This document shows positions 1-64,000 of a DNA stretch of 64,000 bases, piece after piece. The notes beneath the pieces were generated by a model. The model was not told where the DNA came from. It did not search any database and saw only the letters and a list, made by a program, of their open reading frames with translations. Source of the stretch: a virus; the IMG/VR virus record IMGVR_UViG_3300047678_000169, positions 16,239-80,238 of that record; one strand, 5' to 3'. Numbering within the stretch: position 1 is the first letter of the stretch; the number at the start of each line of letters is the position of its first letter. Position numbers and translations under genes: made by a program.

Positions 1-563
1 GCATCATGTCCACCAATGGCCAAGAAATCTTCCTTGCTAATCAGCCAAGGAGCAAAGATACCTCTGCTTGTAACATCCTTTGACTTGAGTTGTTCTTCAT
101 CTACAAATTTATCAAAATCTAATTGTTTAAATTCGTTGTATTCTTTACCAAACGGTTTCAATATCTTTTCCTTCCCAGGACCATAGATTCCTTCTGGCTC
201 AATACGTGTAGCACAGACGACTTTCTTTGGAGCCCAGTGTTTGATTAGGTTCTCCAAATAGTTTTTTCCACATATCATGTCTGAGTGAAAAATAGTCACC
301 AATGGGGTTGTAGCCAAATTTATTCCAATATCATATGTTATGGTATGGCCCATGATGTTTCCGCTATCATTCCTCCAACGACGAAGATTTGGGTCAGTAT
401 CATGTTTATCAGCAATCCATGTCCAACTTCCATCGGAACTACCATCATCGAGAATGACTATCTTTACGGATGGATAGTATTTTCTTAGGCTAGCATAGGC
501 GAGCTTCGTATATTCAATGGTGTTATACGAAGGAATAATAACTGTTACATCTTCTGTGGTCAT
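1..563 (-). CDS. GT-A fold glycosyltransferase (family 2-like), C-terminus cut by window edge
   Basis: The minus-strand frame opens at ATG 563 and runs off the left edge. The N-terminus reads VTVIIPSYN followed by VILDDGSSDGSW, the nucleotide-binding start of family 2 glycosyltransferases. A later IFHSDM supplies the DXD-like metal site. The same HSDM variant occurs in the glycosyltransferase at 1418-2299, so the two are probably related. It would transfer a sugar from a nucleotide-sugar donor in the cytoplasm. It is the most downstream visible gene of the glycan block. Acceptor and sugar cannot be told from sequence. Confidence 0.8.
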   Translation of the reverse strand, partial: MTTEDVTVIIPSYNTIEYTKLAYASLRKYYPSVKIVILDDGSSDGSWTWIADKHDTDPNLRRWRNDSGNIMGHTITYDIGINLATTPLVTIFHSDMICGKNYLENLIKHWAPKKVVCATRIEPEGIYGPGKEKILKPFGKEYNEFKQLDFDKFVDEEQLKSKDVTSRGIFAPWLISKEDFLAIGGHD

Positions 564-721
564 TTCTTTGGTGGATAAAATGCTAATTCTTGATTTGGTA
601 ATTGTGTATAACCTTTATCTAACATTTCTTGAATTCGTTCACCCGGTTTTCCACTGATTAGGCAATAAACGACTATTGAATCATTCATTAGGTCTATCAT
701 CTTTTGTCTTCTACCACACAT
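560..721 (-). CDS. small hypothetical protein (53 aa)
   Basis: I do not recognise this protein. ATG 721 overlaps the stop of the preceding gene (711-713) by a few bases, and its own stop overlaps the ATG of the downstream glycosyltransferase, as expected for a coupled phage operon. An upstream in-frame start at 757 would overlap the neighbour much more, so 721 is preferred. The protein starts MCGRRQKMIDLMND and ends in a basic tail. No domain is visible. Confidence 0.5.
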   Translation of the reverse strand: MCGRRQKMIDLMNDSIVVYCLISGKPGERIQEMLDKGYTQLPNQELAFYPPKK

Positions 722-1130
722 GAGGAATATTGATGTATTCGATTTCGGTTTCTCCATACTTGTTCTTTGTAACTTTCATTTGAACATTGACGAGATACTT
801 ACTTTCTCTTTCTTTTGAGCGCTTCCAAAATTCTTGATAGTGTTTAACATCTTCTTGGAGGTCATATGGGTATCCAAGAATCTTTCTACGAAATGCCTTC
901 ATAATGATTCCACTCATGTCATCGGCATGTTCAATACCAATGGAGTTGAACCACTGTTTTAATGGACTTCCTGACCACAAGCCCCATGAATTACGCATGT
1001 TCATACCTGTAGTGAAGTGAAACTGAGCCATGTCAGCAGTTTTGAGCTTTTCTCTATCCTCATTGGTCAAACGAGCCTCAAGGTAAGCTATAGCCTCATC
1101 TAAATTCTTTGGTATATTATCAGTTAACAT
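711..1130 (-). CDS. DUF6794-like conserved phage/bacterial protein
   Basis: A 139-residue protein when started at ATG 1130, which gives a short overlap with the upstream stop (an in-frame ATG at 1154 is also possible). It has the layout I associate with DUF6794: an N-terminal LDEAIAYLE helix, a central MRNSWGLWSGSPLKQWF segment and then a HADDMSGIIMKAF segment. The function of that family is not established. It sits in the middle of the glycan operon between small unknown genes and glycosyltransferases. The domain name is from memory and should be checked. Confidence 0.6.
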   Translation of the reverse strand: MLTDNIPKNLDEAIAYLEARLTNEDREKLKTADMAQFHFTTGMNMRNSWGLWSGSPLKQWFNSIGIEHADDMSGIIMKAFRRKILGYPYDLQEDVKHYQEFWKRSKERESKYLVNVQMKVTKNKYGETEIEYINIPHVW

Positions 1131-1431
1131 ATTGAATTCCCGGTTTTTTAGCATATCTGATTATCGGTCTTGGGTCATTGAATACACCGTCTTCCTCTAC
1201 CCAAGCTGGAATGAAAAATTCCCACACCACAATTTGATGTTTGTTGTTTTTAATAAAATTGACGGCAGCTTCTTCATGTTGAAAAACATGAGCCCTACAT
1301 ACAGCTGGAAGACCATTTATCGTATCAATTTTCATAGTTTCCCAATTAACCCTAGTTGCAGGATAGTTCGTGTATACGATTCCATCTATACCGTCTAACA
1401 AATGAAATAGCGTTCTCTTAGGGTGTTCCAT
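1120..1431 (-). CDS. hypothetical protein (103 aa)
   Basis: I do not recognise this soluble protein. It begins MEHPKRTLFHLLDGIDG and is predicted alpha/beta with no membrane segment or metal motif. It overlaps the stop of the glycosyltransferase upstream (1418) and the start of the DUF6794-like gene downstream, so it is translated within the same operon. Confidence 0.6.
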   Translation of the reverse strand: MEHPKRTLFHLLDGIDGIVYTNYPATRVNWETMKIDTINGLPAVCRAHVFQHEEAAVNFIKNNKHQIVVWEFFIPAWVEEDGVFNDPRPIIRYAKKPGIQYVN

Positions 1432-2299
1432 ATAGTTCTCTAAACCTCTGTTTGAGTGTTGGGGTTAGCTTCACAAAACCGACCTCATCTTCGGTAAACA
1501 TTTCTCCCCATTTCTTCATCCACTTAGTATGATTGTCAGCCTCAGCTTTAACTTGCCTTGGGTGTCTAGTAGTTAGGTCGTCACCCCTAAAAATGCTTCC
1601 TCTGGCTCCGAAATGATAGACAACAGCTTGATTGGTTGTGGCGAATTCATAGCCCATGCACATCATACGGATGGTAAGGTCGTGGTCTTCATACGAAGCA
1701 GGAGCGAACAGTGGGTCATTGCCGCCTGTTTTGAGAAAGTCTTCTGTCTTTCCGAAATAAGATACTCCCTCCAGTTTTCTGTGCATGTGCGGTTCGTTTG
1801 CTACAACAAAGTCGCTTGACCAGTTTCTAAACTCCAGCCAGTCGAAGTTGTGGTGGAACTCTCCAAAAGCCTCCTTCGGAACCACAATTGTTCCAGGTCG
1901 AGACGTTTGATATGGCCCAAAAATGTTTGGTTCGATTCTTGTAGCACTAACGAAATATGGAACGCCGTGATTGAGAAGGCACGTTTGATAACATTCAATT
2001 AACGCCTTGTCGTAGTTCCTACCAATATACATGTCTGAATGTATCAGATTGAAATATTCCGTCCTAACTTGCTTTATCGCTTCATTGACTCCACCGCCAA
2101 TTCCTTTTGGAACATCGTTGTATTCTATGAGAGAATGAATGTCAGACCTGCTCAACAACCAATCGGCAGTTTCTTTGTCATTTTCGACATACACGATAAT
2201 TGGAGCATTCTTGTTGAAAGCGTTTGAACGTATGGAATCGATTGCCAACTTTAGATAATCTAAGTTCCTGTGAGTGTTAATTATCCATGTATAATTCAT
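1418..2299 (-). CDS. glycosyltransferase, GT-A/family 2-like
   Basis: The 293-residue protein starts with NYTWIINTHRNLDYLKLAIDS, a Rossmann-like nucleotide-binding beginning typical of family 2 enzymes. It has a FNLIHSDMYIG segment at about residues 83-93 where the metal-binding DXD normally sits (variant HSDM). A later SYEDHDLTIRMMCMGYEF stretch resembles the catalytic-base (ED) region of GT2 enzymes. No membrane segment is seen. It overlaps both neighbours. Donor and acceptor are unknown. Confidence 0.8.
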   Translation of the reverse strand: MNYTWIINTHRNLDYLKLAIDSIRSNAFNKNAPIIVYVENDKETADWLLSRSDIHSLIEYNDVPKGIGGGVNEAIKQVRTEYFNLIHSDMYIGRNYDKALIECYQTCLLNHGVPYFVSATRIEPNIFGPYQTSRPGTIVVPKEAFGEFHHNFDWLEFRNWSSDFVVANEPHMHRKLEGVSYFGKTEDFLKTGGNDPLFAPASYEDHDLTIRMMCMGYEFATTNQAVVYHFGARGSIFRGDDLTTRHPRQVKAEADNHTKWMKKWGEMFTEDEVGFVKLTPTLKQRFRELYGTP

Positions 2300-3065
2300 G
2301 TTCGTATTCCTTCACTTTGTTAGAAGCCTCTATTGGAGATTGATAGTATCCAAGGCATTTTCTTTTTCTGTTTTCGTAAATATAAGCAAGAAATTTTTTT
2401 CTCTTTGTTATAAAATAAACCCCTCTATAACCTGAAATTCCAACCGGCTTCGCTAGAGACATTTTTCTTCTTGTTTGTTTACTAAAAATTCTTCCCATTA
2501 GAGATTTTGAAATATTCTTATTTTGTAAAATTGAGTGTTTTCTGTTTTTTTGAAATTCGGACATCCTTTTTCTTGTGATAATTGAGCAAATTCTGCCGGC
2601 AGCAGACCTTGACATTTTTTGTTTTGTTTTGTTCGTGTGGTTCTTTCCGAACATTGGATGATTTTTTCCGCTTAAGGCCATTGATAGTTTTTTCTTTGTA
2701 AAATCACTGACTTCGTAGTTATCACCTCCAGTTGTCAAATTATATCCAAATTCATTCTTACCGTGAAAGGTATTGAACATTTTGATATACTTTACCTCCA
2801 AACTATTCAACTCCTCCAAACAATCGGATGCATCAATGACATAACATTTGAAATTTTCTGGTCTTTTTCTCAATTTACTTTGAAAAAGAAATGCTTCATC
2901 ATAAATCAAATGGCCCTTGGTTCTGTAAAATATACGATTTCTTGTTTGTCCAATATAAACAGGAATATTGTTTTCCGTCCAAAGATATATTACATTTGAT
3001 AGATTACACCCAACACATTCGTTGTAAAATCCATCATAACAAATTGGGTATATATTATCAAACAT
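2277..3065 (-). CDS. GIY-YIG homing endonuclease with NUMOD3 repeats and AP2-like domain
   Basis: Started at ATG 3065 the protein has a degenerate GIY-YIG core (VIYLWTENNIPVYIGQTRN near the N-terminus), then basic NUMOD3-type repeats (KNHPMFGKNHTNKTKQKM, about residues 130-200). The C-terminal segment GYRGVYFITKRKKFLAYI resembles an AP2 DNA-binding domain. This modular build is typical of free-standing homing endonucleases of large phages, which nick cognate alleles to spread. An upstream in-frame ATG at 3092 exists but lengthens the overlap with the previous gene. Confidence 0.85.
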   Translation of the reverse strand: MFDNIYPICYDGFYNECVGCNLSNVIYLWTENNIPVYIGQTRNRIFYRTKGHLIYDEAFLFQSKLRKRPENFKCYVIDASDCLEELNSLEVKYIKMFNTFHGKNEFGYNLTTGGDNYEVSDFTKKKLSMALSGKNHPMFGKNHTNKTKQKMSRSAAGRICSIITRKRMSEFQKNRKHSILQNKNISKSLMGRIFSKQTRRKMSLAKPVGISGYRGVYFITKRKKFLAYIYENRKRKCLGYYQSPIEASNKVKEYEHELYMDN

Positions 3066-3366
3066 TTTTGTATTTCTTTGCTTTAGTATCAATGTGTGAA
3101 ATCAACTCATTGAAGAAAATGATGGCGCTTTCGTCTGCTGCTCCTTCAAATTTGAGGCATCCACTCTCCCACGATAGAGTTGCAATTTTTCCAGTTTTTG
3201 GGTCGTGGAATGAAATTATTGGAAAATTGCTCACAGTTAATAGCCACGGAGTTAACCCAATGGAGTTGACTTTAAATTCTCCAAACGGAGTTTCTTCTAT
3301 AAATTCTAATGGGAGTTCTAATTGTTCTCCGGACACCTCTAAAGGTAATTCAAATTGTTCTTTCAT
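3058..3366 (-). CDS. hypothetical protein (102 aa)
   Basis: I do not recognise this protein. The N-terminus has an imperfect internal repeat (QFELPLEVSGEQLELPLEF). The centre is beta-rich (PWLLTVSNFPIISF) and the C-terminus is basic. It overlaps the downstream endonuclease start by 8 bases. No domain or membrane segment is visible. Confidence 0.55.
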   Translation of the reverse strand: MKEQFELPLEVSGEQLELPLEFIEETPFGEFKVNSIGLTPWLLTVSNFPIISFHDPKTGKIATLSWESGCLKFEGAADESAIIFFNELISHIDTKAKKYKNV

Positions 3367-3367
3367 A

Positions 3368-3823
3368 TCATTTCAGTTGTTTAAGCCACTTGTTAAAATT
3401 CAAATCCCATTCACCGAGAGGTATTCTGGTTTCTGGTCTGTTTTGATATTCTTTCAGTTTTATTTTTACTTCCGGTCTATTTGCTGGATTATTTTTGCCT
3501 GTCAATCCGTAAAAATGATTGTTGGTGCCCATCTTTGAAATAGATACTTTCTTTCTCATTTCCTCCGACACATTTCTTATTCTACAACAACAAGAATTAC
3601 AGTTTTTTCCTTTAAGTGTTTTATATTGAGAAAGAAAGCATAATTTAATTTTTCCGCACGTTGGGCATCTTTTTACCCACTTTCTTATTTTTCCAATATC
3701 TATCCATTCGTTCCCCGTTGAGTCTATTTTTGTGTTTAGAATGATATCTCCTAGCTCTAGCACGTTGGAGTTCAAGCAATTCTTCTTTAGTTCTATGTAA
3801 TTTTCTTCTTCCCATACGTTCAT
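3368..3823 (-). CDS. zinc-ribbon protein with NUMOD3-like segment (homing-endonuclease related)
   Basis: The 151-residue protein has a CPTCG pair followed about 30 residues later by CNSCCC, together a likely zinc ribbon. A basic NUMOD3-like stretch follows (KVSISKMGTNNHFYGLTGK), which in other homing endonucleases binds DNA. No GIY-YIG or HNH catalytic core is visible, so it may be a remnant or a DNA-binding partner of a mobile endonuclease. An ATATTTATAG element lies just upstream of its ATG. Confidence 0.55.
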   Translation of the reverse strand: MNVWEEENYIELKKNCLNSNVLELGDIILNTKIDSTGNEWIDIGKIRKWVKRCPTCGKIKLCFLSQYKTLKGKNCNSCCCRIRNVSEEMRKKVSISKMGTNNHFYGLTGKNNPANRPEVKIKLKEYQNRPETRIPLGEWDLNFNKWLKQLK

Positions 3824-3845
3824 TTCCTATAAATATATCGTCACA

Positions 3846-4643
3846 TCATAAATCGTCACGGAATACATAACTTTCTGCTTTTTTTCGTAGTTCTAAATAA
3901 TCTTTTGTTCTTTTTATAACGGCGTGAAAAAATTCTGACTGACCGGCTTCTGCCTTTTGACAATATTCTTGAATGTTTATTCCAGCCACGCCTTTTTTCA
4001 CTGTCATTGAATTGTGATGAATAACACTTACGAGGTCACTCACTTTTATTTTCCAACCCCTGTCTTGGCATGTCAAAGCAAACAAAAAATCTATACCAAA
4101 TCCCATTATCAAACTTGGGTGTATTTCTTTTATCTCTTCAAGGAGTCTTTTCGAAATCAATGGGCATTGAAAATCTATGAACGGAACTTCTCTTGTCACC
4201 TTCCCATAACCATGCATAGTTTTCCAATGACATTGTTTGTTTGGTTCTACATTATAAAAGCTTGGAGATATGAGGTCGCATTGTGGATTTATTTGATAAT
4301 TTTCCGGGTCTTCTTTCCTATTAAATGTAAGACCAAACATCTCTGCTCTTAACACTCTGACAAAATTATATCCGTGAATTGTAAGGTCGTTGTTCAAAAA
4401 CAACATTGAATCGTATGTTGGGTCATCGATTACCATCTGCATCGCAGCATTGAATCCGCCGCCGAAGTAAACGTTCTTTTCAATTCGATGGGTTGTGTGC
4501 TTACTTGTTCCTTCGGAGGAAGAGCCATTATCAAATACCATCAAGTCATAATCATCTCGCTCATATGGCTTGAGCGACTCAAACAACATATCTGTGTAAT
4601 CAGGTAGGTTGTGATTCAGTATTATTGCGGCTGACTTTTTCAT
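3846..4643 (-). CDS. glycosyltransferase family 2 (rhamnosyltransferase-like)
   Basis: The 265-residue protein reads AAIILNHNLPDYTDML at the start, then LMVFDNGSSSEGTS, the standard GT2 nucleotide-binding pattern. SMLFLNNDLTIHG at about residues 79-91 carries NND in place of DXD, as in many rhamnosyltransferases. It overlaps the small membrane protein gene upstream. It probably adds a sugar to a surface glycan. Confidence 0.85.
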   Translation of the reverse strand: MKKSAAIILNHNLPDYTDMLFESLKPYERDDYDLMVFDNGSSSEGTSKHTTHRIEKNVYFGGGFNAAMQMVIDDPTYDSMLFLNNDLTIHGYNFVRVLRAEMFGLTFNRKEDPENYQINPQCDLISPSFYNVEPNKQCHWKTMHGYGKVTREVPFIDFQCPLISKRLLEEIKEIHPSLIMGFGIDFLFALTCQDRGWKIKVSDLVSVIHHNSMTVKKGVAGINIQEYCQKAEAGQSEFFHAVIKRTKDYLELRKKAESYVFRDDL

Positions 4644-5058
4644 GTAGTTCGCTATTTGATGGGATTAAAATTCCGAAGTCCTCGAATATAATATTCGATT
4701 CCACAAATATGTAGTGGTCTTCTGGATAAGTCAATTCAAAATATAACTCCAACTCATGTTCGGTGTCGGCTCTGACATGTTTTATATTACCTGTTCGTGT
4801 ATTCTTACACTCCCACAGCTGCTTCTTCTTGGCGACTATTTTATAGTCTCCGTTTTTATAAACTTCCGTTAGATGATACCAGAACAATGGAGCGAATGTA
4901 AAAGTGACATACCTAAATAACATGGTAAAATCATTGACAGCTCCGATTTGAGCCATTTTTAAAATACCATAAATGGATGTGGCACACACTAAGAGAGATA
5001 GATAGAACGCTAAAACTGAAAAGAAGTAAGCGGGTTTATTTCGTTTTGATATAATCAT
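4600..5058 (-). CDS. small membrane protein (152 aa)
   Basis: I do not recognise the family. Two hydrophobic helices are clear in the first half (PAYFFSVLAFYLSLLVCA and a YVTFTFAPLFWYHL region), followed by a soluble acidic C-terminal half. The arrangement suggests an inner-membrane protein with a cytoplasmic tail. It overlaps neighbours at both ends (phosphatase upstream, glycosyltransferase downstream), so it is part of the glycan operon and could anchor or partner a glycosyltransferase. That role is a guess. Confidence 0.6.
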   Translation of the reverse strand: MIISKRNKPAYFFSVLAFYLSLLVCATSIYGILKMAQIGAVNDFTMLFRYVTFTFAPLFWYHLTEVYKNGDYKIVAKKKQLWECKNTRTGNIKHVRADTEHELELYFELTYPEDHYIFVESNIIFEDFGILIPSNSELHEKVSRNNTESQPT

Positions 5059-5695
5059 TTGATTTAAGGGGCCAAGGTGTTACTAAGTCAAATTTATCCT
5101 CATCATTTAAATTCAATTCAACAATTTGACAATTTTTTGAGTTACCGAGATTGTGAAATTCATCAACTGTCCAATGCAACCATCGCATCAAAAGGACTCT
5201 CATAGCGTATCCATGTGTAACAATAAGAACGTTCTCAGGAAAATCTTCTTTCTTGAAGTCTCTATAAATTGTTTCTAAAAATCCAGTCATTCGGTCATAC
5301 ACATCAGCTCCAGATTCACCATCGGGAATTCTATAGAAGAAGTGTCCATATGCTTGTCTTTCCTTATCTATCGCAGAGTGCTCCTCCGCGACTCCCAAGT
5401 GACCCCACTCTTGTTCACGTAATCTTGGGTCTTCCTTGACAAAATCAACATTATCAGAATCGATATTGACCGACATGTTTCTCCATGTTTCCTTCGTTCT
5501 TAAAAATGGGGAAACATAAACTCCAAGCTTCTCCCAGCTAATTTGGTCGGAAATATACTTACCAGCCTTTAGAGATTGGTCAATGCCAAGCTCTGTCAAA
5601 GGAATCTTCCAATCTGGAATAACTGCGTGAACGTTTAGGTCGGCATTGGCAGTTGATTGCCCATGTCTGATGATAAAGATTCTCTTTGGCTTCAT
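5036..5695 (-). CDS. histidine phosphatase superfamily protein (phosphoglycerate mutase-like)
   Basis: The N-terminal FIIRHGQSTANAD contains the RHG motif with the phospho-accepting histidine. VLIVTHGYAMRVLL near residue 165 supplies the second catalytic histidine. At 219 residues it matches the usual length of this family, which removes phosphate from sugars, nucleotides or proteins. Within a glycan cluster a sugar-phosphate substrate is plausible. The ATG overlaps the stop of the helicase gene by 4 bases. Confidence 0.85.
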   Translation of the reverse strand: MKPKRIFIIRHGQSTANADLNVHAVIPDWKIPLTELGIDQSLKAGKYISDQISWEKLGVYVSPFLRTKETWRNMSVNIDSDNVDFVKEDPRLREQEWGHLGVAEEHSAIDKERQAYGHFFYRIPDGESGADVYDRMTGFLETIYRDFKKEDFPENVLIVTHGYAMRVLLMRWLHWTVDEFHNLGNSKNCQIVELNLNDEDKFDLVTPWPLKSNDYIKTK

Positions 5696-7041
5696 ACTTC
5701 GTCTTCGAAAAAGTCTACTTCTGGCTTTGGTTGGTGGTTATAGAAATCCAAACATTTTTGATTAACCATAATCTTGCTTGGATGAAATTTAGTCAATCGA
5801 AGAGAGCCGAGGTTGCGGACTCGACTTAGAGCTACATACACCTGCCCCGCGGCAAATGCTTCATTGATGTTGATTTCAGCGCGGTCGAGTGTCTGTCCCT
5901 GCGACTTGTGGACAGTCAATGCCCAAGCCAACTTGAGAGGAATTTGTTTACGTGAGGCAACAATGGTTGGCTTCATGTTGCCCAAACCATCGTCCTCAAT
6001 CTGTCGTAGTTCCCACTTTTGGGGTTCGATTGATTGAGTCAACCCATCGGCAAATTTTACTGTTACAAACTCAGGATACATTTCGGTGACAATACCAACG
6101 CTTCCATTGACCAATTTCAATTCAACGTCAAGATTCTTGAGAAGCATGACTTGAGCACCAACCTTCAACTCCAATGTAGAAGGTGCTCGGCAGTTCTTAT
6201 CGAAGAATTTTGTCCACTGTTCGCCACCTTCATCGGAACAGTAGTAATGTCGTGAAGCTCCTTCGATTTTATTGAGCTCTTTTTGGTTGAATTCATCTAC
6301 GTCAACGTTTTTACAAAACAATTTTACCGGCACAATACCATCTGTGGGGAAGTCACGGCCAATACAATCGTCGAGAATGTCGAAGTTTTTACACTCACCC
6401 TTTCTCACTTCGTTGAGAAATTCAGCAAATTCTGGTTCGTCATGCTGACGAACAATCTCTGTTAGATGAACAGTGGAAACTCGAGCGTCCTTCCACGCTT
6501 GAGATTCGAAAGCAAAAACTTCCCTTTCAAATCTTTCAAATACAGGAGGAAGCTGGAGAAAGTCTCCGACAAAAATTACTTGAATACCACCAAACGGCTT
6601 TCCGTTATTACGGATAAATTGGCAGACAATATCAAGCTTTTCTACCAAGTCAGCTTTAGCCATTGAAATTTCGTCAATGATTAGAACCTTGGAACTCTTG
6701 ATTCGATTGCTGGCCTTTCGATTGGACGACGCCTTCTCCAACAGAGCCATACCATTTTCATCCGCTAATCCCATTCCAGACCAAGAATGAATGGTGATTC
6801 CGCTGATGTTAATGGCCGCGACTCCTGTAGTAGCGGTCTTACCATAGAATATCTCCATTTCATCTAGGAACTTGATGAGCAACATCATACAGTATGTCTT
6901 GCCCGTTCCTGCAGGGCCTGTCAAGAAGATATTTTTCTTGTCAAAAAATCTGACGAAGAACTCTTTTTGTAGCTTGGTTAGTTCCTTCCATTCAGGCCTT
7001 TGCTTGAATATAGAAAGTAATGAACGATTTACAGACGCCAT
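5692..7041 (-). CDS. PIF1/Dda-like superfamily 1B DNA helicase
   Basis: The 449-residue protein has Walker A GPAGTGKTYCMMLL at about residues 40-53, a Walker B VLIIDEISMAKADL at about 119-132, and FVGDFLQLPPVF (motif III). The C-terminal LKLAWALTVHKSQGQTLDRA is the UvrD_C_2 / motif V-VI region. This is the build of PIF1 and T4 Dda helicases, which unwind DNA 5' to 3' at forks and recombination intermediates. It is a replication gene placed among glycan genes, with a 57-base gap to the gene upstream. Confidence 0.9.
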   Translation of the reverse strand: MASVNRSLLSIFKQRPEWKELTKLQKEFFVRFFDKKNIFLTGPAGTGKTYCMMLLIKFLDEMEIFYGKTATTGVAAINISGITIHSWSGMGLADENGMALLEKASSNRKASNRIKSSKVLIIDEISMAKADLVEKLDIVCQFIRNNGKPFGGIQVIFVGDFLQLPPVFERFEREVFAFESQAWKDARVSTVHLTEIVRQHDEPEFAEFLNEVRKGECKNFDILDDCIGRDFPTDGIVPVKLFCKNVDVDEFNQKELNKIEGASRHYYCSDEGGEQWTKFFDKNCRAPSTLELKVGAQVMLLKNLDVELKLVNGSVGIVTEMYPEFVTVKFADGLTQSIEPQKWELRQIEDDGLGNMKPTIVASRKQIPLKLAWALTVHKSQGQTLDRAEININEAFAAGQVYVALSRVRNLGSLRLTKFHPSKIMVNQKCLDFYNHQPKPEVDFFEDEV

Positions 7042-7098
7042 ATCATGAGACTACACAGCTCATCACCAAAGTCAATGATAGACTAATTAAAATAAGTC

Positions 7099-7413
7099 TC
7101 AATAATCCGTTCGTTTCAATCGGTCAATTTCGGCTGCTATCAAAGCGCCGGCCTTAGCCAATTCTTTAATTCTTTCATCCACCGTTGGTCTAGCGCCAGG
7201 CTTCCACCACGAAACATCCCAAGGCCAACGATAAGTTCTACCTACGGTTAGGTCATACCCCATTCCTTTAACATAAACGTTCGAGCAAGCAGCATAACAT
7301 GCCGCTGCTTCAGCCAATTGTCCGTCTGTATATTGGTCGTCTCTATTTGAATCAAAGCCTTCTTCGTTGACTTGTCTTTCTCTCTCTTGTGTGATAATTT
7401 CGATGCCTGTCAT
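7099..7413 (-). CDS. conserved phage protein of unknown function (104 aa)
   Basis: The protein starts EIITQERERQVNEEGFD, has a central ADQYTDGQ-like/AAACYAAC segment, a WPWDVSWWKP stretch and the C-terminal ELAKAGALIAAEIDRLKR. This combination recurs in many tailed-phage proteins of unknown function. No catalytic motif is evident. It lies 3 bases after a glycosyltransferase-like gene. Confidence 0.7.
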   Translation of the reverse strand: MTGIEIITQERERQVNEEGFDSNRDDQYTDGQLAEAAACYAACSNVYVKGMGYDLTVGRTYRWPWDVSWWKPGARPTVDERIKELAKAGALIAAEIDRLKRTDY

Positions 7414-7416
7414 AAA

Positions 7417-8226
7417 TTAATAGTGTAAAGGTGCTCCCCAATTACTCTGCATAACGATTCCGCTGAATACTTGGGCCAAATGCTCTTCTTTGTATCCGAG
7501 TCTCTTAAATTCTTCGTATTGAGGCTTGTAATGGAAGAATTTGAACATCGGTTCGATTGGGTGAATTGGAATTGCACCACTTACCAACAACCATTCTCCA
7601 TACCAAGAGAATTCAGATGGAACAGTCTTGATAAGGTCTTCAAACTTCAATCCATTTGGCTCAAGATAGTTTACTTCAAGAGATTTCCAAACGATACCAC
7701 TCCAAATGATAGGACCTGGTCCAAAATCATAGAATCGTCCTTTGCGGTCAAATACATCCATGACCTTTTGGCGACATTCCTTGAAACTTCCATACGGGTC
7801 GAATCCAAGAACCGAAGTTTTGTTACATGTCCAAGTGAACAAATCTTTTTGCTCATGCATCACTGTGTATGGAATATCACTGGTTCCTTCCACGATAAAA
7901 TCGCTGACGTAAAATGGTCGGATAAAATATGAGTCACTGTCAATCATGACGTAGTTGGCACACAGACCAAGCTTCCAAAAGCTGCTCTTGACAATCTGTT
8001 GGGTTGTCCATGATTCGGCTTGAGAGTGGTCGTAGATGGATTCATCTTCAACTAAAATGTAGCCAGTGGTTCCCAATGAATGCTTGAATATTTCTATATC
8101 TGCTTTTGGAACTGAAATGTAGAATGGAATATTATCGTTGTTGTATTTGAAGATAGAATCGAGCAACACTTTAGCTCTTGAAACGTCTCCACGATATGAC
8201 TTACAGTATAGAACAATATTTTTCAT
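7417..8226 (-). CDS. DUF6492-like glycosyltransferase
   Basis: The 269-residue protein begins NIVLYCKSYRGDVSRAKVL and contains YVMIDSDSYFIRPF at about residues 91-104, where DSDS is a DXD-type metal site. The layout matches DUF6492 proteins found in polysaccharide clusters. A charged C-terminus follows (FFHYKPQYEEFKRLGY). It is tightly coupled to the FkbM methyltransferase gene by a 4-base overlap. Confidence 0.75.
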   Translation of the reverse strand: MKNIVLYCKSYRGDVSRAKVLLDSIFKYNNDNIPFYISVPKADIEIFKHSLGTTGYILVEDESIYDHSQAESWTTQQIVKSSFWKLGLCANYVMIDSDSYFIRPFYVSDFIVEGTSDIPYTVMHEQKDLFTWTCNKTSVLGFDPYGSFKECRQKVMDVFDRKGRFYDFGPGPIIWSGIVWKSLEVNYLEPNGLKFEDLIKTVPSEFSWYGEWLLVSGAIPIHPIEPMFKFFHYKPQYEEFKRLGYKEEHLAQVFSGIVMQSNWGAPLHY

Positions 8227-8927
8227 GTGCGAGGGAGCCAGTAGGTGTGGGTAAAATTGGTATCTTCTTGTAACATATTAAGATATTCGAGCTGAGTCAA
8301 TTCTTTTTCGTCCAGACTGTATATTTTATAGTTTATAGAATCGGGATATTCCGCCAGTGAATTAACTTGAAAACCGTAGCCCGGCAGAAATTTATTATGT
8401 CCCTCAATGAATATTATTGGTCGGTATGCTTCTATAACTTGTAAGGCTCCATTCAACACGGAAATTTCATACCCCTCCACATCAATTTTTATTACATCAG
8501 GACAAATGTTGTTCATTCGACAAAAATCATCGATTTTCATCAAAACAATTTTATCATTTCCTGGCAAAGACAATGCATGAAAATCATCCGAATTAAAATT
8601 AGCAATTCCGGTCTTGTCACCAACCAACATTTTTTGAGGATATATTTTCTTATCCTTATTAGCTAAATATAACTGTGTATAATGTGGCTGTTGAATGTGG
8701 CTTGGTTCAATGGCATAGCTTTCTCTCTTGTCATCTGCAAATAACAGACTGAATATTCCTAGTGCGGAGCCAACGTCAATTAAACACTTACAATTAGCCG
8801 TTTCTCTTAAAAACGCTTTCATTTCTTTGTTTTCTACAGAACCTTTGCTCAAACATCCATTGATGTTGTCAACATACGCATAACCGTATGGAACTTCAAA
8901 TGATTTTCCTTCAAACGAAGTTTTCAC
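8223..8927 (-). CDS. FkbM-family methyltransferase
   Basis: The 234-residue protein contains CLIDVGSALGIFSLLFA (SAM-binding motif I), then SYAIEPSHIQ and DVIKIDVEGYEISVLNG, the hallmark IDVEG segment of FkbM enzymes. These O-methylate sugars or small molecules using SAM. It overlaps glycosyltransferase genes on both sides, so a sugar methylation role is likely. Confidence 0.85.
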   Translation of the reverse strand: MKTSFEGKSFEVPYGYAYVDNINGCLSKGSVENKEMKAFLRETANCKCLIDVGSALGIFSLLFADDKRESYAIEPSHIQQPHYTQLYLANKDKKIYPQKMLVGDKTGIANFNSDDFHALSLPGNDKIVLMKIDDFCRMNNICPDVIKIDVEGYEISVLNGALQVIEAYRPIIFIEGHNKFLPGYGFQVNSLAEYPDSINYKIYSLDEKELTQLEYLNMLQEDTNFTHTYWLPRT

Positions 8928-9706
8928 AAACCCAATTCCTCTTTAAAATTATCAAATAACCAAGCAGTAACATCATTTCTGAATTTTACATCGCCCGTGA
9001 TATGAACCACGTTGGTTATGTCTTTGAAGGAAGTTTTGGGGTCTAATTTGCGACCCAATGCGTCAATCTGGCCGTCAAATAGAGTCCTTAACGTGTAATC
9101 CATGACATTGAACGAACGCGGTAGCAATGTGACAGGAAACTTGTTGTCTCTTACTGTAAAATTGAGAATGGTTTGGTCATCGGTAAAATCAGGAGATTTA
9201 TTAACTTCACACCACTTTTTATATTCTCTATGAAAAAATTCATATACCTCGTCCAAAGCCTTCTTATGTTTTTTACTGTATATGACCATACCACCATTGA
9301 TGTAATTTTCCCAAGAAACATCGGTTACTGTTGGAAACCAGTTTTCTCTAACCATTCTTATTGAACGGTTGAGTGCCGGTGCATATCCTCCGTCTGGACA
9401 ACCCCCGAAGTTGCCATCAACCATCTTGAAAAAATCTGGCGCCCAAGGCATAATGAATGTATCCCAATCAACCGCACATACTTGTTCAAATTCAATCTTG
9501 TTTTTCTCAAGTGCGTCTATAATCTTCATTCGCTGAAAGATTCCTGGAACCTTAGCTTGGTCTTCAAATTCCGTTTCAAGAAATATGAATTGATAACCAT
9601 GTTTTTCACACCACGCGTGCCACGAATAAGCGCATCTTTGAACAAATGGTTGATGTGGGGGCGTGGTTGGGCCACGCATTGCAGTCATACACACTACGTT
9701 TTTCAT
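8924..9706 (-). CDS. glycosyltransferase-like protein (GT8/GT34-type DXD)
   Basis: Start chosen at ATG 9706 because AAGGAG lies 8 bases upstream; an ATG at 9748 is possible but lacks this. The protein reads VCMTAMRGPTTPPHQPFVQ and then VCAVDWDTFIMPWAPDFF, where DWD acts as the DXD metal site after a Rossmann-like half. NGGMVIYSKKHK and DDQTILNF segments further resemble galactosyl/xylosyltransferase-type enzymes. It overlaps the FkbM gene downstream. Confidence 0.7.
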   Translation of the reverse strand: MKNVVCMTAMRGPTTPPHQPFVQRCAYSWHAWCEKHGYQFIFLETEFEDQAKVPGIFQRMKIIDALEKNKIEFEQVCAVDWDTFIMPWAPDFFKMVDGNFGGCPDGGYAPALNRSIRMVRENWFPTVTDVSWENYINGGMVIYSKKHKKALDEVYEFFHREYKKWCEVNKSPDFTDDQTILNFTVRDNKFPVTLLPRSFNVMDYTLRTLFDGQIDALGRKLDPKTSFKDITNVVHITGDVKFRNDVTAWLFDNFKEELGL

Positions 9707-10347
9707 ATTGGCATCTCCTTGAAAGTTCTTATCCAAGCCCATCTCCACAACTGTGCAATACTTTTATTATGTTTATCTTCTTCTGTCAAAGTTCTTCCCT
9801 TAGAGAATGTATTTCCATTCATCCTCTGTGATTGTAATTTTTTATGTTCTTCCGTCCAAGTTTTACCAAGAGAATATTTGTTACCTATAGCGCTTTTACT
9901 AAGCTTTTGTTTGTGTTCATCGGAAAGTTTTTTTCCAAGAGTAGCGGTGTTTCCCATTTTTGCTATTGATAATTTCTTCCTATATTCATCAGATTTCATC
10001 ATTGTCTGGAATTTTTCACTGTTCTTCATTCCATTAGATATTTTCTTCAATGTCTCTTTACAGACATTTGATGGGCTGTCCCCAGCTCCATAACAATTAT
10101 ATCCATTATGAACCGAATCTTTTTTATTTATCCAAAAATTTTCTCTACCTTTCAACCCAATTAAATTTGGTCGCTGTTCAAGTATATGAAAAACAAAATT
10201 TTCTATTCCATGCTTCATAATGGCTCTATAAAGTTTCCACTGTTTTGAAAATTTCAATTTCTTATAGTCTCCCCACCGTTTATGTATGTTCTTGCTCCTT
10301 CCAACATACCATTTATCAGGCTTGATTTTATTTTGTATTCCATACAC
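9703..10347 (-). CDS. GIY-YIG homing endonuclease with NUMOD3 repeats
   Basis: The GIY-YIG core is VYGIQNKIKPDKWYVGRSKN, followed by catalytic-domain residues and then at least three NUMOD3-like basic repeats (KLSIAKMGNTATLGKKLSD and similar). The open frame extends to ATG 10476, but its first 43 codons overlap out of frame with a separate small basic ORF (10358-10495). I therefore place the start at GTG 10347, just after that ORF stops. Free-standing homing endonucleases of this type are common in large phages. Confidence 0.8.
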   Translation of the reverse strand: MYGIQNKIKPDKWYVGRSKNIHKRWGDYKKLKFSKQWKLYRAIMKHGIENFVFHILEQRPNLIGLKGRENFWINKKDSVHNGYNCYGAGDSPSNVCKETLKKISNGMKNSEKFQTMMKSDEYRKKLSIAKMGNTATLGKKLSDEHKQKLSKSAIGNKYSLGKTWTEEHKKLQSQRMNGNTFSKGRTLTEEDKHNKSIAQLWRWAWIRTFKEMPI

Positions 10348-10357
10348 ACCAATGATT

Positions 10358-10495
10358 TCAGTCTTTAGATGCCCAATATCGTTGCATTTGAATTTTTTTA
10401 TATCGTTCTTTATTTCGAGCGTAGTGTTCTCTTTTCCACCGTTTTTCAGCCTCTTGTTTTTCTTTAGTAGATTCATATATTTTTTTTCGTCCCAT
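10358..10495 (-). CDS. small basic GRK-type peptide preceding an endonuclease (45 aa)
   Basis: ATG 10495 opens MGRKKIYESTKEKQEAEKRW and ends after RYWASKD. An almost identical layout (MGRK..., then a basic helix with RYW or YYRKNR) occurs at 30113-30265, also directly upstream of an endonuclease. A TATACTTATA element lies 13 bases upstream of the ATG. It is probably a short DNA-binding helical protein, or the detached N-terminal module of the endonuclease. No family is assigned. Confidence 0.5.
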   Translation of the reverse strand: MGRKKIYESTKEKQEAEKRWKREHYARNKERYKKIQMQRYWASKD

Positions 10496-10507
10496 TGTGG
10501 CGTCCTC

Positions 10508-10516
10508 TATAAGTAT
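10508..10516 (-). promoter_or_regulatory. ATACTTATA element upstream of small GRK gene
   Basis: Minus-strand ATACTTATA sits 13 bases before ATG 10495. One of several copies of the same element in front of minus-strand genes; -10-like (TATACT). Confidence 0.45.
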
Positions 10517-10541
10517 ATAACTCTAAATAAAAAACTCTAAA

Positions 10542-11429
10542 TTATTGAACTATTTCTAACATTTCTTTTACAACGGATTTGGTTGTAAGATTCTTTCTCG
10601 TGTGGTCTAACAATTGATTGACGGTATCTTTATACCAATTCATATCTATTTTTGCGCTAGCAACTACCTCGTTGGATTTCAATATCAATTCCTTTGGAAA
10701 TTTCATCATTGTTTCTGGAGGACATTTTTCCAAGTCCGGAAAATATGGTATGCAGCCGTTCATAAGGATTTCTAGGTGTCTAAGCGTGTCCCACCCCCCC
10801 TTTTTGAAAGTCAAGCCAAAATATGATTTCTGATAGTCTTCGAAGTAAGGTTTCTCCTCATCGAAAATGTATGTTTCCAACTTTCCAGGTTGAACAGTTC
10901 CCCAATCTTGGGATTTCTCTGGAACAGAAGACAATACTTTTTCTTCTGGTATACAGAAATTAATAGGATGTAATCTATCAGTTGGAGAAGTATTCAATTC
11001 ACGTTTGAAAAGGTGACCGCCAACATCAATAAGACTATAATCAATTCCCTGATGGTCTTCTCCGTCGATGAAAATAATCTTACCCTTGTTGTAGACTTTC
11101 AATACTTCTTGTATGTAATCTTGACAACGAGTGATTGAGCCATAAACAACGTAATCAAAATACTTGGAACGAATTTTATCGACCAAATCTATTCTTAGAG
11201 AGTCGTCTATGTCTTCAAACGTTCCATACAACGTAAATCCTCTTCCATAGCTTCTACCTTGGTCTGGAACTCTCTCAGTCCAATACTGCTCCTTGTCTTT
11301 TTTATACATATGCCAAATTTTATTAGCATCAATTACATCAGCTCCAAAAAGAGAGCGCAGACCGTGAAACACCATGTCCGATTGAAAATCTGGTAAATCT
11401 CCCTTAGCTATGAATAGAATTTTCATCAT
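10542..11429 (-). CDS. glycosyltransferase-like protein (GT-B/exostosin-like)
   Basis: The 295-residue protein begins MMKILFIAKGDLPDFQSDMV. Its second half carries YFGLTFKKGGWDTLRHLEIL and MNGCIPYFPDL, the pattern by which GT-B glycosyltransferases (CgeB and exostosin-like) contact the donor. The first half is divergent. It starts one base before the stop of the preceding gene, in the glycan operon. Confidence 0.55.
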   Translation of the reverse strand: MMKILFIAKGDLPDFQSDMVFHGLRSLFGADVIDANKIWHMYKKDKEQYWTERVPDQGRSYGRGFTLYGTFEDIDDSLRIDLVDKIRSKYFDYVVYGSITRCQDYIQEVLKVYNKGKIIFIDGEDHQGIDYSLIDVGGHLFKRELNTSPTDRLHPINFCIPEEKVLSSVPEKSQDWGTVQPGKLETYIFDEEKPYFEDYQKSYFGLTFKKGGWDTLRHLEILMNGCIPYFPDLEKCPPETMMKFPKELILKSNEVVASAKIDMNWYKDTVNQLLDHTRKNLTTKSVVKEMLEIVQ

Positions 11430-12154
11430 TATATTATGGCTCTACCATGTGGTTTTGTCAATGAGAATTTAATATCATCTCTCACGGCCAAAGAAATTTG
11501 TCTAGCTGAAAAATAAGTGGCCAAGATATTCTCAGCGTTTTCAAAGTGGTGTGAATTTAGGTTGGTCACAAACCTTGGAACATATAGAAAACATTCACAA
11601 GCAGCAGTCATAACGTCCGGCCTTCCCCAAAATATTTGGTCAATGATTCCCATGTGGCCGGTTCTTACGATTAGATTTCCAATTTCAATGTCTTTGATAC
11701 TTGGTTCGACAATATCTTGAACAAGTTCCGTGTCGAATCGGAGCCTAACTACAGCATCATAGGTTGTTCCAGTTTCTGCTGAATAAACAATTCTCAGATG
11801 GTCAGCATCATATATCTTTCGAAACATCGAATTGTTTTGAGACAGTTGAGAACCATTTCTGGTTACTATACCCTTCCATTTGGTTTCTAATCTATTTACA
11901 GAACCATCGGTAGCTCTCTCGATGTGGAAATTTCCATGAACTGGCTTGTAGGTGGATAAAAGCCTATCGGTTACGTCGCTAAATTCAAGAGGCGTTGTTG
12001 CATGATGAACGAATTGGACGCCCACGCCACTCTCCACCCAACTGGATAAGAATACATCGCAATCATACTTATCCAACAAAAATTGTTTCAATGCTGGATA
12101 GGTTAATTTGTCCCCATCACGTAAATGACCAGATATACAGACAGCTATTTTCAT
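11429..12154 (-). CDS. ISGHLR-type putative glycosyltransferase
   Basis: The 241-residue protein begins KIAVCISGHLRDGDKLTYP and has a YDAVVRLRFDTELVQDI segment mid-protein. Both are typical of polysaccharide-cluster proteins annotated as glycosyltransferase-like with an SG.R start. IFWGRPDVMTAACE follows. It overlaps its neighbours by one to four bases. The activity is inferred only from family resemblance and context. Confidence 0.6.
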   Translation of the reverse strand: MKIAVCISGHLRDGDKLTYPALKQFLLDKYDCDVFLSSWVESGVGVQFVHHATTPLEFSDVTDRLLSTYKPVHGNFHIERATDGSVNRLETKWKGIVTRNGSQLSQNNSMFRKIYDADHLRIVYSAETGTTYDAVVRLRFDTELVQDIVEPSIKDIEIGNLIVRTGHMGIIDQIFWGRPDVMTAACECFLYVPRFVTNLNSHHFENAENILATYFSARQISLAVRDDIKFSLTKPHGRAII

Positions 12155-12648
12155 TGTAAATCTTTCTTGAGTTGTTCAACGTTTTTAGAGCATATTCCAT
12201 ATGCTTTCTTCATTTCTTCTCTAGACCACCCATTCTCCTCAGGCATTACTAATACACTTCTTGGTAAAGCAAATTTATAAGGATTGTTAACATGTGTCCA
12301 AACATAAGCTCGGCTGGTGATGGTATAGTCATCCTCTTGATGCCAAAAATAATGCATAGGATTGAATGTAGCCGTCAACCATCTTGGACACGATGAAAGG
12401 ACGCTCAAAGCATCAATGTTCTTACAATGGAGCCACAACCCATCCTTGAATATGAAATCACTTGGAACTTCATATTCAGGTTTGTCATGTCCTAAGAACC
12501 ACTTACCATCGATATATCGAATATCAACCTCGACATCATATCCGAGCATCAAAGCAAAGTTGACCCTTTCTGGATGATTTTCTAATCCAGAATTTGGCCC
12601 GGCTATCAATGCTCTGTGTGCGATTAATTTCAAGACTTGATTCCCCAT
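12151..12648 (-). CDS. GDPD/PI-PLC-like TIM-barrel protein, short
   Basis: LIAHRALIAGPNSGLENHPE at the start followed by GYDVEVDIRYIDGKWFLGHD matches the glycerophosphodiester phosphodiesterase pattern (HR, then E-x-D, then GHD). It has 165 residues, shorter than the usual ~250, so the second half of the barrel is reduced. It sits between the ISGHLR protein and the RuBisCO-like gene, with its first 19 bases inside the latter. A sugar-phosphate or phospholipid-type phosphodiester is a plausible substrate. Confidence 0.65.
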   Translation of the reverse strand: MGNQVLKLIAHRALIAGPNSGLENHPERVNFALMLGYDVEVDIRYIDGKWFLGHDKPEYEVPSDFIFKDGLWLHCKNIDALSVLSSCPRWLTATFNPMHYFWHQEDDYTITSRAYVWTHVNNPYKFALPRSVLVMPEENGWSREEMKKAYGICSKNVEQLKKDLQ

Positions 12649-13835
12649 TTGTTCACAGCAATACCATATTCCATTCCATATGCCTTATCGATAGATTGTC
12701 TGATGGCTCTTGCTCCGGCAACCGTTCCCATTGGGTGTCCGTGAATGGCTCCCCCAACGTTTGCCATATAATCTACTCCAAATCGTTTGTTGATACCTTC
12801 AATCAATCCGGCGTGCATACCACAGCTCAAAGCTGGGACTACGTTTCCATCACGAAGAACCTTTAAGGTCTTTTGCAAATCTTCTTCTGATTCGCTCATA
12901 TATCCACCCCACATTCCTGAATGGATTGTGTCAGCTCCCATCAAGGCAGCTAGCTGACAGATAATATCCCAAGCGATGCTGAAGCGGTGTGATTTGTCGG
13001 TGAATACTTTGTCGCCACTCTTTTGAAAGTGAAGATACAACGGGAGGTCCAATCTTCTAACTGAATTATATGCTCCAAGACCACACCAAACATTCAAGTG
13101 AATACCATTGCCACCAGCATCAGCAACAAATTTGGCTCTGTCCAAGATAGCGTGTGGGTCAGCATTGATGGCGGTGCAATAGACCACCTTGCGGCTTTGA
13201 TTGTTGAGCCAATTTGAAATCAATGGAACTCTTTCCTTTAAAGAACACACCGATGGGTTGGATAGAATTTCGTCTTCTTTGATAAAATCTACTCCACCAT
13301 CAACCAACTCCTTTACCATTTCCAATAGAATCTTTGGAGAAATTCCAGTTTTTGGTTTGATGATAGCTCCAAACAGAGGCTTGTCATATTGGCCTGTGTA
13401 GTTTCTCATTCCGGAGAAACCGTATTTTGGTCCTTTAAAATGCTTCTTGACGTTATCAGGAATATCTAAACCAATCAAACGACAGCCTTGAATTATGTCA
13501 ATATCCATTTGTCCTCCCATTAGTTGACACAATAGGTGAGAAATACCATCATCTTCCCAATCGGTGTTTGCTACTGGAAATCCAATTCTAATGTCTCCAT
13601 GTGTCTTCTTTCGTAGGTCATCTTCAGTAAATTCGGTTATAACAATACACGAATGATTTTCAAATAATTCATCTGTTTCGTGAATGCTACGCACGTTTGG
13701 ATTACCAACACTCTGACCAATGGCTAGGTTCCATGCTGCGTCTCTAAGATTTGAGTCGAGCGTAGAACGCAATTGATACGTGGCAATTACATAATCGTTC
13801 TGATTAACATCTGTCAGTGGTTTAAATAACTTCAT
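12630..13835 (-). CDS. RuBisCO-like protein (form IV-type, large-subunit fold)
   Basis: The 401-residue protein follows the RuBisCO large-subunit layout. FGAIIKPKTGIS has K160/K162 (equivalent to K175/K177). GGVDFIKEDEIL has K186, D188 and E189 (the carbamylated K201 and metal ligands D203/E204). H305 matches H327, S337 matches S379 and GG 361-362 matches G403/G404. In loop 6 (IHSGMWGGYMSES) Y312 replaces the catalytic K334, and Q271/K272 replace H294/R295, so CO2 fixation is unlikely. An enolase, isomerase or decarboxylase activity on a sugar or sugar phosphate, as in other RuBisCO-like proteins, fits better. Cupin, nucleotidyltransferase and SDR genes are adjacent, suggesting a nucleotide-sugar branch. 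Confidence 0.9.
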   Translation of the reverse strand: MKLFKPLTDVNQNDYVIATYQLRSTLDSNLRDAAWNLAIGQSVGNPNVRSIHETDELFENHSCIVITEFTEDDLRKKTHGDIRIGFPVANTDWEDDGISHLLCQLMGGQMDIDIIQGCRLIGLDIPDNVKKHFKGPKYGFSGMRNYTGQYDKPLFGAIIKPKTGISPKILLEMVKELVDGGVDFIKEDEILSNPSVCSLKERVPLISNWLNNQSRKVVYCTAINADPHAILDRAKFVADAGGNGIHLNVWCGLGAYNSVRRLDLPLYLHFQKSGDKVFTDKSHRFSIAWDIICQLAALMGADTIHSGMWGGYMSESEEDLQKTLKVLRDGNVVPALSCGMHAGLIEGINKRFGVDYMANVGGAIHGHPMGTVAGARAIRQSIDKAYGMEYGIAVNKWGIKS

Positions 13836-14145
13836 ATTTGTCGTTTGGTAGTGAGGGTGATTTGATGCACAAAACTTTACAGTCTTCGTGAAAAATTGGG
13901 TCGGCTACTTCACCAGCATCAATGGTGAATATGTCGCCTTTGGATAATAGCGTTCCACATATCGTCATACTTCCTTCTAAGAGGACGTTATGTTCAATAG
14001 CTACTTTGTGATAATGCTTGGGCCATTTTTCGTCCTTCTTATGGGTAAGAACACCAATTTCAACGTAGTCAGTCTTCCATATCGAAGGATTGAAATTTCC
14101 AACGAACCAACCACGATGCATATCACTTAATTTAAGAACTTTCAT
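13822..14145 (-). CDS. cupin-domain protein
   Basis: The 107-residue single-domain protein has KWPKHYHKVAIEHNVLLEGS followed by LLSKGDIFTIDAGE, the two halves of a small cupin barrel. The HYH and E residues could bind a metal. It overlaps the RuBisCO-like gene downstream by 14 bases and the nucleotidyltransferase upstream by 4. It may be an isomerase or epimerase, or a sensor, acting on the same sugar as its neighbours. Confidence 0.75.
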   Translation of the reverse strand: MKVLKLSDMHRGWFVGNFNPSIWKTDYVEIGVLTHKKDEKWPKHYHKVAIEHNVLLEGSMTICGTLLSKGDIFTIDAGEVADPIFHEDCKVLCIKSPSLPNDKYEVI

Positions 14146-14858
14146 TTTGAATTCTCAAGTTCTACAAACTTAGCTAAATCTTCGGGAGTTCCGACAGCGT
14201 GATGTTGTTCATTTGGGATGTGATATACACCAACGGAAACTCCTCTATTTATAAGATAGTTGTATGTTGGGCCAACGTAATACTCTCCATTTGGTGCGGT
14301 ATCTTTCAAACGAATCATTTCTTCGGCTGAAGACACAAAATCCCTTCCTTGTTTCCAATAATGAATTCCGTTGAGGGAGATGTTGCTAATAACCTTTTTC
14401 TCCTTTACCTCCACAACATATCCCGACCTATCCAACTTAGCATAACTGTTCTTTGGAGTTTCTGAAAAGTATGTGACGATTGTTCCTGAATTGTATCTAG
14501 CATTGTGTAGAAATAAATCAGAATTCCACCACATTACTTGGTCACAATTTGCCACTACTAACTCTTCATTGTTGTCGATTTTGTCCTTAAATAACAAAAC
14601 AGAAGACGCCGGGCCAGCGGTTACATAATCGATTTCAACAAACTCAGCATTTGGAAGTATTGAATGAACCACACTCTTGAGCTTGGAAGTGTATGCGTCC
14701 TTTCTGACAACGAAATGATACTTGCCAGGCAGATTCAATGACTTGATTGCCTTAACAATCATTGGTTCTCCATTAATGTCAATTAGTGGCTTTGGGATAG
14801 AATATCCTGCGTCAGCGAAACGTGAGCCGATTCCGGCCATTGGTATTACGATGTTCAT
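14142..14858 (-). CDS. sugar-1-phos­phate nucleotidyltransferase-like protein (NTP_transferase family)
   Basis: Start at ATG 14858 gives a 4-base overlap with the upstream gene. NIVIPMAGIGSRFADAGYS is the glycine-rich nucleotide-binding start, followed by IPKPLIDINGEPMI (the signature KP lysine). LVVANCDQVMWW supplies the metal-binding aspartate. With 238 residues it is close to RmlA/LicC-type enzymes, which activate a sugar or choline phosphate with NTP. It probably works with the RuBisCO-like and cupin proteins. Confidence 0.85.
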   Translation of the reverse strand: MNIVIPMAGIGSRFADAGYSIPKPLIDINGEPMIVKAIKSLNLPGKYHFVVRKDAYTSKLKSVVHSILPNAEFVEIDYVTAGPASSVLLFKDKIDNNEELVVANCDQVMWWNSDLFLHNARYNSGTIVTYFSETPKNSYAKLDRSGYVVEVKEKKVISNISLNGIHYWKQGRDFVSSAEEMIRLKDTAPNGEYYVGPTYNYLINRGVSVGVYHIPNEQHHAVGTPEDLAKFVELENSK

Positions 14859-15556
14859 ACTTGCTTTGGTGGGTATTTGTGCTTCACTTGATTCCAATAG
14901 TTAATCCAAGATGCTGCTGGTGGGTGGAGTTTGTGATAGAATAATTCATCATCTGGTAAATTGTTGTAGTCCATATACCATCCGTAGTGATGTGCCTGAT
15001 ACAAACCACCAGTTCTGATGGAATTGGTGGAATAGGCTCCGTGAAAATTTGGGCGATTGAGGGCGAATGTCGTGTCGATAGTGGCACGATAAACATCTGG
15101 CTTCAGTGGTTCTTTCCAAAAAGTTGATTCATGAACGAGGACTTGTTCTTTGAGGGGATAGTGGTCTGGCAAATCATCAAGCTTCAATCCAAAACCAACC
15201 TTGTCAGGATTGAATTCTTGCATGATGTTGTAGAAATGCTCTAAGAAATTCTCAGGACAGTCTTTTGCTGGAATTACATCATTGTCGGTTAAAACATTAT
15301 AACTTCCCGTAAACATGGCTCCAAGATAGGTTCTTTCAAACACCAAAGGTCCAGATTCTCCATGTTCAAATCGATGAACGGTGAACATCTTACCATCATA
15401 CGCCTTTAAAAAATCAAGAAGAGGTTGATAGGTAGAACCACAGTCAGCTATATGGAGATTCTTATACCCTCTACTTGTCAATGCTTCCAATTGTTGAACC
15501 ATACAGTTCAATCGATTGTGACAGACAATGATAATGGGAATTTCTTTGAAGTTCAT
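14855..15556 (-). CDS. GT-A-like glycosyltransferase
   Basis: Start at ATG 15556 (ATGA overlap). It begins FKEIPIIIVCHNRLNCMVQQ, continues LHIADCGSTYQPLLDFL, and has SYNVLTDNDVIPAKDCPENF with DND in the DXD position. These are the key features of GT-A enzymes. It has 233 residues and no membrane segment. It lies within the tightly overlapping glycan operon. Confidence 0.75.
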   Translation of the reverse strand: MNFKEIPIIIVCHNRLNCMVQQLEALTSRGYKNLHIADCGSTYQPLLDFLKAYDGKMFTVHRFEHGESGPLVFERTYLGAMFTGSYNVLTDNDVIPAKDCPENFLEHFYNIMQEFNPDKVGFGLKLDDLPDHYPLKEQVLVHESTFWKEPLKPDVYRATIDTTFALNRPNFHGAYSTNSIRTGGLYQAHHYGWYMDYNNLPDDELFYHKLHPPAASWINYWNQVKHKYPPKQV

Positions 15557-16362
15557 GTAAGAATATCGAAGTGTAATCCATTTTCTTTCTCCCATTCCTT
15601 TGTGGTGATATTCAAATCAACAGGAGAAAAATGGCTTACACCATGTTTGACATAAGGATATAAACCAAAACGGGAAGAAAGCCAAGGAAAAACTACTTCT
15701 CCATACCATCTATTTTTGATGCGTGTCTTAAAATAAGAATCTGGAGCTTTTTTTAGAAACCAAGACACAACGCTACCTTTGATAACATAAAAAGTCTCAA
15801 CGTAAGACCAATTAACATGAGTATATTTTAGTTCGTCAAAAGGTATGTTCTGAACGATTGGCATTTCTCCGTGGTCGAACTCTAAATGGTCAAGAGTCTT
15901 CCATTGAGTATGTCCGTCAGCCGATTGGCCAACCCCATAATGTCCATAGACACCGATGGAAGGATTTCTATCCAACAGTGCTTCAATTTCTGTTCTTTTG
16001 GATAGAAATTCATTGAGATAGTATTCGAATCTATCCTGACGGTCATTTACTCCACCTTTGGTATGGGCGAACCACACGTTCTTATATGGTTCCTTTGTCC
16101 TCATTCTCATTGCTTTTAAGGCAGCTTGAGTTCCAGATGCGTCTGACTCACAATATAATTCCCTCGGCACCACTGATACCACAAGATTTTGGTGTTTGGA
16201 GCTCAATATTTTGTTATAGACTTCATTGCAAGTGTCTGGATTGATTCCTACGAATACATCAGCATCGGCGAAAGTGGTTTCCAATACCTCTAACCACCTA
16301 TCAATCATCCAAGCTTTGGAAGAGTTGAAAATAGAAACGGAAAATACGACAGCAGATTTCAT
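15553..16362 (-). CDS. polysaccharide-cluster protein, putative glycosyltransferase (HTKGG type)
   Basis: The 269-residue protein carries NVWFAHTKGGVNDRQDR at about residues 97-113. The HTKG motif is seen in rhamnan-synthesis F-like and related transferases. The C-terminal YPWLSSRFGLYPY-like region is aromatic. It overlaps the SDR gene by 4 bases. Function is inferred from the motif and neighbourhood. Confidence 0.55.
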   Translation of the reverse strand: MKSAVVFSVSIFNSSKAWMIDRWLEVLETTFADADVFVGINPDTCNEVYNKILSSKHQNLVVSVVPRELYCESDASGTQAALKAMRMRTKEPYKNVWFAHTKGGVNDRQDRFEYYLNEFLSKRTEIEALLDRNPSIGVYGHYGVGQSADGHTQWKTLDHLEFDHGEMPIVQNIPFDELKYTHVNWSYVETFYVIKGSVVSWFLKKAPDSYFKTRIKNRWYGEVVFPWLSSRFGLYPYVKHGVSHFSPVDLNITTKEWEKENGLHFDILT

Positions 16363-17282
16363 TGAATGTGGTGTTTTAAGTCTTCAACCGAAGCAGCTAT
16401 TCCAGCATCCATTTCAAATATTGGGCTCCATCCGGTATCTATCCACAATTTGTAATTGCTGATGTGGGTGCTTTTAACGTCCCAATCTGGAGGTTTACAA
16501 TATTCGATTGTAATTTCCGTATTTGTTTCTTTGGATACTTGCCTAATAATATCGTTTATAGAGTAAGACCTTCCGCTACATACATTGTAGGTTCCGACCA
16601 AATCATCTTCAAGAATAGCCTCAATGGCTCGAATAAAATCTAAGTAATAGATAAAATCTTTGGTCGCCCTGCCATCTCCCCAGATTCTTAAAGTTTCATG
16701 TTTAATGGCTGCTTGTATAACCATTGGTATGATGCCCTGTATTTGATTTCTACCATTTGGAATGTATTTTCCATATGGATTGGTAATTCTCAAATTCAAA
16801 TGGTCCGGAGCTTGAGACACTATTCTTTCAGCAAATAGTTTTGCTTGAGCATACCAACCAATCGGATTCATATATGTCAGAGATTCATCTTTCTGGACAT
16901 ATAGTTCAGACCCATCGGGAAAAATTGTTCTAGCAATTGCTTCGCCATAAACGGCACCGGTGGAAAAGAATACAAGTTTGGTTCCACTTTCGGTGGCGTG
17001 TTGAGTTAACAATCTGACATTGTGATAATCCTCTGAGGTGTTCCAAGGACTTCTTTTCATTTCGGCTATCGATGGAACGGTGGTCCATGATAAATGAAAC
17101 ACATAATCAGATTTTTTTAGATAATCGGAGTTGAACAATAGTTTAACATCTTCATAACCTTTGCCGGGCGTCCTTGAAAAAAGAGTGACTTCATATTTCT
17201 GTGGGTCGAGATATGATTTGATTAGTGTTGCTAGGCGGCCACGGCCACCTGTAACAAATACTCTCTTCTTTCTTTCAGCCAT
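16359..17282 (-). CDS. NAD-dependent epimerase/dehydratase (extended SDR)
   Basis: KRVFVTGGRGRLATLIKSYL is the NAD(P)-binding TGxxGxxG start. NPIGWYAQAKLFAERIV holds the catalytic YxxxK (GWYAQAK). Later segments (LRITNPYGKYI, RATKDFIYYLDFIRAI) match UDP-sugar epimerase/dehydratases. It converts one nucleotide-sugar to another. The start is taken at ATG 17282; an in-frame ATG at 17297 would overlap the upstream stop. Confidence 0.9.
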   Translation of the reverse strand: MAERKKRVFVTGGRGRLATLIKSYLDPQKYEVTLFSRTPGKGYEDVKLLFNSDYLKKSDYVFHLSWTTVPSIAEMKRSPWNTSEDYHNVRLLTQHATESGTKLVFFSTGAVYGEAIARTIFPDGSELYVQKDESLTYMNPIGWYAQAKLFAERIVSQAPDHLNLRITNPYGKYIPNGRNQIQGIIPMVIQAAIKHETLRIWGDGRATKDFIYYLDFIRAIEAILEDDLVGTYNVCSGRSYSINDIIRQVSKETNTEITIEYCKPPDWDVKSTHISNYKLWIDTGWSPIFEMDAGIAASVEDLKHHIQ

Positions 17283-17283
17283 G

Positions 17284-17886
17284 TTAGTATTTAACAATCT
17301 TTACCAATTTGTCGTTGTTGAAGAATTCTACGCTCTTTATGTTTTCAGATACAAATTTATTCTCTTCGTAAGATAGATGTGGGCTAGCAAATGAATTGGT
17401 TGTTTCCCAATTTCTCAACAAGAAGTCGGTTCTCTCAGCAGCTGGATACAAGGGACAGGTGTGAAGGTCTTCGATGAAATAAATTCCTCCAGACTTCAAG
17501 GCCTTCAATAGAACAAAGAGGCTGACCTGTTGGTGTGGCATTTGGTGTGCTCCATCATCAACGATGAAATCAAGAGGTTCCATATCAGGAATCATACTAT
17601 TCAAGTGCTCTCTATTGGTTTGGTCTAGAATATAGACCTTTTCACAAATACTCTTGTCAAAGAATGAAGAACAATCATTAATATCCATTCCCCAGAGCTT
17701 CATTTCTGGATTATATTCTTTCCACATTCTCAAAGAATCTCCATGCCAAATCCCAATTTCAAGAAGTTTGACTGGGCCTTCACTTGGGACATATTTCTCA
17801 TACGTCAATGTATAGGAATGTTTTTCAAACCATTCCGTTCCTTTGTCTGCGTGGTGCTTGTTAGCAATTTCTGTTAAATTTCTCAT
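17284..17886 (-). CDS. class I SAM-dependent methyltransferase
   Basis: The 200-residue protein has VKLLEIGIWHGDSLRMW (motif I) and LDFIVDDGAHQMPHQQ, a pattern common in sugar O-methyltransferases of the TylF/MycF group, where the DD pair binds metal. GGIYFIEDLHTC follows. It probably methylates a hydroxyl on a glycan or nucleotide-sugar. It is coupled to the FkbM gene upstream. Confidence 0.8.
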   Translation of the reverse strand: MRNLTEIANKHHADKGTEWFEKHSYTLTYEKYVPSEGPVKLLEIGIWHGDSLRMWKEYNPEMKLWGMDINDCSSFFDKSICEKVYILDQTNREHLNSMIPDMEPLDFIVDDGAHQMPHQQVSLFVLLKALKSGGIYFIEDLHTCPLYPAAERTDFLLRNWETTNSFASPHLSYEENKFVSENIKSVEFFNNDKLVKIVKY

Positions 17887-18590
17887 GTTAGTAGTATTGT
17901 GTAGTAGTCTTGAGTTTTTCTCATATAGTCGTCAGTCACTTCTGAGCCTGTGGATGGACCAGAAACAATGAGTCCTCTTAAATAATGTGACCTTAATTCA
18001 ATCAAGTGTTCGATGTTTTCTTGAAAGTTTGGCATCATTGGTGGATGGATGGATAATAGAGTTGGAGGAATCTCATTCCTCAAGAATATAGATTTAGCTA
18101 CAGCATATTCCCCACCCTCAATATCAATCTTTACAAAGTTAATATTACCAGCTTCTTCAATTATAGAACTGACATAATCATCTAAGGTCATACACTCCGT
18201 TTCAAATGATAGCTCAGGCCTGAAATTTCCAACTCTTGTTACACTTTCTCCAAGTCTATTGTCGGAGCCCAACGTCATCTTTCCTTTGTAATCAGATAGA
18301 GCAAATTGATTCACTATGATGTTGGTGAATCCATTTAATGCTATGTTCTTGAACAGTTCTTCTTGAGCAACTGGGTCTGGTTCAAAGCAGTGAACTTTCT
18401 TGGCTAGTTGGGAGCCGTATAAGACGGTTGGACCTATCCACGCCCCAATGTCCAGATAACTTCTGTCTTTTACCAAGTGTTCATCAAAAATCTTATAAAT
18501 TTCCGATTCCCATCCGGAGTTTCCCCAAAATGGTCCGTTCGGAGTTCCTTCTGTAACATTAAATGTGAGATTGTTTCTTTTTACGTTCAT
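17883..18590 (-). CDS. FkbM-family methyltransferase (second copy)
   Basis: Start at ATG 18590 gives an ATGA overlap. RSYLDIGAWIGPTVLYGSQL is motif I and INFVKIDIEGGEYAVAKSI is the FkbM IDIEGGE segment. It is 235 residues long. It is not a close duplicate of the FkbM protein at 8223-8927, so the two probably modify different positions. Confidence 0.85.
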   Translation of the reverse strand: MNVKRNNLTFNVTEGTPNGPFWGNSGWESEIYKIFDEHLVKDRSYLDIGAWIGPTVLYGSQLAKKVHCFEPDPVAQEELFKNIALNGFTNIIVNQFALSDYKGKMTLGSDNRLGESVTRVGNFRPELSFETECMTLDDYVSSIIEEAGNINFVKIDIEGGEYAVAKSIFLRNEIPPTLLSIHPPMMPNFQENIEHLIELRSHYLRGLIVSGPSTGSEVTDDYMRKTQDYYTILLT

Positions 18591-19282
18591 AGGCCCATAT
18601 TTTCTTTTTGTGACCAATTCTTCAAATAGAATTCGTTTTGTTTTGTTTGTCTTTCGATGGTCTTATCGTGTATCAGAGAGAAATTAACATCAATTGGCAA
18701 TTCCGCAACAACCTTGGCTCCGGAGATTCTTTCATGTAGCTTTCTCTCCCACTTAATATCAGATGTATTTCTATAGATTCTGCCCTGTTTGTCTCCTGAG
18801 TTCCAGTTGATAATTGGTAGACCAGGAAACTCTTCCAAGAACGATACATGCCACCCCCATCTTTTAGCATCGGCCTCGGTCAAACCTCTGACAATATTAA
18901 CTCTTGGAACCCTATACAACTCTACAGATGGATTCGATTCCAATATCTCATGTATGTTCTCAATCAAAAAATCAGAAGGATATTCGTCAGCGTCTATTTG
19001 AAATACCCAACGATTTTTACAGTTGAGGGTTCCGAAGTTTTTATGTGCTCCAAAATCCCCATCTAAGTTGTGCTTGATTACTCTTCCCAATTTGGAAGAT
19101 GTGCTGAACAATGGGTGGAAAGCCAGTATCTTCTTAGTCTCTTCATTTGTTGAATTATCATCAACAATGATGATTTCATCGTCGGTGTTAGCAACGGTGT
19201 GATATAGTTTTTCAAGAAGCCGACTCAATTCGTCGGCTTCGTTGTGAACCGTTATCAAGTAAGAGATACTTGACTTAGCCAT
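18587..19282 (-). CDS. glycosyltransferase family 2
   Basis: ISYLITVHNEADELSRLLEK followed by EIIIVDDNSTNEETKKIL is the GT2 start. NRWVFQIDADEYPSDFLIEN contains DADE, the metal-binding DXD. SFLIHDKTIERQTKQNEFYLKN-type C-terminal residues are seen in cyclopropane/LPS GT2 enzymes. It is the gene directly downstream of groEL, 3 bases away, so it is co-transcribed with the chaperonin genes. Confidence 0.9.
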   Translation of the reverse strand: MAKSSISYLITVHNEADELSRLLEKLYHTVANTDDEIIIVDDNSTNEETKKILAFHPLFSTSSKLGRVIKHNLDGDFGAHKNFGTLNCKNRWVFQIDADEYPSDFLIENIHEILESNPSVELYRVPRVNIVRGLTEADAKRWGWHVSFLEEFPGLPIINWNSGDKQGRIYRNTSDIKWERKLHERISGAKVVAELPIDVNFSLIHDKTIERQTKQNEFYLKNWSQKENMGL

Positions 19283-19285
19283 GAA

Positions 19286-20902
19286 TTACATTCCTTCTTG
19301 TGGAATCTGCTGTTGAATTTGCTCGGCCTCATCTTCAATGTCAGCAATCATACATTCGGTGGTCAATAATAGACCAGCGATGGATGCAGCGTTTTGAAGA
19401 GCGGTGCGCGTGACCTTTGTTGGGTCAACAACTCCGGAAACAACCAAGTCTTGATAAACATCGGTTGCGACATTGTAACCGTAATTTCCCGTGTTCTTCA
19501 ACACTTCACTTACTACAACGTCTCCACTCTTTCCTGCATTTGAACACAGCATCTTGATTGGGTGTTCGATGGCTCTACGAACAATTTGAGCTCCAATTTG
19601 TTCATCGCCTTCTAACTTGAGAGCGTCAATAACCGAAGCACATCTCAATAGAGCAACTCCTCCACCCGGAACAATTCCCTCTTCAACTGCGGCACGTGTT
19701 GCGTGCAAGGCATCTTCAACACGGTCTTTCTTTTCTTTCATTTCGGATTCGGTGGCTGCGCCCGTGTGGACAACTGCAACTCCGCCAGTTAGTTTGGCAA
19801 GGCGTTCTTGAAGCTTCTCACGCTCGAAGTCAGAAGTCGATTTCTCAATTTCATTCTTAATGAGCTTAATACGAACTTCAATGGCAGCTGGTTTGCCCGT
19901 TCCGCCGATGATGGTGGTGCTATCCTTTGTTACAATAATCTTCTTAGCCTGACCCAAATCAGCAAAGGTTAATTTGTCAAGATTGAGCCCAAGCTCAGAG
20001 GTAATCAATTTTGCTCCAGTGATGGTCGCAATGTCCTCGAGGGTAGCACGGCGTCTATCACCAAATCCAGGTGCCTTAACAGCACATGAAACGAAAGCTC
20101 CACGAACTCTGTTTACAACCATAAAGGCGAGAGCATCACCCTCAACATCTTCAGCTATAACAAGGAGCTTCTTTCCCATCTTAGCAATTTCTGTAAAGAA
20201 TTTGGCCAATGGGGCTATGGTGGTGAGCTTCTTTTCGATAACCAGAACCAAAGCGTCATCAAGAACAGCTTGTTGGGTTTCTTGGTCTGCAAAATAAGCG
20301 GAAATGAATCCCTTATCGAACTGCATACCCTCAACGACCTCAAGAGTCGTATCCATTGAGCTAGCTTCTTCAACGGTGATTGTTCCATCCTTACCAACCT
20401 TATCCATGGCGTCGGCAATAATGTTACCAATTGAGGTATCCCAGTTGGCGGAGACGGTGGCGACCTGGCGAATCTCTTCGCTGCTGCTTACCTTTTTAGA
20501 GATTTTGGCTAATTCTGCTACAGCAGCTACTACAGCCTTGTCGATACCACGCTTCAAATACACCGGATTTGCGCCAGCGGCTACGGTCTTTAGACCTTCA
20601 CGATAGATTGCGGATGCAAGAACCGTTGCGGTGGTTGTTCCGTCTCCGGCCAAATCGTTGGTCTTGGAAGCAACTTCTTTTACCATTTGAGCACCCATGT
20701 TCTCAAACTTATCTTTGAGTTGAATAGACTTAGCAACCGTAACTCCGTCTTTGGTAATCAATGGAGAACCAAATCCACGTTCGATGGCGACATTGCGACC
20801 CTTGGGCCCCAATGTTACACTGACCGCATTTGATAGGGTTGTTACTCCAGCCAAGATTTTATTTCTGGCCTCTGCACTAAATAGGATTTCTTTTGATTTC
20901 AT
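19286..20902 (-). CDS. groEL: 60 kDa chaperonin GroEL
   Basis: The 538-residue protein has [33 protein letters not shown] (ATP site), [15 protein letters not shown] and [14 protein letters not shown], all classic GroEL signatures. The C-terminus ends QQQIPQEGM rather than in a GGM repeat tail. It forms the folding chamber for ATP-driven protein folding in the cytoplasm. It follows groES (20905-21198) with a 2-base gap, the normal groESL order. A phage copy would assist folding of virion or replication proteins. Confidence 0.98.
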
Positions 20903-20904
20903 AA

Positions 20905-21198
20905 TTATTTCTCGACTCCGAGGATTTCTTCGATGTGTAGAAGATAGTGTTTGGCACCATCAACCTTAAATTCATTTCTTAGGTTCTTAGGAACAATAGC
21001 GGTAGCCTCAGGAACAAGCTCTTCTGGAACTTGAACGTCCTTGGTTCCCTTACCGACAGCTATTACAACGGCTCTATTGAGTCCATCAACTGCTGTAGGT
21101 GGTATGTAAAGTTCAAAATCACCTGATTTTGTGGTTTCTTCGGCCTCAACAAGTCTTACTAAGACCATGTTGCCAAGTGGAATTATTGTTTTGCTCAT
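20905..21198 (-). CDS. groES: 10 kDa co-chaperonin GroES
   Basis: The 97-residue protein starts [20 protein letters not shown], matching the PLxDRVLV beginning of GroES, and has [20 protein letters not shown] in the mobile loop/roof region. It caps the GroEL chamber. The mobile loop is divergent from host types, so it may be tuned to the phage GroEL. It overlaps the glycosyltransferase stop upstream by 4 bases. Confidence 0.92.
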
Positions 21199-22484
21199 AG
21201 TTTTTCGATTTTCTTAAATTTAGGTAATACCAACTGAACTTTCTTTTCAAAGACTGGTAAATGTTTTTCTATAACTTCAATCAACAACTTGTTACCAGCC
21301 TCAAGGGTGAACTTTTCAGAATTCTCAAGTCGGAGTTTTTCCGCATTTGGGACGTAGTTGATGTAATTTTCAAATACATCATTCATCTTACCAGCTGCGA
21401 CACTGTAGTTTACGGTATACCAGTTTCCTTCTTTGACAATCCATTCATTGACTGCTGAATCGGGTATGTTGGTCAATGTTCCAGGCAACAATACCGCTAA
21501 GGTCTTTGGTAAAAAGTCCAATTGACCTGACCAACCAGAAGCAATTACTGGCTTGCCACTCAACGATGCTTCTAGTAGAGGGCGACCAAATCCTTCTCCG
21601 TGAGTAAAGCAAACGTGTGCTTTTACCTTTGGGTGATTGTATAGTCGATTCATTTCTTCAAGGCTTAGGTCGCCATGAACAAGATAGACGTTTGGTAAGT
21701 TTCCTTCCAATCCATGACGGGCACGATTAATCTTCTTCAAGATTTCATCCTTATCCATTTGAGAGAAATTGGCTCCAGAAGTCTTTAGAATCAATGCCGG
21801 TGCGTTCTTTTTATTCTTAAACACTTCACTGAACACCTTGACCAACATTCCAATATCCTTGCGGTCGGCTCCCAAGTCTCCTTGTAGCCAGTGACCAACC
21901 ATCAAGAAACCAAATGTCTCTGGAATACTATTCATCATTTGGTCAATCGCAGGATTTTCCTTTTGGGTCTTTTTAAAGATGGATGTGTTCACCCCTTCAA
22001 ATGCCACTTCGATTGGCTTGTTGAGAGCAACAGCCTCTTGGCGGCCGTCTGGATGGGTTCTTGTAAATGAAGCCTTAACAAATACATCCTTTGCAAATTT
22101 AGAAGGGACGATGTTAAGATTCATTCTGTTCAAACCATCAATCCATTCAGCCTTCGGTAAGGTTGTTTCAATACCGGCGGTGATACCAATGTTGAATTTA
22201 CCCATTGCTTGAAATTCATTTGGTATGGATACCTGAACGAATAGTTCTGGCTGAGTGGTGATAGGTGCTGTAGCAATTGCTGCTCTAATCAAAGCGCTGT
22301 TTGGGTCTTCGTCCGTGTCCAAAGCAGTGTTTGGACAAGCCCCCCAACGCATAGGAATGATTTTCAAATCAAACTTTCCCCAGTTGATGAGTGCGATGCA
22401 TATCTGCCTCATGTGGTCCCCATACCCGCTCCGAGATTGGACGGGTCCCTGTATTACACAAATTGGTTTTATTTCTTGATTCAT
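21195..22484 (-). CDS. glycosyltransferase family 4 (GT-B fold)
   Basis: The 429-residue protein has a Rossmann-like N-domain (PICVIQGPVQSRSGYGDHMR). The C-domain segment CFTHGEGFGRPLLEASLSGK is the E-x7-E donor-binding motif of GT4 enzymes. VYLVHGDLSLEEMNRLY precedes it. It is directly upstream of groES, with ATG/stop overlaps on both sides. Confidence 0.85.
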   Translation of the reverse strand: MNQEIKPICVIQGPVQSRSGYGDHMRQICIALINWGKFDLKIIPMRWGACPNTALDTDEDPNSALIRAAIATAPITTQPELFVQVSIPNEFQAMGKFNIGITAGIETTLPKAEWIDGLNRMNLNIVPSKFAKDVFVKASFTRTHPDGRQEAVALNKPIEVAFEGVNTSIFKKTQKENPAIDQMMNSIPETFGFLMVGHWLQGDLGADRKDIGMLVKVFSEVFKNKKNAPALILKTSGANFSQMDKDEILKKINRARHGLEGNLPNVYLVHGDLSLEEMNRLYNHPKVKAHVCFTHGEGFGRPLLEASLSGKPVIASGWSGQLDFLPKTLAVLLPGTLTNIPDSAVNEWIVKEGNWYTVNYSVAAGKMNDVFENYINYVPNAEKLRLENSEKFTLEAGNKLLIEVIEKHLPVFEKKVQLVLPKFKKIEKL

Positions 22485-23278
22485 AGGTCTAAATTGGTTT
22501 CTGTGATTATCTTGTAAGACATTTCATTTGTCAAACAATATTGTTGTGCGGCTTTTGTTTTTGCCATAATCTTTGGTTGTTTTAGTAAATTTGTAGGCTT
22601 GACTTCGTGTATCTCTGTTTGATTTATTAAGAAGTCTGGGACATAATATCTATTGACGTTCGTGGTTGGGTCAAAGTATTGAATGTGGACACCATGTTTC
22701 TTAGTCCATTTGATTCCGGAAAAGTCCATGATTTCCATGTATTTTTTCTCGTAGGAGCTTTCATAATACTCTTTGGTTCCGTCTGGCTTCTTGTGCCAAC
22801 CCTTAACGAAGCGATGTTGATTTTTGAGAGTTCCATTGGCTAATTTTCGGGAAATGGTTTCTGATACTTTTTGTCCAAGAGCTTTATAGTCGGTTTTTCT
22901 TTTTGATAAATCGATTTCTCCATTATCATACATCCTCTGTATTATTATGGAGTTTTTCTTTGATAGTTTTTGTAATCGTTTGTCTGTTTTCTTAGATTTT
23001 CCCGTTGCCCAAGGTTCTCCAAAATTATATCCATTGCCCGGTTTTGCTAATTGAGGATGTGTGTCCTTTGTCAGACCATTGTTCCAACTGCCTCCATGAT
23101 TTTTTGACCATTTACAAAATCCACGCTTAGCGTTTTCTCTCCTTTCTTCAAGCCGTCTGGGGTCTGAATTGGAACACTTCTTGCTACAGTATTTAGCAAT
23201 GTCTTTACGATAGGTTCCGACGTAAAATGTGGAGCTACATACCTCACAATGTTTTTGAATTGGTTCTTTTCTTTTCAT
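22481..23278 (-). CDS. PD-(D/E)XK-type homing endonuclease with N-terminal zinc finger
   Basis: An N-terminal CEVCSSTF...CSKKC motif forms a zinc finger. The C-terminal third has RYYVPDFLINQTEIHEVKPT, where PDF and EVKP are the catalytic PD-(D/E)XK residues of Vsr/EDxHD-like phage homing endonucleases. The middle is basic and repeat-like. It has 265 residues. It is inserted between a small gene and a GT4 gene, as expected for a free-standing homing endonuclease. A relative lies at 29625-30101. Confidence 0.75.
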   Translation of the reverse strand: MKRKEPIQKHCEVCSSTFYVGTYRKDIAKYCSKKCSNSDPRRLEERRENAKRGFCKWSKNHGGSWNNGLTKDTHPQLAKPGNGYNFGEPWATGKSKKTDKRLQKLSKKNSIIIQRMYDNGEIDLSKRKTDYKALGQKVSETISRKLANGTLKNQHRFVKGWHKKPDGTKEYYESSYEKKYMEIMDFSGIKWTKKHGVHIQYFDPTTNVNRYYVPDFLINQTEIHEVKPTNLLKQPKIMAKTKAAQQYCLTNEMSYKIITETNLDL

Positions 23279-23408
23279 TTTCTATTTCCTTTATGAGTAT
23301 GGTTTCGGCCCAACTGGATATCTTCAAACTATTGACCCTGCAATAGTTCTTGATAATCTCATATGATGGTGAGTTTATCGGAAGAGTCTTTTTTGGTGAT
23401 TTTGTCAT
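23244..23408 (-). CDS. small hypothetical protein (54 aa)
   Basis: ATG 23408 follows a TATACTTATGGG element by 4 bases. The protein starts MTKSPKKTLPINSPSYEI, has a short hydrophobic helix and ends in a basic tail. Its 3' end overlaps the first 35 bases of the downstream endonuclease gene. No family is recognised. Confidence 0.45.
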   Translation of the reverse strand: MTKSPKKTLPINSPSYEIIKNYCRVNSLKISSWAETILIKEIENEKKRTNSKTL

Positions 23409-23412
23409 ACCC

Positions 23413-23420
23413 ATAAGTAT
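23413..23420 (-). promoter_or_regulatory. ATACTTAT element upstream of 54-aa gene
   Basis: Same element, minus strand, 5 bases before ATG 23408, preceded by TATAT. Confidence 0.45.
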
Positions 23421-23433
23421 ATAGAAAGTGTAG

Positions 23434-23457
23434 AAAAGTGTATTTATTTACACTTTT
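23434..23457 (-). terminator. hairpin after small coiled-coil gene
   Basis: AAAAGTGTA and TACACTTTT pair as a 9-bp stem around a 6-nt loop, just downstream of the 23467-23658 gene. Likely an intrinsic terminator, with U-rich stem base. Confidence 0.55.
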
Positions 23458-23466
23458 CTTAAGATA

Positions 23467-23658
23467 TTAAGGTGCCGTTCCTGGAGTGTTCTGTGCTTCT
23501 TGTTCTTCAATGATTGCGTGAATTTCGTTCTCTACATCGTTGATACGGTCTTTGAAATCGACGTTAGCAGCTTTCTTCTCATTCTTGATTTCGGAGAGTT
23601 GCTTTGTCAATTCATATACCTTTGTCTTTGCTTCGTCTTTAGTTAGTGGCTTTGCCAT
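23467..23658 (-). CDS. small coiled-coil protein (63 aa)
   Basis: The protein is a single charged helix (KDEAKTKVYELTKQLSEIKN and DRINDVENEIHAIIEEQ), predicted coiled coil, ending TPGTAP. A hairpin (23434-23457) follows it as a likely terminator. It lies 17 bases after the GT4 gene. Function unknown. Confidence 0.6.
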   Translation of the reverse strand: MAKPLTKDEAKTKVYELTKQLSEIKNEKKAANVDFKDRINDVENEIHAIIEEQEAQNTPGTAP

Positions 23659-23675
23659 AGTTTTGTTGGGTTAGA

Positions 23676-25175
23676 TTATTTGTTAAATTTTGATAATACT
23701 TTGTCTTTGTCGATTGGAGGAATTATGAATCCAAGATTATTGTCTGGCATCTGATGACCTACGTATTCGTCATGGCGGTGAAGATTAAACTTCTCTCTTC
23801 CCTTCCAGTTGACCATCATTGAATCGAGTCCTTCAATCATTTTGTTACACATGTTTCCGGAGTTCAATCCTCCAATTCCATTAGCGTATTCACGACCAAG
23901 TGCTCCATATTCGGTTCTTTTCTCATGACCAACGCTATACCAATACATCAATGCTTCAGCAGCATCTTCCCAGCGAGCATAGTCTGCCAAGATGTAAGGA
24001 GTTGGAATTGAACCCTGTAAGAGTCTAGCGCCTGGATAAATTGGCGTTACCCACTTACCATGCTTTTGGTATCTACCATCGTGGTTACTTCCCCATGTAG
24101 TATCAAATTCAACGAGCTTTCCAGATTCGTCTTGGAAACCACATTGGTCTTGAAGACCTCCGGTAACAGTTACAATGATTGGAGTTCCTGCCATGAGACT
24201 TTCAGCTGTTCCCAATCCAAATCCTTCATTGTCAGAAAGATTGATGGTAACATCAGCCAAATTATACAAGATGTTCATTTCTGCTGGACCATACTTTCCA
24301 TTACTGAATAGAACATCATAGTTCGGACACAGCGCTTCCTTACATGCAATCAAATCGGTTCCAGCATCTTCGACTGGGTTAGTGTGAAGTAAAAATACAC
24401 ACTTAGCAGCTTCTTCCTTTGGAAGATTGTCACAGAAGGCTCGGTAAGCGAGCATAATGGACGATGTTTGTTTACGACGAATATTTCTACTGTTGTAAAG
24501 AACAACATATTTGTAATCCTTCTTAAAGAGGGATTTCTTCATTGCAGCCACCTTGGCCAAATCAGCTTCGGAAGTCAATGGACGAAATACGTCGGGATTG
24601 ATTCCGTGTGGGACATAAGTAACTGTGGTCGGCTTGTTATATGTGGTTCCCAAGATGCTCTTAACAATGTTTTCAGTTTGTTTGCTGATACATCCAATCC
24701 AATCACAGCTTTGATAGAATGGGCGATTATACATTGGGTATGGTAGGTCGTCCCAAATTGAATAGAATCCAATTGGAACCTTTTGACGAACTTCACGTTC
24801 AATTCCATATAGCCAAATCCAGAAACGTGGGTCAGTGAAGTGGAGAATAGCGTCTGGCTTTTCCAAGCCCATTACTTCATTCAAGATTTCAGGGCTTCCA
24901 TATCCATCGACTGGATAGAGTTGAACATATGGGTCAACGATGCCGGTTTCTACCTTTGTAGCATCATTGAGGTTCATGACCCTACCCTTTTCAGGATGTT
25001 GAACAGCTCCGGCGATTTGTGCCCAATTATATTTGTGAGCGGTTCCCATTACGAATTCTCTGGCCATCGTTGCGATGCCTGAGTGCATTCTTAGGTCGTC
25101 ACAGAGAAGCAAAATCTTTTTGCGTTGTTCCTTTGGTAAGTATCCTTCACGTTGTCCGATAATAGAGAATGACAT
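23676..25175 (-). CDS. glycosyltransferase family 4 (GT-B fold)
   Basis: A 499-residue GT-B protein. The N-domain begins KILLLCDDLRMHSGIATMAR. The C-domain has TINLSDNEGFGLGTAESLMA, the E-x7-E donor site, and TPIIVTVTGGLQDQCGF. TYVPHGINPDVFRPL is the usual interdomain linker of GT4 enzymes. It is first in transcription order of the large glycan operon and is preceded by a 42-base gap. Confidence 0.88.
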   Translation of the reverse strand: MSFSIIGQREGYLPKEQRKKILLLCDDLRMHSGIATMAREFVMGTAHKYNWAQIAGAVQHPEKGRVMNLNDATKVETGIVDPYVQLYPVDGYGSPEILNEVMGLEKPDAILHFTDPRFWIWLYGIEREVRQKVPIGFYSIWDDLPYPMYNRPFYQSCDWIGCISKQTENIVKSILGTTYNKPTTVTYVPHGINPDVFRPLTSEADLAKVAAMKKSLFKKDYKYVVLYNSRNIRRKQTSSIMLAYRAFCDNLPKEEAAKCVFLLHTNPVEDAGTDLIACKEALCPNYDVLFSNGKYGPAEMNILYNLADVTINLSDNEGFGLGTAESLMAGTPIIVTVTGGLQDQCGFQDESGKLVEFDTTWGSNHDGRYQKHGKWVTPIYPGARLLQGSIPTPYILADYARWEDAAEALMYWYSVGHEKRTEYGALGREYANGIGGLNSGNMCNKMIEGLDSMMVNWKGREKFNLHRHDEYVGHQMPDNNLGFIIPPIDKDKVLSKFNK

Positions 25176-25217
25176 AATGTAACTGTGTTAGTATGGAGTG
25201 TTTTAAGTGTTTGTCAA

Positions 25218-25427
25218 TTAGAATGATGAGCCGCTCGCTTGAAGGTCGGTTGTTTTATCGACCTGCGTGCGGAATGCTTCATTGTTGACATACAGATAAA
25301 CACAACGATTGACCAATTTCTGTAGAGACATTCCGTTTCCGACTGATAGATGCTTGAATGCATCATACTTGTCCTTGAATACGTGAACGCTCGTGAAAGA
25401 GGTTTGGTGGTTTCCTTTGAGTCTCAT
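25218..25427 (-). CDS. small hypothetical protein (69 aa)
   Basis: The protein contains VFKDKYDAFKHLSVGNGMSL and LQKLVNRCVYLYVN, a strand-helix-helix pattern reminiscent of ribbon-helix-helix regulators. No strict signature is present. The gene stands alone between spacers of 42 and 115 bases. It might be a small DNA-binding regulator. Confidence 0.5.
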   Translation of the reverse strand: MRLKGNHQTSFTSVHVFKDKYDAFKHLSVGNGMSLQKLVNRCVYLYVNNEAFRTQVDKTTDLQASGSSF

Positions 25428-25477
25428 AAATTTCCTTGGTTAGTTTACATTCATATATATGGATGTATAACGGAAAT

Positions 25478-25495
25478 AATCGCTCAAAAGCGATT
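25478..25495 (-). terminator. hairpin after 25543-26160 gene
   Basis: AATCGCT and AGCGATT form a 7-bp stem with a 4-nt loop downstream of the gene. No strong U-run follows. Confidence 0.4.
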
Positions 25496-25542
25496 TTCTA
25501 TCTTCTTATATACCACTCTAAAAATAAGGATATTTTAATCCG

Positions 25543-26160
25543 TTATTTATTTAATGAGGACTCAATCTTTTCTTTATATTTAGTCGGAAACCCAATCATG
25601 ACCTTGGTAAAGGTCTTTCCTTTGATTTCTCTCTTATAATGAAATTCATCAACAGGAATTATAGTTTTTCCAGGCAAAAATTGTGGGACCTCGGACACAG
25701 GAACCTTCTTCCACCCCATTCTATTCGCCATTGCTTCGGCAGCACCGGACACTTCAGCGTATGTTCTCTTCAATAACAAATCGTCTTTAATGATGCGTAT
25801 TAAGTCAATAAGACCTTGTGTTGGTTTCGAACCTTCTCGACCAGACGATGCTCCCATGACTCTTTTCAAACCAAATTCAGTTCTTTGAACAATAGCAATG
25901 GCTACAACATCTTTACCTCTCCTTGACATTTTCCAAAACATGTCTGGGTCATTGGCTAATTTAATCAATTCATCACGCATGCCTTGTTCAGTTTCAATTC
26001 CCTTGTATCCGCCGGCATAACGGTAAGATTTGACCATTAATGGAAGCACTTGGTCAACAAACTTGAGCTTCTCTTGAGTGGTTCTCGCGTTGAGAACATG
26101 CTCTTTCAAGACCTCTTGAACAGATTCTATAATAAGTTTTCTAATATCTGAGCGATTCAC
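25543..26160 (-). CDS. phage protein of unknown function, possibly GNAT-like (205 aa)
   Basis: The N-terminus MNRSDIRKLIIESVQEVLKE is the short helical tag often seen on T4-like virion and prohead-associated proteins. The body has beta strands and a VVAIAIVQRTEFGLKRVMGA stretch. I cannot assign an activity; an acetyltransferase-like fold is only a guess. An AAATAAATATAG element lies just upstream of its ATG. Confidence 0.5.
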   Translation of the reverse strand: MNRSDIRKLIIESVQEVLKEHVLNARTTQEKLKFVDQVLPLMVKSYRYAGGYKGIETEQGMRDELIKLANDPDMFWKMSRRGKDVVAIAIVQRTEFGLKRVMGASSGREGSKPTQGLIDLIRIIKDDLLLKRTYAEVSGAAEAMANRMGWKKVPVSEVPQFLPGKTIIPVDEFHYKREIKGKTFTKVMIGFPTKYKEKIESSLNK

Positions 26161-26184
26161 TTAAATAAATATAGAACAACTCTC

Positions 26185-27282
26185 TTATCCTTCCTTTCCG
26201 TCGCAATATTTTTCACCCGTCACTGTATTTACCATGTCCTTGAAAGAACAATATTTGCAGTTCTTTTTGGCTTTTCCGGGATTCTTACCAAATGGAGACT
26301 CCTTGTTGTATTCTCCGTGGGCATCAAAACACTCATTGATAAAGTCTAAGAAAGACTCTTCAACCATTTTCAAGCTCATTTTTCCATCGGGAGGAGCAAC
26401 ACGTTGAATTCTCTGTTGTGGGAATGCCAAATCTTCGTATAAGCGCCTCTTCAAGATAATGAATTCAACTTCAATGTCACTCAAAGGTGTCTTATAGACT
26501 TGATTGTAGAATCTCTTGTATAGCAAAAGTTGGTCGAGCTTTGTTCGGTCAGCCTTTTGATACTTGTTCCAACCAAACGTAGAAGTTTTGAAGTCCAAAA
26601 TGCGAATCTTTCCGGTGGATTTCTCTCTCAATACAATGTCAAGAAATCCCTTGTAAATGATAGTTCCGCCGCGGATGGGAATGTTGAGAGGAAGTTCGAT
26701 ACCAACAATTTCGTAAATTTTAGATGGAAAATGTTTACTTCTCACGGAATGAGATACAAAGTAATCGATGATATTTTTACCATCAACTCTAAATTCTTCA
26801 ATTTCAACATCAATGAATTCACTTGGGAGCTCTACGTGCTCTCTATTTTCAGAAAGAGCTTTCTTTTTCTCTTCCTCTCTTCCCTTAGTCTCTTTTTCTC
26901 GTATCGTCTTAATTTCTTTGTCATATTCTGTGTTGAACTGACCAACGCAATCAATAGCTTCAGCTTCGATTGCTCCTTTGGTGTAAAGGACATTTAAGAA
27001 ATTTTGTAAAACCGTATGTATAGCCTTACCAAAGGCTGTGTTGATGGAGTCGTCCCAGGTTGAGAGCTTGTCCATATATGACAATTTCCATTGAAACGGA
27101 CATTTTAGCCACATTGCATATTGACTAAAACTCACCGTTTTAGGCTTCTTCGCTGTTGGGTCTTTTTGTGGTGTGGTTGGAGGAACAACTGAAACGTCTA
27201 TTGCCTTTAGAGCCACTTCATCACCAACAATAAAAAAATCTTCCATTTCTACAATTACAACAGATTTTTTTACCACTGTCAA
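26185..27282 (-). CDS. PD-(D/E)XK nuclease, Cas4/RecB-like
   Basis: The 365-residue protein has FSQYAMWLKCPFQWKLSYMD (N-terminal cysteine plus QxxxWK). Mid-protein KIRILDFKTSTFGWNKYQKA carries the catalytic D-x-K (DFKTS). The C-terminal NCKYCSFKDMVN plus YCDGK supplies further cysteines, as in Fe-S Cas4/AddB-type nucleases. It is likely a recombination or DNA-processing exonuclease. It is divergent from the plus-strand operon, so promoters for both probably lie at 27283-27329. Confidence 0.8.
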   Translation of the reverse strand: MTVVKKSVVIVEMEDFFIVGDEVALKAIDVSVVPPTTPQKDPTAKKPKTVSFSQYAMWLKCPFQWKLSYMDKLSTWDDSINTAFGKAIHTVLQNFLNVLYTKGAIEAEAIDCVGQFNTEYDKEIKTIREKETKGREEEKKKALSENREHVELPSEFIDVEIEEFRVDGKNIIDYFVSHSVRSKHFPSKIYEIVGIELPLNIPIRGGTIIYKGFLDIVLREKSTGKIRILDFKTSTFGWNKYQKADRTKLDQLLLYKRFYNQVYKTPLSDIEVEFIILKRRLYEDLAFPQQRIQRVAPPDGKMSLKMVEESFLDFINECFDAHGEYNKESPFGKNPGKAKKNCKYCSFKDMVNTVTGEKYCDGKEG

Positions 27283-27329
27283 CAGATTTTGATTGGCGTT
27301 AACGCATTTTGGCCGATACTTATTCTAAT

Positions 27330-27701
27330 ATGCAAATCGAAGCAATCACTCTTATTATAGGAAGCCTCGCATCAATCCTTACTGCTCTGGTCAGCTATAT
27401 CGCCGGAAAAAAGAAGGCAACAAGCACAGACTTTGATGTTCTAATCAAGGCCAACGAACAATTTCGTTCTGAAATCAGAAATGAACTTGCCCAAGCTCGT
27501 CAAACAATCGAAGAATTGAGACAAGCCATGAAAGATAAAGACAAGGAAGTTTCGGATTTGCAGAACTCTGTTAACGATTTACAAACTGAAATCGTTGAAA
27601 AAGACAGAAGAATTAGTGACCTTAAAATTGATTTGATGAAAAAAGATATTAGGGTATCTGAGTTGGCAGCTAGACTCACGATGCTTGACAAGCAATCATA
27701 A
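27330..27701 (+). CDS. membrane-anchored coiled-coil protein
   Basis: First gene of the only plus-strand operon. ATG 27330 is chosen over an in-frame TTG at 27309. One N-terminal membrane helix (LIIGSLASILTALVSYIAG) is followed by a long charged coiled coil (about residues 35-120). It may tether or scaffold the PAS and response-regulator proteins that follow. Its stop overlaps the PAS gene start (TAATG). Function is inferred only from context. Confidence 0.7.
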   Translation: MQIEAITLIIGSLASILTALVSYIAGKKKATSTDFDVLIKANEQFRSEIRNELAQARQTIEELRQAMKDKDKEVSDLQNSVNDLQTEIVEKDRRISDLKIDLMKKDIRVSELAARLTMLDKQS

Positions 27702-28150
27702 TGAATGGGCTCCTACATTTTGGAGAAGACTTAAAGAAGTTTTATAGAGACAAAATAGCCTGTCATTGGCCGGCTAAGCCAGATTCATTGTCCACAGATA
27801 AGTCTATTCTCAGAGGACTGAAAAAGAGCGAAATTCCAGCCATCTTAGCTACACAGGTCAAAGATGAACTTCCGATTATTATATTTTCCAATGAAGCACA
27901 TGAAAAATTGACCGGCTATTCAATGGAAGAATTGATTGGAAAGTCCACCAATATATTCTATGGAAAAAATACCGATAAACATTCTCTCAAAGACCTTATT
28001 GAGAATCTAAAAGAGAATGGATTCTGGACCGGCAAGTTAGTCTGTTATGATAAGCGTGGTAAAGAATGTTTGATTTCTTTTAATATCATAACCATCCTTG
28101 TAAATAACAAACGATACCACATAGCTTACAAGAAGAGGTTGACGAAATGA
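27701..28150 (+). CDS. PAS-domain sensor protein
   Basis: The 149-residue protein contains a single PAS domain at about residues 55-145. IIFSNEAHEKLTGYSMEELI and GKSTNIFYG are the classic PAS helix pattern and FWTGKLVCYDKRGKE the beta-sheet half. No LOV cysteine (NCRFL) is present and no kinase domain follows. It may bind a small ligand or cofactor and act through protein contact, most likely with the response regulator gene overlapping its end by 4 bases. Confidence 0.85.
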   Translation: MNGLLHFGEDLKKFYRDKIACHWPAKPDSLSTDKSILRGLKKSEIPAILATQVKDELPIIIFSNEAHEKLTGYSMEELIGKSTNIFYGKNTDKHSLKDLIENLKENGFWTGKLVCYDKRGKECLISFNIITILVNNKRYHIAYKKRLTK

Positions 28151-28521
28151 ACATATTGTATGTTGAAGATGATAGGTTAATATCTGAACTAGCCAAATAT
28201 ATTTTCGTTGAGCTAGACCACACGGTTATTTTTTGTCAAACTATCCAATCTGCCAAGAGCGTCATAGAAAACGAAGGCTCTAAAATTGATTTGATATTTT
28301 TGGATTTGTTATTGCCAGACGGAAGCGGCATAGATATTTTAGATTTTATGGAATCCTCTCATTCAGAGATTCCGGTTATTGTTATTTCTGGTAAGATTGA
28401 TAGTTATAGGGAAAGATTAAATGAACATCTCAGTAAAAAGACTGTGATGGGTGTTTATTCAAAACCTCCGTGTTATGATTCCATAGTATCGGACATGAAC
28501 ACATTATTTTGCAAGAAATGA
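28147..28521 (+). CDS. single-domain response regulator (CheY-like receiver)
   Basis: All receiver residues are present in 124 aa: the acidic pair in MNILYVEDDR (E7/D8/D9), the phospho-acceptor D53 in LIFLDLLLPDGSG, S81 in IVISGK and K106 in YSKPP. There is no output domain, as in CheY. It would be phosphorylated by a histidine kinase, either from the host or encoded outside this window. It forms a tight operon with the PAS protein, which is unusual in a phage. Confidence 0.92.
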   Translation: MNILYVEDDRLISELAKYIFVELDHTVIFCQTIQSAKSVIENEGSKIDLIFLDLLLPDGSGIDILDFMESSHSEIPVIVISGKIDSYRERLNEHLSKKTVMGVYSKPPCYDSIVSDMNTLFCKK

Positions 28522-28979
28522 ATAAACCAACTCCCTTCTCACATCTTCTACAGAAAAAAGGCATTCTAAAAAATTTTTCTATTGCGAAAACCGTTCCTCA
28601 CAAGGAAATAGAAGCTCTCAAGGAAAAAGTCAGAGCATCAACCAAATCTGAGGAAGAATATAACAAGGTATTTGAGCAAGAAATGATTCGTGTTGGGAAC
28701 ATGCACGATGTATCCAATCCGATTCCTGGCATCATCTATGATGAGCAGAAGAAGGGGCGCTCCGCTAAACTTCTGAAACACATGCTTGAAGTTTCTAAGA
28801 AACTAAAGGCTCAAAACTTTACCAAAGCTGAGATGTGCTTCTTTATAGTATCATTGATAAGTGCTCTGGGACTCACCAAAGAAGATTTCTCTGGAACGGA
28901 TTTTACTGACTTTGGCTTGAAGCCAAGGAAAAAGCCTCCAGAAGACGAACAATACGACGATGGATATAGTAAGGATTAA
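28518..28979 (+). CDS. hypothetical protein, last gene of PAS/REC operon
   Basis: ATG 28518 overlaps the response-regulator stop (ATGA). The protein is helical, with charged segments (KEIEALKEKVRASTKSEEEY), a short hydrophobic MCFFIVSLISALGL stretch and a C-terminal acidic tail. No family is recognised. Its last codons overlap the convergent dNMP kinase gene by 4 bases. Confidence 0.6.
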   Translation: MNKPTPFSHLLQKKGILKNFSIAKTVPHKEIEALKEKVRASTKSEEEYNKVFEQEMIRVGNMHDVSNPIPGIIYDEQKKGRSAKLLKHMLEVSKKLKAQNFTKAEMCFFIVSLISALGLTKEDFSGTDFTDFGLKPRKKPPEDEQYDDGYSKD

Positions 28980-29650
28980 GCAAGCTTCATCTCTTCGATG
29001 AACTTGCTTACGTGTCTGTTCAATTCGGTATCATTTACCAAATCATCAGACTTAACATGTTCCCACTCTACTCTATAAGAAGCTAGAGCCTTTATTTTTG
29101 GGTCGTTGAGAGCTTCATGGTCATTTGCTGGTTGAACAAACTTAAATTCGTTCGCTCCAACAACATCAACGTCTCCTCGTGAGGTTCTCTGTGTATATGG
29201 AAATGGAACAATCTCATAGCGACTGACATGAACCACTACACCGTGCCAGTCTTCCGTTACCCAATGAATTTCATCCTTGGGATAGTGAGCATAACGAATG
29301 TCGGTGATGATGGCGTAATCAGCATCAATCTTTTCTAAATTTGATTGGACAATGTTAATCCAATATTTTCCACCGGTTCTTTTTCGTTGAGCATCACCAT
29401 ACCAAACTAAGAACGGACGAATCAAGTTCTTTTCTTCGGTAATTTGGGTAAAGGCGGAGAATCCAAAATTCTTCTTACAGAATTCATCACAATCAGCCTT
29501 CAAAGCGTCTGCCAATGCAAACTTGATAACCGACTTATTTTTTGCAATAAGCTGGTTCATTAAAATGAGAGCGAAGGTGTCTTTTCCGCTACGGGCAACT
29601 CCCGCTATTCCTATAATAAGTGGTTTATGTGATGCCTGCATATTTTTCAA
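28976..29650 (-). CDS. deoxynucleoside monophosphate kinase-like protein
   Basis: LIIGIAGVARSGKDTFALIL is a P-loop (GxxxSGKD/T) at the start. IITDIRYAHYPKDEIHW and WHGVVVHVSRYE match phage dNMP kinases of the T4 gp1 type, which phosphorylate dNMPs for DNA synthesis. It is 224 residues (or 221 if started at the second ATG). It sits beside an endonuclease gene. Confidence 0.75.
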   Translation of the reverse strand: MKNMQASHKPLIIGIAGVARSGKDTFALILMNQLIAKNKSVIKFALADALKADCDEFCKKNFGFSAFTQITEEKNLIRPFLVWYGDAQRKRTGGKYWINIVQSNLEKIDADYAIITDIRYAHYPKDEIHWVTEDWHGVVVHVSRYEIVPFPYTQRTSRGDVDVVGANEFKFVQPANDHEALNDPKIKALASYRVEWEHVKSDDLVNDTELNRHVSKFIEEMKLA

Positions 29651-30101
29651 ATTTATCTTTGTATTTTTCTACAAATCGGATTTCTCCGTTTAGATATTTA
29701 TCCTTTAGGATAGATGAGTTTGGCTCAATGTCAATCAGTTTATACTCTAAACCATTTTCTATACAGAATTTTTCGCCCACTTCTTTTTTTAGTTTTACCA
29801 ACAGAGTTTCCCATAACTTCTTGGGCTTTACTTCTATCAACGAATTCCCAACTAAGAAATCGGGCTGATATGTTCTGTCTGTTCCATCATAACTTTTGTA
29901 TGGTATTCTATACTTTTGGGCGCTTTCGCATGATAGACCTTTTCCCTCTACTTCTGTTATAAAGTATTGCAATTCTCTAAGGCTTCTAAAGTGATGACCT
30001 TTATACCAATTGGCCCACCCGTTGCCAGAACCATTTGGAGAAGGTTTTCCATACATCGGATTTTTCTTTCCCACTCTTCCAAAATGACTTCGCCAAATCA
30101 A
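29625..30101 (-). CDS. PD-(D/E)XK-type homing endonuclease, possibly truncated
   Basis: The frame opens right after an in-frame TAG, with TTG 30101 as the only near start. Residues 14-30 (NPMYGKPSPNGSGNGWA) resemble a NUMOD3 element. TYQPDFLVGNSLIEVKPKK carries the PD and E-x-K catalytic residues as in the protein at 22481-23278. It lacks that protein's zinc finger, so it may be a truncated or start-decayed copy. Its stop overlaps the dNMP kinase start region. Confidence 0.6.
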   Translation of the reverse strand: MIWRSHFGRVGKKNPMYGKPSPNGSGNGWANWYKGHHFRSLRELQYFITEVEGKGLSCESAQKYRIPYKSYDGTDRTYQPDFLVGNSLIEVKPKKLWETLLVKLKKEVGEKFCIENGLEYKLIDIEPNSSILKDKYLNGEIRFVEKYKDKFEKYAGIT

Positions 30102-30112
30102 CTAACTTTACA

Positions 30113-30265
30113 TCAGTTATTTTCTGCTTCTTTCTTGAGTTTTTCATATGCGGTTCTCCGTTTTTTGTTTACCGCATCACGATTTTTTCGGTAATACTCA
30201 ATCGCACGAATGCGTTTTTCCTCAAGTATTTGCTTGTATGTTTTGTTGTGTGATTTGCGGCCCAT
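30113..30265 (-). CDS. small basic GRK-type peptide preceding an endonuclease (50 aa)
   Basis: ATG 30265 opens MGRKSHNKTYKQILEEKRIR and runs to NN at the stop (30113). It is the counterpart of 10358-10495. Both begin MGRK, contain a basic amphipathic helix and lie directly upstream of an endonuclease gene. A plausible role is DNA binding or an accessory of the mobile element. An ATATTTAT element lies just upstream. Confidence 0.45.
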   Translation of the reverse strand: MGRKSHNKTYKQILEEKRIRAIEYYRKNRDAVNKKRRTAYEKLKKEAENN

Positions 30266-30323
30266 ATGAATAAATATAAACTATAAACGAAAAGCGACGA
30301 TTTATTACTTATTATATAATATT

Positions 30324-30797
30324 CTATTCATGCCCAATCAACTTTTCCATTTCTTTTTCGGTATAACCAAACAAAGAAACAATTTGCTTTATCTGTTCTT
30401 CGGTCATTAAAGAAAGATACTCTGTTACGTTTCTTTCACTCTCCATGAAGTATCCTTTCATTAGTCCAATCAATTCTTTAGTATGCTCCTTTGACTTGGA
30501 ATTCTTAATATAAGGATAGTAGGCTCGACCTTTGGGAACAATGGCGATGCAGCACTGATAAAATAGTTCTGGGTCAAGAGTCTGATATTTTTGAATCTCA
30601 TTGACCAATTCTATTAGATTTGGCTGCATACTCAAGAATCGACAAATCATATAATTACTCCAACTCTTTCTGTCAGCATCAGTCAAGTTTTTGAAATAAG
30701 CAGGGTCTTGCTTTTCTCTAATGTGATTGATGTGGTCAAACAAGCCCTTGGCTTTGACTCCAACCGTTCCGGTGACTGTAGATTTCTTTTTAGGCAT
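30324..30797 (-). CDS. clamp-loader small subunit, T4 gp62-like
   Basis: The 157-residue protein reads NYMICRFLSMQPNLIELVNE and QCCIAIVPKGRAYYPYIKNS, the hallmarks of T4 gp62-type subunits. In these, VPKGR-Y corresponds to the conserved VPRGKRY segment of T4 gp62. These proteins pair with gp44 ATPases to load the sliding clamp. The ATPase partner is not in this window. Sequence identity to gp62 is low by eye. Confidence 0.65.
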   Translation of the reverse strand: MPKKKSTVTGTVGVKAKGLFDHINHIREKQDPAYFKNLTDADRKSWSNYMICRFLSMQPNLIELVNEIQKYQTLDPELFYQCCIAIVPKGRAYYPYIKNSKSKEHTKELIGLMKGYFMESERNVTEYLSLMTEEQIKQIVSLFGYTEKEMEKLIGHE

Positions 30798-31587
30798 TTA
30801 ATTTTCTCTTTTTACATACCAATCCAATATAACCATCATTTCTGCCGTTTGTCGATTCAATTAGATATTTTTCCTGAACAATTCCAATTATTTCTTCGTA
30901 GGTCGGTATTTCGATAAATTGTCCGTATAGAGTCATATACCTTCTTTCAATCGGCAGTTTAACATCAGTTTGTATATTGAACATCAACATTCCTTCTTCT
31001 GAAAGAAGGGTGTAAGCATCATCGAAAAACTTCAATCGTTGTTTGGGAGATAGATGTTGAAGAACATTGGAGCTAAATACTATGTTGAACTTGCCAGCAT
31101 TCTCTGAAACATATTCGGGAGGAATGTGTCCCTCAGAGGTGCATTTTTTAACATCTGGTGTTTTTGGAACAACGTCAAATCCTACATAATTGAACATAGT
31201 GGTTGCTTCAACATAATTTCGAAGAGAACCATAGCCAGGCCCAAGCTCCAACAGCGATAGATTGTAGTGTCGGAACTCGTCTATCCAATTTATAAGACCC
31301 ACACTACGAGCAATTCTCAAATTCATACGATTTCCACTCATATGATTGTAAGCAACTGTAGTTCCGTTATCGACGGCATTTGCTACACAATCGGTGCTAA
31401 ACAAATCCTCACACACTTTCCAAAAATCTTCCGAATTGATTACGTCTGGATGAAGAAGCTTCAAATCCTCTTCTGTTGGAATCCATGTTTTGGCTCTCCA
31501 AGCAGCAAGCCAGTCCTTATAAACTTCCAATGAGGTAATTTTGAAGTGTTCGGTGATTATCTTTTTTATTTCGTCGTAGGTTTTCAT
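30790..31587 (-). CDS. class I SAM-dependent methyltransferase (putative sugar O-methyltransferase)
   Basis: The 265-residue protein has LSLLELGPGYGSLRNYVEAT (motif I) and FNIVFSSNVLQHLSPKQRLK (motif IV), with the class I Rossmann order. It is likely an O- or N-methyltransferase. Its stop overlaps the clamp-loader gene start and its start overlaps the 82-aa protein gene. Substrate unknown; the glycan gene load suggests a sugar. Confidence 0.75.
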   Translation of the reverse strand: MKTYDEIKKIITEHFKITSLEVYKDWLAAWRAKTWIPTEEDLKLLHPDVINSEDFWKVCEDLFSTDCVANAVDNGTTVAYNHMSGNRMNLRIARSVGLINWIDEFRHYNLSLLELGPGYGSLRNYVEATTMFNYVGFDVVPKTPDVKKCTSEGHIPPEYVSENAGKFNIVFSSNVLQHLSPKQRLKFFDDAYTLLSEEGMLMFNIQTDVKLPIERRYMTLYGQFIEIPTYEEIIGIVQEKYLIESTNGRNDGYIGLVCKKRKLNA

Positions 31588-31832
31588 TTTTGCAATACTA
31601 AAACTTTTTTGTCATACGGAATGAACGCTTCATAACCAAGTTTTGAACGAGCGTTTATCCAATTACCTTTTGAATTCTTTACACTCGCAATCTTTTTCAA
31701 AGGTTCGGTGTCGTCTATACCACTAGAAGTAAGTCTTGGGCGACGATTGAAAAATTCTTGTCCAATTGGTAAAGAGGAAAATTCAATATTTTTGAACTCT
31801 CTATCATCATATGCGTTTAAGTCATAGGTCAT
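31584..31832 (-). CDS. hypothetical protein (82 aa)
   Basis: A small, beta-rich protein: starts MTYDLNAYDDREFKNIEF and ends KKVLVLQK. The hydrophobic pattern FSSLPIGQEFFNRRPRLT resembles the short phage proteins with LPxGxxF motifs of unknown role. It overlaps the methyltransferase gene. Confidence 0.55.
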   Translation of the reverse strand: MTYDLNAYDDREFKNIEFSSLPIGQEFFNRRPRLTSSGIDDTEPLKKIASVKNSKGNWINARSKLGYEAFIPYDKKVLVLQK

Positions 31833-31835
31833 AAA

Positions 31836-32267
31836 TTAAGCTTTTTCTTTAGCGGTATCTTCTTTTTGAGATTTCTTTTCAACTACAGGCCTCTTTACTT
31901 TAAATTCTGGTTCATTCCACGCAGTCTGTGTATATTTTCTCTCAGGCCTCGATGAAGTTTGTTGACGGACAATCTTTTGCCCATGAATTGAAACGGTGTC
32001 CTTTAAAGCCGTGATGGTCTTTGTCATTCTTTTCATTTCATCATTGTGCTCTTTATGAGCCCCCACCAATCTCTTTGTTGTCTCTTCGTTTCTTTTTAAA
32101 TCAATTTCAAGTTGAACAATTTGAGCTTGTCTGTTTACATCTTGATTTCTAAAATAAACAACAATAACCGTTAAGCCAATATAGACAACCCAAAAGTTGT
32201 CTCTCCAATAAGCCATTGCCAAAGGAACTAAAAAAACCGTCGCTAGCCAAGTCAGATTTATACGCAT
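31836..32267 (-). CDS. membrane protein with C-terminal coiled coil
   Basis: ATG 32267 is chosen because the ORF 5' extension runs through an intrinsic terminator (32268-32300). Two hydrophobic segments (WLATVFLVPLAMAYW and FWVVYIGLTVIVVYF) are followed by a charged helix with Q-rich and basic patches. It is a likely inner-membrane protein of unknown function. Confidence 0.6.
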   Translation of the reverse strand: MRINLTWLATVFLVPLAMAYWRDNFWVVYIGLTVIVVYFRNQDVNRQAQIVQLEIDLKRNEETTKRLVGAHKEHNDEMKRMTKTITALKDTVSIHGQKIVRQQTSSRPERKYTQTAWNEPEFKVKRPVVEKKSQKEDTAKEKA

Positions 32268-32300
32268 AAAAAAAGGATACCCAAACATATCGGGTATCCT
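32268..32300 (-). terminator. intrinsic terminator after HNH gene
   Basis: On the minus strand GGATACCC and GGGTATCC form an 8-bp stem followed by seven T residues, right after the HNH gene stop (32318). Confidence 0.85.
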
Positions 32301-32317
32301 TGTGATGGTCAAGTCAA

Positions 32318-32983
32318 TTAAACTCTAGCCTTGTGCTCTCTAATTTCCCTCACGTTGGTCATGAAGGGAACCCAAGAGGGGTGATGTGCAACGTCAATGG
32401 TAGAACTTAACGGAACACTCTTTGGAGAAACTGGCTTACGGATTAACTTTAAGCCAGCCTGGTCAGGAGTCTTGTCAGCCTTTTTAGAGTTGACGTTCTT
32501 CTCAGCCCAAACCATGTTTTCAAAGGTGTTCTTTCCACCCTGAGCACGAGGAATAACGTGGTCGATGTTACCTTCGCTCTTACCAATTAACTTTCCGGTG
32601 TATTGACACACTCCACCGTCACGGCGCCGAATAGCATCCTTGGTAGGGCGCGGAGTAATCAAAGGCATCTTAGAGAAATTGGTTTGAACAATGACACGAG
32701 GAGCACGGATTTCCATGTGGCCAGTGTGGATAACCAAATCGTAGGAACGAATCGGAAGCTTGACCCACTCATCCCAAGTAACAGGGTTGGCGTAAATCAT
32801 GTTGCTGTAATCAACTTCGCCGGTGGCGGCATCGACCTCAAACTCTTGGTCAATAGCCATCGCTGGCGGATTCTCACCGTCCTTTCCACCAAGCATTGCG
32901 ACAAGGGCTTCCTTGACGTTCTTGGGTGAAATAGGTTGCCATAGTGCGTTTAACACTAAGACTGGTTGATTTAATACGTTCAT
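32318..32983 (-). CDS. HNH endonuclease (bacterial-type stand-alone family)
   Basis: The 221-residue protein begins NVLNQPVLVLNALWQPISPK and carries CQYTGKLIGK... NIDHVIPRAQGGKNTFENMV, the HNH core (C/D-H-N). This family is widespread in bacteria and phages as a stand-alone HNH nuclease. An intrinsic terminator follows it directly. Precise function (packaging, repair or mobile) is unknown. Confidence 0.85.
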   Translation of the reverse strand: MNVLNQPVLVLNALWQPISPKNVKEALVAMLGGKDGENPPAMAIDQEFEVDAATGEVDYSNMIYANPVTWDEWVKLPIRSYDLVIHTGHMEIRAPRVIVQTNFSKMPLITPRPTKDAIRRRDGGVCQYTGKLIGKSEGNIDHVIPRAQGGKNTFENMVWAEKNVNSKKADKTPDQAGLKLIRKPVSPKSVPLSSTIDVAHHPSWVPFMTNVREIREHKARV

Positions 32984-33122
32984 AGATGTAACATTAGGTT
33001 GTTTTTATAAAAAGTCAAGGTTTAGTTTGTCTTTTATAAGTTGTTGATTTGCAACCACCTGTAAACTGGCTGAGTTTTAAATCGTCTGTCTAATACGCTT
33101 AAATGACTGACAATAAATATCA

Positions 33123-33638
33123 TCAGATATGCGGATTCTTCTCGACGATGTATTTTTCTGTTTTTCTTAGCAGATTGATAATGTCGGGAAGATTTGGTAA
33201 CACTATCATTTCAATTCCCTTTGTATAAGAAAGCATAAGCTCGTAGATTTTAGCTTCGCTATCATCTTGCATAACCGCTTTGTTTCCGTCTGTAGTGACA
33301 ATTCTTTTTACTCCCTTTTGGAGTATCATTCTCAAACACCTGTGACATGGGCGGCCGGTGACATACATTGTGGAACCAACAATGTCTTGGAAACTACCAT
33401 TGTATGCCAGCAGGCAATTTTCTTCTGCGTGAAGTAGGTGGGCATATTTGGCTGGTCGTTCCAATGGAATCAAAGAGTCATCAGAGCCTTTGATTGGACC
33501 GTTGTAGCCAGTAGATAACACCTTGTTTTCGGAACTGACAAGAACCGCTCCACATTTGGTGGATGGGTCTGGACTACGTTGTGCCACTAAGAAGCACATC
33601 GTCAAAAAATAATCATCATACTCAATCTTATCACTCAT
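33123..33638 (-). CDS. dCMP/cytidine deaminase family protein
   Basis: Start at ATG 33638 overlaps the upstream gene. HAEENCLLAY and PCHRCLRMILQKGVKRI are the zinc-binding H-A-E and P-C-x2-C motifs of deoxycytidylate deaminases. The enzyme converts dCMP to dUMP for dTTP synthesis. It is 171 aa, normal size. It forms a pair with a short zinc-ribbon protein upstream. Confidence 0.9.
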   Translation of the reverse strand: MSDKIEYDDYFLTMCFLVAQRSPDPSTKCGAVLVSSENKVLSTGYNGPIKGSDDSLIPLERPAKYAHLLHAEENCLLAYNGSFQDIVGSTMYVTGRPCHRCLRMILQKGVKRIVTTDGNKAVMQDDSEAKIYELMLSYTKGIEMIVLPNLPDIINLLRKTEKYIVEKNPHI

Positions 33639-33873
33639 ACTGTTGTTTTTCTGTAATTGGAAGTTGGGAAAATGGAATAACAAATCTGGACTCACAGTGC
33701 CTACATGTTGCTAGGCCTGATTGATATACTCTAACCACCGAATCATTTTTGTTACATGAATCGCAATGCCATTTCTCTTTATCTCGCACCAAGTATAAGA
33801 AAGATGGGGTCGGCTTTTGGTGTGGGTATATTCCCACACACCAAAATGACGCTAGAGAGCAAATTACGTTCAT
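33631..33873 (-). CDS. zinc-ribbon protein (about 80 aa; start uncertain)
   Basis: The C-terminal half has WHCDSCNKND and CRHCESRF, a CxxC...CxxC zinc ribbon. The N-terminal part overlaps a strong hairpin (33815-33846), so the true start may be downstream (a TTG/GTG near codon 29). Small zinc-ribbon proteins may act as DNA or RNA adaptors. It overlaps the deaminase start by 8 bases. Confidence 0.5.
   Translation of the reverse strand: MNVICSLASFWCVGIYPHQKPTPSFLYLVRDKEKWHCDSCNKNDSVVRVYQSGLATCRHCESRFVIPFSQLPITEKQQYE
33815..33846. other. long hairpin at the start of the zinc-ribbon gene
   Basis: TTTTGGTGTGGG and CCCACACACCAAAA are nearly perfect inverted repeats around a 6-nt loop. It has no U tail, so a regulatory or processing role is more likely than termination. 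Confidence 0.6.
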
Positions 33874-33877
33874 TAAC

Positions 33878-33904
33878 AAAAAACCTCCGATTTTAAGCCG
33901 GAGG
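33878..33904 (-). terminator. intrinsic terminator after 68-aa gene
   Basis: On the minus strand CCTCCG and CGGAGG pair and are followed by six T residues. Confidence 0.85.
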
Positions 33905-33935
33905 TCTTCGGTGTTTAACCAAAAATTCGAGCTTA

Positions 33936-34142
33936 TTAGGCGAGAACCTTACGAAGTGTTGCAACTTGGCGTCCATCAAGACGAATCTTGGTGAATTCAT
34001 TCGTCTCAGGATTTACTCCAGAGAGAGTGAGATAGGTTGCTTCGCTCTTCGTGTTTGCCTTCGATAGATAGGCAACGAAGTTTTCTTGATTAACGTAAAC
34101 GGAAGTCTTGCGTCCGTTGTGGGTAGTGCGGGTCTTTGTCAT
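33936..34142 (-). CDS. small hypothetical protein (68 aa)
   Basis: The protein MTKTRTTHNGRKTSVYVNQE... is strand-rich (KTSVYVN, YLTLSG, TKIRLDG). An AAGGA ribosome-binding site lies about 12 bases upstream of ATG. A strong intrinsic terminator (33878-33904) follows it, so it may be the last gene of its transcript. No family recognised. Confidence 0.65.
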   Translation of the reverse strand: MTKTRTTHNGRKTSVYVNQENFVAYLSKANTKSEATYLTLSGVNPETNEFTKIRLDGRQVATLRKVLA

Positions 34143-34170
34143 AGTATTTTTATTCCTTATATTAGGAGTA

Positions 34171-35136
34171 TTAAGATGCCATTTTGTAACCGATAAGGCT
34201 GTTTGTCAACGTTTTTTCGTGTATAATAATCGCTTTCTCTTTACCTTTGAACTCAAACTCTAAGTGAAGCTTCTTTTTATACAGTCGATATTCCCAAGAA
34301 TCTCTCCAAGGAGAAATGGCATGGGCGCGGGAAACTTTGTCCTTCTCATGGTCAGAATAATGAAATAAAGGAGTAATTTTTTTAGGCCAAGTAGAAACAC
34401 AAACTTTAAGAGCGGTCATTGCATCGTATCCATCAGGATTTAAAGCATGATGGAGATTGTCATAGGTGATAGGAATTTTTCTCTTGGAAAAAATGTAATT
34501 TTGAAGAGCCTTAACTGACCAACTATTTTTCTTGTCTTCATTTTCAAGAACCAAACGAAGTCTGACTGAATCTGGCAATGAATCGTATTCGTGAATGAAT
34601 CTATCAGCAATTTTTTGAAGTGTTTCGTGTCCGCCACCCAAGAAGCAATTCAAATGAATGTTGATAGGAGCTTGGTAAGACCTTGGAAGTTCGAGTAAAT
34701 CCATAATGAACCCATGTTGAATTAATTCACGGCGAGCCGACTCACGAACATGGTCTTTTTCGGAAGCTAAGACAACAAATTGGTCAGGATGCATACTACA
34801 ACGCATATCGCTACCAATCATGAAATAACCAATAGATGCAGCAGCCTTCTTAATTTTATCAGCATCTTTCAAGTCCTCAAGTTGGTATTGAACTTGAGGA
34901 TGGGTCATCAACGGAAACACGTTACTTCCAATTCTATAATTCCAACCGTGGTTAGAACAAGTCAAGATGTGCTGTTTGATAGCCTTCATGTTGGCTAGAG
35001 CTCGTTCTGACAATGCTTCCATTGCTTTTGCTTTGCCAAGTTTGACGTATTGTGAATACGTCATGGTTTTAAACTTACACCCCTTATCTTGAAGGCCGGT
35101 GTGGATGCAGCAAAGAGACGGTTTATGTTGAATCAT
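34171..35136 (-). CDS. uvdE: UV damage endonuclease UvdE/Uve1-like
   Basis: The 321-residue protein has RCSMHPDQFVVL, PINIHLNCFLGGG, LVLENEDKKNSW and ITYDNLHHALN. These are the metal-site motifs (H, E, D/H) of the UvdE TIM-barrel, which nicks DNA 5' to UV photoproducts. It is the expected length for the family. Start at 35136 is the first ATG. It adds a photolyase-independent repair route for the phage. Confidence 0.85.
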   Translation of the reverse strand: MIQHKPSLCCIHTGLQDKGCKFKTMTYSQYVKLGKAKAMEALSERALANMKAIKQHILTCSNHGWNYRIGSNVFPLMTHPQVQYQLEDLKDADKIKKAAASIGYFMIGSDMRCSMHPDQFVVLASEKDHVRESARRELIQHGFIMDLLELPRSYQAPINIHLNCFLGGGHETLQKIADRFIHEYDSLPDSVRLRLVLENEDKKNSWSVKALQNYIFSKRKIPITYDNLHHALNPDGYDAMTALKVCVSTWPKKITPLFHYSDHEKDKVSRAHAISPWRDSWEYRLYKKKLHLEFEFKGKEKAIIIHEKTLTNSLIGYKMAS

Positions 35137-35166
35137 TGTTACATATTATAGTAACAATCATTCGTG

Positions 35167-36219
35167 TCAACGCATTTTTCTTCTTATAAAAACAAACCCA
35201 ATGGACACGGCTATAAAAATAGCTCCATAGGTTGAAGGTTCTGGCACCGGACGAGAAACTTGTGCTCCAAATCCCATAAAATCCATGTTTCCATACCCAG
35301 CAGAATCGGTATTTGTTGGATAGTAGGTGGCATTGTTCCAATTGACCAATTGTGTTCCCGTTGTAGCAGTAACATCACCAGCCATCAGTGAATATCCGTA
35401 AATAGTTTGTCCAGGACTCAATCCTAAATCTGCCATACGAATCAAAATACCCACAAGATATAAATCGTTTGCTCCCAAGGTTCCTGAATTCGTATCCACT
35501 GTTGCTACTGTTTGATTTGTATTGTTTGTGGGGCTTGTGTAAAGATTGTCTCCAAACGTTGTGGTTGAACGAAGATATGTTCCATTGGTTCCGTCAGGCG
35601 TTCCCACAGGCCCACCAAATGAATCGGATGCAACTAACAATCCACTGTTGGCATATGCAGTTGGTGTTCCTGCTCCATCAACTGATGTATAAGCTGCGAT
35701 GCGGAAGCCGTCGCCGAAGTTATTTTGGTTTTCCAAATCAAAAAATACCAATGCATCGTTGGCTTGAACAGTATATCCCCCACTAAAATAAAAATCCATT
35801 CTTTCAATGTTGGTGTTCTGTGCGCTGGTTCCGTTTGCAAATGGATTTCTGATTCCTTGGCTTAAATCACCACTCAACATAACTTCTGAAAGAGTTGGAG
35901 TTGTATCTCCAGCTCCTATAACTTGATTGGGGGAACCGAGAGAGTTGTATTGATAAAATACCGTAGAGTTATTTGGGCTTGTTGTTCCCGTGTTTCTTCT
36001 GAAAAATACATTGTCGGCGACCGGACCAGTAAATTGATAATCTCCTAGTGTCGTATTGATTGTCGATACTACTGAAGTCTGATTCAAGTATCTAATTTCA
36101 TCGACGTTTCTGTTGGCTCCATTTGATGAAACGCCATACGTCACACTGTTGACTGCCACTTGTCCGAAGCAAGATGACACCAATAATAGGAGAAAAATGA
36201 GTTTTTTGTAGGGGTTCAT
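35167..36219 (-). CDS. secreted PEP-CTERM protein
   Basis: The 350-residue protein has a signal peptide (YKKLIFLLLLVSSCFGQ) and a C-terminal PEP-CTERM sorting signal: VPEPSTYGAIFIAVSIGFVF plus IRRK (about residues 325-349). The body is a beta-rich Ser/Thr/Asn domain. PEP-CTERM tags anchor proteins for exosortase processing and occur in hosts with EPS export (Verrucomicrobia, Planctomycetes and others). A TATAAGTAT element (minus-strand ATACTTATA) sits just upstream. In a phage this is highly unusual. Confidence 0.85.
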   Translation of the reverse strand: MNPYKKLIFLLLLVSSCFGQVAVNSVTYGVSSNGANRNVDEIRYLNQTSVVSTINTTLGDYQFTGPVADNVFFRRNTGTTSPNNSTVFYQYNSLGSPNQVIGAGDTTPTLSEVMLSGDLSQGIRNPFANGTSAQNTNIERMDFYFSGGYTVQANDALVFFDLENQNNFGDGFRIAAYTSVDGAGTPTAYANSGLLVASDSFGGPVGTPDGTNGTYLRSTTTFGDNLYTSPTNNTNQTVATVDTNSGTLGANDLYLVGILIRMADLGLSPGQTIYGYSLMAGDVTATTGTQLVNWNNATYYPTNTDSAGYGNMDFMGFGAQVSRPVPEPSTYGAIFIAVSIGFVFIRRKMR

Positions 36220-36222
36220 ACC

Positions 36223-36231
36223 TATAAGTAT
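36223..36231 (-). promoter_or_regulatory. ATACTTATA element upstream of PEP-CTERM gene
   Basis: Same element, minus strand, just before ATG 36219. Confidence 0.45.
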
Positions 36232-36234
36232 TGT

Positions 36235-37053
36235 TTAGGGTATAATAAATCCACTTGGGTCGTATTTACAAGGAGCTTTTATCCATTTTTCACAATACAC
36301 ATCCTTTGGGTCAGCGTGGACCAGTAATTCTGGCCCAAACCAAACTTCTGGAGCTATTACAACCTTATTTGGATTGTCTGATAGCCACGCTCCCCACCAA
36401 GTAAATGTAGAATTAGATATAGCAAAATGATGACACAAAGATAACAGCCACAAAGCCTCATGTCGAATGTAATCCACATAAACTACGTTAGAAAAATGTA
36501 AATTTTGTTTACACCATTCAACATCGTCACTCACAATAAAAATGAAATCACTCTGAGGCAACATTTCTTTGACCATGTAAAGGTAATCCTTTGATACAAC
36601 AGGATGCCTGTTTGGAAATGTTAAGAAATCTCCTCTTCTGACAACGATGGCGGATGTGATTCCTTGTTTTAGTTGGGGATATTCTTGATACACTTTGGTT
36701 AAAAACTCTTCCGTAGGACCGTAGAGAGATTTTATCTCATTGGCATACTCTTTGAAAAATTTTTCGCTTTCAAAGTATCCCCTAAATACCGTGGGTTTTG
36801 TATCGTGTGGAGTCAACAACGTATAATGATGTGGGCTTTGAATGTAATGATATGAGTCGTCATTTTCTGGAGACCTATCAATGGTAAATTCAAGTTTCCT
36901 AAACACTGTAGAGTAATAATCGCTTACAGATGTATCATGTTTTGGTAAAATCAACTGTCGATTGTGACGAATTGATTGGGCATAGACATTTGCAATTTGA
37001 AACATCTGGTTTCCAAGTCTTCCTGTCATTCTACATGTTACAAAGTTGTTCAC
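36235..37053 (-). CDS. alpha-1,2-fucosyltransferase-like glycosyltransferase (GT11)
   Basis: VTCRMTGRLGNQMFQIANVY is the GT11 start. SAIVVRRGDFL is the H/R-R-G-D motif II and FAISNSTFTWWGAWLSDN is motif III/IV. At 272 residues it is the family's usual length. The enzyme would transfer fucose or a related sugar from a GDP-sugar. It overlaps the GT25 gene stop upstream. Confidence 0.9.
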   Translation of the reverse strand: MNNFVTCRMTGRLGNQMFQIANVYAQSIRHNRQLILPKHDTSVSDYYSTVFRKLEFTIDRSPENDDSYHYIQSPHHYTLLTPHDTKPTVFRGYFESEKFFKEYANEIKSLYGPTEEFLTKVYQEYPQLKQGITSAIVVRRGDFLTFPNRHPVVSKDYLYMVKEMLPQSDFIFIVSDDVEWCKQNLHFSNVVYVDYIRHEALWLLSLCHHFAISNSTFTWWGAWLSDNPNKVVIAPEVWFGPELLVHADPKDVYCEKWIKAPCKYDPSGFIIP

Positions 37054-37715
37054 ACTATTCTAAATTTGTTATAAGAGCCATTCCATATATCGTGGGTAAT
37101 AGCGTTTCCCGTTATATCAATATCAGATTCTCCTTCACGTTGAATTACTGACATAGGATGGACAAAGTATTTATTGAAATAGGTTCTATCACCAATCCAT
37201 CCATCATAGATACAATCAGTGTATGGTCTAAAAGTCAATAATTCATCGATACATTTACTGTTTATTCCTACAGCATGGAACGTTAAAACAATGTTCGGCT
37301 TCAAAAGATTTTCAGACACTCTTTTTACTTCTCCGTCTATTATCAATCCTCCAAAATAAAGAAAATCCCAATCTGGAAATTCTGAAATTTGGTCTAATGC
37401 TTTTTCTACATTTTCAAGACCATTTTCACAAAACATCATGTCATCTTCACAGACCAACACTCTGTCATAGCCTTCTTCTTTTATCTTTAAAAATGTGTTG
37501 TGAAAGGCTTTGCTACAGCAATCTCCTTTCCAAACTGTTTCATTTTCGCTTGGCTTGTTTTCTTTCGCTGTTTCTATATCATCTACACCTGGAATTCTTT
37601 CAAAGAAAGAAGAGAGGCCAATTCTTGAAACTTCATTTTCAAATAGCTTCTTTCTTTCTGGTCTCTTATCAAGATTTATGTAATATCCCTTTTGAAAAAA
37701 CTCGTCAATCTTCAC
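37050..37715 (-). CDS. glycosyltransferase family 25 (LPS-type)
   Basis: GYYINLDKRPERKKLFENEV is the GT25 start. VLVCEDDMMFCENGLENVEK contains the conserved ED-D of GT25 galactosyltransferases, which act in LOS/LPS synthesis. It has 221 residues. It is the first gene of a two-gene glycosyltransferase operon, only 8 bases from the tmRNA 3' end. Confidence 0.85.
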   Translation of the reverse strand: MKIDEFFQKGYYINLDKRPERKKLFENEVSRIGLSSFFERIPGVDDIETAKENKPSENETVWKGDCCSKAFHNTFLKIKEEGYDRVLVCEDDMMFCENGLENVEKALDQISEFPDWDFLYFGGLIIDGEVKRVSENLLKPNIVLTFHAVGINSKCIDELLTFRPYTDCIYDGWIGDRTYFNKYFVHPMSVIQREGESDIDITGNAITHDIWNGSYNKFRIV

Positions 37716-37722
37716 TGTAAAT

Positions 37723-38127
37723 TGGTGGACCTGCGGGGAGTTGAACCCCGGTGTTTCATAAATTGCTCATCAGACATATACAAGCGTTAACACGGTGGAT
37801 ATGATTGTGGTTAGTAGTGTGCTCCACAAAAATTAGAGTCAGTAGTTTCTTCGTTGTTACAGTCTCACTTTCTCACAACGAACATATCAGCAGAGGTTGA
37901 CGTATTGACCCACTTATCTGCGTGGTGGAATACGGACTGCTCAGTTTATTAAGCAGCGACAGCCATAGCGGCTCCAACGTTCTTCGCCTTGCGGAGAAGT
38001 GTTAGAACATTTAGCTTAGCAAGATTTCTCTTAGCATTTAGTTTTTGTAATCAGGATTATGCAGGATGTTTACCACCTGCGCTTGCGTTCCGAGCTCAAC
38101 CCATAAAGTCGAATCCTGGACAGGCCC
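37723..38127 (-). ncRNA. ssrA: tmRNA (transfer-messenger RNA)
   Basis: The 5' end reads GGGCCTGTCCAGGATTCGAC, close to the conserved tmRNA start. The 3' end has T-arm CGGGG-TTCAACT-CCCCG and then CAGGTCC-A-CCA, which pairs with 5' GGGCCTG as the acceptor stem. At nt 93 (38035) a reading frame opens with GCT and ends at TAATAA (37946-37951), encoding a 28-residue tag that ends MAVAA, in line with protease-degron tags. The tag is longer than the 10-residue E. coli type. It would rescue stalled ribosomes during infection. Confidence 0.92.
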
Positions 38128-38280
38128 AAAAATAAACAGACGGTAGATGTGTGTGGCTTTCCAGTTCGGCGGAGGCTTCCTATTCCGTGACTTCGGGTTT
38201 TGTTCAAAAAGAACTTTCCTACTATTGTGTCGTTGGAAAACGCTACGTATAACATAAGTGGCAGTGTAATCTCTACTCAT
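38038..38280 (-). CDS. small ORF overlapping the tmRNA 5' part (80 aa; doubtful)
   Basis: ATG 38280 has a GGAG site 8 bases upstream, within a small CTCC-TAAC-GGAG hairpin. The first ~50 residues (RSVFQRHNSRKVLFEQNPKS) look protein-like, but the last third lies in the tmRNA 5' region. It may be a real small gene ending inside the tmRNA or a chance ORF. Confidence 0.3.
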   Translation of the reverse strand: MSRDYTATYVIRSVFQRHNSRKVLFEQNPKSRNRKPPPNWKATHIYRLFIFGPVQDSTLWVELGTQAQVVNILHNPDYKN

Positions 38281-38379
38281 ATCTGCTCCGTTAGGAGTTT
38301 ATCCGTCTGCTATAAAATTGTTTAGTATCAAAGAACTGTCTATAAATATAGTCCGTTTTATTGATAAGTCAACTATATT

Positions 38380-39753
38380 TTATCTATCCGATTCAATATA
38401 AATTCTATTAACATCTATCCCAACGGTTCCGACGGTCGTATTTGTAGCGCCGTTTCCTATTACTACCTGAGGACCAAGAAATACCGTGGATGTTGGGAGA
38501 TTGTTTGTTATACTCGAATTTATCAACGTTGTCGCAAGAGAACCAGAACCATTGTCTTGCATATCTACTCTGAAATAAACTGTTGAATCATTTGGTTTTG
38601 CATACATATAAACGTCAAAGACACTTCCTCCGTTGATGACCGAGCCACTTATTGCTGTCGAATAAGTTCCTACGGTATCTCTCGAAATAAATGATAGAGA
38701 ACTTCCCGAATCAAATGAAGCTTTCCACAATCCGATTGTGTTATTTTGCATTGTATCTGACGATACTACTTCTGCAGTTCCGGGAGTCATACCACAAAAA
38801 ATTCTAGAACCGGATGCCCAAGCAGCAATTCCAAATCTAGCGAAGAAAAACCAGCCACCCAAACCAGAAGAATTTCCTCTCCAAAATTGAGGGCTTCCGG
38901 CGGCCGTGCAAATTATTCCCATTGATTGATTTTGTGTCGTGGCCGCATTGACATGCCTTGTTCTTTTTAGAGAATTCAATAAAACAGGAACAGTAGATGT
39001 TGGCGTCGGTGTAGATACTGTTCCTGCGCTTCCGCCTTTTGCCCATGTTGTTCCAAAACCAAGAGTGACGGTAGTTCCACTTGAGGGTGTATAAAATATT
39101 TGTGTGTTTCCAAATAATGCTGGTTGAAATGGAGTGTCGATTCCTGATGGACCGACCCATTTTGGCAACATTCTTCCTGAAACATTTTTTGAATATATTC
39201 TTAAGTTATTAGAAGATGAACCTGCCGGCTCATTTGTTATTCCATTCAATATTATACTTGTGTCAGTTCCATTTAATCCGAATTCATTGGCACTTTTATC
39301 CCAAGTGATATTAGAATCTCCACCGATTATATTTCCTCCGTCATTAAATTGAATGGATTTATCTGTTCCCGATGCAATTAATCCCATTCCTGTCAAAACA
39401 TTTCCATTTGAATCAAGAACATTCCATCCAGAATCCCATACAAATTGCATTGTATATCCACCCAAAAGATTTATTTTAATTAATTCTACCGATGTAGTTC
39501 CGTCAAAATGTTGAGCTGTAATCACGTTTGGACCGGTTGATGTATTTCTAATACTGATAAATTTGGCCTGTCTTTGCGTCGACCCGGCTGGCGACCCGAT
39601 TATAGTTGTTGTGGTTGCTGACGAAACAATAGTATTTGTTCTTCCGGGAGTGAACGTTGATGTAGTTTGGTCGGCCCAGCTTGCTTGGATATTAATACTA
39701 GCCGTGGTTGTGGTGACTATTCTGATAATGTCTGATGTGGATGTTAGTAACAT
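38380..39753 (-). CDS. tail/fibre structural protein (457 aa)
   Basis: The protein is rich in Ser, Thr, Gly and Asn with beta-strand content, and repeats such as GTTSVELIKINLLGG and SIQFNDGGNIIGG. Long low-complexity segments precede a more ordered C-terminal domain (FRVDMQDNGSGSL). These features are typical of tail-fibre or appendage proteins. It is the most distal of three adjacent structural genes read in the same direction. Confidence 0.7.
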   Translation of the reverse strand: MLLTSTSDIIRIVTTTTASINIQASWADQTTSTFTPGRTNTIVSSATTTTIIGSPAGSTQRQAKFISIRNTSTGPNVITAQHFDGTTSVELIKINLLGGYTMQFVWDSGWNVLDSNGNVLTGMGLIASGTDKSIQFNDGGNIIGGDSNITWDKSANEFGLNGTDTSIILNGITNEPAGSSSNNLRIYSKNVSGRMLPKWVGPSGIDTPFQPALFGNTQIFYTPSSGTTVTLGFGTTWAKGGSAGTVSTPTPTSTVPVLLNSLKRTRHVNAATTQNQSMGIICTAAGSPQFWRGNSSGLGGWFFFARFGIAAWASGSRIFCGMTPGTAEVVSSDTMQNNTIGLWKASFDSGSSLSFISRDTVGTYSTAISGSVINGGSVFDVYMYAKPNDSTVYFRVDMQDNGSGSLATTLINSSITNNLPTSTVFLGPQVVIGNGATNTTVGTVGIDVNRIYIESDR

Positions 39754-39765
39754 ATGTTAATCTTT

Positions 39766-40980
39766 TTAAAAACCTATTGATGTGATTGAAAATACTTGTG
39801 CCTGACTTAGGCCGCTTCCCACCGCAGCGGGAGCCCACGATGCAGATACCGCGAATGACGCGGTGGCTTGAATACTGGAACTTAAAGACAAATTTATCGT
39901 AGCATTGGTAGTAGGATTAGTTACGCTGGCTATAATTCCACTGGCCGATACAATTGATATAGAAGATACTCCACCACCTACACCACCAGGTGCCCAAGAC
40001 GCACTGACAGCAAACTGAGACCACGATGCAGTTCCAAACAGTGAGCCGGTGATTTGTGGACTGTTAACAATTGAAGAAGTTATCTGCGTGCTGTTAAACG
40101 AACTTGATAGAGCTACGAGCCTGTTTGAAAATGAAGCAGAGGTTGTTGCTACTGCTATATTTGTTACTGTGAAAGATGAACTTAATGGTGCTATCGAAGC
40201 ACTCAAAGCCTGCAATGAACCGGATACAATTATTAGGCTTGAGCTTACTGGTATAACTGAGGAGCTGTTCGTGTTTACGACTGTGGTTAGAGCCACGACA
40301 GTTGTAGTAAACGATGAACTTGTTGCCGTGGCGCTTGTAGAAAATGAACTTGATAGCGTTCCAAGTCTCGTTGAGAAGGATGCTGATGAAACGACGAAAG
40401 AAGATGATACGGCAGTTAGCGACGTATTGGTTGCGACATTTGTAACAGTCAACGAAGAGCTTAATGGTGCAATCGATGCGCTTAGAGCTTGCAATGAACC
40501 AGAAAAAATAATCAAACTGGAACTGACAGGAATTAACGACGAACTGTTTGTGTTGACAGTAGAAGTCAAGGCTACAATAGTCGTCGTCAAAGATGAACTT
40601 AGTGGAGCAATTGATGCACTTAGAGACTGAAGCGAGCTTGAGATTACAATCAAACTCGAGCTAACAGGAATCAACGAAGAGCTATTCGTGCTGACCGTTG
40701 ATGTGAGGGATACAATTGTCGTAGTAAATGAAGAGCTGTTCGTGGTATCCGATGTTGCGAATGATGAAGAATATGTCAGTGCGTTTAAGGCGAACGATGC
40801 CGTTGTTGCCATAGACGATGTTCCAAAGCCAGGAGTTATTCCCGCTGCCGATTCCGCCTGCACTCTTAATTGATTGTTTGCATCTAAAAATAAGCTAGAC
40901 GTTGTTACGCCATCTGCGTTCATCAACGAGAGAACCGGGCCGTTTTTTTGGTCAAATAGAATTTCTGAAATATTGCTCAT
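39766..40980 (-). CDS. repetitive tail-fibre protein (404 aa)
   Basis: It is built of Ser/Thr-rich repeats (SSSLIPVSSSLIVISSSLQS-type, at least three copies) and ends with GTASW...SASWAP segments shared with the neighbouring 1,251-aa protein. It probably forms a trimeric fibre stalk. A TATAAGTAT element precedes its ATG. The repeats make it prone to length variation. Confidence 0.75.
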   Translation of the reverse strand: MSNISEILFDQKNGPVLSLMNADGVTTSSLFLDANNQLRVQAESAAGITPGFGTSSMATTASFALNALTYSSSFATSDTTNSSSFTTTIVSLTSTVSTNSSSLIPVSSSLIVISSSLQSLSASIAPLSSSLTTTIVALTSTVNTNSSSLIPVSSSLIIFSGSLQALSASIAPLSSSLTVTNVATNTSLTAVSSSFVVSSASFSTRLGTLSSSFSTSATATSSSFTTTVVALTTVVNTNSSSVIPVSSSLIIVSGSLQALSASIAPLSSSFTVTNIAVATTSASFSNRLVALSSSFNSTQITSSIVNSPQITGSLFGTASWSQFAVSASWAPGGVGGGVSSISIVSASGIIASVTNPTTNATINLSLSSSIQATASFAVSASWAPAAVGSGLSQAQVFSITSIGF

Positions 40981-43900
40981 AGCTTACTTATAAGTATTGA
41001 AACCGATGGTTTTGAGTGTGAAGTTGCAATAGAAGGTGGCGGTATAACCTGCATGGAACCACTATTTCCAGCGAATTCAGCTCTGAGAGCGGAGCCTGAT
41101 AGAACAGGAATTATCACCTTTGAAACTAATGGCTGAGGAACGTTGTTGGCCGTGAATGAGAAAGCAGAATAACTTCCTGATATTTCAAGATTATCAAGAA
41201 CCAATCTTGTTGCTCCGACCAAAGTTCCGCTGCCTGTCTTTTGCATGTAGGTAGTTAAAGTAACTTCATATAATCCACCCAAAGAACATGTGAATTGTCC
41301 AGATGATGTTGAATGTGTCCATGCCGGAGAAGGAGTTAAAATATTGCTGAAATTAATTTCGTTAAACGTATTGACAGACAGAACAGACTGTGAGCCAGTT
41401 CCAATTGCTGTGTAAAATCCGGATGCTGTTGCGTTTGCTGCCCATGAGGCTGTTCCAAACAAAGAACCTGTTATTTGTGAACTGTTGATGAATGAACTTG
41501 TAACTTGTGTGCTATTGAATGAGCCAGAGAGTGCAACGAGTCTACTTGAGAAAGAGGCTGAAGAATTTACAAAAGAACTTGATACAGTAAGTAAGCTTCC
41601 ACTGTCAGCCAATTCCCTTGCTGTAAATGATGCAGAAGTGGCCTGGTAAGATGAGGATAACGCTAATAGACTTCCTGAGTCAGCCAATTCTTTTGCAGTG
41701 AAGGATGCGGATGTTGTCTGATAGGATGACGACAGTGCCAACAAACTTCCGCTATTTGTAAATATCCTTGTGCTAAATGATGCAGAAGATGCAACAAAAG
41801 ATGCCGATACTGACAGTAGACTTGAACTATTCGTAGTGACATTTGAAGTCAAATTACTTATAGTAGAAGTTAAAGATGAACTATAAGATAAAGCATTTGA
41901 AGAGAAAGATGCTGTTCCATCCAAGCTACCACTGAAGGAACTTGTAACGTCAGTTGGAGTTATTCTACCCAAAGTAAGTGTTATCGATGGAGTAGTAGTT
42001 GCGTTTTGAACCGTTCCACTTACGCCGTTTGCCGTAGCAACGGACACCGATGTTACTGAGCCTGTTGCAGACGTTCCTGCTGTTGGTGCCCAAGACGCAG
42101 AAATTGCATTTACCGACCACGACGCAGTTCCAAATAAAGAACCGGTAATATTTCCTGAAAATGATGATGTTACGTCCGTTGGAACTATTCTACCAAGGGT
42201 TACTGTTATAGCGGGCGTTGTTGTTGCATTTTGAACGGTTCCACTAACTCCGTTTGATGTATTAACAGATACATTGGTTACTGAGCCGGTAGCCGATGTT
42301 CCCGATGTTGGTGCCCACGATGCCGAAATTGAATTTTGTGCCCAAGAGGATGTCCCGAATACTGAACCAGTTATTTGAGTGATTAGAGCAGATGATGCTG
42401 TTATTGATGTTGATACAGACAGTGAACCACTCAAAATTGTTATGTAGGAACTACTGAATGTTGCGATTGCTGACAAAGTATTTTGTGCTGTTCCGGTTGG
42501 CCCAACAGGAGCAATTTTGATTATAACACTTCCTCCGCCACCAAGTCCAGTTCCTCTACTTCCAGCCAACACAAAGTCTCTTCCCTGCGTATCGGATGTT
42601 CCGGCAACAACGCTTTGCATAGACATTGTTTGCGGAACAGCGGCCGCTGCATCAGCATTTCCGAACTGTAGATTTCCCGCTCCTGGACTTGTGATTACAG
42701 TGTCGGCGCTTGCATTTGCGTCAGCCAATCCTGTAATAAATCCATATCCATAATTTCCTCTTTGAATTACAAAACCTTTGCTATTAGAAATTCCGATGAC
42801 TCCATTACTTGCTCCAGCGGAACAACCAATTATCAATAATCCGTTTAAATCTTGTCCACCGAGATATATTACAGCGTTTCCTCCGGCACTCGTTCTTTCA
42901 ACTCTAAATATTCCTGTCGGGTCCGCTTTTGATGAAATTGCAGCTTCTGCCGAATATGAAGATGTTCCAAATACGCTTCCTGTTATTTGAGAGCCTGAAA
43001 TTATTGAACCAGTAATTTGTGAACTATTAAACGAAGATGATAGTGCCACTAACCTACTTGAGAACGAAGCGCTCGATACAACTAAGGAAGATGATACCAA
43101 TAATAAACTTCCTGAATCTGCTAATTCTTTTTCTGTGAAAGACGCGGAAGTTGTTTGGTAAGACGAGGAAAGTGATAATAGAGAGGCAGAGGTCGTTAGT
43201 AAACTTCCACTGTCTGTAAAGATTCTTGTGCTGAATGAAGCAGATGAAGCGACATAAGATGAAGACAGTGCCAACAAACTTCCAGAATCAGCCAGTTCTT
43301 TAGCTGTGAATGATGCAGAAGATGCCAAATAAGAAGCCGAAAGAGCTAATAAACTACCACTATCTTTAAACACCCTTGTGCTAAACGAAGCTGAAGAAAC
43401 AACGTAAGATGAAGAAAGCGTCAACAAACTTCCAGAATCAGCCAACTCTTTTGAGGTAAATGAAGCAGATGTTGTTTGATACGAAGAAGACAGAGCCAAC
43501 AAACTCGAACTATTCGTAGTAACGTTTGCGGTCAAACTACTGATGGTCGTTGTAAACGAAGCACTGTTGGTTGTATCGCTAGTGCTAAATGATGAAGAAT
43601 ATGTTTGGGCGTTTTGAGAGAATGATGCGGTTCCAAACAACGAACCTGTAAATTGTGAGCCGGAAATTATTGAACCCGTAATTTGTCCGGTTGAAATTGA
43701 TGTTGGAGTTATTGCTCCTAACGTTATAGAAATCGCCGGGGCCGTTGTCGAATTAGCAACAGTTCCACTTACTCCAGCGTTTGTGGTTACGCTTACGCTT
43801 GTTACAGAGCCTGTGGTTGTTGTTCCTGATGTAGGAGCCCACGATGCCGATACTGAATTTTGTGCCCATGACGCAGTTCCAAACAATGAACCGGTTATTT

Positions 43901-44732
43901 GTGGACTGTTAACAACAGAAGCGGTTATTTGAACTGTGGACAATGAGGTATTCAACGCTCCAATTATATTGGAGAATGATGCCGATGCCACTACAAGATT
44001 GGTCAGTCCCGTTCCAGCTGATGCGCTTAGTGAATTAACAGTGGAATTGAAAGATGCACTATTCCCTGTTATTTGAACAGATAAAGAACTTGATAAAGGA
44101 GCTATTGAAGCACTAACAGATTGAACTGAGCCTGATACAATGACTAAGCTTGAACTTATTGGTATTAACGAAGAACTGTTTGTATTGACAGTTGATGTCA
44201 GTGTTACAATCGTTGTAGAAAAAGATGAACTGATGGTCGTATCAGTTGCGCTAAGCGACGATGAATAAGACTGTGCGTTTAAAGCAAAAGAAGAGGTAAC
44301 TGAATTCTGTGACCAGGATGATGTTCCAAATAAAGAACTTGTTGGTGAAAGACCGGCACTTGGGGCCCACGACGCTGATATAGAATTTCTCGACCAAGAA
44401 GCTGTATCAATATAAGAAGCCGTTTGAGCCTGTAGGCTGTTTAAAGAAAGTCCAGCTATTACAGCGTAGGACGCAGTATCACTGACACTTGCTATTACCG
44501 AATATGAGGCACTTACAGCCAATTGTGCTTTGATAGCATAAGAGGCTGTTGAGACAGACATTGAGCTTGTCTGGGAACTAGCCAGAAGCGAACTTGATGG
44601 TGTATAACTGAACACCATGTTTCCAACTCCGTCCAAAACATAAGAATTAGAGCCAGTGTCTAATCTCTGTAGGATATTTTGGTAACTTTCAGAGACATGT
44701 TGGAGAGTTAAGTCTTTATCAGGAAAATTCAT
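40977..44732 (-). CDS. giant repetitive tail-fibre protein (1,251 aa)
   Basis: Two repeat classes dominate. One is a 27-30 residue unit around KELADSGSLLALSSSY, at least six copies. The other is a longer unit containing GSLFGTASW, SASWAPTSGT, GVSGTVQNATTTPAI and PTDVTSSF, at least three copies. Between them lies a globular insert (about residues 600-700, GGNAVIYLGGQDLNGLLIIG) and a C-terminal receptor-like domain after GSQSVLSVNTFNEI. It is a long homotrimeric fibre or appendage protein likely to touch the host surface. Confidence 0.8.
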   Translation of the reverse strand: MNFPDKDLTLQHVSESYQNILQRLDTGSNSYVLDGVGNMVFSYTPSSSLLASSQTSSMSVSTASYAIKAQLAVSASYSVIASVSDTASYAVIAGLSLNSLQAQTASYIDTASWSRNSISASWAPSAGLSPTSSLFGTSSWSQNSVTSSFALNAQSYSSSLSATDTTISSSFSTTIVTLTSTVNTNSSSLIPISSSLVIVSGSVQSVSASIAPLSSSLSVQITGNSASFNSTVNSLSASAGTGLTNLVVASASFSNIIGALNTSLSTVQITASVVNSPQITGSLFGTASWAQNSVSASWAPTSGTTTTGSVTSVSVTTNAGVSGTVANSTTAPAISITLGAITPTSISTGQITGSIISGSQFTGSLFGTASFSQNAQTYSSSFSTSDTTNSASFTTTISSLTANVTTNSSSLLALSSSYQTTSASFTSKELADSGSLLTLSSSYVVSSASFSTRVFKDSGSLLALSASYLASSASFTAKELADSGSLLALSSSYVASSASFSTRIFTDSGSLLTTSASLLSLSSSYQTTSASFTEKELADSGSLLLVSSSLVVSSASFSSRLVALSSSFNSSQITGSIISGSQITGSVFGTSSYSAEAAISSKADPTGIFRVERTSAGGNAVIYLGGQDLNGLLIIGCSAGASNGVIGISNSKGFVIQRGNYGYGFITGLADANASADTVITSPGAGNLQFGNADAAAAVPQTMSMQSVVAGTSDTQGRDFVLAGSRGTGLGGGGSVIIKIAPVGPTGTAQNTLSAIATFSSSYITILSGSLSVSTSITASSALITQITGSVFGTSSWAQNSISASWAPTSGTSATGSVTNVSVNTSNGVSGTVQNATTTPAITVTLGRIVPTDVTSSFSGNITGSLFGTASWSVNAISASWAPTAGTSATGSVTSVSVATANGVSGTVQNATTTPSITLTLGRITPTDVTSSFSGSLDGTASFSSNALSYSSSLTSTISNLTSNVTTNSSSLLSVSASFVASSASFSTRIFTNSGSLLALSSSYQTTSASFTAKELADSGSLLALSSSYQATSASFTARELADSGSLLTVSSSFVNSSASFSSRLVALSGSFNSTQVTSSFINSSQITGSLFGTASWAANATASGFYTAIGTGSQSVLSVNTFNEINFSNILTPSPAWTHSTSSGQFTCSLGGLYEVTLTTYMQKTGSGTLVGATRLVLDNLEISGSYSAFSFTANNVPQPLVSKVIIPVLSGSALRAEFAGNSGSMQVIPPPSIATSHSKPSVSILISKL
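40989..40997 (-). promoter_or_regulatory. ATACTTATA element upstream of fibre gene 39766-40980
   Basis: Same element, minus strand, 9 bases before ATG 40980, inside the end of the upstream gene. Confidence 0.4.
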
Positions 44733-44785
44733 TTGGGACGGCTATATATATGAATTGAATCAGTGATTTGACACCGATTCATCCA

Positions 44786-45400
44786 TCACTTGATTTTTTT
44801 AAGGAATTGACGAGAAATAGCTTCTCTTTTTCCAATCAATTCACCGTTAACCTTAAAGTATTCTCCCAAAAGCTCTTTTAATACTTCTTTCGTCAATGTC
44901 TTTTTTGTGATACCAACACGTTCACATATAGAAACTAATTCATCAGAAGGAGATTGCTTTTGATTTGAAATTTTAACAACGTGTTTTTCCTTCAATGGTT
45001 TCGTTTCTTTTGATAAATCCGTTTTTTCGATGGTTTGTGCAGGACCTTTTGCCACCACCACTTCAACCAATGGCTTTTTGTCTTCTTTCTTCTGTTCTTG
45101 AACTACAACTTTCATGGATGTGTGTTCTTCAACTATGAAATCGGATTCCCAAGGTTTAAAATAAACATCTTCCACAATAATTTCAAGATGCATTTTTCCT
45201 GTTGTATTTTCTTCCATGATTCCCTTCAATTTTTTGATTGGGATTATGCACTTATCACCTTCAATGGTTCCTTTGAAAACTAAGTTGAGCCCCTCAGATT
45301 CTACAATCAAACGAGCAATTGAATTTTTCAACGAGGCGTTCTTAACTGAAACATCAGCTGAGAAATTTTCGTTTTTGTCTGTGTATAAAGTGTAGGACAT
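44786..45400 (-). CDS. conserved phage virion-associated protein (204 aa)
   Basis: The N-terminal domain SVKNASLKNSIARLIVESEG, with KGTIEGDKCIIPIKKLKGIM and FKPWESDF, is a beta-rich module I have seen in structural regions of large marine phages. A charged linker (KKEDKKPLVEVVVAKG) and a C-terminal helical part follow. It lies directly upstream of the fibre genes, so it is probably part of the tail or neck. The exact role is unknown. Confidence 0.6.
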   Translation of the reverse strand: MSYTLYTDKNENFSADVSVKNASLKNSIARLIVESEGLNLVFKGTIEGDKCIIPIKKLKGIMEENTTGKMHLEIIVEDVYFKPWESDFIVEEHTSMKVVVQEQKKEDKKPLVEVVVAKGPAQTIEKTDLSKETKPLKEKHVVKISNQKQSPSDELVSICERVGITKKTLTKEVLKELLGEYFKVNGELIGKREAISRQFLKKIK

Positions 45401-45404
45401 GGGC

Positions 45405-45830
45405 TTATGTGGTTACGCTGAGCTTTGCTTCTGTGAGTCGATTGATTTCAAATTTTATTTTCTTAACATTGAAGAAAATATTATTTTCTTCTCTGGTTTC
45501 TTTTTTTTGGGAAAAATGTTCGGTTCCAACAATGCAAATCAGTTCAATAGTCTTTTTCTTTTTTACTTTTCTCAATTGAACTGGCTCAACTGATGGAATA
45601 ACTTCGGGAATATTTCCCATTGCCAAGTTCCAACCATCTTCTGTAGAAGGAACTGATGGGGTTGGTGGAATCGGTTGTTGAGTTCCCCAGGTGTCTTGAA
45701 AACAAACCCAAGTTTCGCTGATTTGGCTCCATATGTCGGAGTTGGTTGCTCTTTTGCCGACCTCGCTCCATGTGGCCTTAACAGAAGACCACGTATCGCT
45801 AAAATTACTCCATGTGAGGTTGCATGACAT
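45405..45830 (-). CDS. phage structural-region protein with Trp repeats (141 aa)
   Basis: Start at ATG 45830 (MSCNLTWSNFSDTWSSVK). It contains a 10-11 residue Trp repeat (TWSNFSD, TWSSVKA, TWSEVGK, IWSQISE, TWVCFQD), then a Pro-rich linker and a short beta tail. It is located between the virion-associated gene and a noncoding region. Possibly a tail-adaptor or fibre-assembly protein. Confidence 0.55.
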   Translation of the reverse strand: MSCNLTWSNFSDTWSSVKATWSEVGKRATNSDIWSQISETWVCFQDTWGTQQPIPPTPSVPSTEDGWNLAMGNIPEVIPSVEPVQLRKVKKKKTIELICIVGTEHFSQKKETREENNIFFNVKKIKFEINRLTEAKLSVTT

Positions 45831-45898
45831 ATTGACTATAAATATAGGTTTTTTCCTCAATTAAACCTTGGGAGACAGATTTATTTGGCGATGGGCAC

Positions 45899-45928
45899 AA
45901 AAAAAGAGCGGAGAAAAAATCTCCGCTC
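45899..45928 (-). terminator. intrinsic terminator after 36-aa gene
   Basis: GAGCGGAGA and TCTCCGCTC form a 9-bp stem with an A5 loop. On the minus strand a T7 run follows. Confidence 0.85.
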
Positions 45929-45946
45929 CTTTCAAGGGGTCGCTAC

Positions 45947-46057
45947 TTAGACTTCACGGTAAGTAAGCCTTTGGCGAGTCTGGTCTTTGACCGTAATCAC
46001 CACAAGGCCTATTACGGCGAACCAAGCAACAGCCATTGCTAATGTATCAGCTATCAT
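45947..46057 (-). CDS. small membrane peptide (36 aa)
   Basis: ATG 46057 encodes MIADTLAMAVAWFAVIGLVV followed by a basic tail. One membrane helix is clear. A strong terminator (45899-45928) follows. It may be a small regulator or lysis-related peptide. The start has no strong ribosome-binding site. Confidence 0.45.
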   Translation of the reverse strand: MIADTLAMAVAWFAVIGLVVITVKDQTRQRLTYREV

Positions 46058-46224
46058 TTGTTTTCTTATGGTTAAGGCGTCCACCTTTTTCAAGGCTTCC
46101 GCAGTTTATATTAAAGTGTATCATTCGATTGTGTCTCTTAAATACACCGTAAAGTTGTAAAAGTTGCTAGTAAAATACTAACTACTTGATGTTACGCTAC
46201 TTACGTAGGAAATATCATTCCTTT

Positions 46225-46485
46225 TTAACGGGCATCATACGTAGGACCAGGCGGACAGTCCTTTTCCATCTGAATCTTGAAGCAATGAACCAAGGCGTCC
46301 AAATTAGACAGGTCTAGGACGCGAATTGCATGTTCAATATCTTTGTAACTTACTAAGGAATAGTAAGAACCGAAATCACCGTCATCGACGTAGATTTGCA
46401 CAAGTTCCTTCTGTTCATTGATTTGAATCCGTCCACCAAGTATAGTGCCGGCCTCTTCAATATCGAGTGAGTCTAAGGTTATCAT
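46225..46485 (-). CDS. small paralogous protein A (86 aa)
   Basis: The core DDGDFGSYYSLVSYKDIEHA and the C-terminal ALVHCFKIQMEKDCPPGP are matched in the protein at 46619-46861. The two genes are head to tail with a terminator-like hairpin between them, so they look like a local duplication. No family is recognised. Confidence 0.65.
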   Translation of the reverse strand: MITLDSLDIEEAGTILGGRIQINEQKELVQIYVDDGDFGSYYSLVSYKDIEHAIRVLDLSNLDALVHCFKIQMEKDCPPGPTYDAR

Positions 46486-46524
46486 TTGACCGCTACGCTA
46501 CTCAATTCTATAAAATTAGTCAAC

Positions 46525-46555
46525 AAAAAAGACGACTCTTTTGGAATCGTCTTTT
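46525..46555 (-). terminator. terminator-like hairpin between the two paralogous genes
   Basis: AAAAGACGA and TCGTCTTTT pair with a T-run on the minus strand, downstream of protein B. Confidence 0.75.
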
Positions 46556-46618
46556 AAGGCAATGGAGGGCCAACTATACGTTACGAAATCGTAACTATAA
46601 TTGTAAAAATTGTATATA

Positions 46619-46861
46619 TTACCTCGGACCGGGAGGAGAATTGAGTCTCATAGCCTCTTTTACACAATATAATAAGGCTCCGAAATCGTCAGTTTTTCTA
46701 TCAACCATCGCTTTTTTAACTTGGTCGTAGGTGACGGTTGCCAAGTAACTTCCAAAGTCACCATCTTCATACCGTAGATTGAATCTGCTACGTTCTTTGT
46801 CGTCGGCTATATCAATGTGAAGCTGTGTTGAGATTGTTACTATGTGGGTTGGATTTAACAT
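46619..46861 (-). CDS. small paralogous protein B (80 aa)
   Basis: Shares YEDGDFGSYLATVTYDQVKK and ALLYCVKEAMRLNSPPGP with protein A (46225-46485), in the same order and spacing. The N-terminus is different. It may have arisen by tandem duplication and divergence. Function unknown. Confidence 0.65.
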   Translation of the reverse strand: MLNPTHIVTISTQLHIDIADDKERSRFNLRYEDGDFGSYLATVTYDQVKKAMVDRKTDDFGALLYCVKEAMRLNSPPGPR

Positions 46862-46924
46862 TCCACCATCCTACAGGAGTTAATAATACTGTCAATCTCA
46901 ATAATTTCGTTCAAATCCTATGGT

Positions 46925-47575
46925 TTGAACCTATTTAATTTACAAGATAACTAACAAGCTAAATAACAAAATTTACGTTGGAAAGCATAAGACCGTTGAT
47001 ATCAACGACGACTATTTTGGTTCAGGTTTACTATTGAGTAGAGCGATTGAAAAACATGGAAAAGAAAACTTCACAAAAGAAATTCTCTTTGAGTGCAAAT
47101 CAGAAAAAGAAATGAATCAAAAAGAGGCCGATATTGTTAATGAAGATTTTGTTGCTCGGGACGATACTTACAATTTAGTATTAGGAGGAACCGGTGGATG
47201 GAACTGTGTTATGGAAAACAAGTTATTTCTAACGGACAAGTTTTATCTATCTTCTGCGTCAAATTGGGAAATTGGAAGAAAAAATTAGAGGAATTTATGT
47301 TAGACAAAGAATTTCGAGAAAAGTTTTCAAAGAAAATTTCAAATGGACTAAAAAAATTGTATGAGGGTTCTATTCATCCGTGGATAGGAAGAACTCACAA
47401 TACATCTTCGAAAAAGAAAATGAGTGAGGCCAAGAAAGGAAAATACAACGGAAACAAAAATCCGTCGTTCGGAACAATTTGGATAAATAATGGTTCTCAA
47501 TCTATGAAAATCAAAAAGACAGAACAAATTCCTCAAGGCTACAAAAAAGGTCGGCTCACTAAAATGTTATCTTAA
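46925..47575 (+). pseudogene. decayed GIY-YIG homing endonuclease
   Basis: This plus-strand region encodes in pieces a protein homologous to the intact GIY-YIG endonuclease at 61483-62127 (YKITNKLNNKIYVGKHK, then RAIEKHGKENFTKEILFECK and KNPSFGTIWINNGS). The start is lost (ATG GTT TGA) and a frameshift near 47210-47290 splits it into two frames. It is a dead copy in the opposite orientation to its surroundings. Confidence 0.85.
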
Positions 47576-47582
47576 TGAGCCG

Positions 47583-47655
47583 GGGTGCAGGTCCGGCGTC
47601 TGAATCCGTTGTTCTTGGTTATGAGCCAAACGAGTTACCACATACTCTACCCTGC
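47583..47655 (-). tRNA. tRNA-like, anticodon CAT (Met/Ile?), possibly degenerate
   Basis: D-stem GAG/CTC with a GG-containing loop and an anticodon arm TTTGG-CTCATAA-CCAAG are clear. The T-arm (TTCAGAC loop) pairs poorly and the acceptor matches only in 5 bases (GCAGG/CCTGC). CCA is not cleanly encoded. Confidence 0.4.
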
Positions 47656-47664
47656 AAAATAAAA

Positions 47665-47737
47665 TGGAGCGGCGTTCTTGGAACGACCAGAACCTTCGAC
47701 CTGGAAGGCCGACGTGCGAACAATACACCAACACCGC
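47665..47737 (-). tRNA. tRNA-Gly(TCC)
   Basis: Acceptor GCGGTGT/ACGCCGC pairs in all 7 positions, discriminator T, CCA encoded. Anticodon arm TCGGC-CTTCCAG-GTCGA gives TCC. The T-arm is atypical (stem TTCTGG/CCAAGAA). Confidence 0.7.
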
Positions 47738-48120
47738 ATAATTTGTGGACATGTTTATTACCTTTTACGGCGTATTCAATGACCACAATCAAAAATCGAT
47801 TTAACCTTTTACGTAAGGGGTTGTCTTCTCACCTAATGTTTTGGAGCTATTGAGACTCCGAACTTGGCGCTCCCTAAACTACTCGCCAGAGCAACTTTCA
47901 ATAATCCTACTGGCTTTCGCGGTGAGTTGAACTAAACCGACTTTCAAACTTTTAAAGAACTGTCTATAACTATGTCACAATGATACGAATTGTCAACATA
48001 TAATTAGTTTTAGAATTGGGGAATTTTTGTGATATCGGGAGTCCACTCCGACACTTATTCTTCGCCAGCCGTTCCACGCACAGTGGACAACCAGACTTGA
48101 AGACTTCGCTGAATCACAAA
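47738..48120. other. gene-free stretch between tRNAs
   Basis: No convincing protein gene. A possible tRNA-like remnant (CCA near 47840, T-loop TTCGGAG) lacks pairing arms. The sequence 48020-48110 holds a GTCCACT/AGTGGAC inverted repeat. Confidence 0.5.
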
Positions 48121-48211
48121 TGGCGGAAGACTGAGTATTCGAAACTCAACGGCTTTTAAACCGTCAGCCGACTTTCCAGGTCGGTGTTGCCCCCTGGCAA
48201 CTTTACTCTCC
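48121..48211 (-). tRNA. tRNA-Ser(GGA)
   Basis: Class II. Anticodon arm CCGAC-CTGGAAA-GTCGG, T-arm TGAGT-TTCGAAT-ACTCA, CCA encoded, discriminator G. The acceptor has one mismatch and wobbles. A better-paired Ser(GGA) copy is at 58413-58504. Confidence 0.75.
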
Positions 48212-48354
48212 AAATTGGCGGAAATGATTGGATTTACCAACATGCGCACCAAACGTCTTTGGTGTTTAAACAGTATTCTCTTTGGATATTCCTGTCACAT
48301 CCACATCAACCGGATATAGCCTGACTCTTGCGAATCGTTGCTCACATTTCCATA

Positions 48355-48445
48355 TGGCGGAAGGTAGAGGTCCTGACCCTCAACGCTTTTAAGTTCGTCC
48401 AACAGTTTTCGAAACTGTGTCAATGCCCTGATTGATTTATCTTCC
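48355..48445 (-). tRNA. tRNA-Ser(CGA)
   Basis: Class II. Anticodon arm ACAGT-TTCGAAA-ACTGT, acceptor GGAAGAT/ACCTTCC, discriminator G, CCA encoded. Its 5' end overlaps the stop of the M23-like gene. Confidence 0.85.
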
Positions 48446-49078
48446 ATGTTCTATCTCTAAAATTTTCAAAGGATTTGGATAGTTGACTTCGTTTAAGTCA
48501 GACTTCTCTCCATATCCATCTATTCCGTTCATTTGTGCTAAATCTTTGATTCCTTGTAGGTGTAAGTGTGTAAACCACCCACCATTCTCATGTGGAGAGG
48601 CTAAAACACCAACAGGCGACCCTTTAAGATACTTCTGTCCAATAACAAGCTTTTCAGCTTTCAAATGAGCAAAAATTACAAGGCCATTTTCGGTTTCAAC
48701 AAGGACTCTATCTCCCCAACCTCCGTTTTGGTCTGTATCATGAAATATCTCTTTAACAATGAAATTCAAAGGACAATAAATTGATTTACCGGGCTTCAAG
48801 AAATTAACATCAACTCCGAGATGAATCGATTTCTTTGGGTTAAGATAACTTCCTCTCCAAAGGAAAGAGCGGTCTTCCATGTAGCCGCCATAACTGAAAT
48901 CTATTCTATTTAGGAACGATAGTTTGGCTAGCCACTCTTCACACCTATATGGATTGAGCAGTGGGTTTGGTTCAATGTTCTTGAACTCGACTCTTGCACA
49001 TTCATTTAAATCCAATTCTCCACATTCAACATGTGTGTCGTAATGTAACAATCCATTCATCGTGATATAATTCATCAC
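48437..49078 (-). CDS. M23 (lysostaphin-type) peptidase-like protein
   Basis: The C-terminal half has SIHLGVDVNFLKPGKSIYCP, GDRVLVETENGLVIFAHL and GGWFTHLHLQGIKDL, the H-x(n)-D and H-x-H zinc ligands of M23 endopeptidases. It would cut peptidoglycan cross-bridges as an endolysin or tail-associated lysin. No signal peptide is visible. Its stop codon lies within the 5' acceptor stem of the adjacent tRNA-Ser(CGA). Confidence 0.75.
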   Translation of the reverse strand: MMNYITMNGLLHYDTHVECGELDLNECARVEFKNIEPNPLLNPYRCEEWLAKLSFLNRIDFSYGGYMEDRSFLWRGSYLNPKKSIHLGVDVNFLKPGKSIYCPLNFIVKEIFHDTDQNGGWGDRVLVETENGLVIFAHLKAEKLVIGQKYLKGSPVGVLASPHENGGWFTHLHLQGIKDLAQMNGIDGYGEKSDLNEVNYPNPLKILEIEHGR

Positions 49079-49104
49079 TTATTAAGTATTGTCAATCACT
49101 AAAA

Positions 49105-49180
49105 TGGTAGGCCTGGAGGGAATCGAACCCCCATCCAAACGTTCGAAGCGTCTGTTTCTAATCCGTTGAATTACAAGCCC
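49105..49180 (-). tRNA. tRNA-Arg(TCG)
   Basis: Anticodon arm CAGACG-CTTCGAA-CGTTTG, T-arm GGGGG-TTCGATT-CCCTC, acceptor GGGCTTG/CAGGCCT, CCA encoded. Confidence 0.85.
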
Positions 49181-49299
49181 ACTAAAAGTTTTCTCAAATA
49201 ATACATAACATACAGAAGATGGCAGTTGCTTAGGCTGATTTAGTTCTGCTACCATGTATCTTTTCAGGGAGTCCCTCAATCCATAAGCGGTGGATAATA

Positions 49300-49400
49300 T
49301 AGCTCCAAGAGGCGCGGTCTAGTTGGCCGTGTTTGAGAAAAGGGCCCTCGCCCACGGGGACGGAGGGGGCCTAGCCGCGGGTGTGTATGTCCGAGTCTAG
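49300..49400. other. GC-rich island in an AT-rich genome
   Basis: Runs such as GGGCCCTCGCCCACGGGGAC and GGAGGGGGCCTAGCCGCGGG are strikingly GC-rich compared with neighbouring DNA. No gene or RNA is recognised. It directly follows tRNA-Val(TAC) at 49409 in transcription order. Confidence 0.5.
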
Positions 49401-49408
49401 GGGATGAT

Positions 49409-49484
49409 TGGTGGGAAACCTCGGGCTCGAACCGAGAACCTTCGCTGTGTAAAAGCGCTGCGCTAACCATTGCGCCAGTCTCCC
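49409..49484 (-). tRNA. tRNA-Val(TAC)
   Basis: Anticodon arm CGCT-TTTACAC-AGCG, T-arm CTCGG-TTCGAGC-CCGAG, acceptor GGGAGAC/GTTTCCC, CCA encoded. Confidence 0.88.
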
Positions 49485-49492
49485 AAATGCCG

Positions 49493-49933
49493 TTAGGCCA
49501 AAATTTTTCTTAGTTTCATACATTCAATACCATGATAGGATTTTTTCTCACCTGTGGGTTTAAAACCTTCCTTAACAAGATTAGCGTATGAATAAACGTT
49601 CTTCAATCCAACCCAAACATTGACCCTCGAAGCGTTCTTGGCTTCTTTCTTTACATGTTCAATTCTCTGTTTGATTAAAAGTCTTTGTAGTCCATTTCCT
49701 CTGTGCTTTTTCGTGACCACACAGAGTCTCAGTCCCCAAAATCCGTGATAACAGGTGATTCCACCAAATCCGACGATTTCATCATTGAACTTAGCAACAA
49801 ATATACGATGTAAAGACTTTTTAATCTCAGCCGCAGATAAGTGAGTGTATTCACTTTCGTTTGCTATTTTCTCAAGTGTAGGAAGAACTTCTTCCCATTT
49901 GCTTTTTTCTAATTTTTCAATGATGTATTTCAT
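49493..49933 (-). CDS. GNAT-family acetyltransferase
   Basis: VTKKHRGNGLQRLLIKQRIE is the acetyl-CoA binding motif A (R-x-x-G-x-G/A). IVGFGGITCYHGFWGLRLCV forms the preceding strands and NVYSYANLVKEGFKPTG the C-terminal motif B. It is 146 residues. Substrate unknown; it could modify a host or phage protein. It lies between two tRNA genes. Confidence 0.85.
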   Translation of the reverse strand: MKYIIEKLEKSKWEEVLPTLEKIANESEYTHLSAAEIKKSLHRIFVAKFNDEIVGFGGITCYHGFWGLRLCVVTKKHRGNGLQRLLIKQRIEHVKKEAKNASRVNVWVGLKNVYSYANLVKEGFKPTGEKKSYHGIECMKLRKILA

Positions 49934-49938
49934 AAATT

Positions 49939-50021
49939 GGTAGCGAGGGTGGGAGTCGAACCCACATTCCTTTCGGAGACTGATTTTGAGTCAGTTGTGT
50001 CTGCCATTCCACCACCCCGCC
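49939..50021 (-). tRNA. tRNA-Leu(CAA)
   Basis: Class II. Anticodon arm ACTGA-CTCAAAA-TCAGT, T-arm GTGGG-TTCGACT-CCCAC, CCA encoded. Confidence 0.88.
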
Positions 50022-50025
50022 ATAA

Positions 50026-50208
50026 TTACTGTTTAAATTCCTTATTCCAGCGACTCAACATTTCAGTTGTAGCATCAGAAGCTTTCTTCTGAGTCCATTT
50101 GTCAACTTCTTTGTCGATTAGTTCTTTAGGATACATTCTACCACGCTGCTTCGCAGTATAGTGTTGGAATTTTCCTTTGACTACTGGTAATTTGTTTTCT
50201 TCTGTCAT
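50026..50208 (-). CDS. small hypothetical protein (60 aa)
   Basis: Charged, helical: MTEENKLPVVKGKFQHYTAK, with a basic middle (KQRGRMYPKELIDKEVDKW). No family recognised. It lies between tRNA-Leu genes. Confidence 0.5.
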   Translation of the reverse strand: MTEENKLPVVKGKFQHYTAKQRGRMYPKELIDKEVDKWTQKKASDATTEMLSRWNKEFKQ

Positions 50209-50292
50209 AAATTGGTGCTGTCTTTCTCGCCGTCACCGGTCTGAGGAACGGCGTTTCAATGCCTGCTCAGTGTCGTATTCGGTTTACGCTAG

Positions 50293-50378
50293 TGGTAGCC
50301 AAGGTGGGATTCGGACCCACAAGGACATCGCATTCTAAGTGCGGCGGTTCTTCCAATTTCCCTTTCGTCCACTTGGCC
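50293..50378 (-). tRNA. tRNA-Leu(TAG)
   Basis: Class II. Anticodon arm CCGCA-CTTAGAA-TGCGA, T-arm GTGGG-TCCGAAT-CCCAC (T-loop starts TCC), acceptor GGCCAAG/CTTGGCT, CCA encoded. Confidence 0.85.
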
Positions 50379-50386
50379 ATAAATTC

Positions 50387-50797
50387 TTAAAAAAGAGGCT
50401 TCTTTTTTTCTTCTTTGCCTTTTTTGATTTGTTCTTTTGTTGGTTTTGGAGCTTCTTTAGTTTTCCAAGCTAAATGTTGGTAAGCATATGCCAAATTGCA
50501 AATTGGGCAATCTTCCGAATCTTTTTCTCCATGTCTTGCTGGCTTTAAATCTTTTGTAACAGAGCCAAATCCAGCATTGCAACAATTGTTTCCACAACAA
50601 GGACAACGAACAAACATACATTGGCACAAACCACAATAGTCCCATGTGAACATGAAAACTCTTTTTTCTTTCCAGTCTTTGTGCCATCCATTTTTCTTAG
50701 AGCCAATTTCTTGCTCTCCACCTTTCATATAGGTTGGGTCAAAAATTTGCTTAAATGGTTTATATTTAAATTTTCGCATATAGCACATTGACTTCAA
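50387..50797 (-). CDS. Cys-rich zinc-binding-like protein (136 aa)
   Basis: CGLCQCMFVRCPCCGNNCC and a later CPICNLAYAYQH provide many cysteines, consistent with zinc binding. The N-terminus is basic and the C-terminus Lys/Pro-rich. It may bind nucleic acid. Not assigned to a family. Confidence 0.6.
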   Translation of the reverse strand: MKSMCYMRKFKYKPFKQIFDPTYMKGGEQEIGSKKNGWHKDWKEKRVFMFTWDYCGLCQCMFVRCPCCGNNCCNAGFGSVTKDLKPARHGEKDSEDCPICNLAYAYQHLAWKTKEAPKPTKEQIKKGKEEKKKPLF

Positions 50798-50837
50798 TAC
50801 TGATTTTAGTCAAGATATAAAATAGACCCACTTTTTA

Positions 50838-50924
50838 TTAATGTTGGTGGGAATCATTATTATCATTACCGTCTGTTACGACAAGTAGTGTTAACAATAA
50901 CAACACGATTGTCGCTTGTATCAT
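50838..50924 (-). CDS. short hydrophobic peptide (28 aa; tentative)
   Basis: ATG 50924 encodes MIQATIVLLLLTLLVVTDGN followed by an Asp/Asn/His-rich end, like a membrane or signal peptide. No clear ribosome-binding site. Could be chance. Confidence 0.3.
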   Translation of the reverse strand: MIQATIVLLLLTLLVVTDGNDNNDSHQH

Positions 50925-51057
50925 AAAATTTTGAATCAGGCCCGTCTCAGTTGTGAACGCTCAAGAAGAGCGAACCTTTAACCTGTGGTCAGACTGAATC
51001 GCGTTTTTCAGCCCAAATATACGAATCTACACGTAAGCTGGTTCGGTCTAATTCAAA

Positions 51058-51136
51058 TGGTGGGAAGTCAGCGAATCGAACGCTGTTATTTCGCTCTTCA
51101 GGCGAACGCTGAAATGACCACACTAGCTCACTTCCC
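51058..51136 (-). tRNA. tRNA-Phe(GAA)
   Basis: Anticodon arm TTCGC-CTGAAGA-GCGAA, T-arm CAGCG-TTCGATT-CGCTG, acceptor GGGAAGT/ACTTCCC, CCA encoded. Its 5' end overlaps the stop of the Mom-like gene. Confidence 0.88.
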
Positions 51137-51660
51137 AATATCACGCCACATTGTTTCCAACGTGTTCAAGCATTCATTCACTGTTTTCCAGTCGATGTTG
51201 CTCTTTAAATTGTTTATTACCCAATTCTTTTGGCTTTTCGAACCAATTGGATAAACCCATCTCTTCTTTCCAGCAGATTCCCCTTGATAAACTGCGTTGG
51301 TTGCCTTGTAGATGGCTCCCGTGTGATGGCTTGAATCTGAATATGTTAAAATCACTTTTATTTCTGGAAATTTTGTTCCCACATAATCATTACACTTGGA
51401 TATTGAATACCAGCTAAATTTTTCTTGGAATCCTTTGGAAGAATAGCTTCATCATCAACCAAGAACAATCTTTTCAATTCAAGAATGTCTCTATTGGAAA
51501 CTTCAACACCATTTTTGAAAATTGCCTTGTAAGCCGTGAAGGCTATTGGAGAACCATAAATAACAGTTCCTACCATCACACCATTATAGAAGATACCCAT
51601 GTAAATCTTTGCCGCACTTGGGTAATCTCCAAGATAATGCTTCGTAACAAAGTCTTTCAC
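51128..51660 (-). pseudogene. Mom-like (GNAT-related) DNA-modification protein, frame-interrupted
   Basis: Two overlapping frames together encode a Mom/GNAT-like protein. The first (51358-51660) has MGIFYNGVMVGTVIYGSP and ILELKRLFLVDDEAILPKDS. The second (51128-51382) continues SWYSISKCNDYVGTKFPEIK and SDSSHHTGAIYKATNAVY. They join across a classic -1 slippery heptamer A AAT TTA (51415-51421). A likely N-terminal extension upstream of 51660 is in yet another frame, so this is either a decayed gene, a sequence error or a recoded gene. Confidence 0.6.
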
Positions 51661-51750
51661 AGAGTTTCTATCAACTTCCTTGAAAGAAACAGCCTGGGGT
51701 CTAAAAACTCATTAATCATGAGTATAAATATAACGAAATCGTATATAAAA

Positions 51751-51836
51751 TGGTAGCCGTGGTGGGATTCGAACCCACAGAGGATAAGACGTTTTAAGTG
51801 TCTCGGTTGTAGCCAATTTCCCTAATCCACACGGCC
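51751..51836 (-). tRNA. tRNA-Leu(TAA)
   Basis: Class II. Loop CTTAAAA between AGACA and CGTCT, T-arm GTGGG-TTCGAAT-CCCAC, acceptor GGCCGTG/CACGGCT, CCA encoded. Confidence 0.85.
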
Positions 51837-51901
51837 AAAAATTATATTCTTCTTTTCTTCCATCCAGTTTCGATAGAAAGGGTTTTTGAAACTATTTTAA
51901 G

Positions 51902-51987
51902 TGGTGGGCATAAGAAGATTCGAACTTCCAAGGACTACGCATTTTGAATACGTCGCTTCTACCAATTTCGCTCTCGTCCACATGCCC
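51902..51987 (-). tRNA. tRNA-Leu(CAA), second copy
   Basis: Class II. Anticodon arm ACGTA-TTCAAAA-TGCGT, T-arm GGAAG-TTCGAAT-CTTCT, acceptor GGGCATG/TATGCCC, CCA encoded. Confidence 0.85.
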
Positions 51988-51992
51988 AAAAA

Positions 51993-52646
51993 TCAAAGAT
52001 GTTCCAATTTGGATTGAACTTTCTTAATGTCCATCTTATGAAGCTTGAAAAATGCTATCATCGAAGCTGGAGCCAAAAATGTCATGTATTGGTCAGGAAC
52101 AATTGATGTCAACTGAACCAATGCGTTCTTTAGAGCTTCATTCTGAATGAAGTTCGGTAAATTTTTGAGAAGAATGATTAGAACCATCAACACAATCGGC
52201 CAAATTCCTTTGGACATTAATGGATTGTAGCTCTTCACAATGGAACTGAATCTAGCATTGTGTATCTTCATCAATTTAACTGGAATTGATGGGTGTAAAA
52301 TCAAAATTTGCTTGAATACTTCTTGATTGAAAATTGCGACCTTCATTGGAGTTATCGAAACGATAGAAGCACTTCTTGGTGTTCCTGACAATAGCGACCC
52401 TTCTCCAATCAAATCATGAGGCTTGAGGATAATCTTGGCCGGTTTTCCAGCTTTCAATACTTGAGCCTTTCCCTCTAAAACGAGATACATTGAGTCTCCG
52501 GTGTCTCCTTCAACAATGAAGGTGACGCCAGTGGAATATTCTTTGATTTCACACAATGCCGCAACCTTTTTTAAGGTGGGATGTGGAACGTCTGAGAAAA
52601 GAAATCCTTTACTCAATTCGTCTGGAGTAGTGGTCAATTTTGGCAT
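51993..52646 (-). CDS. cyclic-nucleotide-binding domain membrane protein
   Basis: Residues 15-130 form a cNMP-binding domain with LIGEGSLLSGTPRSASIVSI, the phosphate-binding cassette including the ligand arginine. A membrane helix (GIWPIVLMVLIILLKNL) follows and then a helical C-terminus. The combination suggests a membrane protein that responds to a cyclic nucleotide. A phage might use it as a sensor or a sponge. A TATACTTAT element lies just upstream of the ATG. Confidence 0.8.
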   Translation of the reverse strand: MPKLTTTPDELSKGFLFSDVPHPTLKKVAALCEIKEYSTGVTFIVEGDTGDSMYLVLEGKAQVLKAGKPAKIILKPHDLIGEGSLLSGTPRSASIVSITPMKVAIFNQEVFKQILILHPSIPVKLMKIHNARFSSIVKSYNPLMSKGIWPIVLMVLIILLKNLPNFIQNEALKNALVQLTSIVPDQYMTFLAPASMIAFFKLHKMDIKKVQSKLEHL

Positions 52647-52651
52647 ATGAC

Positions 52652-52659
52652 ATAAGTAT
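52652..52659 (-). promoter_or_regulatory. ATACTTAT element upstream of cNMP-binding gene
   Basis: Same element, minus strand, with TATTATACT forming a good -10 match, just before ATG 52646. Confidence 0.45.
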
Positions 52660-52697
52660 AATATATGCTATTGTAACTTCAATCCATTTTAAAAAAT

Positions 52698-52844
52698 TGG
52701 TGAGAACGCTGGAATCGAACCAGTTTTTCAGCACGTTTCAAGACTTACAATGAGTTTCTTCAAGCCTGTTCGAATTATGAGTCCGAGGATTTCGAAGCGT
52801 TTCAAATTGCTATCGCTGATGTATTACCAACCTACTCCATTCTC
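52698..52844 (-). tRNA. oversized tRNA-like gene (147 nt), CAT-type arm inside
   Basis: Acceptor GAGAATG/CGTTCTC, T-arm CTGG-TTCGATT-CCAG, encoded CCA and D-arm GTA-GGTTGGTAA-TAC are present, but about 95 nt separate D-arm and T-arm. Either TCAGC pairs with GCTGA (intron-like loop between), or an internal TCGGA-CTCATAA-TTCGA anticodon arm is flanked by insertions. Confidence 0.55.
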
Positions 52845-52848
52845 AAAT

Positions 52849-52933
52849 TGGTGCGGATAGAGGGACTCGAACCCCCAAGCCTTTCGGCACATGCACCTCA
52901 AGCATGCGTGTCTACCAATTCCACCATATCCGC
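52849..52933 (-). tRNA. tRNA-Leu(GAG)
   Basis: Class II. Anticodon arm CATGC-TTGAGGT-GCATG, T-arm GGGGG-TTCGAGT-CCCTC, acceptor GCGGATA/TATCCGC, CCA encoded. Confidence 0.88.
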
Positions 52934-52945
52934 AAAGAGAAACCG

Positions 52946-53167
52946 TTAGGCTTCCCAGTTAAACCTCATATCACCATAGCTTGATGGACAGTAGCAATAC
53001 TCGTCTCCATGCCCGCCATGACAACCGATGTAATCGTGGTCATACTTAACCTTGGAAAAATCAGTGACTCCTTGTTCAAGCAATTGCTTCAACACATCTG
53101 CCAAAGTCTGTCCTTCGGTCAAGTAAATTGCTCCACGCTTAATTTCCTTGATGTTTTTCTTTTTCAT
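52946..53167 (-). CDS. hypothetical protein (73 aa)
   Basis: Begins MKKKNIKEIKRGAIYLTEGQ and has a C-terminal Cys/His segment (CHGGHGDEYCYC) that could bind metal. No family recognised. Confidence 0.5.
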   Translation of the reverse strand: MKKKNIKEIKRGAIYLTEGQTLADVLKQLLEQGVTDFSKVKYDHDYIGCHGGHGDEYCYCPSSYGDMRFNWEA

Positions 53168-53211
53168 AGTTGTTTGTCTCCTTCTCTTACAATATTAGAG
53201 CGAGCATTCAA

Positions 53212-53391
53212 CTAATCAAATTCTTCTACAGTTGGAGCGTGTTTTTTAAATTTACGTCTCCTTCCGTTTATATGTCCACACACTTCACATTTAACTCCTG
53301 GAACTACCCAGTTTCCATCGCAGCCGTGACAGTATCCTCTACTACGTTTTGGTATCTGTGATTTTCTACGATTGATATGTGATGTTTTCAT
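53212..53391 (-). CDS. small zinc-ribbon protein (59 aa)
   Basis: Start at ATG 53391 (MKTSHINRRKSQIPKRSRG) avoids overlap with the upstream tRNA. CHGCDGNWVVPGVKCEVCGH is a CxxC...CxxC zinc ribbon. A basic N-terminus suggests nucleic-acid binding. Confidence 0.6.
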   Translation of the reverse strand: MKTSHINRRKSQIPKRSRGYCHGCDGNWVVPGVKCEVCGHINGRRRKFKKHAPTVEEFD

Positions 53392-53394
53392 AAA

Positions 53395-53470
53395 TGGAGC
53401 TCCTAATTGGAATCGAACCAATTTCCCCATCATTACCAATGACGAATTCACCCATATGAACTTTAGGAGC
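53395..53470 (-). tRNA. tRNA-Thr(GGT)
   Basis: Anticodon arm CGTCA-TTGGTAA-TGATG, T-arm ATTGG-TTCGATT-CCAAT, acceptor GCTCCTA/TAGGAGC, discriminator T, CCA encoded. Confidence 0.88.
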
Positions 53471-53598
53471 AAAAATTTTGTAATAATGATAATCCCCTTC
53501 ACCAAATTTCTCTGGTTGAGGCCAAGACACACCTGTTATCATCCCTCTTGGTCGTTAACTGCAAATCGAACTAGTATAATCCACAGTTCTATTACAAA

Positions 53599-53684
53599 TG
53601 GTGCAAAGGACTGGATTCGAACCAGCGAAGCCTTACGGCGAAAGCTTATGAAACTCCCTGTTTTAGCCACTTACCTACCCTTGC
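53599..53684 (-). tRNA. tRNA with anticodon CAT (Met/Ile), class II-like variable arm
   Basis: Acceptor GCAAGGG/CCTTTGC, T-arm CTGG-TTCGAAT-CCAG, CCA encoded. The anticodon loop TTCATAA gives CAT. A variable arm GCC-GTAA-GGC is present, which is unusual for a Met or Ile tRNA. Confidence 0.65.
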
Positions 53685-53694
53685 GTTAAATTAA

Positions 53695-54029
53695 TCAGAG
53701 AAGCTATAGCCGATGTTCTGTCCAGAACCGAAGTCCCTGACCTTACATTTCTCTATGAGACGTAAATTTTGCCTCATTCCAAGCTTTTCGCCGGGATGCC
53801 CCTACCTTAGTATGCAAACGAGCGACTCACGCTCTCTACAATTTTTGGGTTACTGCGGATGATGTGGTATTAACGAACCGCTTGTGTCCGAGAACCATAG
53901 ACCCTCCTGATTTGGACTCAGGCACTATGGCGGTTGGATGATACAGCATTGTTCTCCCAGCTACGAGTCGAGCAGCATCGAACTTCCTCTATGGTTTTCT
54001 TTCCCACAGCGTAAGGTCGCTTACTCTGA
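53695..54029 (-). ncRNA. rnpB: RNase P RNA
   Basis: In RNA sense it contains AGAGGAAGTTCGATGCTGC and GACAGAACATCGGCTATAGC. These align with the universal P4 strands of RNase P RNA (GAGGAAAGUCCGGGC and ACAGAACCCGGCUUA), and their CGATG and CATCG pair. The 5' TCAGAG and 3' CTCTGA close helix P1. The length of about 335 nt fits. It lies inside the tRNA array and would trim 5' leaders of the phage tRNAs together with host RnpA protein. Confidence 0.88.
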
Positions 54030-54032
54030 AAA

Positions 54033-54124
54033 TGGTAGGCGTAGCTGGACTTGAACCAGCACTCGGCACCTATCAGGTGCGCCAGGTTTATAAAACCTGC
54101 GGTGCTACATTACACAATACGCCC
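54033..54124 (-). tRNA. tRNA with anticodon TAT (Ile), class II-like
   Basis: Anticodon arm CAGGT-TTTATAA-ACCTG, a 6-bp variable arm GCACCT-GAT-AGGTGC, T-arm GCTGG-TTCAAGT-CCAGC, acceptor GGGCGTA/TACGCCT, CCA encoded, A73. The D-loop lacks GG. A class II Ile(TAT) tRNA is unusual. Confidence 0.7.
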
Positions 54125-54129
54125 ACAAA

Positions 54130-54203
54130 TGGCTGGGATAGAAGGAATCGAACCTCCACTAAAGCTTTCAGAGAGCCCTGCGCTACCACTACGCCATATC
54201 CCA
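54130..54203 (-). tRNA. tRNA-Gln(CTG)
   Basis: Anticodon arm GGGCT-CTCTGAA-AGCTT, T-arm GGAGG-TTCGATT-CCTTC, acceptor TGGGATA/TATCCCA, discriminator G, CCA encoded. Confidence 0.88.
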
Positions 54204-54214
54204 ATAAATTCAAT

Positions 54215-54290
54215 GTGGCTGCCCCCCAGCGAATCGAACGCTGATAAACCGAGTCAAAGTCGGCGATAATAACCGTTATATGAGAGAGCA
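54215..54290 (-). tRNA. tRNA-Gln(TTG)
   Basis: Anticodon arm GCCGA-CTTTGAC-TCGGT, T-arm CAGCG-TTCGATT-CGCTG, acceptor TGCTCTC/GGGGGCA with wobbles, discriminator G, CCA. Its 5' part overlaps the stop of the HNH gene. Confidence 0.85.
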
Positions 54291-55088
54291 ATGTTTCTTA
54301 ATCTTCGGAACAACGATATGGTGTTCACGGCAAATTTCTTTTAAACGATTTGCACTTACACCATACAATTTTCCCAATTTTCGTAGAGAAGTTTTTGTTA
54401 CTTCGTCGGAAAGTTTTTTGAGGGAGTCGTCGTTCCATTTAATTTTTTGATTCCGTTTTTGTAGAGGAATGTTGACAACAAGTAACCCACAGATTTTTCT
54501 CAACTGGTGTTGGGTTATTCCGTGTTTTTTCTTAATGTCACTACAAGTTAACGTTAAACAATCTTGTCTAAATTCATCGGAGTCAAACCTATCTATGTAG
54601 ACTTTGTTCAACTTTAGATTAGAAGACTTCCCAGCGTATGTCGCTGTTTGTGAATGGCAATTTGGACACAAAAAACACAAATTTTCTATACGATTGTCTC
54701 TGTGGTTTCCGTTTTTATGTTCTAGCTGTAAAACTATAAGCTTGTTTCTCCATTCCGTTGTCAGTCCACATTCACATTTATACGGAACCAAATTAAACCT
54801 CAATATTAAGTTCTTTACTGTATTTGTGTTGGTATTACTATTCTCAACAAATACACTCTTACTCGCTTCATACAACGACCATTGACGATGTGTAAACTTT
54901 TTTCCCTTGTTTGATTTCAAATGCTCGGAATTTATTTTTAAAAATTCAATTCTTCTTTTAAGCGTCTTGTTATTAGCTCCCCTCGGTGGGAGGCCACATT
55001 TAATCAATACATCGGAATAAGATTTAGATTCCAGAACTATCTTTGTAAATTCTATATCACTTGTTTCGTAAATTCTACTGGTTTTCAT
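54276..55088 (-). CDS. HNH homing endonuclease
   Basis: Start at ATG 55088; an in-frame ATG at 55118 is less likely because a TATAAGTAT element lies between. The HNH core is CECGLTTEWRNKL ... VLQLEHKNGNHRDNRIENLC ... CPNCHSQTATYAGK. A C-terminal helix-turn-helix (SLRKLGKLYGVSANRLKEIC) may bind DNA. The stop is inside the tRNA-Gln(TTG) acceptor/D region, and the gene splits the array like a mobile element. Confidence 0.85.
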   Translation of the reverse strand: MKTSRIYETSDIEFTKIVLESKSYSDVLIKCGLPPRGANNKTLKRRIEFLKINSEHLKSNKGKKFTHRQWSLYEASKSVFVENSNTNTNTVKNLILRFNLVPYKCECGLTTEWRNKLIVLQLEHKNGNHRDNRIENLCFLCPNCHSQTATYAGKSSNLKLNKVYIDRFDSDEFRQDCLTLTCSDIKKKHGITQHQLRKICGLLVVNIPLQKRNQKIKWNDDSLKKLSDEVTKTSLRKLGKLYGVSANRLKEICREHHIVVPKIKKHCSLI

Positions 55089-55094
55089 ACGCTT

Positions 55095-55103
55095 ATAAGT
55101 ATG
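55095..55103 (-). promoter_or_regulatory. ATACTTATA element upstream of HNH gene
   Basis: Same element, minus strand, 7 bases before ATG 55088, which supports that start. Confidence 0.45.
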
Positions 55104-55162
55104 TAACGGAAGAACCAAAACGTAAATTATTTTACGCTTCCATTACACAATCGGGGAGCGTA

Positions 55163-55795
55163 TCAATTCAATTCTCTTGGGTCAATTGGCTGGCCTGGTC
55201 GTTTGTCTCCAAACAACTTGCAAAATGTGAAGTAAGCCTTCACTGCAACTGGCCACCAGAACCATGTAACTACTTGAGTATTCTCAACAATAAGTTTACG
55301 GTCTGTATCAAACCCTCTAACAAAAATTGGACCACCATTTGGGTTCTTACAGTTGATGAACTTAAATCTTCTGGTTGGTGGGCGACCTGTGTGAATAGCG
55401 TAGTCTCCCATGAGAACATCGTTGATTTCACAATTTTCAAAAGTAACATCACGAACACCAGCTTTCATGCCAATGTCACAAGTTTTGTTCATTGTAAATC
55501 CCTTGGTCTTCTTTCTAGTTCCATCATTCAAAAACTTACAGTCTTTGAAATAAATGTCTCCTCCACGAACCATATCGAAGGCTCGTTCTGCACCATTCTT
55601 GAATATGCAATTTTCAAAACGAAGATTGAATTTGAAGGAGGCTTTGAATCCCCATTCACCTGTCTTACCGTCAAATGTGCAGTTGGTATAAAGTGTATCG
55701 TCTGATACAGCTCCGTATGCTAAGGAATCCTTACCGAAGGTCTGTGGTTGGTCAAAAATTTGTCCGTCAATAGTTGTTGTAAAGCTCATAACCAT
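55163..55795 (-). CDS. right-handed parallel beta-helix protein
   Basis: Repeated FENCIFK, FKDCKFLNDG, FENCEINDV and FINCKNPN units mark a parallel beta-helix of about 20-residue coils (residues 35-170). A C-terminal hydrophobic VVTWFWWPVAVKAYF segment follows. Such folds occur in tailspikes and pectate-lyase-like domains. It may be a tail-associated polysaccharide-binding protein. Confidence 0.75.
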   Translation of the reverse strand: MVMSFTTTIDGQIFDQPQTFGKDSLAYGAVSDDTLYTNCTFDGKTGEWGFKASFKFNLRFENCIFKNGAERAFDMVRGGDIYFKDCKFLNDGTRKKTKGFTMNKTCDIGMKAGVRDVTFENCEINDVLMGDYAIHTGRPPTRRFKFINCKNPNGGPIFVRGFDTDRKLIVENTQVVTWFWWPVAVKAYFTFCKLFGDKRPGQPIDPRELN

Positions 55796-55819
55796 AATTA
55801 TGAGTTATAACAAGTAAAA

Positions 55820-55895
55820 TGGAGCCCTCTGCTGGATTCGAACCAGCCTTTCAAGTTTACGAAACTTGCACATTCGCCATATATGTTTAGAGGGC
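55820..55895 (-). tRNA. tRNA-Thr(CGT)
   Basis: Anticodon arm CAAGT-TTCGTAA-ACTTG, T-arm GCTGG-TTCGAAT-CCAGC, acceptor GCCCTCT/AGAGGGC, discriminator T, CCA. Confidence 0.88.
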
Positions 55896-55901
55896 GTAAA
55901 T

Positions 55902-55976
55902 TGGTGGTTCCGATGGGACTCGAACCCATAACCTGTCGCTTAAGAGGCGAAAGCTCTACCATTGAGCTACAAAACC
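55902..55976 (-). tRNA. tRNA-Lys(CTT)
   Basis: Anticodon arm TTCGC-CTCTTAA-GCGAC, T-arm ATGGG-TTCGAGT-CCCAT, acceptor GGTTTTG/CGGAACC, CCA encoded. Confidence 0.88.
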
Positions 55977-56044
55977 ATATTTTGAACAAGAGGCATCAGA
56001 CTTGCGCTATGGACTTATTTACTGAAATTGTGCATTATTCAAAT

Positions 56045-56119
56045 TGGTGGACTAGTCGGTTATCACCCGAACACGCGATTTAGCTGGATTGCATTACTGG
56101 TTAATCGCCATCGTAGCCC
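56045..56119 (-). tRNA. tRNA-like remnant
   Basis: Acceptor GGGCTA/TAGTCC, A73 and CCA are present, with a D-stem TGG/CCA. The T-loop is GTGATAA, not TTCRANY, and no anticodon arm pairs. Confidence 0.35.
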
Positions 56120-56127
56120 GTAAATAG

Positions 56128-56229
56128 TGGACGTTCGGGACTCGAACCCGTATCTCTCTCCTCATCTGTCTTCACATCGGAAAGCGTGTTGCCATATCTT
56201 GGCGGAAGTTGCCTCTACACCAGACGCCC
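56128..56229 (-). tRNA. oversized tRNA-like gene (about 102 nt)
   Basis: Acceptor GGGCGTC/AACGTCC (6 of 7 pairs) and a clean T-arm CGGG-TTCGAGT-CCCG are seen; CCA is not encoded. The intervening 60 nt does not fold into one clear anticodon arm. Confidence 0.45.
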
Positions 56230-56238
56230 ATAAATTAG

Positions 56239-56358
56239 TGACAAATCAGGCAGAATCGAACTGCCGCCCTATTTGATTCTGCACCAGCAGAAATAGCGGA
56301 ATCGAACCGCCCGAATCCTCATCGAGAGGATGTGCTACCATTACACCATGTTTTGTCA
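56239..56358 (-). tRNA. oversized tRNA-like locus with two T-arm-like elements (120 nt)
   Basis: A long acceptor stem TGACAAAACA/TGATTTGTCA (one mismatch) encloses D-like and anticodon-like arms (ATCCT-CTCGATG-AGGAT) and two T-arm-like hairpins, GCGG-TTCGATT-CCGC and GGCAG-TTCGATT-CTGCC, separated by a CTATTT...AAATAG hairpin. The 3' end is CACTA, not CCA. Confidence 0.5.
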
Positions 56359-56361
56359 AAG

Positions 56362-56444
56362 TGGTGCGTTCGGAAGGAATCGAACCTTCGCCTGCTTACG
56401 CTGGTTACGCGTCGCCCTTCCAACATGGGCCTTGATACAAGTGC
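56362..56444 (-). tRNA. tRNA-like gene, anticodon not assigned
   Basis: T-arm GAAGG-TTCGATT-CCTTC, discriminator A and CCA are clear, plus a D-arm GCCC-ATGTTGGAA-GGGC. Anticodon loop GTAACCA in ACGC/GCGT is possible. The 5' acceptor pairs only partly. Confidence 0.45.
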
Positions 56445-56499
56445 TTACCGCCTTCGAAGAGCAGAGTCACGTTCAACCATTTCCGCCACAAACGCAAAT

Positions 56500-56607
56500 T
56501 GGTGAGTTACAGGAGGATTTGGCACCTCCACGAAGTTATTCCGCCGCTAACGGCAATGCTATTACCTTCGACCCCTTAAAGGCTGCGTCTTCTTCCGCCA
56601 TACACTC
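56500..56607 (-). tRNA. oversized Leu(TAA)-like tRNA (108 nt)
   Basis: Leu-type D-arm region (TGGCGGAAGAAGACGC) and loop TTTAAGG (anticodon TAA) with CCA encoded. The variable region is very long, the T-loop is TGCCAAAT and the acceptor pairs in only four positions. Confidence 0.4.
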
Positions 56608-56679
56608 ATAAATTAGCTCCGAAATTTTTATCATCATGCGTCGGATTTACAGACATTACAGCCTGAGCGCTCTCTAAAA

Positions 56680-56755
56680 TGGTGGACCATAGGGGGTTCG
56701 AACCCCTGACCTCTTCACTGCCAGCGAAACGCTCTACCAACTGAGCTAACAGCCC
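56680..56755 (-). tRNA. tRNA-Ala(GGC)
   Basis: Anticodon arm TTTCG-CTGGCAG-TGAAG, T-arm AGGGG-TTCGAAC-CCCCT, acceptor GGGCTGT/ATGGTCC, CCA encoded. Confidence 0.85.
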
Positions 56756-56766
56756 ACAAAATGATT

Positions 56767-56842
56767 TGGTGTTCGTGGTCGAATTCGAATCGACAATACA
56801 ACCTTCGGAGGGTCGTGTGATATCCATTTCACTACACAAACA
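56767..56842 (-). tRNA. tRNA-Arg(CCG)
   Basis: Anticodon arm CGACC-CTCCGAA-GGTTG, T-arm GTCGA-TTCGAAT-TCGAC, acceptor GTTTGTG/CACGAAC, CCA encoded. Confidence 0.85.
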
Positions 56843-56966
56843 AAAGAGACGCTTCCGTTGTGCCGAAGCGTTAGCCATCTATTCCATAAGGTATAGAAGT
56901 TTCCGGGGATTTTTACGACGGTTTCCTCCTTGTCGGTTAATCGTGAACTCCATGTTCACAACTAAT

Positions 56967-57042
56967 TGGTGGTCACACTGGGACTCGAACCCAGAACTTC
57001 GCCTTCGCGGGACGGTATGATAATCCATTTCACTATGCAACC
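56967..57042 (-). tRNA. tRNA-Arg(GCG), provisional anticodon
   Basis: T-arm CTGGG-TTCGAGT-CCCAG, acceptor GGTTGCA/TGTGACC, CCA encoded. Loop CCGCGAA gives GCG with C at position 33. Body resembles the Arg(CCG) gene nearby. Confidence 0.7.
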
Positions 57043-57046
57043 AAAA

Positions 57047-57136
57047 TGGCGGAAAGGGTGGGAATCGAACCCACGAACCCGTTTAAGGATTAGAAATTTT
57101 CAAGATTTCCGCAATAGACCGCTCTGCCACCTTTCC
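57047..57136 (-). tRNA. tRNA-Ser(TGA)
   Basis: Class II. Anticodon arm GAAAT-CTTGAAA-ATTTC, T-arm GTGGG-TTCGATT-CCCAC, acceptor GGAAAGG/CCTTTCC, discriminator G, CCA. Confidence 0.88.
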
Positions 57137-57320
57137 ATCTTCATATAACCTAACAAAATCTTTTCCATACTTTGTTTCCGTGTATTCTATATATGGTTTT
57201 ATCTCATTCCCGGAACGCTTTCAGCTGCCGCCTACTAACGGACTCATCCCCTGTGTATAGAGGACAATGATGTGCTCCGACCTTTTTTGATGTATAGCTG
57301 CCACAGACAGCGATAAATAA

Positions 57321-57408
57321 TGGCGGAAAATGAGGGATTCGAACCCCCGGAGCCTTTCGACTCGGTTCTTTAGCAAAGAACTGCCATAAACCACTCGACC
57401 AATTTTCC
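57321..57408 (-). tRNA. tRNA-Ser(GCT)
   Basis: Class II. Anticodon arm GTTCT-TTGCTAA-AGAAC, T-loop TTCGAAT, acceptor GGAAAAT/ATTTTCC, discriminator G, CCA. Confidence 0.88.
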
Positions 57409-57631
57409 GTAAATTAATTCGTAGTCAAGTTGCCCCACAACTACCCACCTTTAGCGCTTCAGAATAGGTTAAGTCTGAATCTGCGCCAAACTACTGAACC
57501 AGCAGCAACGCTGGACTTCGTTTAACACCCGCAAAGGGTGCCGGCCTCATTTGTCACTACGAAATAGTTTTGCCTTGCGATTGACCACTTATATGAAGCG
57601 TCCTTCAAAGGATACCAATGCACCGGAAAAG

Positions 57632-57722
57632 TGGCGGAAGATTGAGTATTCGAAACTCACCCGACTTTCATCGAGCAATCTGTTTAGCAAACAGTTCCAG
57701 CACCCTGACTGGTTAATCTTCC
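57632..57722 (-). tRNA. tRNA-Ser(GCT), second copy
   Basis: Class II. Anticodon arm ACTGT-TTGCTAA-ACAGA, T-arm TGAGT-TTCGAAT-ACTCA, acceptor GGAAGAT/ATCTTCC, discriminator G, CCA. Confidence 0.82.
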
Positions 57723-57727
57723 ATAAA

Positions 57728-57792
57728 TGGTGGTCAAAATAGGAGTCGAACCTAAAGGATTTCTCTTATACAAAGATTTCCGCCACTTGACC
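57728..57792 (-). tRNA. short tRNA-like gene lacking a normal D-arm (65 nt)
   Basis: Acceptor GGTCAAG/TTTGACC, T-loop TTCGACT in a partly paired stem and CCA are present, but only 11 nt separate the acceptor from the anticodon-arm region. Loop reads near TGTATAA. Anticodon not secure (GTA or TAT). Confidence 0.45.
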
Positions 57793-57796
57793 AAAA

Positions 57797-57871
57797 TGGT
57801 GGCCCGAGTGGGATTTGAACCCACAACCGTTCGACTATCAATCGAGTGCTCTAACATTGAGCTATCAGGCC
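57797..57871 (-). tRNA. tRNA-Ile(GAT)
   Basis: Anticodon loop TTGATAG in TCGA/TCGA, T-arm GTGGG-TTCAAAT-CCCAC, acceptor GGCCTGA/TCGGGCC, CCA encoded. Confidence 0.85.
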
Positions 57872-57881
57872 GTAAATTATT

Positions 57882-57996
57882 TGGTGGACTAGGTGGGAAT
57901 CGAACCCACGTTTTCCGCTAGCGGAAGGACATTCCCACATCCCGTAATGGTGGAATGTATCGGAATCGAACCGATTATTTCTCCATAGACTAGCCC
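57882..57996 (-). tRNA. composite tRNA-like locus with a nested 3' end (115 nt)
   Basis: Outer acceptor GGGCTAG/CTAGTCC, T-arm GTGGG-TTCGATT-CCCAC and CCA enclose a second complete 3' end (ATCGG-TTCGATT-CCGAT, ACATTCC-A-CCA, with CCA at 57948-57950). The complementary GGAATGT lies downstream instead of upstream, giving a permuted look. A TTCCGC-TA-GCGGAA hairpin follows. Confidence 0.55.
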
Positions 57997-58001
57997 ACAA
58001 A

Positions 58002-58151
58002 TGGAGCCGATGATGGGAGTCTAACCTAGCAGATGAATTAGCTAACTTTGTCCAACTAATCAACATGTATTTTCATTGGGAGCTACCATTCCTTTCTACG
58101 ACATTTTCTTCAACTTAGAAAGTTGATGCTCTATCCTTGAGCTACACCGGC
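58002..58151 (-). tRNA. tRNA-Arg(TCT) with about 80-nt insert in the variable region
   Basis: Acceptor GCCGGTG/CATCGGC (7 pairs), D-arm GCTC-AAGGATA-GAGC, anticodon arm TCAAC-TTTCTAA-GTTGA (TCT), discriminator T and CCA. An insert of about 80 nt separates the anticodon arm from a weaker T-arm (CTAGG-TTAGACT-CCCAT). Confidence 0.65.
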
Positions 58152-58229
58152 ATAAATTATTTGGTCTGACTTGAGGGAAACACCAGACAGCACCCGATTT
58201 TTTCAACTCTCCTATTGTAGTGGCAAAAA

Positions 58230-58305
58230 TTGGTGGACCCAGAGGGAATCGAACCCTCACTTAATCGTTGCGAACGATATGTGCTACCATTATCACTATG
58301 AGCCC
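58230..58305 (-). tRNA. tRNA-Ala(CGC)
   Basis: Anticodon arm ATCG-TTCGCAA-CGAT, T-arm GAGGG-TTCGATT-CCCTC, acceptor GGGCTCA/TGGGTCC, CCA encoded. Confidence 0.85.
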
Positions 58306-58412
58306 GAACCTGAGATTCATCACCGTTAACCGGCGCTAGGAATTGCCTCAGGCATGTTATCATCCGAAGGCCATCACTAAATTTTCATTAGGAGAGGACG
58401 TTTTTCGGAGAG

Positions 58413-58504
58413 TGGCGGAAGACTGAGTATTCGAAACTCAAGCGGGTTTAACACCGCTCTCACGACTTTCCAAGTCGGTCTAGAACCTATCTAGTTAATC
58501 TTCC
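58413..58504 (-). tRNA. tRNA-Ser(GGA), well-paired copy
   Basis: Class II. Anticodon arm CCGAC-TTGGAAA-GTCGT, T-arm TGAGT-TTCGAAT-ACTCA, acceptor GGAAGAT/GTCTTCC, discriminator G, CCA. Confidence 0.85.
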
Positions 58505-58509
58505 AAAAG

Positions 58510-58587
58510 TGGCGGGATGTAAGAGGTTTGAACTCTCGACCTTCGCAGTGACAGTGCGACGCTCTAAACCAACTGAGCTAACACCCC
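58510..58587 (-). tRNA. tRNA-Asp(GTC)
   Basis: Anticodon arm TCGCA-CTGTCAC-TGCGA, T-arm GAGAG-TTCAAAC-CTCTT, acceptor GGGGTGT/ACATCCC, discriminator G, CCA. Confidence 0.88.
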
Positions 58588-58675
58588 AAAATAGTTTAAC
58601 GTTCCGAAGTTTTAGTTCAGACGGCGTGATTTCTACACGCTTGATACAGCTCCGTTAATTGTCTGTATGGAAAGG

Positions 58676-58749
58676 AGTCCGTTGAGGGAATCGAACCCAC
58701 ATAACTGCCTTTTGCAGAGGCTGCCATAACCATTCTGGCCCACACGGAC
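58676..58749 (-). tRNA. tRNA-Cys(GCA)
   Basis: Anticodon arm AGCCT-CTGCAAA-AGGCA, T-loop TTCGATT, acceptor GTCCGTG/AACGGAC (six pairs), discriminator T. The 3' end is followed by CCT, so CCA is not encoded, unlike most of the array. Confidence 0.82.
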
Positions 58750-58753
58750 GAAA

Positions 58754-59044
58754 TTATTTATCTACGTAGTTCATTTTGAACTCGTATTTCTTTTCAATCT
58801 TGGTTTCAGTCTTATCTGATTTGATTGATTCGATTTTATTTGATTGAATCATATCAACTCCTCCTTGAACACCAGTATAAATTCCAACTAAAAATAAAAT
58901 TGCGGTCATCATTTGTAGAACCACTTGAGTTTCTACTGTTTTGAAAGCCGCCAACATGAAGATGACATTTAAATTCAATAGAGCTACCCCAATGACCAAT
59001 GCTTTCTTACTATGACGAAGTTTTTGTCCGTGAGAAGGTGTCAT
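58754..59044 (-). CDS. small membrane protein, holin-like (96 aa)
   Basis: Two hydrophobic helices (ALVIGVALLNLNVIFMLAA and VVLQMMTAILFLVGIYTG) are followed by a charged Lys/Glu tail. Size and shape resemble holins. It starts in the stop of a small lipoprotein and next to a cysteine-peptidase-like gene, so the three look like a lysis cassette. The role is inferred. Confidence 0.55.
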   Translation of the reverse strand: MTPSHGQKLRHSKKALVIGVALLNLNVIFMLAAFKTVETQVVLQMMTAILFLVGIYTGVQGGVDMIQSNKIESIKSDKTETKIEKKYEFKMNYVDK

Positions 59045-59163
59045 TTTACATCCTCCACATATTGAGGGACTGGAAATTCCTTACTCTTCTCAACAGGAAC
59101 CGTTTGGCATCCAACGGAGAACAATAAAGTCAAAAATAATAGTGTGTATAGTATCTTTTTCAT
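59041..59163 (-). CDS. small lipoprotein, o-spanin-like (40 aa)
   Basis: ATG 59163 encodes MKKILYTLLFLTLLFSVGC followed by QTVPVEKSKEFPVPQ, a lipoprotein signal (lipobox FSVGC) with a short Pro-containing mature part. This is the size of outer-membrane spanins. Its stop overlaps the holin-like gene start (ATGA). Confidence 0.65.
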   Translation of the reverse strand: MKKILYTLLFLTLLFSVGCQTVPVEKSKEFPVPQYVEDVK

Positions 59164-59164
59164 A

Positions 59165-59584
59165 TTAGAATCTAATCATCCAACAGCTCAATTTTTCTGA
59201 GCTTGAAAGTTTTGTTTCTTGTCCGTTTTGAGGTTCGATTGTCATTAATCCTTTTTCGGTCACTGCCATATTGATAGCATGACCACTTTTCATGGACTCA
59301 TTGTAATAGAAAAGTTCGCCTATAGCAATTCCTTCTTCTTTTCTTCCACTCTTAACGTGACACATTTGAGAAAAAACATAATAAGTTGATGCAAAGTTAT
59401 CACAATCCCATTTAGCTCTCCACTCACTTAGTTGATGTTCTTTCAACCAACCTTGATAAAATTCATAAAACTGACCTGTCAAATAACTCGTCGTAGGTCT
59501 AGCATAAGAACCATCACTGATAAACAGTTTTGCGTTCTTAAAGCCGGCCTCAATTATGAGTTTTTGAATGTCGTCTGTATTCAT
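59165..59584 (-). CDS. cysteine-peptidase-like protein (NlpC/transglutaminase-like pattern)
   Basis: The 139-residue protein has WDCDNFASTYYVFSQ, GHAINMAVTEKG and IEPQNGQET, the C-H-N/Q catalytic order of papain-like folds. It could be an endolysin-like peptidase. It is 1 base upstream of the lipoprotein gene. A TATAAATAT element precedes it. Confidence 0.6.
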   Translation of the reverse strand: MNTDDIQKLIIEAGFKNAKLFISDGSYARPTTSYLTGQFYEFYQGWLKEHQLSEWRAKWDCDNFASTYYVFSQMCHVKSGRKEEGIAIGELFYYNESMKSGHAINMAVTEKGLMTIEPQNGQETKLSSSEKLSCWMIRF

Positions 59585-59615
59585 TTGTTATAAATATAAT
59601 ACATACGAACGAAAA

Positions 59616-59691
59616 TGGTGCACAGTGAGGGACTCGAACCCCCGATGAACAGTATGTAACACTGCCGATTTAGCCGCTAATCTAACTATGC
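59616..59691 (-). tRNA. tRNA-Val(TAC), second copy
   Basis: Anticodon arm GCAGT-GTTACAT-ACTGT, D-arm GATT-AGCGGCTA-AATC, T-loop TTCGAGT, acceptor GCATAGT/ACTGTGC, CCA encoded. Confidence 0.8.
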
Positions 59692-59742
59692 GTAACTCCC
59701 CTTGTGAAAGACAAAGGGAGGTTGGTTTCTAACTTGTATTCG

Positions 59743-60099
59743 TTAAGCCTTGTCGGTTACATAAACCGGAAGGACAACCTTGACTGAGACAGCCTTTCCG
59801 TCACGAATTGCTGGAGTAAATCTCCACTGAGCAATCGCTTCGGACAGAACTGCCACGAGCTTTGGGTCAGCCTTAGAATCGGTCTTGAGACTTTCTACTA
59901 AGCCTGACGAATTTACCACGAACTCAAATGTCAATTTCGTATTTGCGAATTCGCTGTCAACAATTGGTGAAACTACTTTCACAACGGTTGGAACGGTTTC
60001 GCTTTTAGAAGCGAGTTTGATATAAGCCTCTTCACCAGTTGAAGCGTAAGCTGCAACAGCGGTGAGTAGACCAATGACTAGGATTTTTACTATTTTCAT
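59743..60099 (-). CDS. periplasmic TonB C-terminal domain protein
   Basis: A signal peptide (MKIVKILVIGLLTAVAAYA) leads a 95-residue TonB_C-type domain (VNSSGLVESLKTDSKADPK, IAQWRFTPAIRDGKAVSVKV). There is no N-terminal anchor/Pro linker as in full TonB. Such domains contact TonB-dependent receptors. It is a surprising cargo gene for a phage and may interfere with or imitate host outer-membrane transport. Confidence 0.75.
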   Translation of the reverse strand: MKIVKILVIGLLTAVAAYASTGEEAYIKLASKSETVPTVVKVVSPIVDSEFANTKLTFEFVVNSSGLVESLKTDSKADPKLVAVLSEAIAQWRFTPAIRDGKAVSVKVVLPVYVTDKA

Positions 60100-60182
60100 A
60101 TGTTAGTTTCTGATTTATGGTTAATTCCATGTCTTTTGAACATGAACACATTCCTAATCATCGAGCCTCATAACTAACAAAA

Positions 60183-60256
60183 TGGCCGGGCCAGAGGGAT
60201 TCACACCCCCATCTTCACCGTAAATGGTGGAGTTCTAAATGTTAAACTACAGCCCG
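60183..60256 (-). tRNA. tRNA-like gene with unusual T-loop
   Basis: Acceptor CGGGCTG/TGGCCCG, discriminator G and CCA are present. T-loop is TGTGAAT and the anticodon stem CACC/GGTG leaves a 6-nt loop ATTTAC, so the anticodon cannot be read with confidence. Confidence 0.5.
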
Positions 60257-60260
60257 AAAA

Positions 60261-60336
60261 TGGTCAGTATGATAGGACTCGAACCTACATGTTCTCCTGT
60301 CCGAGAGGAGTCGCCAGCCTTTGGCACCACATACTG
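60261..60336 (-). tRNA. tRNA-Pro(CGG)
   Basis: Anticodon arm CTCCT-CTCGGAC-AGGAG, T-arm GTAGG-TTCGAGT-CCTAT, acceptor CAGTATG/CATACTG, CCA encoded. Confidence 0.88.
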
Positions 60337-60772
60337 ATAAACTAAGAAATAGGCTTTCGCTGTGGTTATCGACTTCCACTTCTGAGGCTTCAAATGCGAT
60401 GTGCGGGTTGCCTCCGTGTTACCAAGTAAGTCTACTTCCCCTATCCTTTATGATATTATGTCGTGTTCAACTCTTGTTGTCTGTTCGGCCCTGTCTTTCG
60501 ACTCCCCGACTCACGGTTTTTATGGTTGCCCATCGCATTGTTACGCGAAGAACCTACTAACGACCTTTACATATATTCTCAGTTACCTTGACTTACCATC
60601 ATACACTAAACGAAATGGGTGTAAGTAGAGGTCGTTAACTCTCTTGGTGAGGGGAATGACCCGTTCACAACACTTGTCAACTTACAAATTGTCAGAGACT
60701 TTTAAGTAATTAGGAGAGTCACTGTATCAACTCCAGTTCTTGTTTTTAATCGCACTGAACCACGGCGCCTTA
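60337..60772. other. gene-free stretch with a long inverted repeat
   Basis: No protein or tRNA gene is seen. AACGACCT (60559-60566) and AGGTCGTT (60629-60636) form an inverted repeat about 60 nt apart, with nearby TTAC/GTAA. It may be a structured RNA or part of a tRNA precursor spacer. Confidence 0.45.
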
Positions 60773-60848
60773 TGGCTGCCTCGGCACGGTTCGAACGTGC
60801 GACCCGAAAATTAACAGTTTTCTGCTCTACCAACTGAGCTACGAGGCA
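60773..60848 (-). tRNA. tRNA-Asn(GTT)
   Basis: Anticodon arm GAAAA-CTGTTAA-TTTTC, T-loop TTCGAAC, acceptor TGCCTCG/CGAGGCA, discriminator G, CCA. Confidence 0.9.
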
Positions 60849-60874
60849 ATACTTAAACTCTTTCTTTGATAAAT

Positions 60875-60951
60875 TGGAGGGAAGGGGTGGATTTGAACCA
60901 CCGAATCTTTCGATTAACAATCGAGCGCTTTAACCGCTTAGCTACCGACCC
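60875..60951 (-). tRNA. tRNA-Asn(GTT), second copy with imperfect acceptor
   Basis: Anticodon loop TTGTTAA in TCGA/TCGA, T-arm GGTGG-TTCAAAT-CCACC, discriminator T, CCA. Two acceptor mismatches (GGGTCGG/CCTTCCC). Confidence 0.7.
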
Positions 60952-61308
60952 ACGAAAATTTATGCAACGTGTATTGTTCTGCGCCAGTGTTAAGGTGCAC
61001 CTGACCTGGTCGGAGACGTTTTACATTTTGCGGGAAAAACCGCTGCTACAGTCCTGTCGAACTGGGTCGTCACAAAGGTCAGCCGCTAAGCCAACCAAAT
61101 TAAATTGGTAGAAACGATGGGAATCTCACCCTAGCCATGTTGTTGTCCGTATCAGACTTTAGTGCACTTATTTTCTGACGTAATCAACTCATTTGCGACA
61201 TATCGGCAGCGTAAGATGCTGCTGTTCTTTACTTAAACTACATTTCTATAAAGTGGGCCAGATTTGTGTCGTCTTTCAGACAGGCTTGGCTGGCGGAGCC
61301 TCTCTTAG
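60952..61308. other. gene-free stretch between tRNAs
   Basis: No protein gene. A possible decayed tRNA near 61106-61190 has CCA and a GGG-TGAGATT-CCC arm but no anticodon arm. Confidence 0.45.
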
Positions 61309-61385
61309 TGGTGGAACAGGTGGGACTCGAACCCACAACCTTGTCTTTAGGAAAGACCTGCGCTGTCCAGTTGCGCCACAATTCC
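61309..61385 (-). tRNA. tRNA-Arg(CCT)
   Basis: Anticodon arm GTCT-TTCCTAA-AGAC, T-arm GTGGG-TTCGAGT-CCCAC, acceptor GGAATTG/CTGTTCC (one mismatch), CCA encoded. Confidence 0.82.
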
Positions 61386-61391
61386 ATAAAC

Positions 61392-61476
61392 TGGCAGGAG
61401 AGGAGCGACTCGAACGCTCAATGTCTTACGACGGCAGTTTTGGAGACTGCTGCAATACCAATTATGCGACTCACCT
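61392..61476 (-). tRNA. tRNA-Trp(CCA) with a class II-like variable arm
   Basis: Anticodon arm GCAGT-CTCCAAA-ACTGC, T-arm GAGCG-TTCGAGT-CGCTC, discriminator G and CCA. The variable region carries GTC-GTAA-GAC, unlike ordinary tRNA-Trp. Confidence 0.78.
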
Positions 61477-61482
61477 ATAAAA

Positions 61483-62127
61483 TTATACTCTTCCTTTTCT
61501 GAATCCTCTTGGGAGCGAATCGGTTTTTAGAACTAACTTGCTAACAAGTCCGTTGGTAATCCAATGTTTTCCAAACGACGGATTTTTCTTACCGTCAAAC
61601 ATTCCTTGTTTTGCATCGCTCATTTTCTTTTTTGTTTCTTCTGAATGTTCTTTTCCTTGGAATGGATTTCCGTTTATAGACTGATATAACAGACTTCTAT
61701 TTGATAGTTTTTGAGTAAATTCTATTCTAAATTGTTCGTCGGTTTTATATTTATCCCACAATTTATTCGCCGCTGCCTTACCCATTTTTGTGTAGTGTTC
61801 TTTGGAACGATTTACTTTGTTTCCATTTTTTCCAGTTGAATTGATGTAATCATACCCACCATTTCCTCCTAATTTGATGTTGTATGTGTCATCTCTGGCA
61901 ATAAATTCTTCATCAACTATGTCGGTTTCTTTTTGGTTCATTTCTTCTTCCGTATTACACTCAAAAAGCAACTCTTTGACAAAGTGTTCTTTTCCATGTT
62001 TCTCTACTGCCCGACCAAGCAAAACTCCAGAGCCAAAATACTCATCGTCTTTGTTTTCAGTTTTGTGTTTTCCGACGTAAATTTTATTGTTCAGTTTATT
62101 GGTAATTTTGTAAATCAAGTAGTGCAT
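61483..62127 (-). CDS. GIY-YIG homing endonuclease with NUMOD3 repeats
   Basis: YLIYKITNKLNNKIYVGKHK is the GIY-YIG core, AVEKHGKEHFVKELLFE the following helix, and KKMSDAKQGMFDGKKNPSFG the NUMOD3 DNA-binding repeat. It has 214 residues. Pseudogene 46925-47575 is its decayed relative. An ATACTTAT element lies just upstream of the ATG. It sits inside the tRNA array, a favoured site for such mobile genes. Confidence 0.88.
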   Translation of the reverse strand: MHYLIYKITNKLNNKIYVGKHKTENKDDEYFGSGVLLGRAVEKHGKEHFVKELLFECNTEEEMNQKETDIVDEEFIARDDTYNIKLGGNGGYDYINSTGKNGNKVNRSKEHYTKMGKAAANKLWDKYKTDEQFRIEFTQKLSNRSLLYQSINGNPFQGKEHSEETKKKMSDAKQGMFDGKKNPSFGKHWITNGLVSKLVLKTDSLPRGFRKGRV

Positions 62128-62131
62128 ACCA

Positions 62132-62139
62132 ATAAGTAT
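62132..62139 (-). promoter_or_regulatory. ATACTTAT element upstream of GIY-YIG gene
   Basis: Same element, minus strand, 5 bases before ATG 62127. Confidence 0.45.
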
Positions 62140-62181
62140 TAGTTCAATACTTCAAATCGAACCAACTTGGACTTATTATAA

Positions 62182-62268
62182 TGGGGTGATTAACGGGATT
62201 TGAACCCGCACGGATTTCTCCGCTAGATTCACAGTCTAGCGCGTCTAGCCAATTTCGCCATAACCACC
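62182..62268 (-). tRNA. tRNA-His(GTG) on a class II (Leu-like) scaffold
   Basis: Anticodon arm CTAGA-CTGTGAA-TCTAG (GTG), acceptor GTGGTTA/TAATCAC with an extra G-1 opposite C73, the His identity pair. The D-arm (GCG-AAATTGGCTAGA-CGC) and a variable arm CGGA-GAAA-TCCG are of Leu type. CCA encoded. Confidence 0.82.
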
Positions 62269-62273
62269 ATAAA

Positions 62274-62352
62274 TGGTCGGCCCGGTCAGATTTGAACTGA
62301 CATTATTCTTCGCCCCAAACGAAGCGCCATGACCAGATTAGGCGACGGACCG
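62274..62352 (-). tRNA. tRNA-Pro(TGG)
   Basis: Anticodon arm CTTCG-TTTGGGG-CGAAG, T-arm GTCAG-TTCAAAT-CTGAC, acceptor CGGTCCG/CGGGCCG, CCA encoded. Confidence 0.87.
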
Positions 62353-62467
62353 ATAAACTGTTCTAACACTACATACATATCATGAAGTGTCAATAAAATT
62401 GCGACGTGATAAGGTATTTCGTCACCACCAAGGGGCCACCCTCATTTCACCTTGTCAGGAATGGTAA

Positions 62468-63013
62468 TCAAAGTTGTTCTTTGAGTTTCGTAAATCTTTT
62501 ATAATTTCCGCCTTTTGGCGTTAATCCCACTTTGATGAGAGCCTGTCTTATTGACGACGAATTTTTTAGAGCTTCAATCGCTTCATTGTCAGTAACTCTT
62601 TTACAAGAACGTTTATTTCGACCTCTCCAAGTCGGAGTAATGCTATGACAGTTTGGACAAATTGCTATGTAATTTTCTCTCGTGTAGTTGTCGTGATTTC
62701 CGTCAACGTGGTCAAGTTCTAAAGCCAATCTGTGACCCAGCCACTCAGTCAATTTACACTTTCCACATGCTCCACCTTGTTCTTCTATACATCTATCTCT
62801 CTTCTTCCACAAAGTCAGAGAATCAAAGTCAGCTGACAATAACTTTTGTTTCCAAGTATCTTTTACTTTTTCTATTCTCTTGGTTTCGGTTTTTTGTCTT
62901 GACGATGCTATCTTTGTTTTGTATTCCAAATATTTCTTTGGGTCAGATTTTAGATTATCTAGCCAAGTATAATAACCACTTCTTATTTTATCTTTTGTTT
63001 CTTGAGTGTGCAT
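62468..63013 (-). CDS. HNH homing endonuclease
   Basis: The core is CGKCKLTEWLGHRLALELDH...NHDNYTRENYIAICPNCHSI, an HNH with two Cys pairs for zinc, preceded by a basic helix. The C-terminal EALKNSSSIRQALIKVGLTP resembles the helix-turn-helix found in NUMOD/HNH enzymes. 181 residues. It lies within the tRNA array and has an ATATTTATATG element upstream. Confidence 0.87.
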   Translation of the reverse strand: MHTQETKDKIRSGYYTWLDNLKSDPKKYLEYKTKIASSRQKTETKRIEKVKDTWKQKLLSADFDSLTLWKKRDRCIEEQGGACGKCKLTEWLGHRLALELDHVDGNHDNYTRENYIAICPNCHSITPTWRGRNKRSCKRVTDNEAIEALKNSSSIRQALIKVGLTPKGGNYKRFTKLKEQL

Positions 63014-63077
63014 GTTAAACTATCATTTTCAGTTTCATATAAATATATGACAGTTAGATGAAAACACAAGAAAATAT

Positions 63078-63160
63078 GGTGGTGTCGGTGGGACTCGAAC
63101 CCACGATGTTTGTATTTCGGCTTAAAAGGCCGAACCAATCGCCGCTATGGGGACGACACC
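63078..63160 (-). tRNA. tRNA-Lys(TTT)
   Basis: Anticodon arm TCGGC-CTTTTAA-GCCGA, T-arm GTGGG-TTCGAGT-CCCAC, acceptor GGTGTCG/CGACACC, CCA encoded. D-arm and variable region are longer than usual. Confidence 0.85.
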
Positions 63161-63286
63161 ATATAAAATGGGCTCGTATCGCAGAGCACCGATGCCGTCA
63201 TCAGTAAGCGTCCGTCTTTCACGGAAGGAGAATCAGTTGGATTCTCCGGATTGGATTGTTCATTTGAACCCAACCTCAGTTGTAAT

Positions 63287-63373
63287 TGGTGCTCCGGGAG
63301 CGACTCGAACCCCCGTTGGTTATTACACATCGGCTTAAAAGGCTAAACTATTCGCCGCTATAGGAACCGAAGC
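63287..63373 (-). tRNA. tRNA-Lys(TTT), second copy
   Basis: Anticodon loop CTTTTAA in TTAGC/GCCGA (one mismatch), T-loop TTCGAGT, acceptor GCTTCGG/CCGGAGC, CCA encoded. Shares the CATAGCGGCG-like D-region with the previous Lys gene. Confidence 0.78.
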
Positions 63374-63384
63374 AAAATCTAAAA

Positions 63385-63459
63385 TGGTGGACCTGAAGGG
63401 AATCGAACCCTTACCTGTTGAATGCAAATCAACTGTGCTGCCATTATCACTACAAGCCC
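63385..63459 (-). tRNA. tRNA-Ala(TGC)
   Basis: Anticodon arm GTTGA-TTTGCAT-TCAAC, T-arm AAGGG-TTCGATT-CCCTT, acceptor GGGCTTG/CAGGTCC, CCA encoded. Confidence 0.87.
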
Positions 63460-63469
63460 AAATATTTTT

Positions 63470-63727
63470 TATCCCATTCTTCAATCTTATAAAAGAAACA
63501 AACTTCTCAGCCATCTTGGCGGTAAGTGTGAAATTTGAGAATATTCTAAAAACGCATCCGCTTTAAACTTTCACCATCAAGACCCAAAAGAAAAAGAATA
63601 TAAATTGGATATTCGTAGTTGTTCTAATTTATCTTGGAAAACTCTACTATCAGAAGTTTCAAAATGTAGATTACTTTGTGCAAATTGTCATATAGAAATT
63701 CATCATCCAAACGGATATGAATCTTAA
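63470..63727 (+). pseudogene. HNH endonuclease fragment with in-frame TGA
   Basis: Plus-strand reading gives LLSHLGGKCEI, then TGA (63536-63538), then EYSKNASALNFHHQDPKEKE and KCRLLCANCHIEIHHPNG to TAA at 63725-63727. The TGA falls where the second cysteine of the usual CxxC is expected. The 5' end is lost at tRNA-Ala(TGC). It is a decayed mobile HNH gene. Confidence 0.75.
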
Positions 63728-63956
63728 AAAATGTTTTGTCCTTCGACGTTATCCGACTTCATCGGAGCAGATATTTTCAAGTTACTGCGAGTTTTAAACC
63801 TTCTTGAATAAGGCGCTAACGGTTACTGAACAAATTGAAAAATTGGGATTATTTTGGTCGGCCCACGAAGGAATATTACTCTTCGCTTGTTGCCTGATTG
63901 TTTTCCCGAAGAATCGCACGTGTTGGACTCCTTTCGGGCGTCTGGCGATTACTATT

Positions 63957-64000
63957 TGGTGGTTGTGGTGGGACTCGAACCCACCTGAGCTTGCATGTCG
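63957..64000 (-). tRNA. partial tRNA, 3' half only (window edge)
   Basis: T-arm GTGGG-TTCGAGT-CCCAC, acceptor strand CACAACC, discriminator A, CCA. The anticodon lies outside the window. Confidence 0.8.

Follow-up and report, generated by a model that had tools for sequence, protein, structure and literature searches.

A phage-borne gene cassette with a RuBisCO-like protein that may serve nucleotide-sugar biosynthesis

Four adjoining genes of a phage genome lead us, on balance, to propose that a new subfamily of RuBisCO-like proteins (RLPs), found mainly in phages, serves nucleotide-sugar biosynthesis and is interchangeable with ribose-5-phosphate isomerase B (RpiB) or DHBP synthase (RibB), the product being a nucleotide-activated, pentose-derived glycan building block, perhaps an undescribed one. 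We have high confidence that the four genes, coding for a GDPD-like protein, the RLP, a cupin and a nucleotidyltransferase (NTase), share one sugar-nucleotide cassette. The complete sequence of steps put forward below for this phage-borne pathway is about an even call, and within it the exact sugar, nucleotide and GDPD step are predicted with low confidence. The known roles of RLPs lie in methionine salvage or sugar-acid catabolism; glycan precursor synthesis, if true, would add a new function to the RLP fold, one met mostly in viruses. No description of the four-gene combination was found in the open-access literature.

The cassette, its phage genome and its conservation

The window, i.e., the whole stretch of 64,000 nucleotides analyzed, is part of an 80 kb IMG/VR virus record and carries the cassette on the minus strand, with genes for the GDPD-like protein at 12151-12648 (165 aa), the RLP at 12630-13835 (401 aa), the cupin at 13822-14145 (107 aa) and the NTase at 14142-14858 (238 aa counted from ATG). 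The four open reading frames of the first-pass annotation are real, and their end-to-end overlaps of 4-19 bases were confirmed from the coordinates (19, 14 and 4 bases for GDPD-like/RLP, RLP/cupin and cupin/NTase, respectively). The overlaps had been taken as a sign of one unit; they are indeed present, but overlaps of 4-43 bases run unbroken from 11429 to 19282 in the surrounding phage glycan operon, so that overlap alone does not set the four genes apart, and it is conservation that defines the unit. This operon (7417-19282, minus strand) codes for glycosyltransferases, FkbM-type and other methyltransferases and an NAD-dependent epimerase; a GIY-YIG/NUMOD3 homing-endonuclease-like gene (9703-10476) lies within it. 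The bacterial capsule setting envisaged earlier had to be abandoned: the window, coding for 33 tRNAs, a tmRNA, GroEL, a Dda-like helicase and phage nucleases, is a phage genome, and bacterial or archaeal loci are only a minority of those found. The 33 tRNA genes, for many amino acids, are spread over about 14 kb (49105-63459), which points to a large phage that supplements translation with genes of its own. The phage-encoded tmRNA (37723-38127) has an unusually long predicted tag (AKRNLAKLNVLTLLRKAKNVGAAMAVAA), and a full GroEL gene (19286-20902) adjoins the glycan operon, GroEL being close to the RLP cassette also in loci L006 and L078.

At least 195 viral and about 23 cellular loci carry the RLP. 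A protein search of IMG/VR gave 240 relatives, of which 80 with 58-94% identity were kept; a genome scan gave 24 loci, one of them (Desulfosporosinus, 26%) holding a distant RuBisCO relative. A T4-type major capsid protein is encoded by seven of the 28 records examined, every one of the seven being viral, which marks at least this set as tailed phages. Among 50,697 cultured phage records (INPHARED) the RLP was not found; these cultured phages do hold NTase, cupin and GDPD relatives, which exposed the RpiB and RibB fusions described below. When 2,043 neighboring ORFs were clustered without supervision, RLP (104 loci), NTase (95), GDPD (79) and cupin (61) stood at the top, followed by a family present at 39 loci; this co-occurrence is far beyond chance. 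For 38 viral loci, dereplicated at 90% RLP identity and with more than 2.5 kb of flank on either side, the NTase lies within 1.5 kb of the RLP in 35, GDPD in 28 and the cupin in 27, and NTase-cupin-RLP-GDPD is the commonest gene order. The suggestion of one recurring unit is thereby borne out well beyond this genome, and the order is largely kept, although the position of GDPD is variable and the cupin or GDPD is missing from some RLP loci.

The four proteins

The RLP belongs to PF00016 (Pfam, E 2e-39) and scores below the cut-off of every NCBIfam RuBisCO/RLP equivalog, among them MtnW (125.8 against 513.6 bits for TIGR03332; 162.6 against 409 for NF007095), the OiaX decarboxylase (150.4 against 700 bits) and RuBisCO form III (179.5 against 497). 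It appears to represent an unnamed, previously undescribed RuBisCO-like subfamily, the Rhodospirillum rubrum (R. rubrum) Deep-Ykr type being compared by description only; the subfamily signatures are IGQS[VI]GNP, IKEDEI, QKSG and GM.GGY. The AF2 model (pLDDT 93) matches type III RuBisCO (5.7e-33) and MtnW (about 1e-31) in Foldseek. In an alignment of 29 diverse members, K160, K162, K186, D188 and E189 are invariant and, by alignment to solved relatives, equal K175, K177, K201, D203 and E204 of RuBisCO (spinach numbering, here and below), whereas RuBisCO K334, N123 and H294 are replaced by Y312, G108 and Q271. Because the Mg/carbamyl-lysine enolization site is kept while Lys334 and Asn123 are lost, the RLP should not fix CO2. 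Enolization without CO2 addition is the chemistry expected from the established RuBisCO mechanism, and with moderate confidence the protein is predicted to act as an isomerase.

The NTase is of the MobA-like/sugar-phosphate type: it passes the gathering cut-off of PF12804 (MobA-like; 29.8 against 27 bits), matches phrog_3980 (7.7e-56), has 4evw as its nearest solved structure (E 9e-24) and shows an invariant catalytic motif (GxGxRF...KP, NxDQ and D226). In the Synechococcus phages DSL-LC03 and B23 (loci L108 and L109), a related NTase has an HAD phosphatase domain as its N-terminal fusion partner; GDPD is near and the RLP absent. Neither the cupin nor the GDPD-like protein has a Pfam match at E 0.001. 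The cupin matches phrog_24762 (1.6e-31) and, weakly, profiles of cupin structures, and its relatives score as cupin in Pfam below threshold; H44, H46 and E51 (HxH...E) are invariant in the alignment, the third His is absent and D82 is also conserved. In the GDPD-like protein, the motif HR...EN...E.D...GHD...H.K, invariant or nearly so, corresponds to the glycerophosphodiesterase catalytic residues; hhalign against a true GDPD (PF03009 member) gave a local match of 95.8% over 48 columns, and the small predicted fold is confident, its best relevant Foldseek match being 2o55 (probability 0.82; E 0.046, not significant). A phosphodiester would be a plausible substrate.

The NTase clade follows the presence of the cupin, with 7 label changes versus a shuffled mean of 23.0 (five partner labels), and one class of RLP loci without cupin carries a different NTase clade. 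A few rows were scored cupin-free despite a cupin in tblastn (e.g., L073 and L099), and the count therefore understates how tight the pattern is. This split of the NTase clades by cupin presence suggests that the NTase receives a different compound where the cupin acts.

Partner exchange, the proposed pathway and its competitors

Relatives of the NTase turned up in cultured cyanophages in which the enzyme is fused to RpiB (phage Bellamy; PF02502, 3.9e-32) or to RibB (phage S-SKS1; PF00926, 5.4e-65). For the NTase-RpiB type, 32 cyanophage-type loci were counted (30 in the IMG/VR fusion scan), the fusion being followed by the same cupin in 31 and by GDPD in 28. The RLP occurs in none of these 32 loci and RpiB in none of the 195 RLP-bearing viral loci, so that RpiB takes the place of the RLP in an otherwise equal cassette. 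The RpiB domain of the fusions retains the Cys needed for catalysis as well as the DH pair and the RHN and GGRH motifs of RpiB. Scanning IMG/VR for NTase-RibB gave 11 loci, one of them without the RibB part; the cupin and GDPD were not found near RibB-type fusions. Bellamy gp208, which adjoins the cupin, was considered as a substitute for the RLP and rejected, since on visual inspection it looks like the window's gtA-type glycosyltransferase-like protein rather than an isomerase. RpiB interconverts ribose-5-phosphate (R5P) and ribulose-5-phosphate (Ru5P), and RibB acts on Ru5P; as both enzymes enolize Ru5P, this compound is the best guess for the substrate of the RLP.

We propose that the RLP would act as a non-carboxylating, Mg2+/carbamyl-lysine-dependent enolizing isomerase on a ketose phosphate of the host, in all likelihood Ru5P, and that the cupin would catalyze a metal-dependent second step, as isomerase or epimerase, altering the compound that the NTase receives. 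The latter would join the pentose-type phosphate so formed to a nucleotide such as CMP or UMP, the neighboring glycosyltransferases would transfer the residue to glycans of the phage or of the host surface, and the short GDPD-like enzyme would handle a phosphodiester made from that residue. Activation of the RLP/cupin product by the NTase had already been suggested from the sequence, and we likewise consider it the most likely prediction. This reading of the pathway is put forward because the four families top the clustering, gene order and overlaps are kept, RpiB and RibB replace the RLP, the RLP residues are those of an enolizing enzyme and the NTase clade is linked to the cupin; the R. rubrum RLP-cupin precedent and the cellular homologs in surface-polysaccharide-like regions (SAR11 epimerases, Legionella LicD) are in line with it. 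Speaking against Ru5P, the RpiB isomerase fold is versatile, and other sugars could be the substrate; moreover, since hosts already make R5P, the product of the cassette may be less ordinary than ribose. A sugar-phosphate mutase was not recognized among the cassette genes; the NTase would therefore need either a substrate whose phosphate is non-anomeric or help from the host.

A possible, if clearly less probable, variant keeps the same cassette but assigns the RLP a change of the carbon skeleton, such as a rearrangement, loss of C1 or carbonyl migration, leading to a C4, branched or deoxy sugar phosphate. OiaX-family RLPs are decarboxylases, and OiaX is a sub-threshold match of the phage RLP. 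The presence of RibB among the swapped partners would fit such chemistry as well, as would the R. rubrum RLP, which shifts a carbonyl along the chain before its cupin, a sulfurylase, removes the thiol (PMC4958253). In the most similar cassettes, however, it is a plain aldose-ketose isomerase, RpiB, that replaces the RLP beside the same cupin and GDPD, and the RibB version comes without both of these, which speaks against the variant. It seems improbable that the four genes share no pathway and, as popular genes of glycan islands, are passed on jointly when modules are exchanged. Such islands in phages are modular, and the shifting position of GDPD and the loci lacking cupin or GDPD would suit this view, but it is at odds with the frequency gap between the four families and all other neighbors, with partner replacement, NTase fusion and the NTase clade tied to the cupin, and with the reappearance of the same grouping in distant bacterial phyla. 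We also think it quite improbable that the genes form a variant of the methylthioadenosine-isoprenoid shunt, in which RLP and cupin, paired as in R. rubrum, would yield 1-deoxyxylulose-5-phosphate for an IspD-like NTase: the faint similarity of the NTase to IspD amounts to a score of 15.1 against a cut-off of 181.3, no methylthioadenosine-salvage genes were noticed near the RLP, and neither the glycan genes around it nor its replacement by RpiB or RibB fits. Finally, a role as auxiliary RuBisCO gene in carbon fixation, the label that viral 'rbcL' genes have been given, is scarcely credible despite the PF00016 membership, the overall fold and the published viral rbcL reports, because Lys334, Asn123 and His294 are replaced across the whole subfamily, a small subunit and phosphoribulokinase were not recognized beside the RLP, and the form III score falls far short of its cut-off.

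The cassette bears on claims about viral rbcL, the published genes being set beside our RLP by description, not by sequence. Published work counts them among the auxiliary genes for carbon fixation (PMC8506154, PMC12607003), and one study reported CO2-fixation assays (PMC12615777); the landfill study noted such calls also in random IMG/VR viruses. The pattern DFIKEDEI occurs in at least 119 viral stretches of IMG/VR, and all 115 newly examined ones code for the RLP described here, whereas DFxKDDEN, which is typical of RuBisCO forms I and III (the form II pattern DFIKNDEP lying outside the viral scan), occurs in seven, none coding for a detectable relative. The probable role of the RLP in the cassette suggests that many 'RuBisCO genes' of such uncultured bacterial viruses have a purpose other than carbon fixation.

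Cellular copies and known systems

Cellular copies of the RLP are sporadic and come from SAR11, Legionella, Azospirillum, Elusimicrobia, Patescibacteria, Bacteroidota and DPANN archaea. Viral and cellular sequences are intermingled in the tree, and a viral origin is possible for some of the short contigs assigned to cell bins. The chromosomal copies of SAR11 sit in surface-polysaccharide-type regions beside epimerases; SAR11 as the main bearer was rejected, with a good homolog in only 2 of 297 genomes of one SAR11 family. In SAR11 loci L091 and L093-L097, two different NTases flank the RLP, one per side, with GDPD upstream and the cupin absent. Azospirillum (L100) has the order GDPD-RLP-cupin-NTase followed by CysD/CysN-like sulfate activation genes, and a nanoarchaeal RLP locus holds a full-length GDPD (PF03009). 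The Legionella loci (L101-L103) contain an RLP-NTase pair without cupin or GDPD, adjoined by a LicD-family gene in L101 (Pfam) and apparently also in L102. LicD as a transferase partner in the viruses was rejected, being absent in the 41 viral records searched.

Among known systems, MtnW (2,3-diketo-5-methylthiopentyl-1-phosphate enolase) has the RLP fold and the Mg/Lys enolization site in common with the phage RLP, which is only about 25% identical to it and lies far under the MtnW equivalog cut-off. In R. rubrum, the RLP Rru_A1998 is an MTRu-1P isomerase that works with the cupin Rru_A2000 (PMC4958253), and this teaming of a cupin with an RLP that isomerizes a pentulose phosphate without carboxylating it resembles what is predicted for the phage pair. 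The resemblance is one of description, not of sequence; the R. rubrum substrate bears a methylthio group and, unlike the phage cassette, the R. rubrum pair comes without NTase, GDPD or glycan context. CDP-alcohol cytidylyltransferase systems that feed LicD-type phosphotransferases are similar to the Legionella RLP-NTase pairs beside a LicD gene, but differ from the viral cassettes, for which the 41 records yielded no LicD. The S-SKS1 fusion, with DHBP synthase instead of the RLP and no cupin or GDPD found nearby, ties a homologous NTase to an enzyme of Ru5P. The Bellamy-type cassette, although it contains RpiB instead of the RLP and an NTase from a different clade, combines homologous NTase, cupin and GDPD in an equally tight arrangement.

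Follow-up and report, generated by a model that had tools for sequence, protein, structure and literature searches.

A clade of RuBisCO-like proteins carried by uncultured phages and linked to sugar-phosphate nucleotidyltransferases in surface-glycan gene clusters

The DNA analysed here (the window) is a stretch of 64,000 nucleotides, positions 16,239 to 80,238 of the 80,238-bp IMG/VR virus record IMGVR_UViG_3300047678_000169. At window positions 12630-13835, the minus strand encodes a RuBisCO-like protein (RLP) of 401 aa with an ATG start. The start of this gene overlaps by 14 bp a gene for a 107-aa cupin (13822-14145, minus strand; phrog_24762), which is preceded by a sugar-phosphate nucleotidyltransferase gene (14142-14897, minus strand; phrog_3980) that probably begins at ATG 14858 rather than at TTG 14897. 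The end of the RLP gene overlaps by 19 bp the gene of a short GDPD-like protein of 165 aa (12151-12648, minus strand; phrog_34507), followed downstream by an operon gene with a glycosyltransferase-like context (11429-12154, minus strand; phrog_13607). The wider glycan operon, also on the minus strand, includes genes for an SDR nucleotide-sugar epimerase (16359-17297), a family 2 glycosyltransferase (18587-19282) and an FkbM-type methyltransferase (8223-8927). A gene for a GIY-YIG/NUMOD3 homing-type endonuclease lies within the operon (9703-10476, minus strand), and a GroEL (Cpn60) gene is located directly upstream of the glycan genes (19286-20902, minus strand).

The source record carries genes for a phage-type Dda-like helicase, exonucleases, an endonuclease and an RNA ligase, in addition to glycosyltransferases. 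No terminase was found on this record, which is a fragment; of 14 long contigs bearing the RLP (108-173 kb), four have a terminase gene, and T4-type genes for structure and replication occur on RLP contigs. Origin of the contig from a host chromosome is unsupported, given its place among IMG/VR virus records and its phage-type replication and RNA ligase genes. The phage glycan operon proposed in a preliminary description of this DNA is well supported. Elsewhere in the window, a phage tmRNA gene (Rfam RF00023) and over 30 genes for tRNAs were found at 37723-38127 and 49105-63459 (minus strand), two of the Rfam tRNA matches being unusually long (56365-56495, 131 nt; 58005-58151, 147 nt). A protein of 1251 aa (40977-44732, minus strand) has no Pfam or PHROGs match and adjoins two large ORFs without a Pfam match.

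The RLP matches the catalytic domain of the RuBisCO large subunit (PF00016) with an E-value of 2e-39 and a score of 136 bits, the cutoff being 30.1, and its match to the RuBisCO N-terminal domain is below threshold (0.016). In the PDB, it is closest in sequence to chains of RuBisCOs and RLPs (1e-34 to 1e-38). The AlphaFold2 model built on a 24-sequence alignment has a mean pLDDT of 93.0 and a pTM of 0.91, and the best PDB folds for it are form III RuBisCOs with TM of 0.88-0.89. The earlier observation of a large-subunit layout, for which modelling had been suggested, is confirmed. The scores against curated families are much lower than the cutoffs: 179.5 vs 497 and 176.6 vs 438 bits for the form I-III families, 162.6 vs 409 and 125.8 vs 513.6 for the MtnW NCBIfam models, and 150.4 vs 700 for OiaX. 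Judged by sequence and predicted fold, the protein is a form IV-type RLP, yet neither MtnW nor OiaX.

Alignment with RuBisCO reproduced all residue calls of the preliminary description. The predicted enolisation base K160 (codon 13356-13358, minus strand) corresponds to K175 of RuBisCO. In the KEDE motif (13269-13280, minus strand), K186, D188 and E189 correspond to K201, D203 and E204; the putatively carbamylated lysine and the predicted Asp/Glu metal ligands are therefore kept, and E187 replaces D202. The residues Q271-K272 (13020-13025, minus strand) stand in place of H294-R295, and Y312 (12900-12902, minus strand) in place of the loop-6 lysine K334. Further substitutions, absent from the earlier list, are G40 for E60, N45 for T65, G108 for N123 and C338 for G380. 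No compensating loop-6 lysine was found in the RLP in the alignment with reference RuBisCOs and RLPs.

Twelve positions (I158, K160, K162, K186, E187, D188, E189, Q271, Y312, S337, C338 and G339) are invariant across 101 near-full-length homologues of the clade with identities down to 38%. Tyrosine thus replaces K334 in 101/101 of them. E60G and N123G were found in 19/19 members placed on the reference alignment, and the GG phosphate-binding motif is retained in the clade. Q294, Y334 and C380 are each absent from the 25 RuBisCOs and RLPs used as references, in which the K334 position holds Lys, Ser or Arg. By these residues the clade is distinct within the RuBisCO-like proteins and is marked by one invariant fingerprint. 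The R295 position is less constrained (Lys in 67 members, Ser in 33 and Arg in one), as is the H327 position (His in 59, Gln in 42). The second phosphate site is therefore degraded, with Ser in a third of the members at the former position and Gln in about 40% at the latter. This variation suggests that members differ in the far end of their substrate, and the substrates may differ within the clade.

The dN/dS ratio was about 0.01-0.10 in almost all close RLP pairs, with one exception of 0.23 and a few pairs with saturated dS; between the window RLP and its 94% relative it was 0.018. The RLP gene is under strong purifying selection. The invariant fingerprint, the low dN/dS and the gene overlaps with the cupin and GDPD-like genes mean that the pattern is not a chance one.

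Peptide-pattern scans revealed RLP relatives on at least 240 IMG/VR stretches, from which 80 loci were kept, and at 21 GTDB loci. The GTDB carriers include SAR11, Crocinitomicaceae, other Alphaproteobacteria, Azospirillum, Legionella, Elusimicrobia, Verrucomicrobiia, Sphingobacteriales and archaea. Cellular carriage is rare: in whole-genome scoring, in which clade members reached 488-649 bits vs at most 250 for other RuBisCOs, carriers made up 4/140 genomes of the Legionella order and 2/297 of the SAR11 order, query genomes included. The sole score between the two ranges, 363 bits, belongs to a contig-cut clade member. None of the 50,697 INPHARED phage records yielded a relative at E <= 1e-5, and no RuBisCO fold was found in the viral structure library BFVD, where the best matches were generic barrels (TMq ~0.4).

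In the reference tree, all references come together with an ultrafast bootstrap of 100%, separate from the RLP clade, and 3nwr and related RLPs lie outside the clade; the IV-Photo proteins (1tel, 1ykw) and 2qyg were matched by sequence or fold only. The proposed separation from forms I-III is thus recovered in the phylogeny. In a larger FastTree, the phage group arises after lineages from Legionella, Azospirillum, Elusimicrobia, Verrucomicrobia and archaea have split off, and three SAR11 RLPs and that of a short Crocinitomicaceae contig are nested among phage sequences, several of the nodes having modest support. The early-branching cellular lineages and the nested sequences suggest that the RLP originated in cells, was captured by phages and in some cases returned to cells, with the modest support of several nodes applying to this order of events as well.

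Across about 102 loci, the most frequent same-strand neighbours of the RLP gene are the nucleotidyltransferase (55 and 34 loci in its two large phage clusters), the GDPD-like gene of about 150 aa (74 loci) and the cupin (60 loci). In GTDB, 19 of 21 loci have the nucleotidyltransferase beside the RLP, and the other two lie on contigs 3.1 and 3.7 kb long. Azospirillum and Elusimicrobia possess all four genes in the order GDPD-like, RLP, cupin, nucleotidyltransferase, unlike the phage order; inheritance of a fixed gene order therefore does not by itself account for the set. Other neighbours include methyltransferases, epimerases, GDP-mannose dehydratase, UDP-galactopyranose mutase and glycosyltransferases. 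Thus, the RLP is near-obligately linked to a sugar-phosphate nucleotidyltransferase within surface-glycan clusters of phages, some bacteria and archaea, and the trio of these two with the cupin turns up again both in further phages and in cells belonging to several phyla. Among the partners named in the preliminary description, the nucleotidyltransferase, cupin and GDPD-like genes hold for most phage loci; the SDR gene, four genes away and found at only 17 loci, does not belong to the conserved set. Nor are the cupin and the GDPD-like gene specific to the RLP, as both accompany the nucleotidyltransferase where the RLP is missing.

The Legionella RLP-nucleotidyltransferase pair (L099-L101, L113-L116) adjoins a divergent LicD gene (PF04991, 6e-44). 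LicD proteins transfer phosphoryl-alcohols from CDP-alcohols. This link is not general, since LicD lies beside the RLP only in Legionella. In a second SAR11 lineage (L090, L092-L096), two different nucleotidyltransferases flank the RLP, and a GDPD-like gene is also present. The solved relatives of the nucleotidyltransferase give no pointer to its nucleotide specificity, since its profile matches enzymes of the sugar-1-phosphate, IspD-like, inositol and phosphocholine types equally. The short GDPD-like protein has no match to the Pfam GDPD domain; its invariant residues are H11, R12, E23, N24, E40, D42, H54 and K76, and the best fold match of its model (pLDDT 91.5) is the GDPD 2o55, a weak one (E 0.021, prob 0.97, TMq 0.54).

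Cultured Synechococcus phages lacking the RLP possess homologues of the nucleotidyltransferase that are 28-43% identical to it across 90% or more of its length. These are fused to DHBP synthase (5e-65) in S-SKS1, to RpiB (4e-32) in Bellamy and SynMITS9220M01 and to a HAD phosphatase in S-CAM9 and B23. The deposited names miss the fusion, being '3,4-dihydroxy-2-butanone 4-phosphate synthase' in S-SKS1 (L144:5040-6467) and 'phosphatase' in Bellamy (L145:6992-8149). When IMG/VR was sampled by the nucleotidyltransferase and not by the RLP, a fused or adjacent HAD/KdsC/RpiB/RibB module accompanied 0/29 RLP-linked nucleotidyltransferase domains (RLP within 2.2 kb) vs 53/60 of those without the RLP (Fisher test, p = 4e-17, the counts not being phylogenetically independent). 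After dereplication the values were 0/8 vs 26/31 (p = 2e-5). With all sampled loci pooled, four dereplicated RLP loci do show a HAD-type module that is part of, or next to, a nucleotidyltransferase in the vicinity. On the tree of the nucleotidyltransferase, where many internal supports are modest, parsimony gives 13 changes in linkage to the RLP vs a shuffled mean of 36, and the linkage was therefore gained or lost repeatedly. In one phage group (L213-L226), the nucleotidyltransferase follows a KdsC-like HAD gene, and the RLP, cupin and GDPD-like genes are absent nearby.

The mutual exclusion of the RLP with RpiB, DHBP synthase and HAD phosphatases points to an interchangeable precursor-making slot. 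The RLP would fill this slot, making a precursor for an NDP-activated product used on glycans. The cupin and the GDPD-like protein, which persist without the RLP, would then belong to the nucleotidyltransferase step or later.

RuBisCO enolises ribulose-1,5-bisphosphate, and RpiB and DHBP synthase act on ribulose-5-phosphate through enediols. The metal site, the base lysine and the GG motif are kept in the RLP and E60, N123, H294 and K334 are gone, which argues for enolisation without CO2 addition. On these grounds it is somewhat more likely than not that the RLP performs a non-carboxylating enolising step on a ketose phosphate, feeding the synthesis of an NDP-X for glycans by the nucleotidyltransferase. 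The RLP would enolise the ketose phosphate via the retained metal site and K160, and then isomerise, epimerise or cleave it with no CO2 added. The substrate would most likely be a pentulose phosphate from the ribulose-5-phosphate metabolism of the host; HAD sugar phosphatases also fill the slot, however, so that the slot need not imply pentulose chemistry. The phosphorylated product would be activated as NDP-X by the nucleotidyltransferase, X or X-phosphate would be attached to a surface glycan of the virion or host, and the cupin and GDPD-like protein may act on X or its phosphodiester. The RLP substrate, the nucleotide and the final glycan are what we infer from this arrangement. The earlier proposal that the operon makes an unusual sugar fits the glycan cluster with its nucleotidyltransferase; it is still drawn from gene context, and the SDR invoked for it is outside the conserved set. 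A more tentative proposal, which we regard as somewhat short of probable, is that a virus-borne branch of the RuBisCO superfamily catalyses a reaction so far undescribed among RLPs. Its product would be a novel phosphorylated unit (a ketose, a branched compound or a small polyol), activated by a dedicated nucleotidyltransferase and incorporated into surface glycans of phage or host, via a plug-in slot open also to RpiB, DHBP synthase and HAD enzymes.

The RLP could fill the same slot by breaking a bond (decarboxylation, retro-aldol or formate loss, oxygenation) and so produce a phosphorylated unit that is branched or has fewer carbons. In S-SKS1 relatives the slot is taken by DHBP synthase, which removes carbon from ribulose-5-phosphate, OiaX is an RLP able to decarboxylate, and an oxygenase RLP is mentioned in a review (PMC10173188). 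However, the OiaX-type RLPs compared keep K334, H294 and R295, which the present clade lacks, and the window RLP is far under the OiaX cutoff (150 vs 700); this type of reaction is considered rather unlikely. Action of the RLP after activation, on a nucleotide-linked or glycan-linked product, is improbable. The gene order does not fix the position of the RLP in the pathway and SDR-type enzymes commonly act on NDP-sugars, but the enzymes replaced by the RLP (RpiB, DHBP synthase, HAD) act on free sugar phosphates, and the GG phosphate-binding motif is kept.

There is only a small chance that the gene is an auxiliary metabolic gene for an MtnW-like enzyme of methionine salvage or an OiaX-like enzyme of apionate catabolism. 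Both families are detectable homologues with a metal site in common, but the scores of 126-163 vs 409-514 (MtnW) and 150 vs 700 (OiaX), the position of the RLP outside both families on the tree and the context speak against both, which were rejected: the surroundings are those of glycan synthesis, the reference loci differ, and salvage, kinase and transport genes were not recognised nearby. Slighter still is the chance of a non-catalytic remnant or structural protein, for which the loss of several RuBisCO residues could speak; the metal/carbamate site is invariant in 101 sequences and dN/dS is about 0.01-0.10. Least probable of all is a working RuBisCO boosting CO2 fixation of the host. The RuBisCO fold, the metal site and the best fold matches to form III would suit it, but K334Y and H294Q in 101/101 members, E60G and N123G in all those placed, the tree, the heterotrophs among the carriers and the gene context, in which neither a small subunit nor phosphoribulokinase was recognised among the neighbours, led to its rejection. 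The non-carbon-fixing, form IV-type role proposed at the outset is well supported, with a tree position apart from forms I-III.

The invariant active site, the near-obligate partner and the replacements with known reactions make the substrate of the RLP directly testable. The RuBisCO fold is common in uncultured phages, yet was found in no INPHARED isolate or BFVD entry, and a metagenomic gene called as viral 'rbcL' can belong to glycan synthesis instead of carbon fixation. No description of phage RLPs or of the RLP-nucleotidyltransferase cassette was found in the open-access literature, most subscription journals being outside it.

RLPs are a standard example of reuse of the RuBisCO fold. To our knowledge, few RLP reactions are known, and those known serve mainly salvage or catabolism. 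MtnW (IV-YkrW; 2,3-diketo-5-methylthiopentyl-1-phosphate enolase) resembles the phage RLP in enolase-type use of the site, Gly in place of E60 and loss of K334, but keeps H294, carries Pro in place of R295 and Ser in place of K334, and acts in methionine salvage. OiaX (3-oxo-isoapionate-4-phosphate decarboxylase) is an RLP of similar length acting on a sugar-acid phosphate; unlike the phage RLP, it keeps K334, H294 and R295, is catabolic and adjoins a four-carbon acid sugar kinase, whereas no sugar-acid kinase was recognised among the neighbours of the phage RLP. The cyanophage fusions (S-SKS1 gp42, Bellamy gp206, S-CAM9 gp181) share with the window a homologous nucleotidyltransferase in glycan clusters and, at several loci, nearby GDPD-like and/or cupin genes; they differ in lacking the RLP and having another precursor enzyme fused to the nucleotidyltransferase. 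The IV-GOS proteins (Global Ocean Sampling RuBisCO homologues) are likewise marine metagenomic RLPs of unassigned function. The 2007 GOS survey reported 65 RuBisCO homologues of unplaced type (PMC1821046), and the IV-GOS group appears in a review (PMC10173188); these may be the same clade as the phage RLPs. The form IV RLPs as a class have in common with the phage clade the RuBisCO fold, the metal/carbamate site and the loss of carboxylation residues, but those compared lack the fingerprint Q294, Y334 and C380, and it is the glycan-cluster context and the carriage by phages that also set the clade apart.

Follow-up and report, generated by a model that had tools for sequence, protein, structure and literature searches.

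The window, a stretch of 64,000 nucleotides from a virus record, encodes a one-piece tmRNA (ssrA) whose tag of 28 residues is ordinary for virus-borne tmRNAs, among which long tags are common. The gene lies on the minus strand at positions 37723 to 38127, with the CCA encoded. The best overall explanation, to which we assign a probability of roughly 0.8, is a complete and probably working phage tmRNA that is served by its host, that directs rescued proteins to ordinary degradation through a C-terminal -AVAA, and that carries a basic linker extension in its tag; its expression, its partners, the protease, and the purpose of the extension are the parts of this explanation that we infer.

ARAGORN and the RF00023 model, run with Infernal, both called the gene at 38127 to 37723 on the minus strand, and its location in a virus record agrees with an earlier note that had proposed a phage tmRNA. 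The Infernal match scored 70.4 bits, where the gathering score is 47, with an E value of 2.3e-25, and was aligned along the full model, positions 1 to 374. A full-length match to RF00023 with an E value of 2e-25 is far beyond chance, and the score is modest because the middle part of the RNA aligns poorly. The whole tmRNA also folded better than its shuffled counterparts (z of -3.0). No second tmRNA above the Rfam cutoff was found in the 80,238-base record, a phage fragment, and the weaker matches fell in the tRNA region. In this region (49105 to 63459, minus strand), ARAGORN and Infernal report about 33 tRNA genes over 14 kb, with small genes and homing-type endonucleases scattered among them. 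Two of the tRNA matches, at 56365 to 56495 and 58005 to 58151, are very long and possibly contain introns.

Judged from its sequence, the tmRNA is probably a working molecule, complete with its main parts, all of which lie on the minus strand. The acceptor stem forms seven of seven pairs between a 5' strand, GGGCCUG (38121 to 38127), which supplies G3 of the G3-U70 alanine identity pair, and a 3' strand, CAGGUCC (37727 to 37733), which is followed by ACCA. The T-arm, CGGGG-UUCAACU-CCCCG (37734 to 37750), forms five of five pairs. Pseudoknot 1 (38047 to 38080), made of GCAGG/CCUGC and GUAA/UUAC, was read from the sequence and agrees with the RF00023 alignment. It is separated from the resume codon by an 11-nucleotide spacer, AAAAACUAAAU (38036 to 38046), whose U at -5 and whose A at -4 correspond to U85 and A86 of E. 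coli; in E. coli, A86 sets the reading frame four bases downstream (PMC2481249). The double stop, UAAUAA (37946 to 37951), sits in the loop of helix 5 (CUGCU-UAAUAAACUG-AGCAG, 37937 to 37956), which was identified by fold and sequence. The pseudoknot 2 region (37902 to 37933), with its GCAGAUAA motif, pairs GUAUU with AAUAC and CCAC with GUGG, as indicated by sequence, the RF00023 alignment, and the fold. Like those of pseudoknot 1, its stems were read from the sequence; for pseudoknots 3 and 4, the fold contained matching stems for the first helices.

Both programs placed the resume codon at GCU 38035. From this codon the tag frame (38035 to 37952) runs through 28 codons to UAAUAA and encodes AKRNLAKLNVLTLLRKAKNVGAAMAVAA, a peptide with a net charge of +6 and no acidic residues. 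The 28-residue tag of the earlier note was thereby upheld, and running the Infernal tmRNA model, as the note had advised, retained GCU 38035 and yielded no short ordinary tag. The degron-like end is unique to this frame because the two alternative frames, read from the same point, end early, one immediately and the other after LREILLS. The motif AGCUAAAUG recurs in frame 27 nucleotides after the first, likewise with an A at -4, and resumption at this second CUAAAU, with GUU 38008, would give a 19-residue tag, VLTLLRKAKNVGAAMAVAA. We regard that alternative as highly improbable, since ARAGORN and RF00023 both pick the first site and the E. coli-like 11-nucleotide distance to pseudoknot 1 holds for the first site and not for the second. 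In addition, resumption at GUU would be atypical: in the listed phage tmRNAs with long tags, the codon is GCN, GGC, or, in one case, GAG. We give just as little credence to the idea of a relic gene in decay, or of a decoy that obstructs the host tmRNA. A truncated tmRNA of phage DS6A can inhibit the host tmRNA (PMC4131195, PMC11915505), but the gene in the window retains its functional parts intact, and its frame stays open for 28 codons up to the double stop.

The tag had been described in the earlier note as unusually long for a tmRNA, and the answer depends on what it is compared with. The commonest bacterial tag length is 10 (PMC11915505), and the median in our bacterial control sample was 11, so the statement that host tags are shorter was correct and the tag is indeed long by bacterial standards. 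It is not long in comparison with the other phage tmRNAs of our survey, and it falls within the 8 to 35 residues of published tmRNA tags (PMC8012679). The survey used a single 5'-end DNA pattern against viral contigs and species-representative genomes, and tags were read by ARAGORN and kept after checks of the acceptor and of the A at -4. Among the matches listed for this one pattern, tags of at least 16 residues were found in 18 of 31 tmRNAs of viral contigs versus 3 of 53 tmRNAs of bacterial genomes. When three viral patterns were pooled, the two additional ones having been applied to viral contigs only and the bacterial side being that of the first pattern, at least 16 residues were present in 27 of 57 distinct viral tags versus 2 of 37 distinct bacterial tags among the matches listed (Fisher, 8e-6), in counts that take in related phages more than once. 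With similar tags merged, the difference in length was not significant (p of 0.15 to 0.19), because merging reduces the short bacterial tags to a handful of clusters. The viral set probably includes host genes at prophage borders, which work against the long-tag trend. Long-tag genes were also probably undercounted, since ARAGORN missed two of them. One, in contig L093 (1942 to 1501, minus strand), is a phage tmRNA whose tag, AELDNSDLFAEAEYIFNNASEFLVTADEAYSLEA, is probably 34 residues long and resembles the tags of L423, L532, and L571, with their IFNN motif; the other, in contig L166, has a tag of 24 residues. Isolated phages gave lengths of 25 residues for ET08, a mycobacteriophage of the Bxz1 group, and 13 for phage G. 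Judging by the survey, tag length seems to set phage tmRNAs apart from bacterial ones.

The nearest relative of the window tmRNA found among the matches listed was that of L166, a 209-kb viral contig. The two tmRNAs agree at their 5' and 3' ends and in the UCGCUGCUUAAUAAAC block of stops and helix 5, and the L166 tag, GNIVNYIKNFFKSAAPVEALAFAA, is different from that of the window. Length may therefore persist while the tag sequence turns over. The window tmRNA gene had no BLASTN match in phage records, the pattern AMAVAA followed by two stops had none in viral contigs, and no close homologue of the window tag was found in the viral-contig searches. Other long-tag tmRNAs of viral contigs, among them those of L180 (GNKNRVRALGFKNRLATKRFGLKSRRLALAA), L203, L532, and L166, have tags of 16 to 34 residues that end in an ordinary degron at the C terminus. 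Their tag sequences differ from the window's, and one such family is as basic as the window tag.

Neighboring proteins were used as probes for related loci. The protein of the upstream neighbor retrieved three distant loci, which were without a tmRNA, and a 1,251-residue neighbor retrieved none. The phage GroEL (19286 to 20902, minus strand), which shows 64 to 65% identity to the GroEL of a 124-kb viral contig (L012), retrieved 80 loci, some of them syntenic with the window. A tmRNA match was present in 6 of the 80 GroEL-locus records and in none of the syntenic group. A small gene upstream of GroEL (20905 to 21198) has weak matches that lie beside GroEL in other contigs and is perhaps its GroES partner. 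The association of GroEL with two glycosyltransferases and a PD-(D/E)XK exonuclease (window 21195 to 27282) recurs in about ten viral contigs (loci L068 to L083 and L090), a grouping that marks relatives of the window phage.

Phage-type genes in the record, as assigned by PHROGs, include glycosyltransferases, a helicase, an RNA ligase, and a Mom-like protein. The window also encodes a UV-damage endonuclease, UvdE (34171 to 35136, minus strand; Pfam E value of 8.9e-44), and a 217-residue protein with a cyclic-nucleotide-binding domain (51993 to 52646, minus strand; Pfam E value of 2.5e-15), a domain that is to our knowledge uncommon in phages. A 401-residue protein (12630 to 13835, minus strand) has a RuBisCO large-chain catalytic domain (Pfam E value of 2e-39) with the motif GGVDFIKEDE. 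Its nearest solved structure is 4nas, and it had no match in phage records. Another virus-encoded RbcL-like protein has been reported (PMC12607003).

The extension could be driven by the RNA rather than by the peptide: a stem-loop inserted or grown in the mRNA-like region would pack or protect the RNA ring, and the longer peptide would be a by-product. The window has a candidate stem-loop within the tag frame (37971 to 38008, minus strand), formed by GUUCUAAC/GUUGGAGC and CUUC.CC-GCAA-GG.GAAG, with a predicted energy of -15.6 kcal/mol and a z of -2.7 on 44 nucleotides that were chosen after the fact. The hairpin was also considered as a repeated mobile element, an idea dropped on finding a single copy in the window. 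Long phage tag frames as a class do outfold controls, with a mean z of -1.66 (n of 19, related sequences included) against -0.27 and -0.18 for two controls (Mann-Whitney, 9e-7 and 7e-8), and the frames of L180 (z of -3.5), L532 (-4.2), and L545 (-3.7) are striking. In the GNKNRV family, with tags of 31 residues, four pairs have changed on both sides with pairing kept, a number reached by only 4 of 500 shuffles. However, the whole tag frame of the window has a z of only -1.0 to -1.2, which is not significant and is equaled by 26% of ordinary coding windows, and no excess structure was detected in the tag frame of the nearest relative, L166 (z of 0.07), or in that of L550. In the GNKNRV family, moreover, the peptide is conserved while synonymous sites vary (dS of 0.5 to 1.0, dN of about 0.1), which argues that the peptide matters too; there the peptide is under purifying selection and the RNA folds as a supported hairpin. 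Among the long-tag viral tmRNAs, a conserved hairpin was seen in that family only. We consider an RNA-driven extension rather unlikely, and for the window the hairpin was dropped as a full explanation in light of the frame z of -1.0 and the unstructured frame of L166; the stem at 38008 to 37971 is a candidate only.

The end of the window tag bears on the fate of the rescued proteins. Its C terminus, -AVAA, is at the degron position and is the same as in tags of the bacterial controls, GKQNDFAVAA and AKNNNYSYAVAA, and the extra residues lie N-terminal to it. The earlier suggestion that the long tag might route proteins away from the usual host protease was not borne out by this arrangement. There is a precedent for rerouting, whether to another protease or out of degradation altogether, in the long tag of Mesoplasma florum, which in mollicutes is read by Lon (Lon-based use, PMC8138137), and the window tag is strongly basic (+6, with no acidic residues), unlike most bacterial tags. 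Nevertheless, the -AVAA end is kept, the first residues, AKRN, are ordinary, no sequence feature indicates another protease, and no Clp, Lon, or adaptor gene was recognized among the subset of the genes whose proteins were scanned. Rerouting is in our estimation quite improbable, and degradation by ClpXP is the simplest reading of an -AVAA end shared with the bacterial sample tags. It is possible that the window tag carries extra information, given that purifying selection acts on the peptide of another long-tag phage family.

In the explanation that we favor, the phage tmRNA would be charged through its G3-U70 pair by the host alanyl-tRNA synthetase and would be brought by host SmpB onto ribosomes stalled at broken messages during infection. 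The 80-kb contig, a fragment of the phage genome, yielded no SmpB gene; huge phages can carry one (PMC7162821), and smpB may lie elsewhere in the genome of this phage. Translation would resume at GCU 38035, adding the alanine and the 28 residues, and would end within the helix 5 loop, at UAAUAA. Degradation of the tagged protein would then proceed via -AVAA, with ClpXP as the likeliest protease. The tag would owe its length to about 18 additional codons set between an ordinary beginning (AKRN...) and an ordinary end (...AVAA), an arrangement frequent among phage tmRNAs. The likeliest role of the extension is that of a basic and flexible linker from rescued protein to degron, which would offer the unfoldase a longer hold that needs no adaptor. 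This purpose is the weakest step of the explanation, perhaps right but one to which we would give somewhat less than even odds. It is more doubtful still that phages have repeatedly evolved long, strongly charged tags, partly from in-frame RNA hairpins, that alter how the host handles rescued proteins, with the window as one instance that has its own basic tag. If the GNKNRV family keeps both its peptide and its internal RNA hairpin by selection, phage reprogramming of ribosome rescue and proteolysis would become testable.

Phage-borne tmRNAs were already known (PMC7162821, PMC9004378), and the window tmRNA is one more phage tmRNA of known type, with the long-tag trend in phages as a by-product of interest. 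With the standard one-piece bacterial tmRNA (RF00023) it shares the overall plan, the G3-U70 acceptor, the T-arm, pseudoknot 1, the spacer with its A at -4, the stops in helix 5, and the -AVAA end. It differs in being phage-borne and in having a tag of 28 residues, where bacterial tags most often have 10. The tmRNA of mycobacteriophage ET08 is likewise a phage-borne, one-piece tmRNA accompanied by many tRNA genes and having a long tag (25 residues), but that tag is acidic, ends in ALV, and has no sequence likeness to the window tag. The tag of Mesoplasma florum, at 27 residues, is similar in length to that of the window, but it belongs to a bacterium of a lineage without ClpXP, has another C terminus, and is read by Lon.
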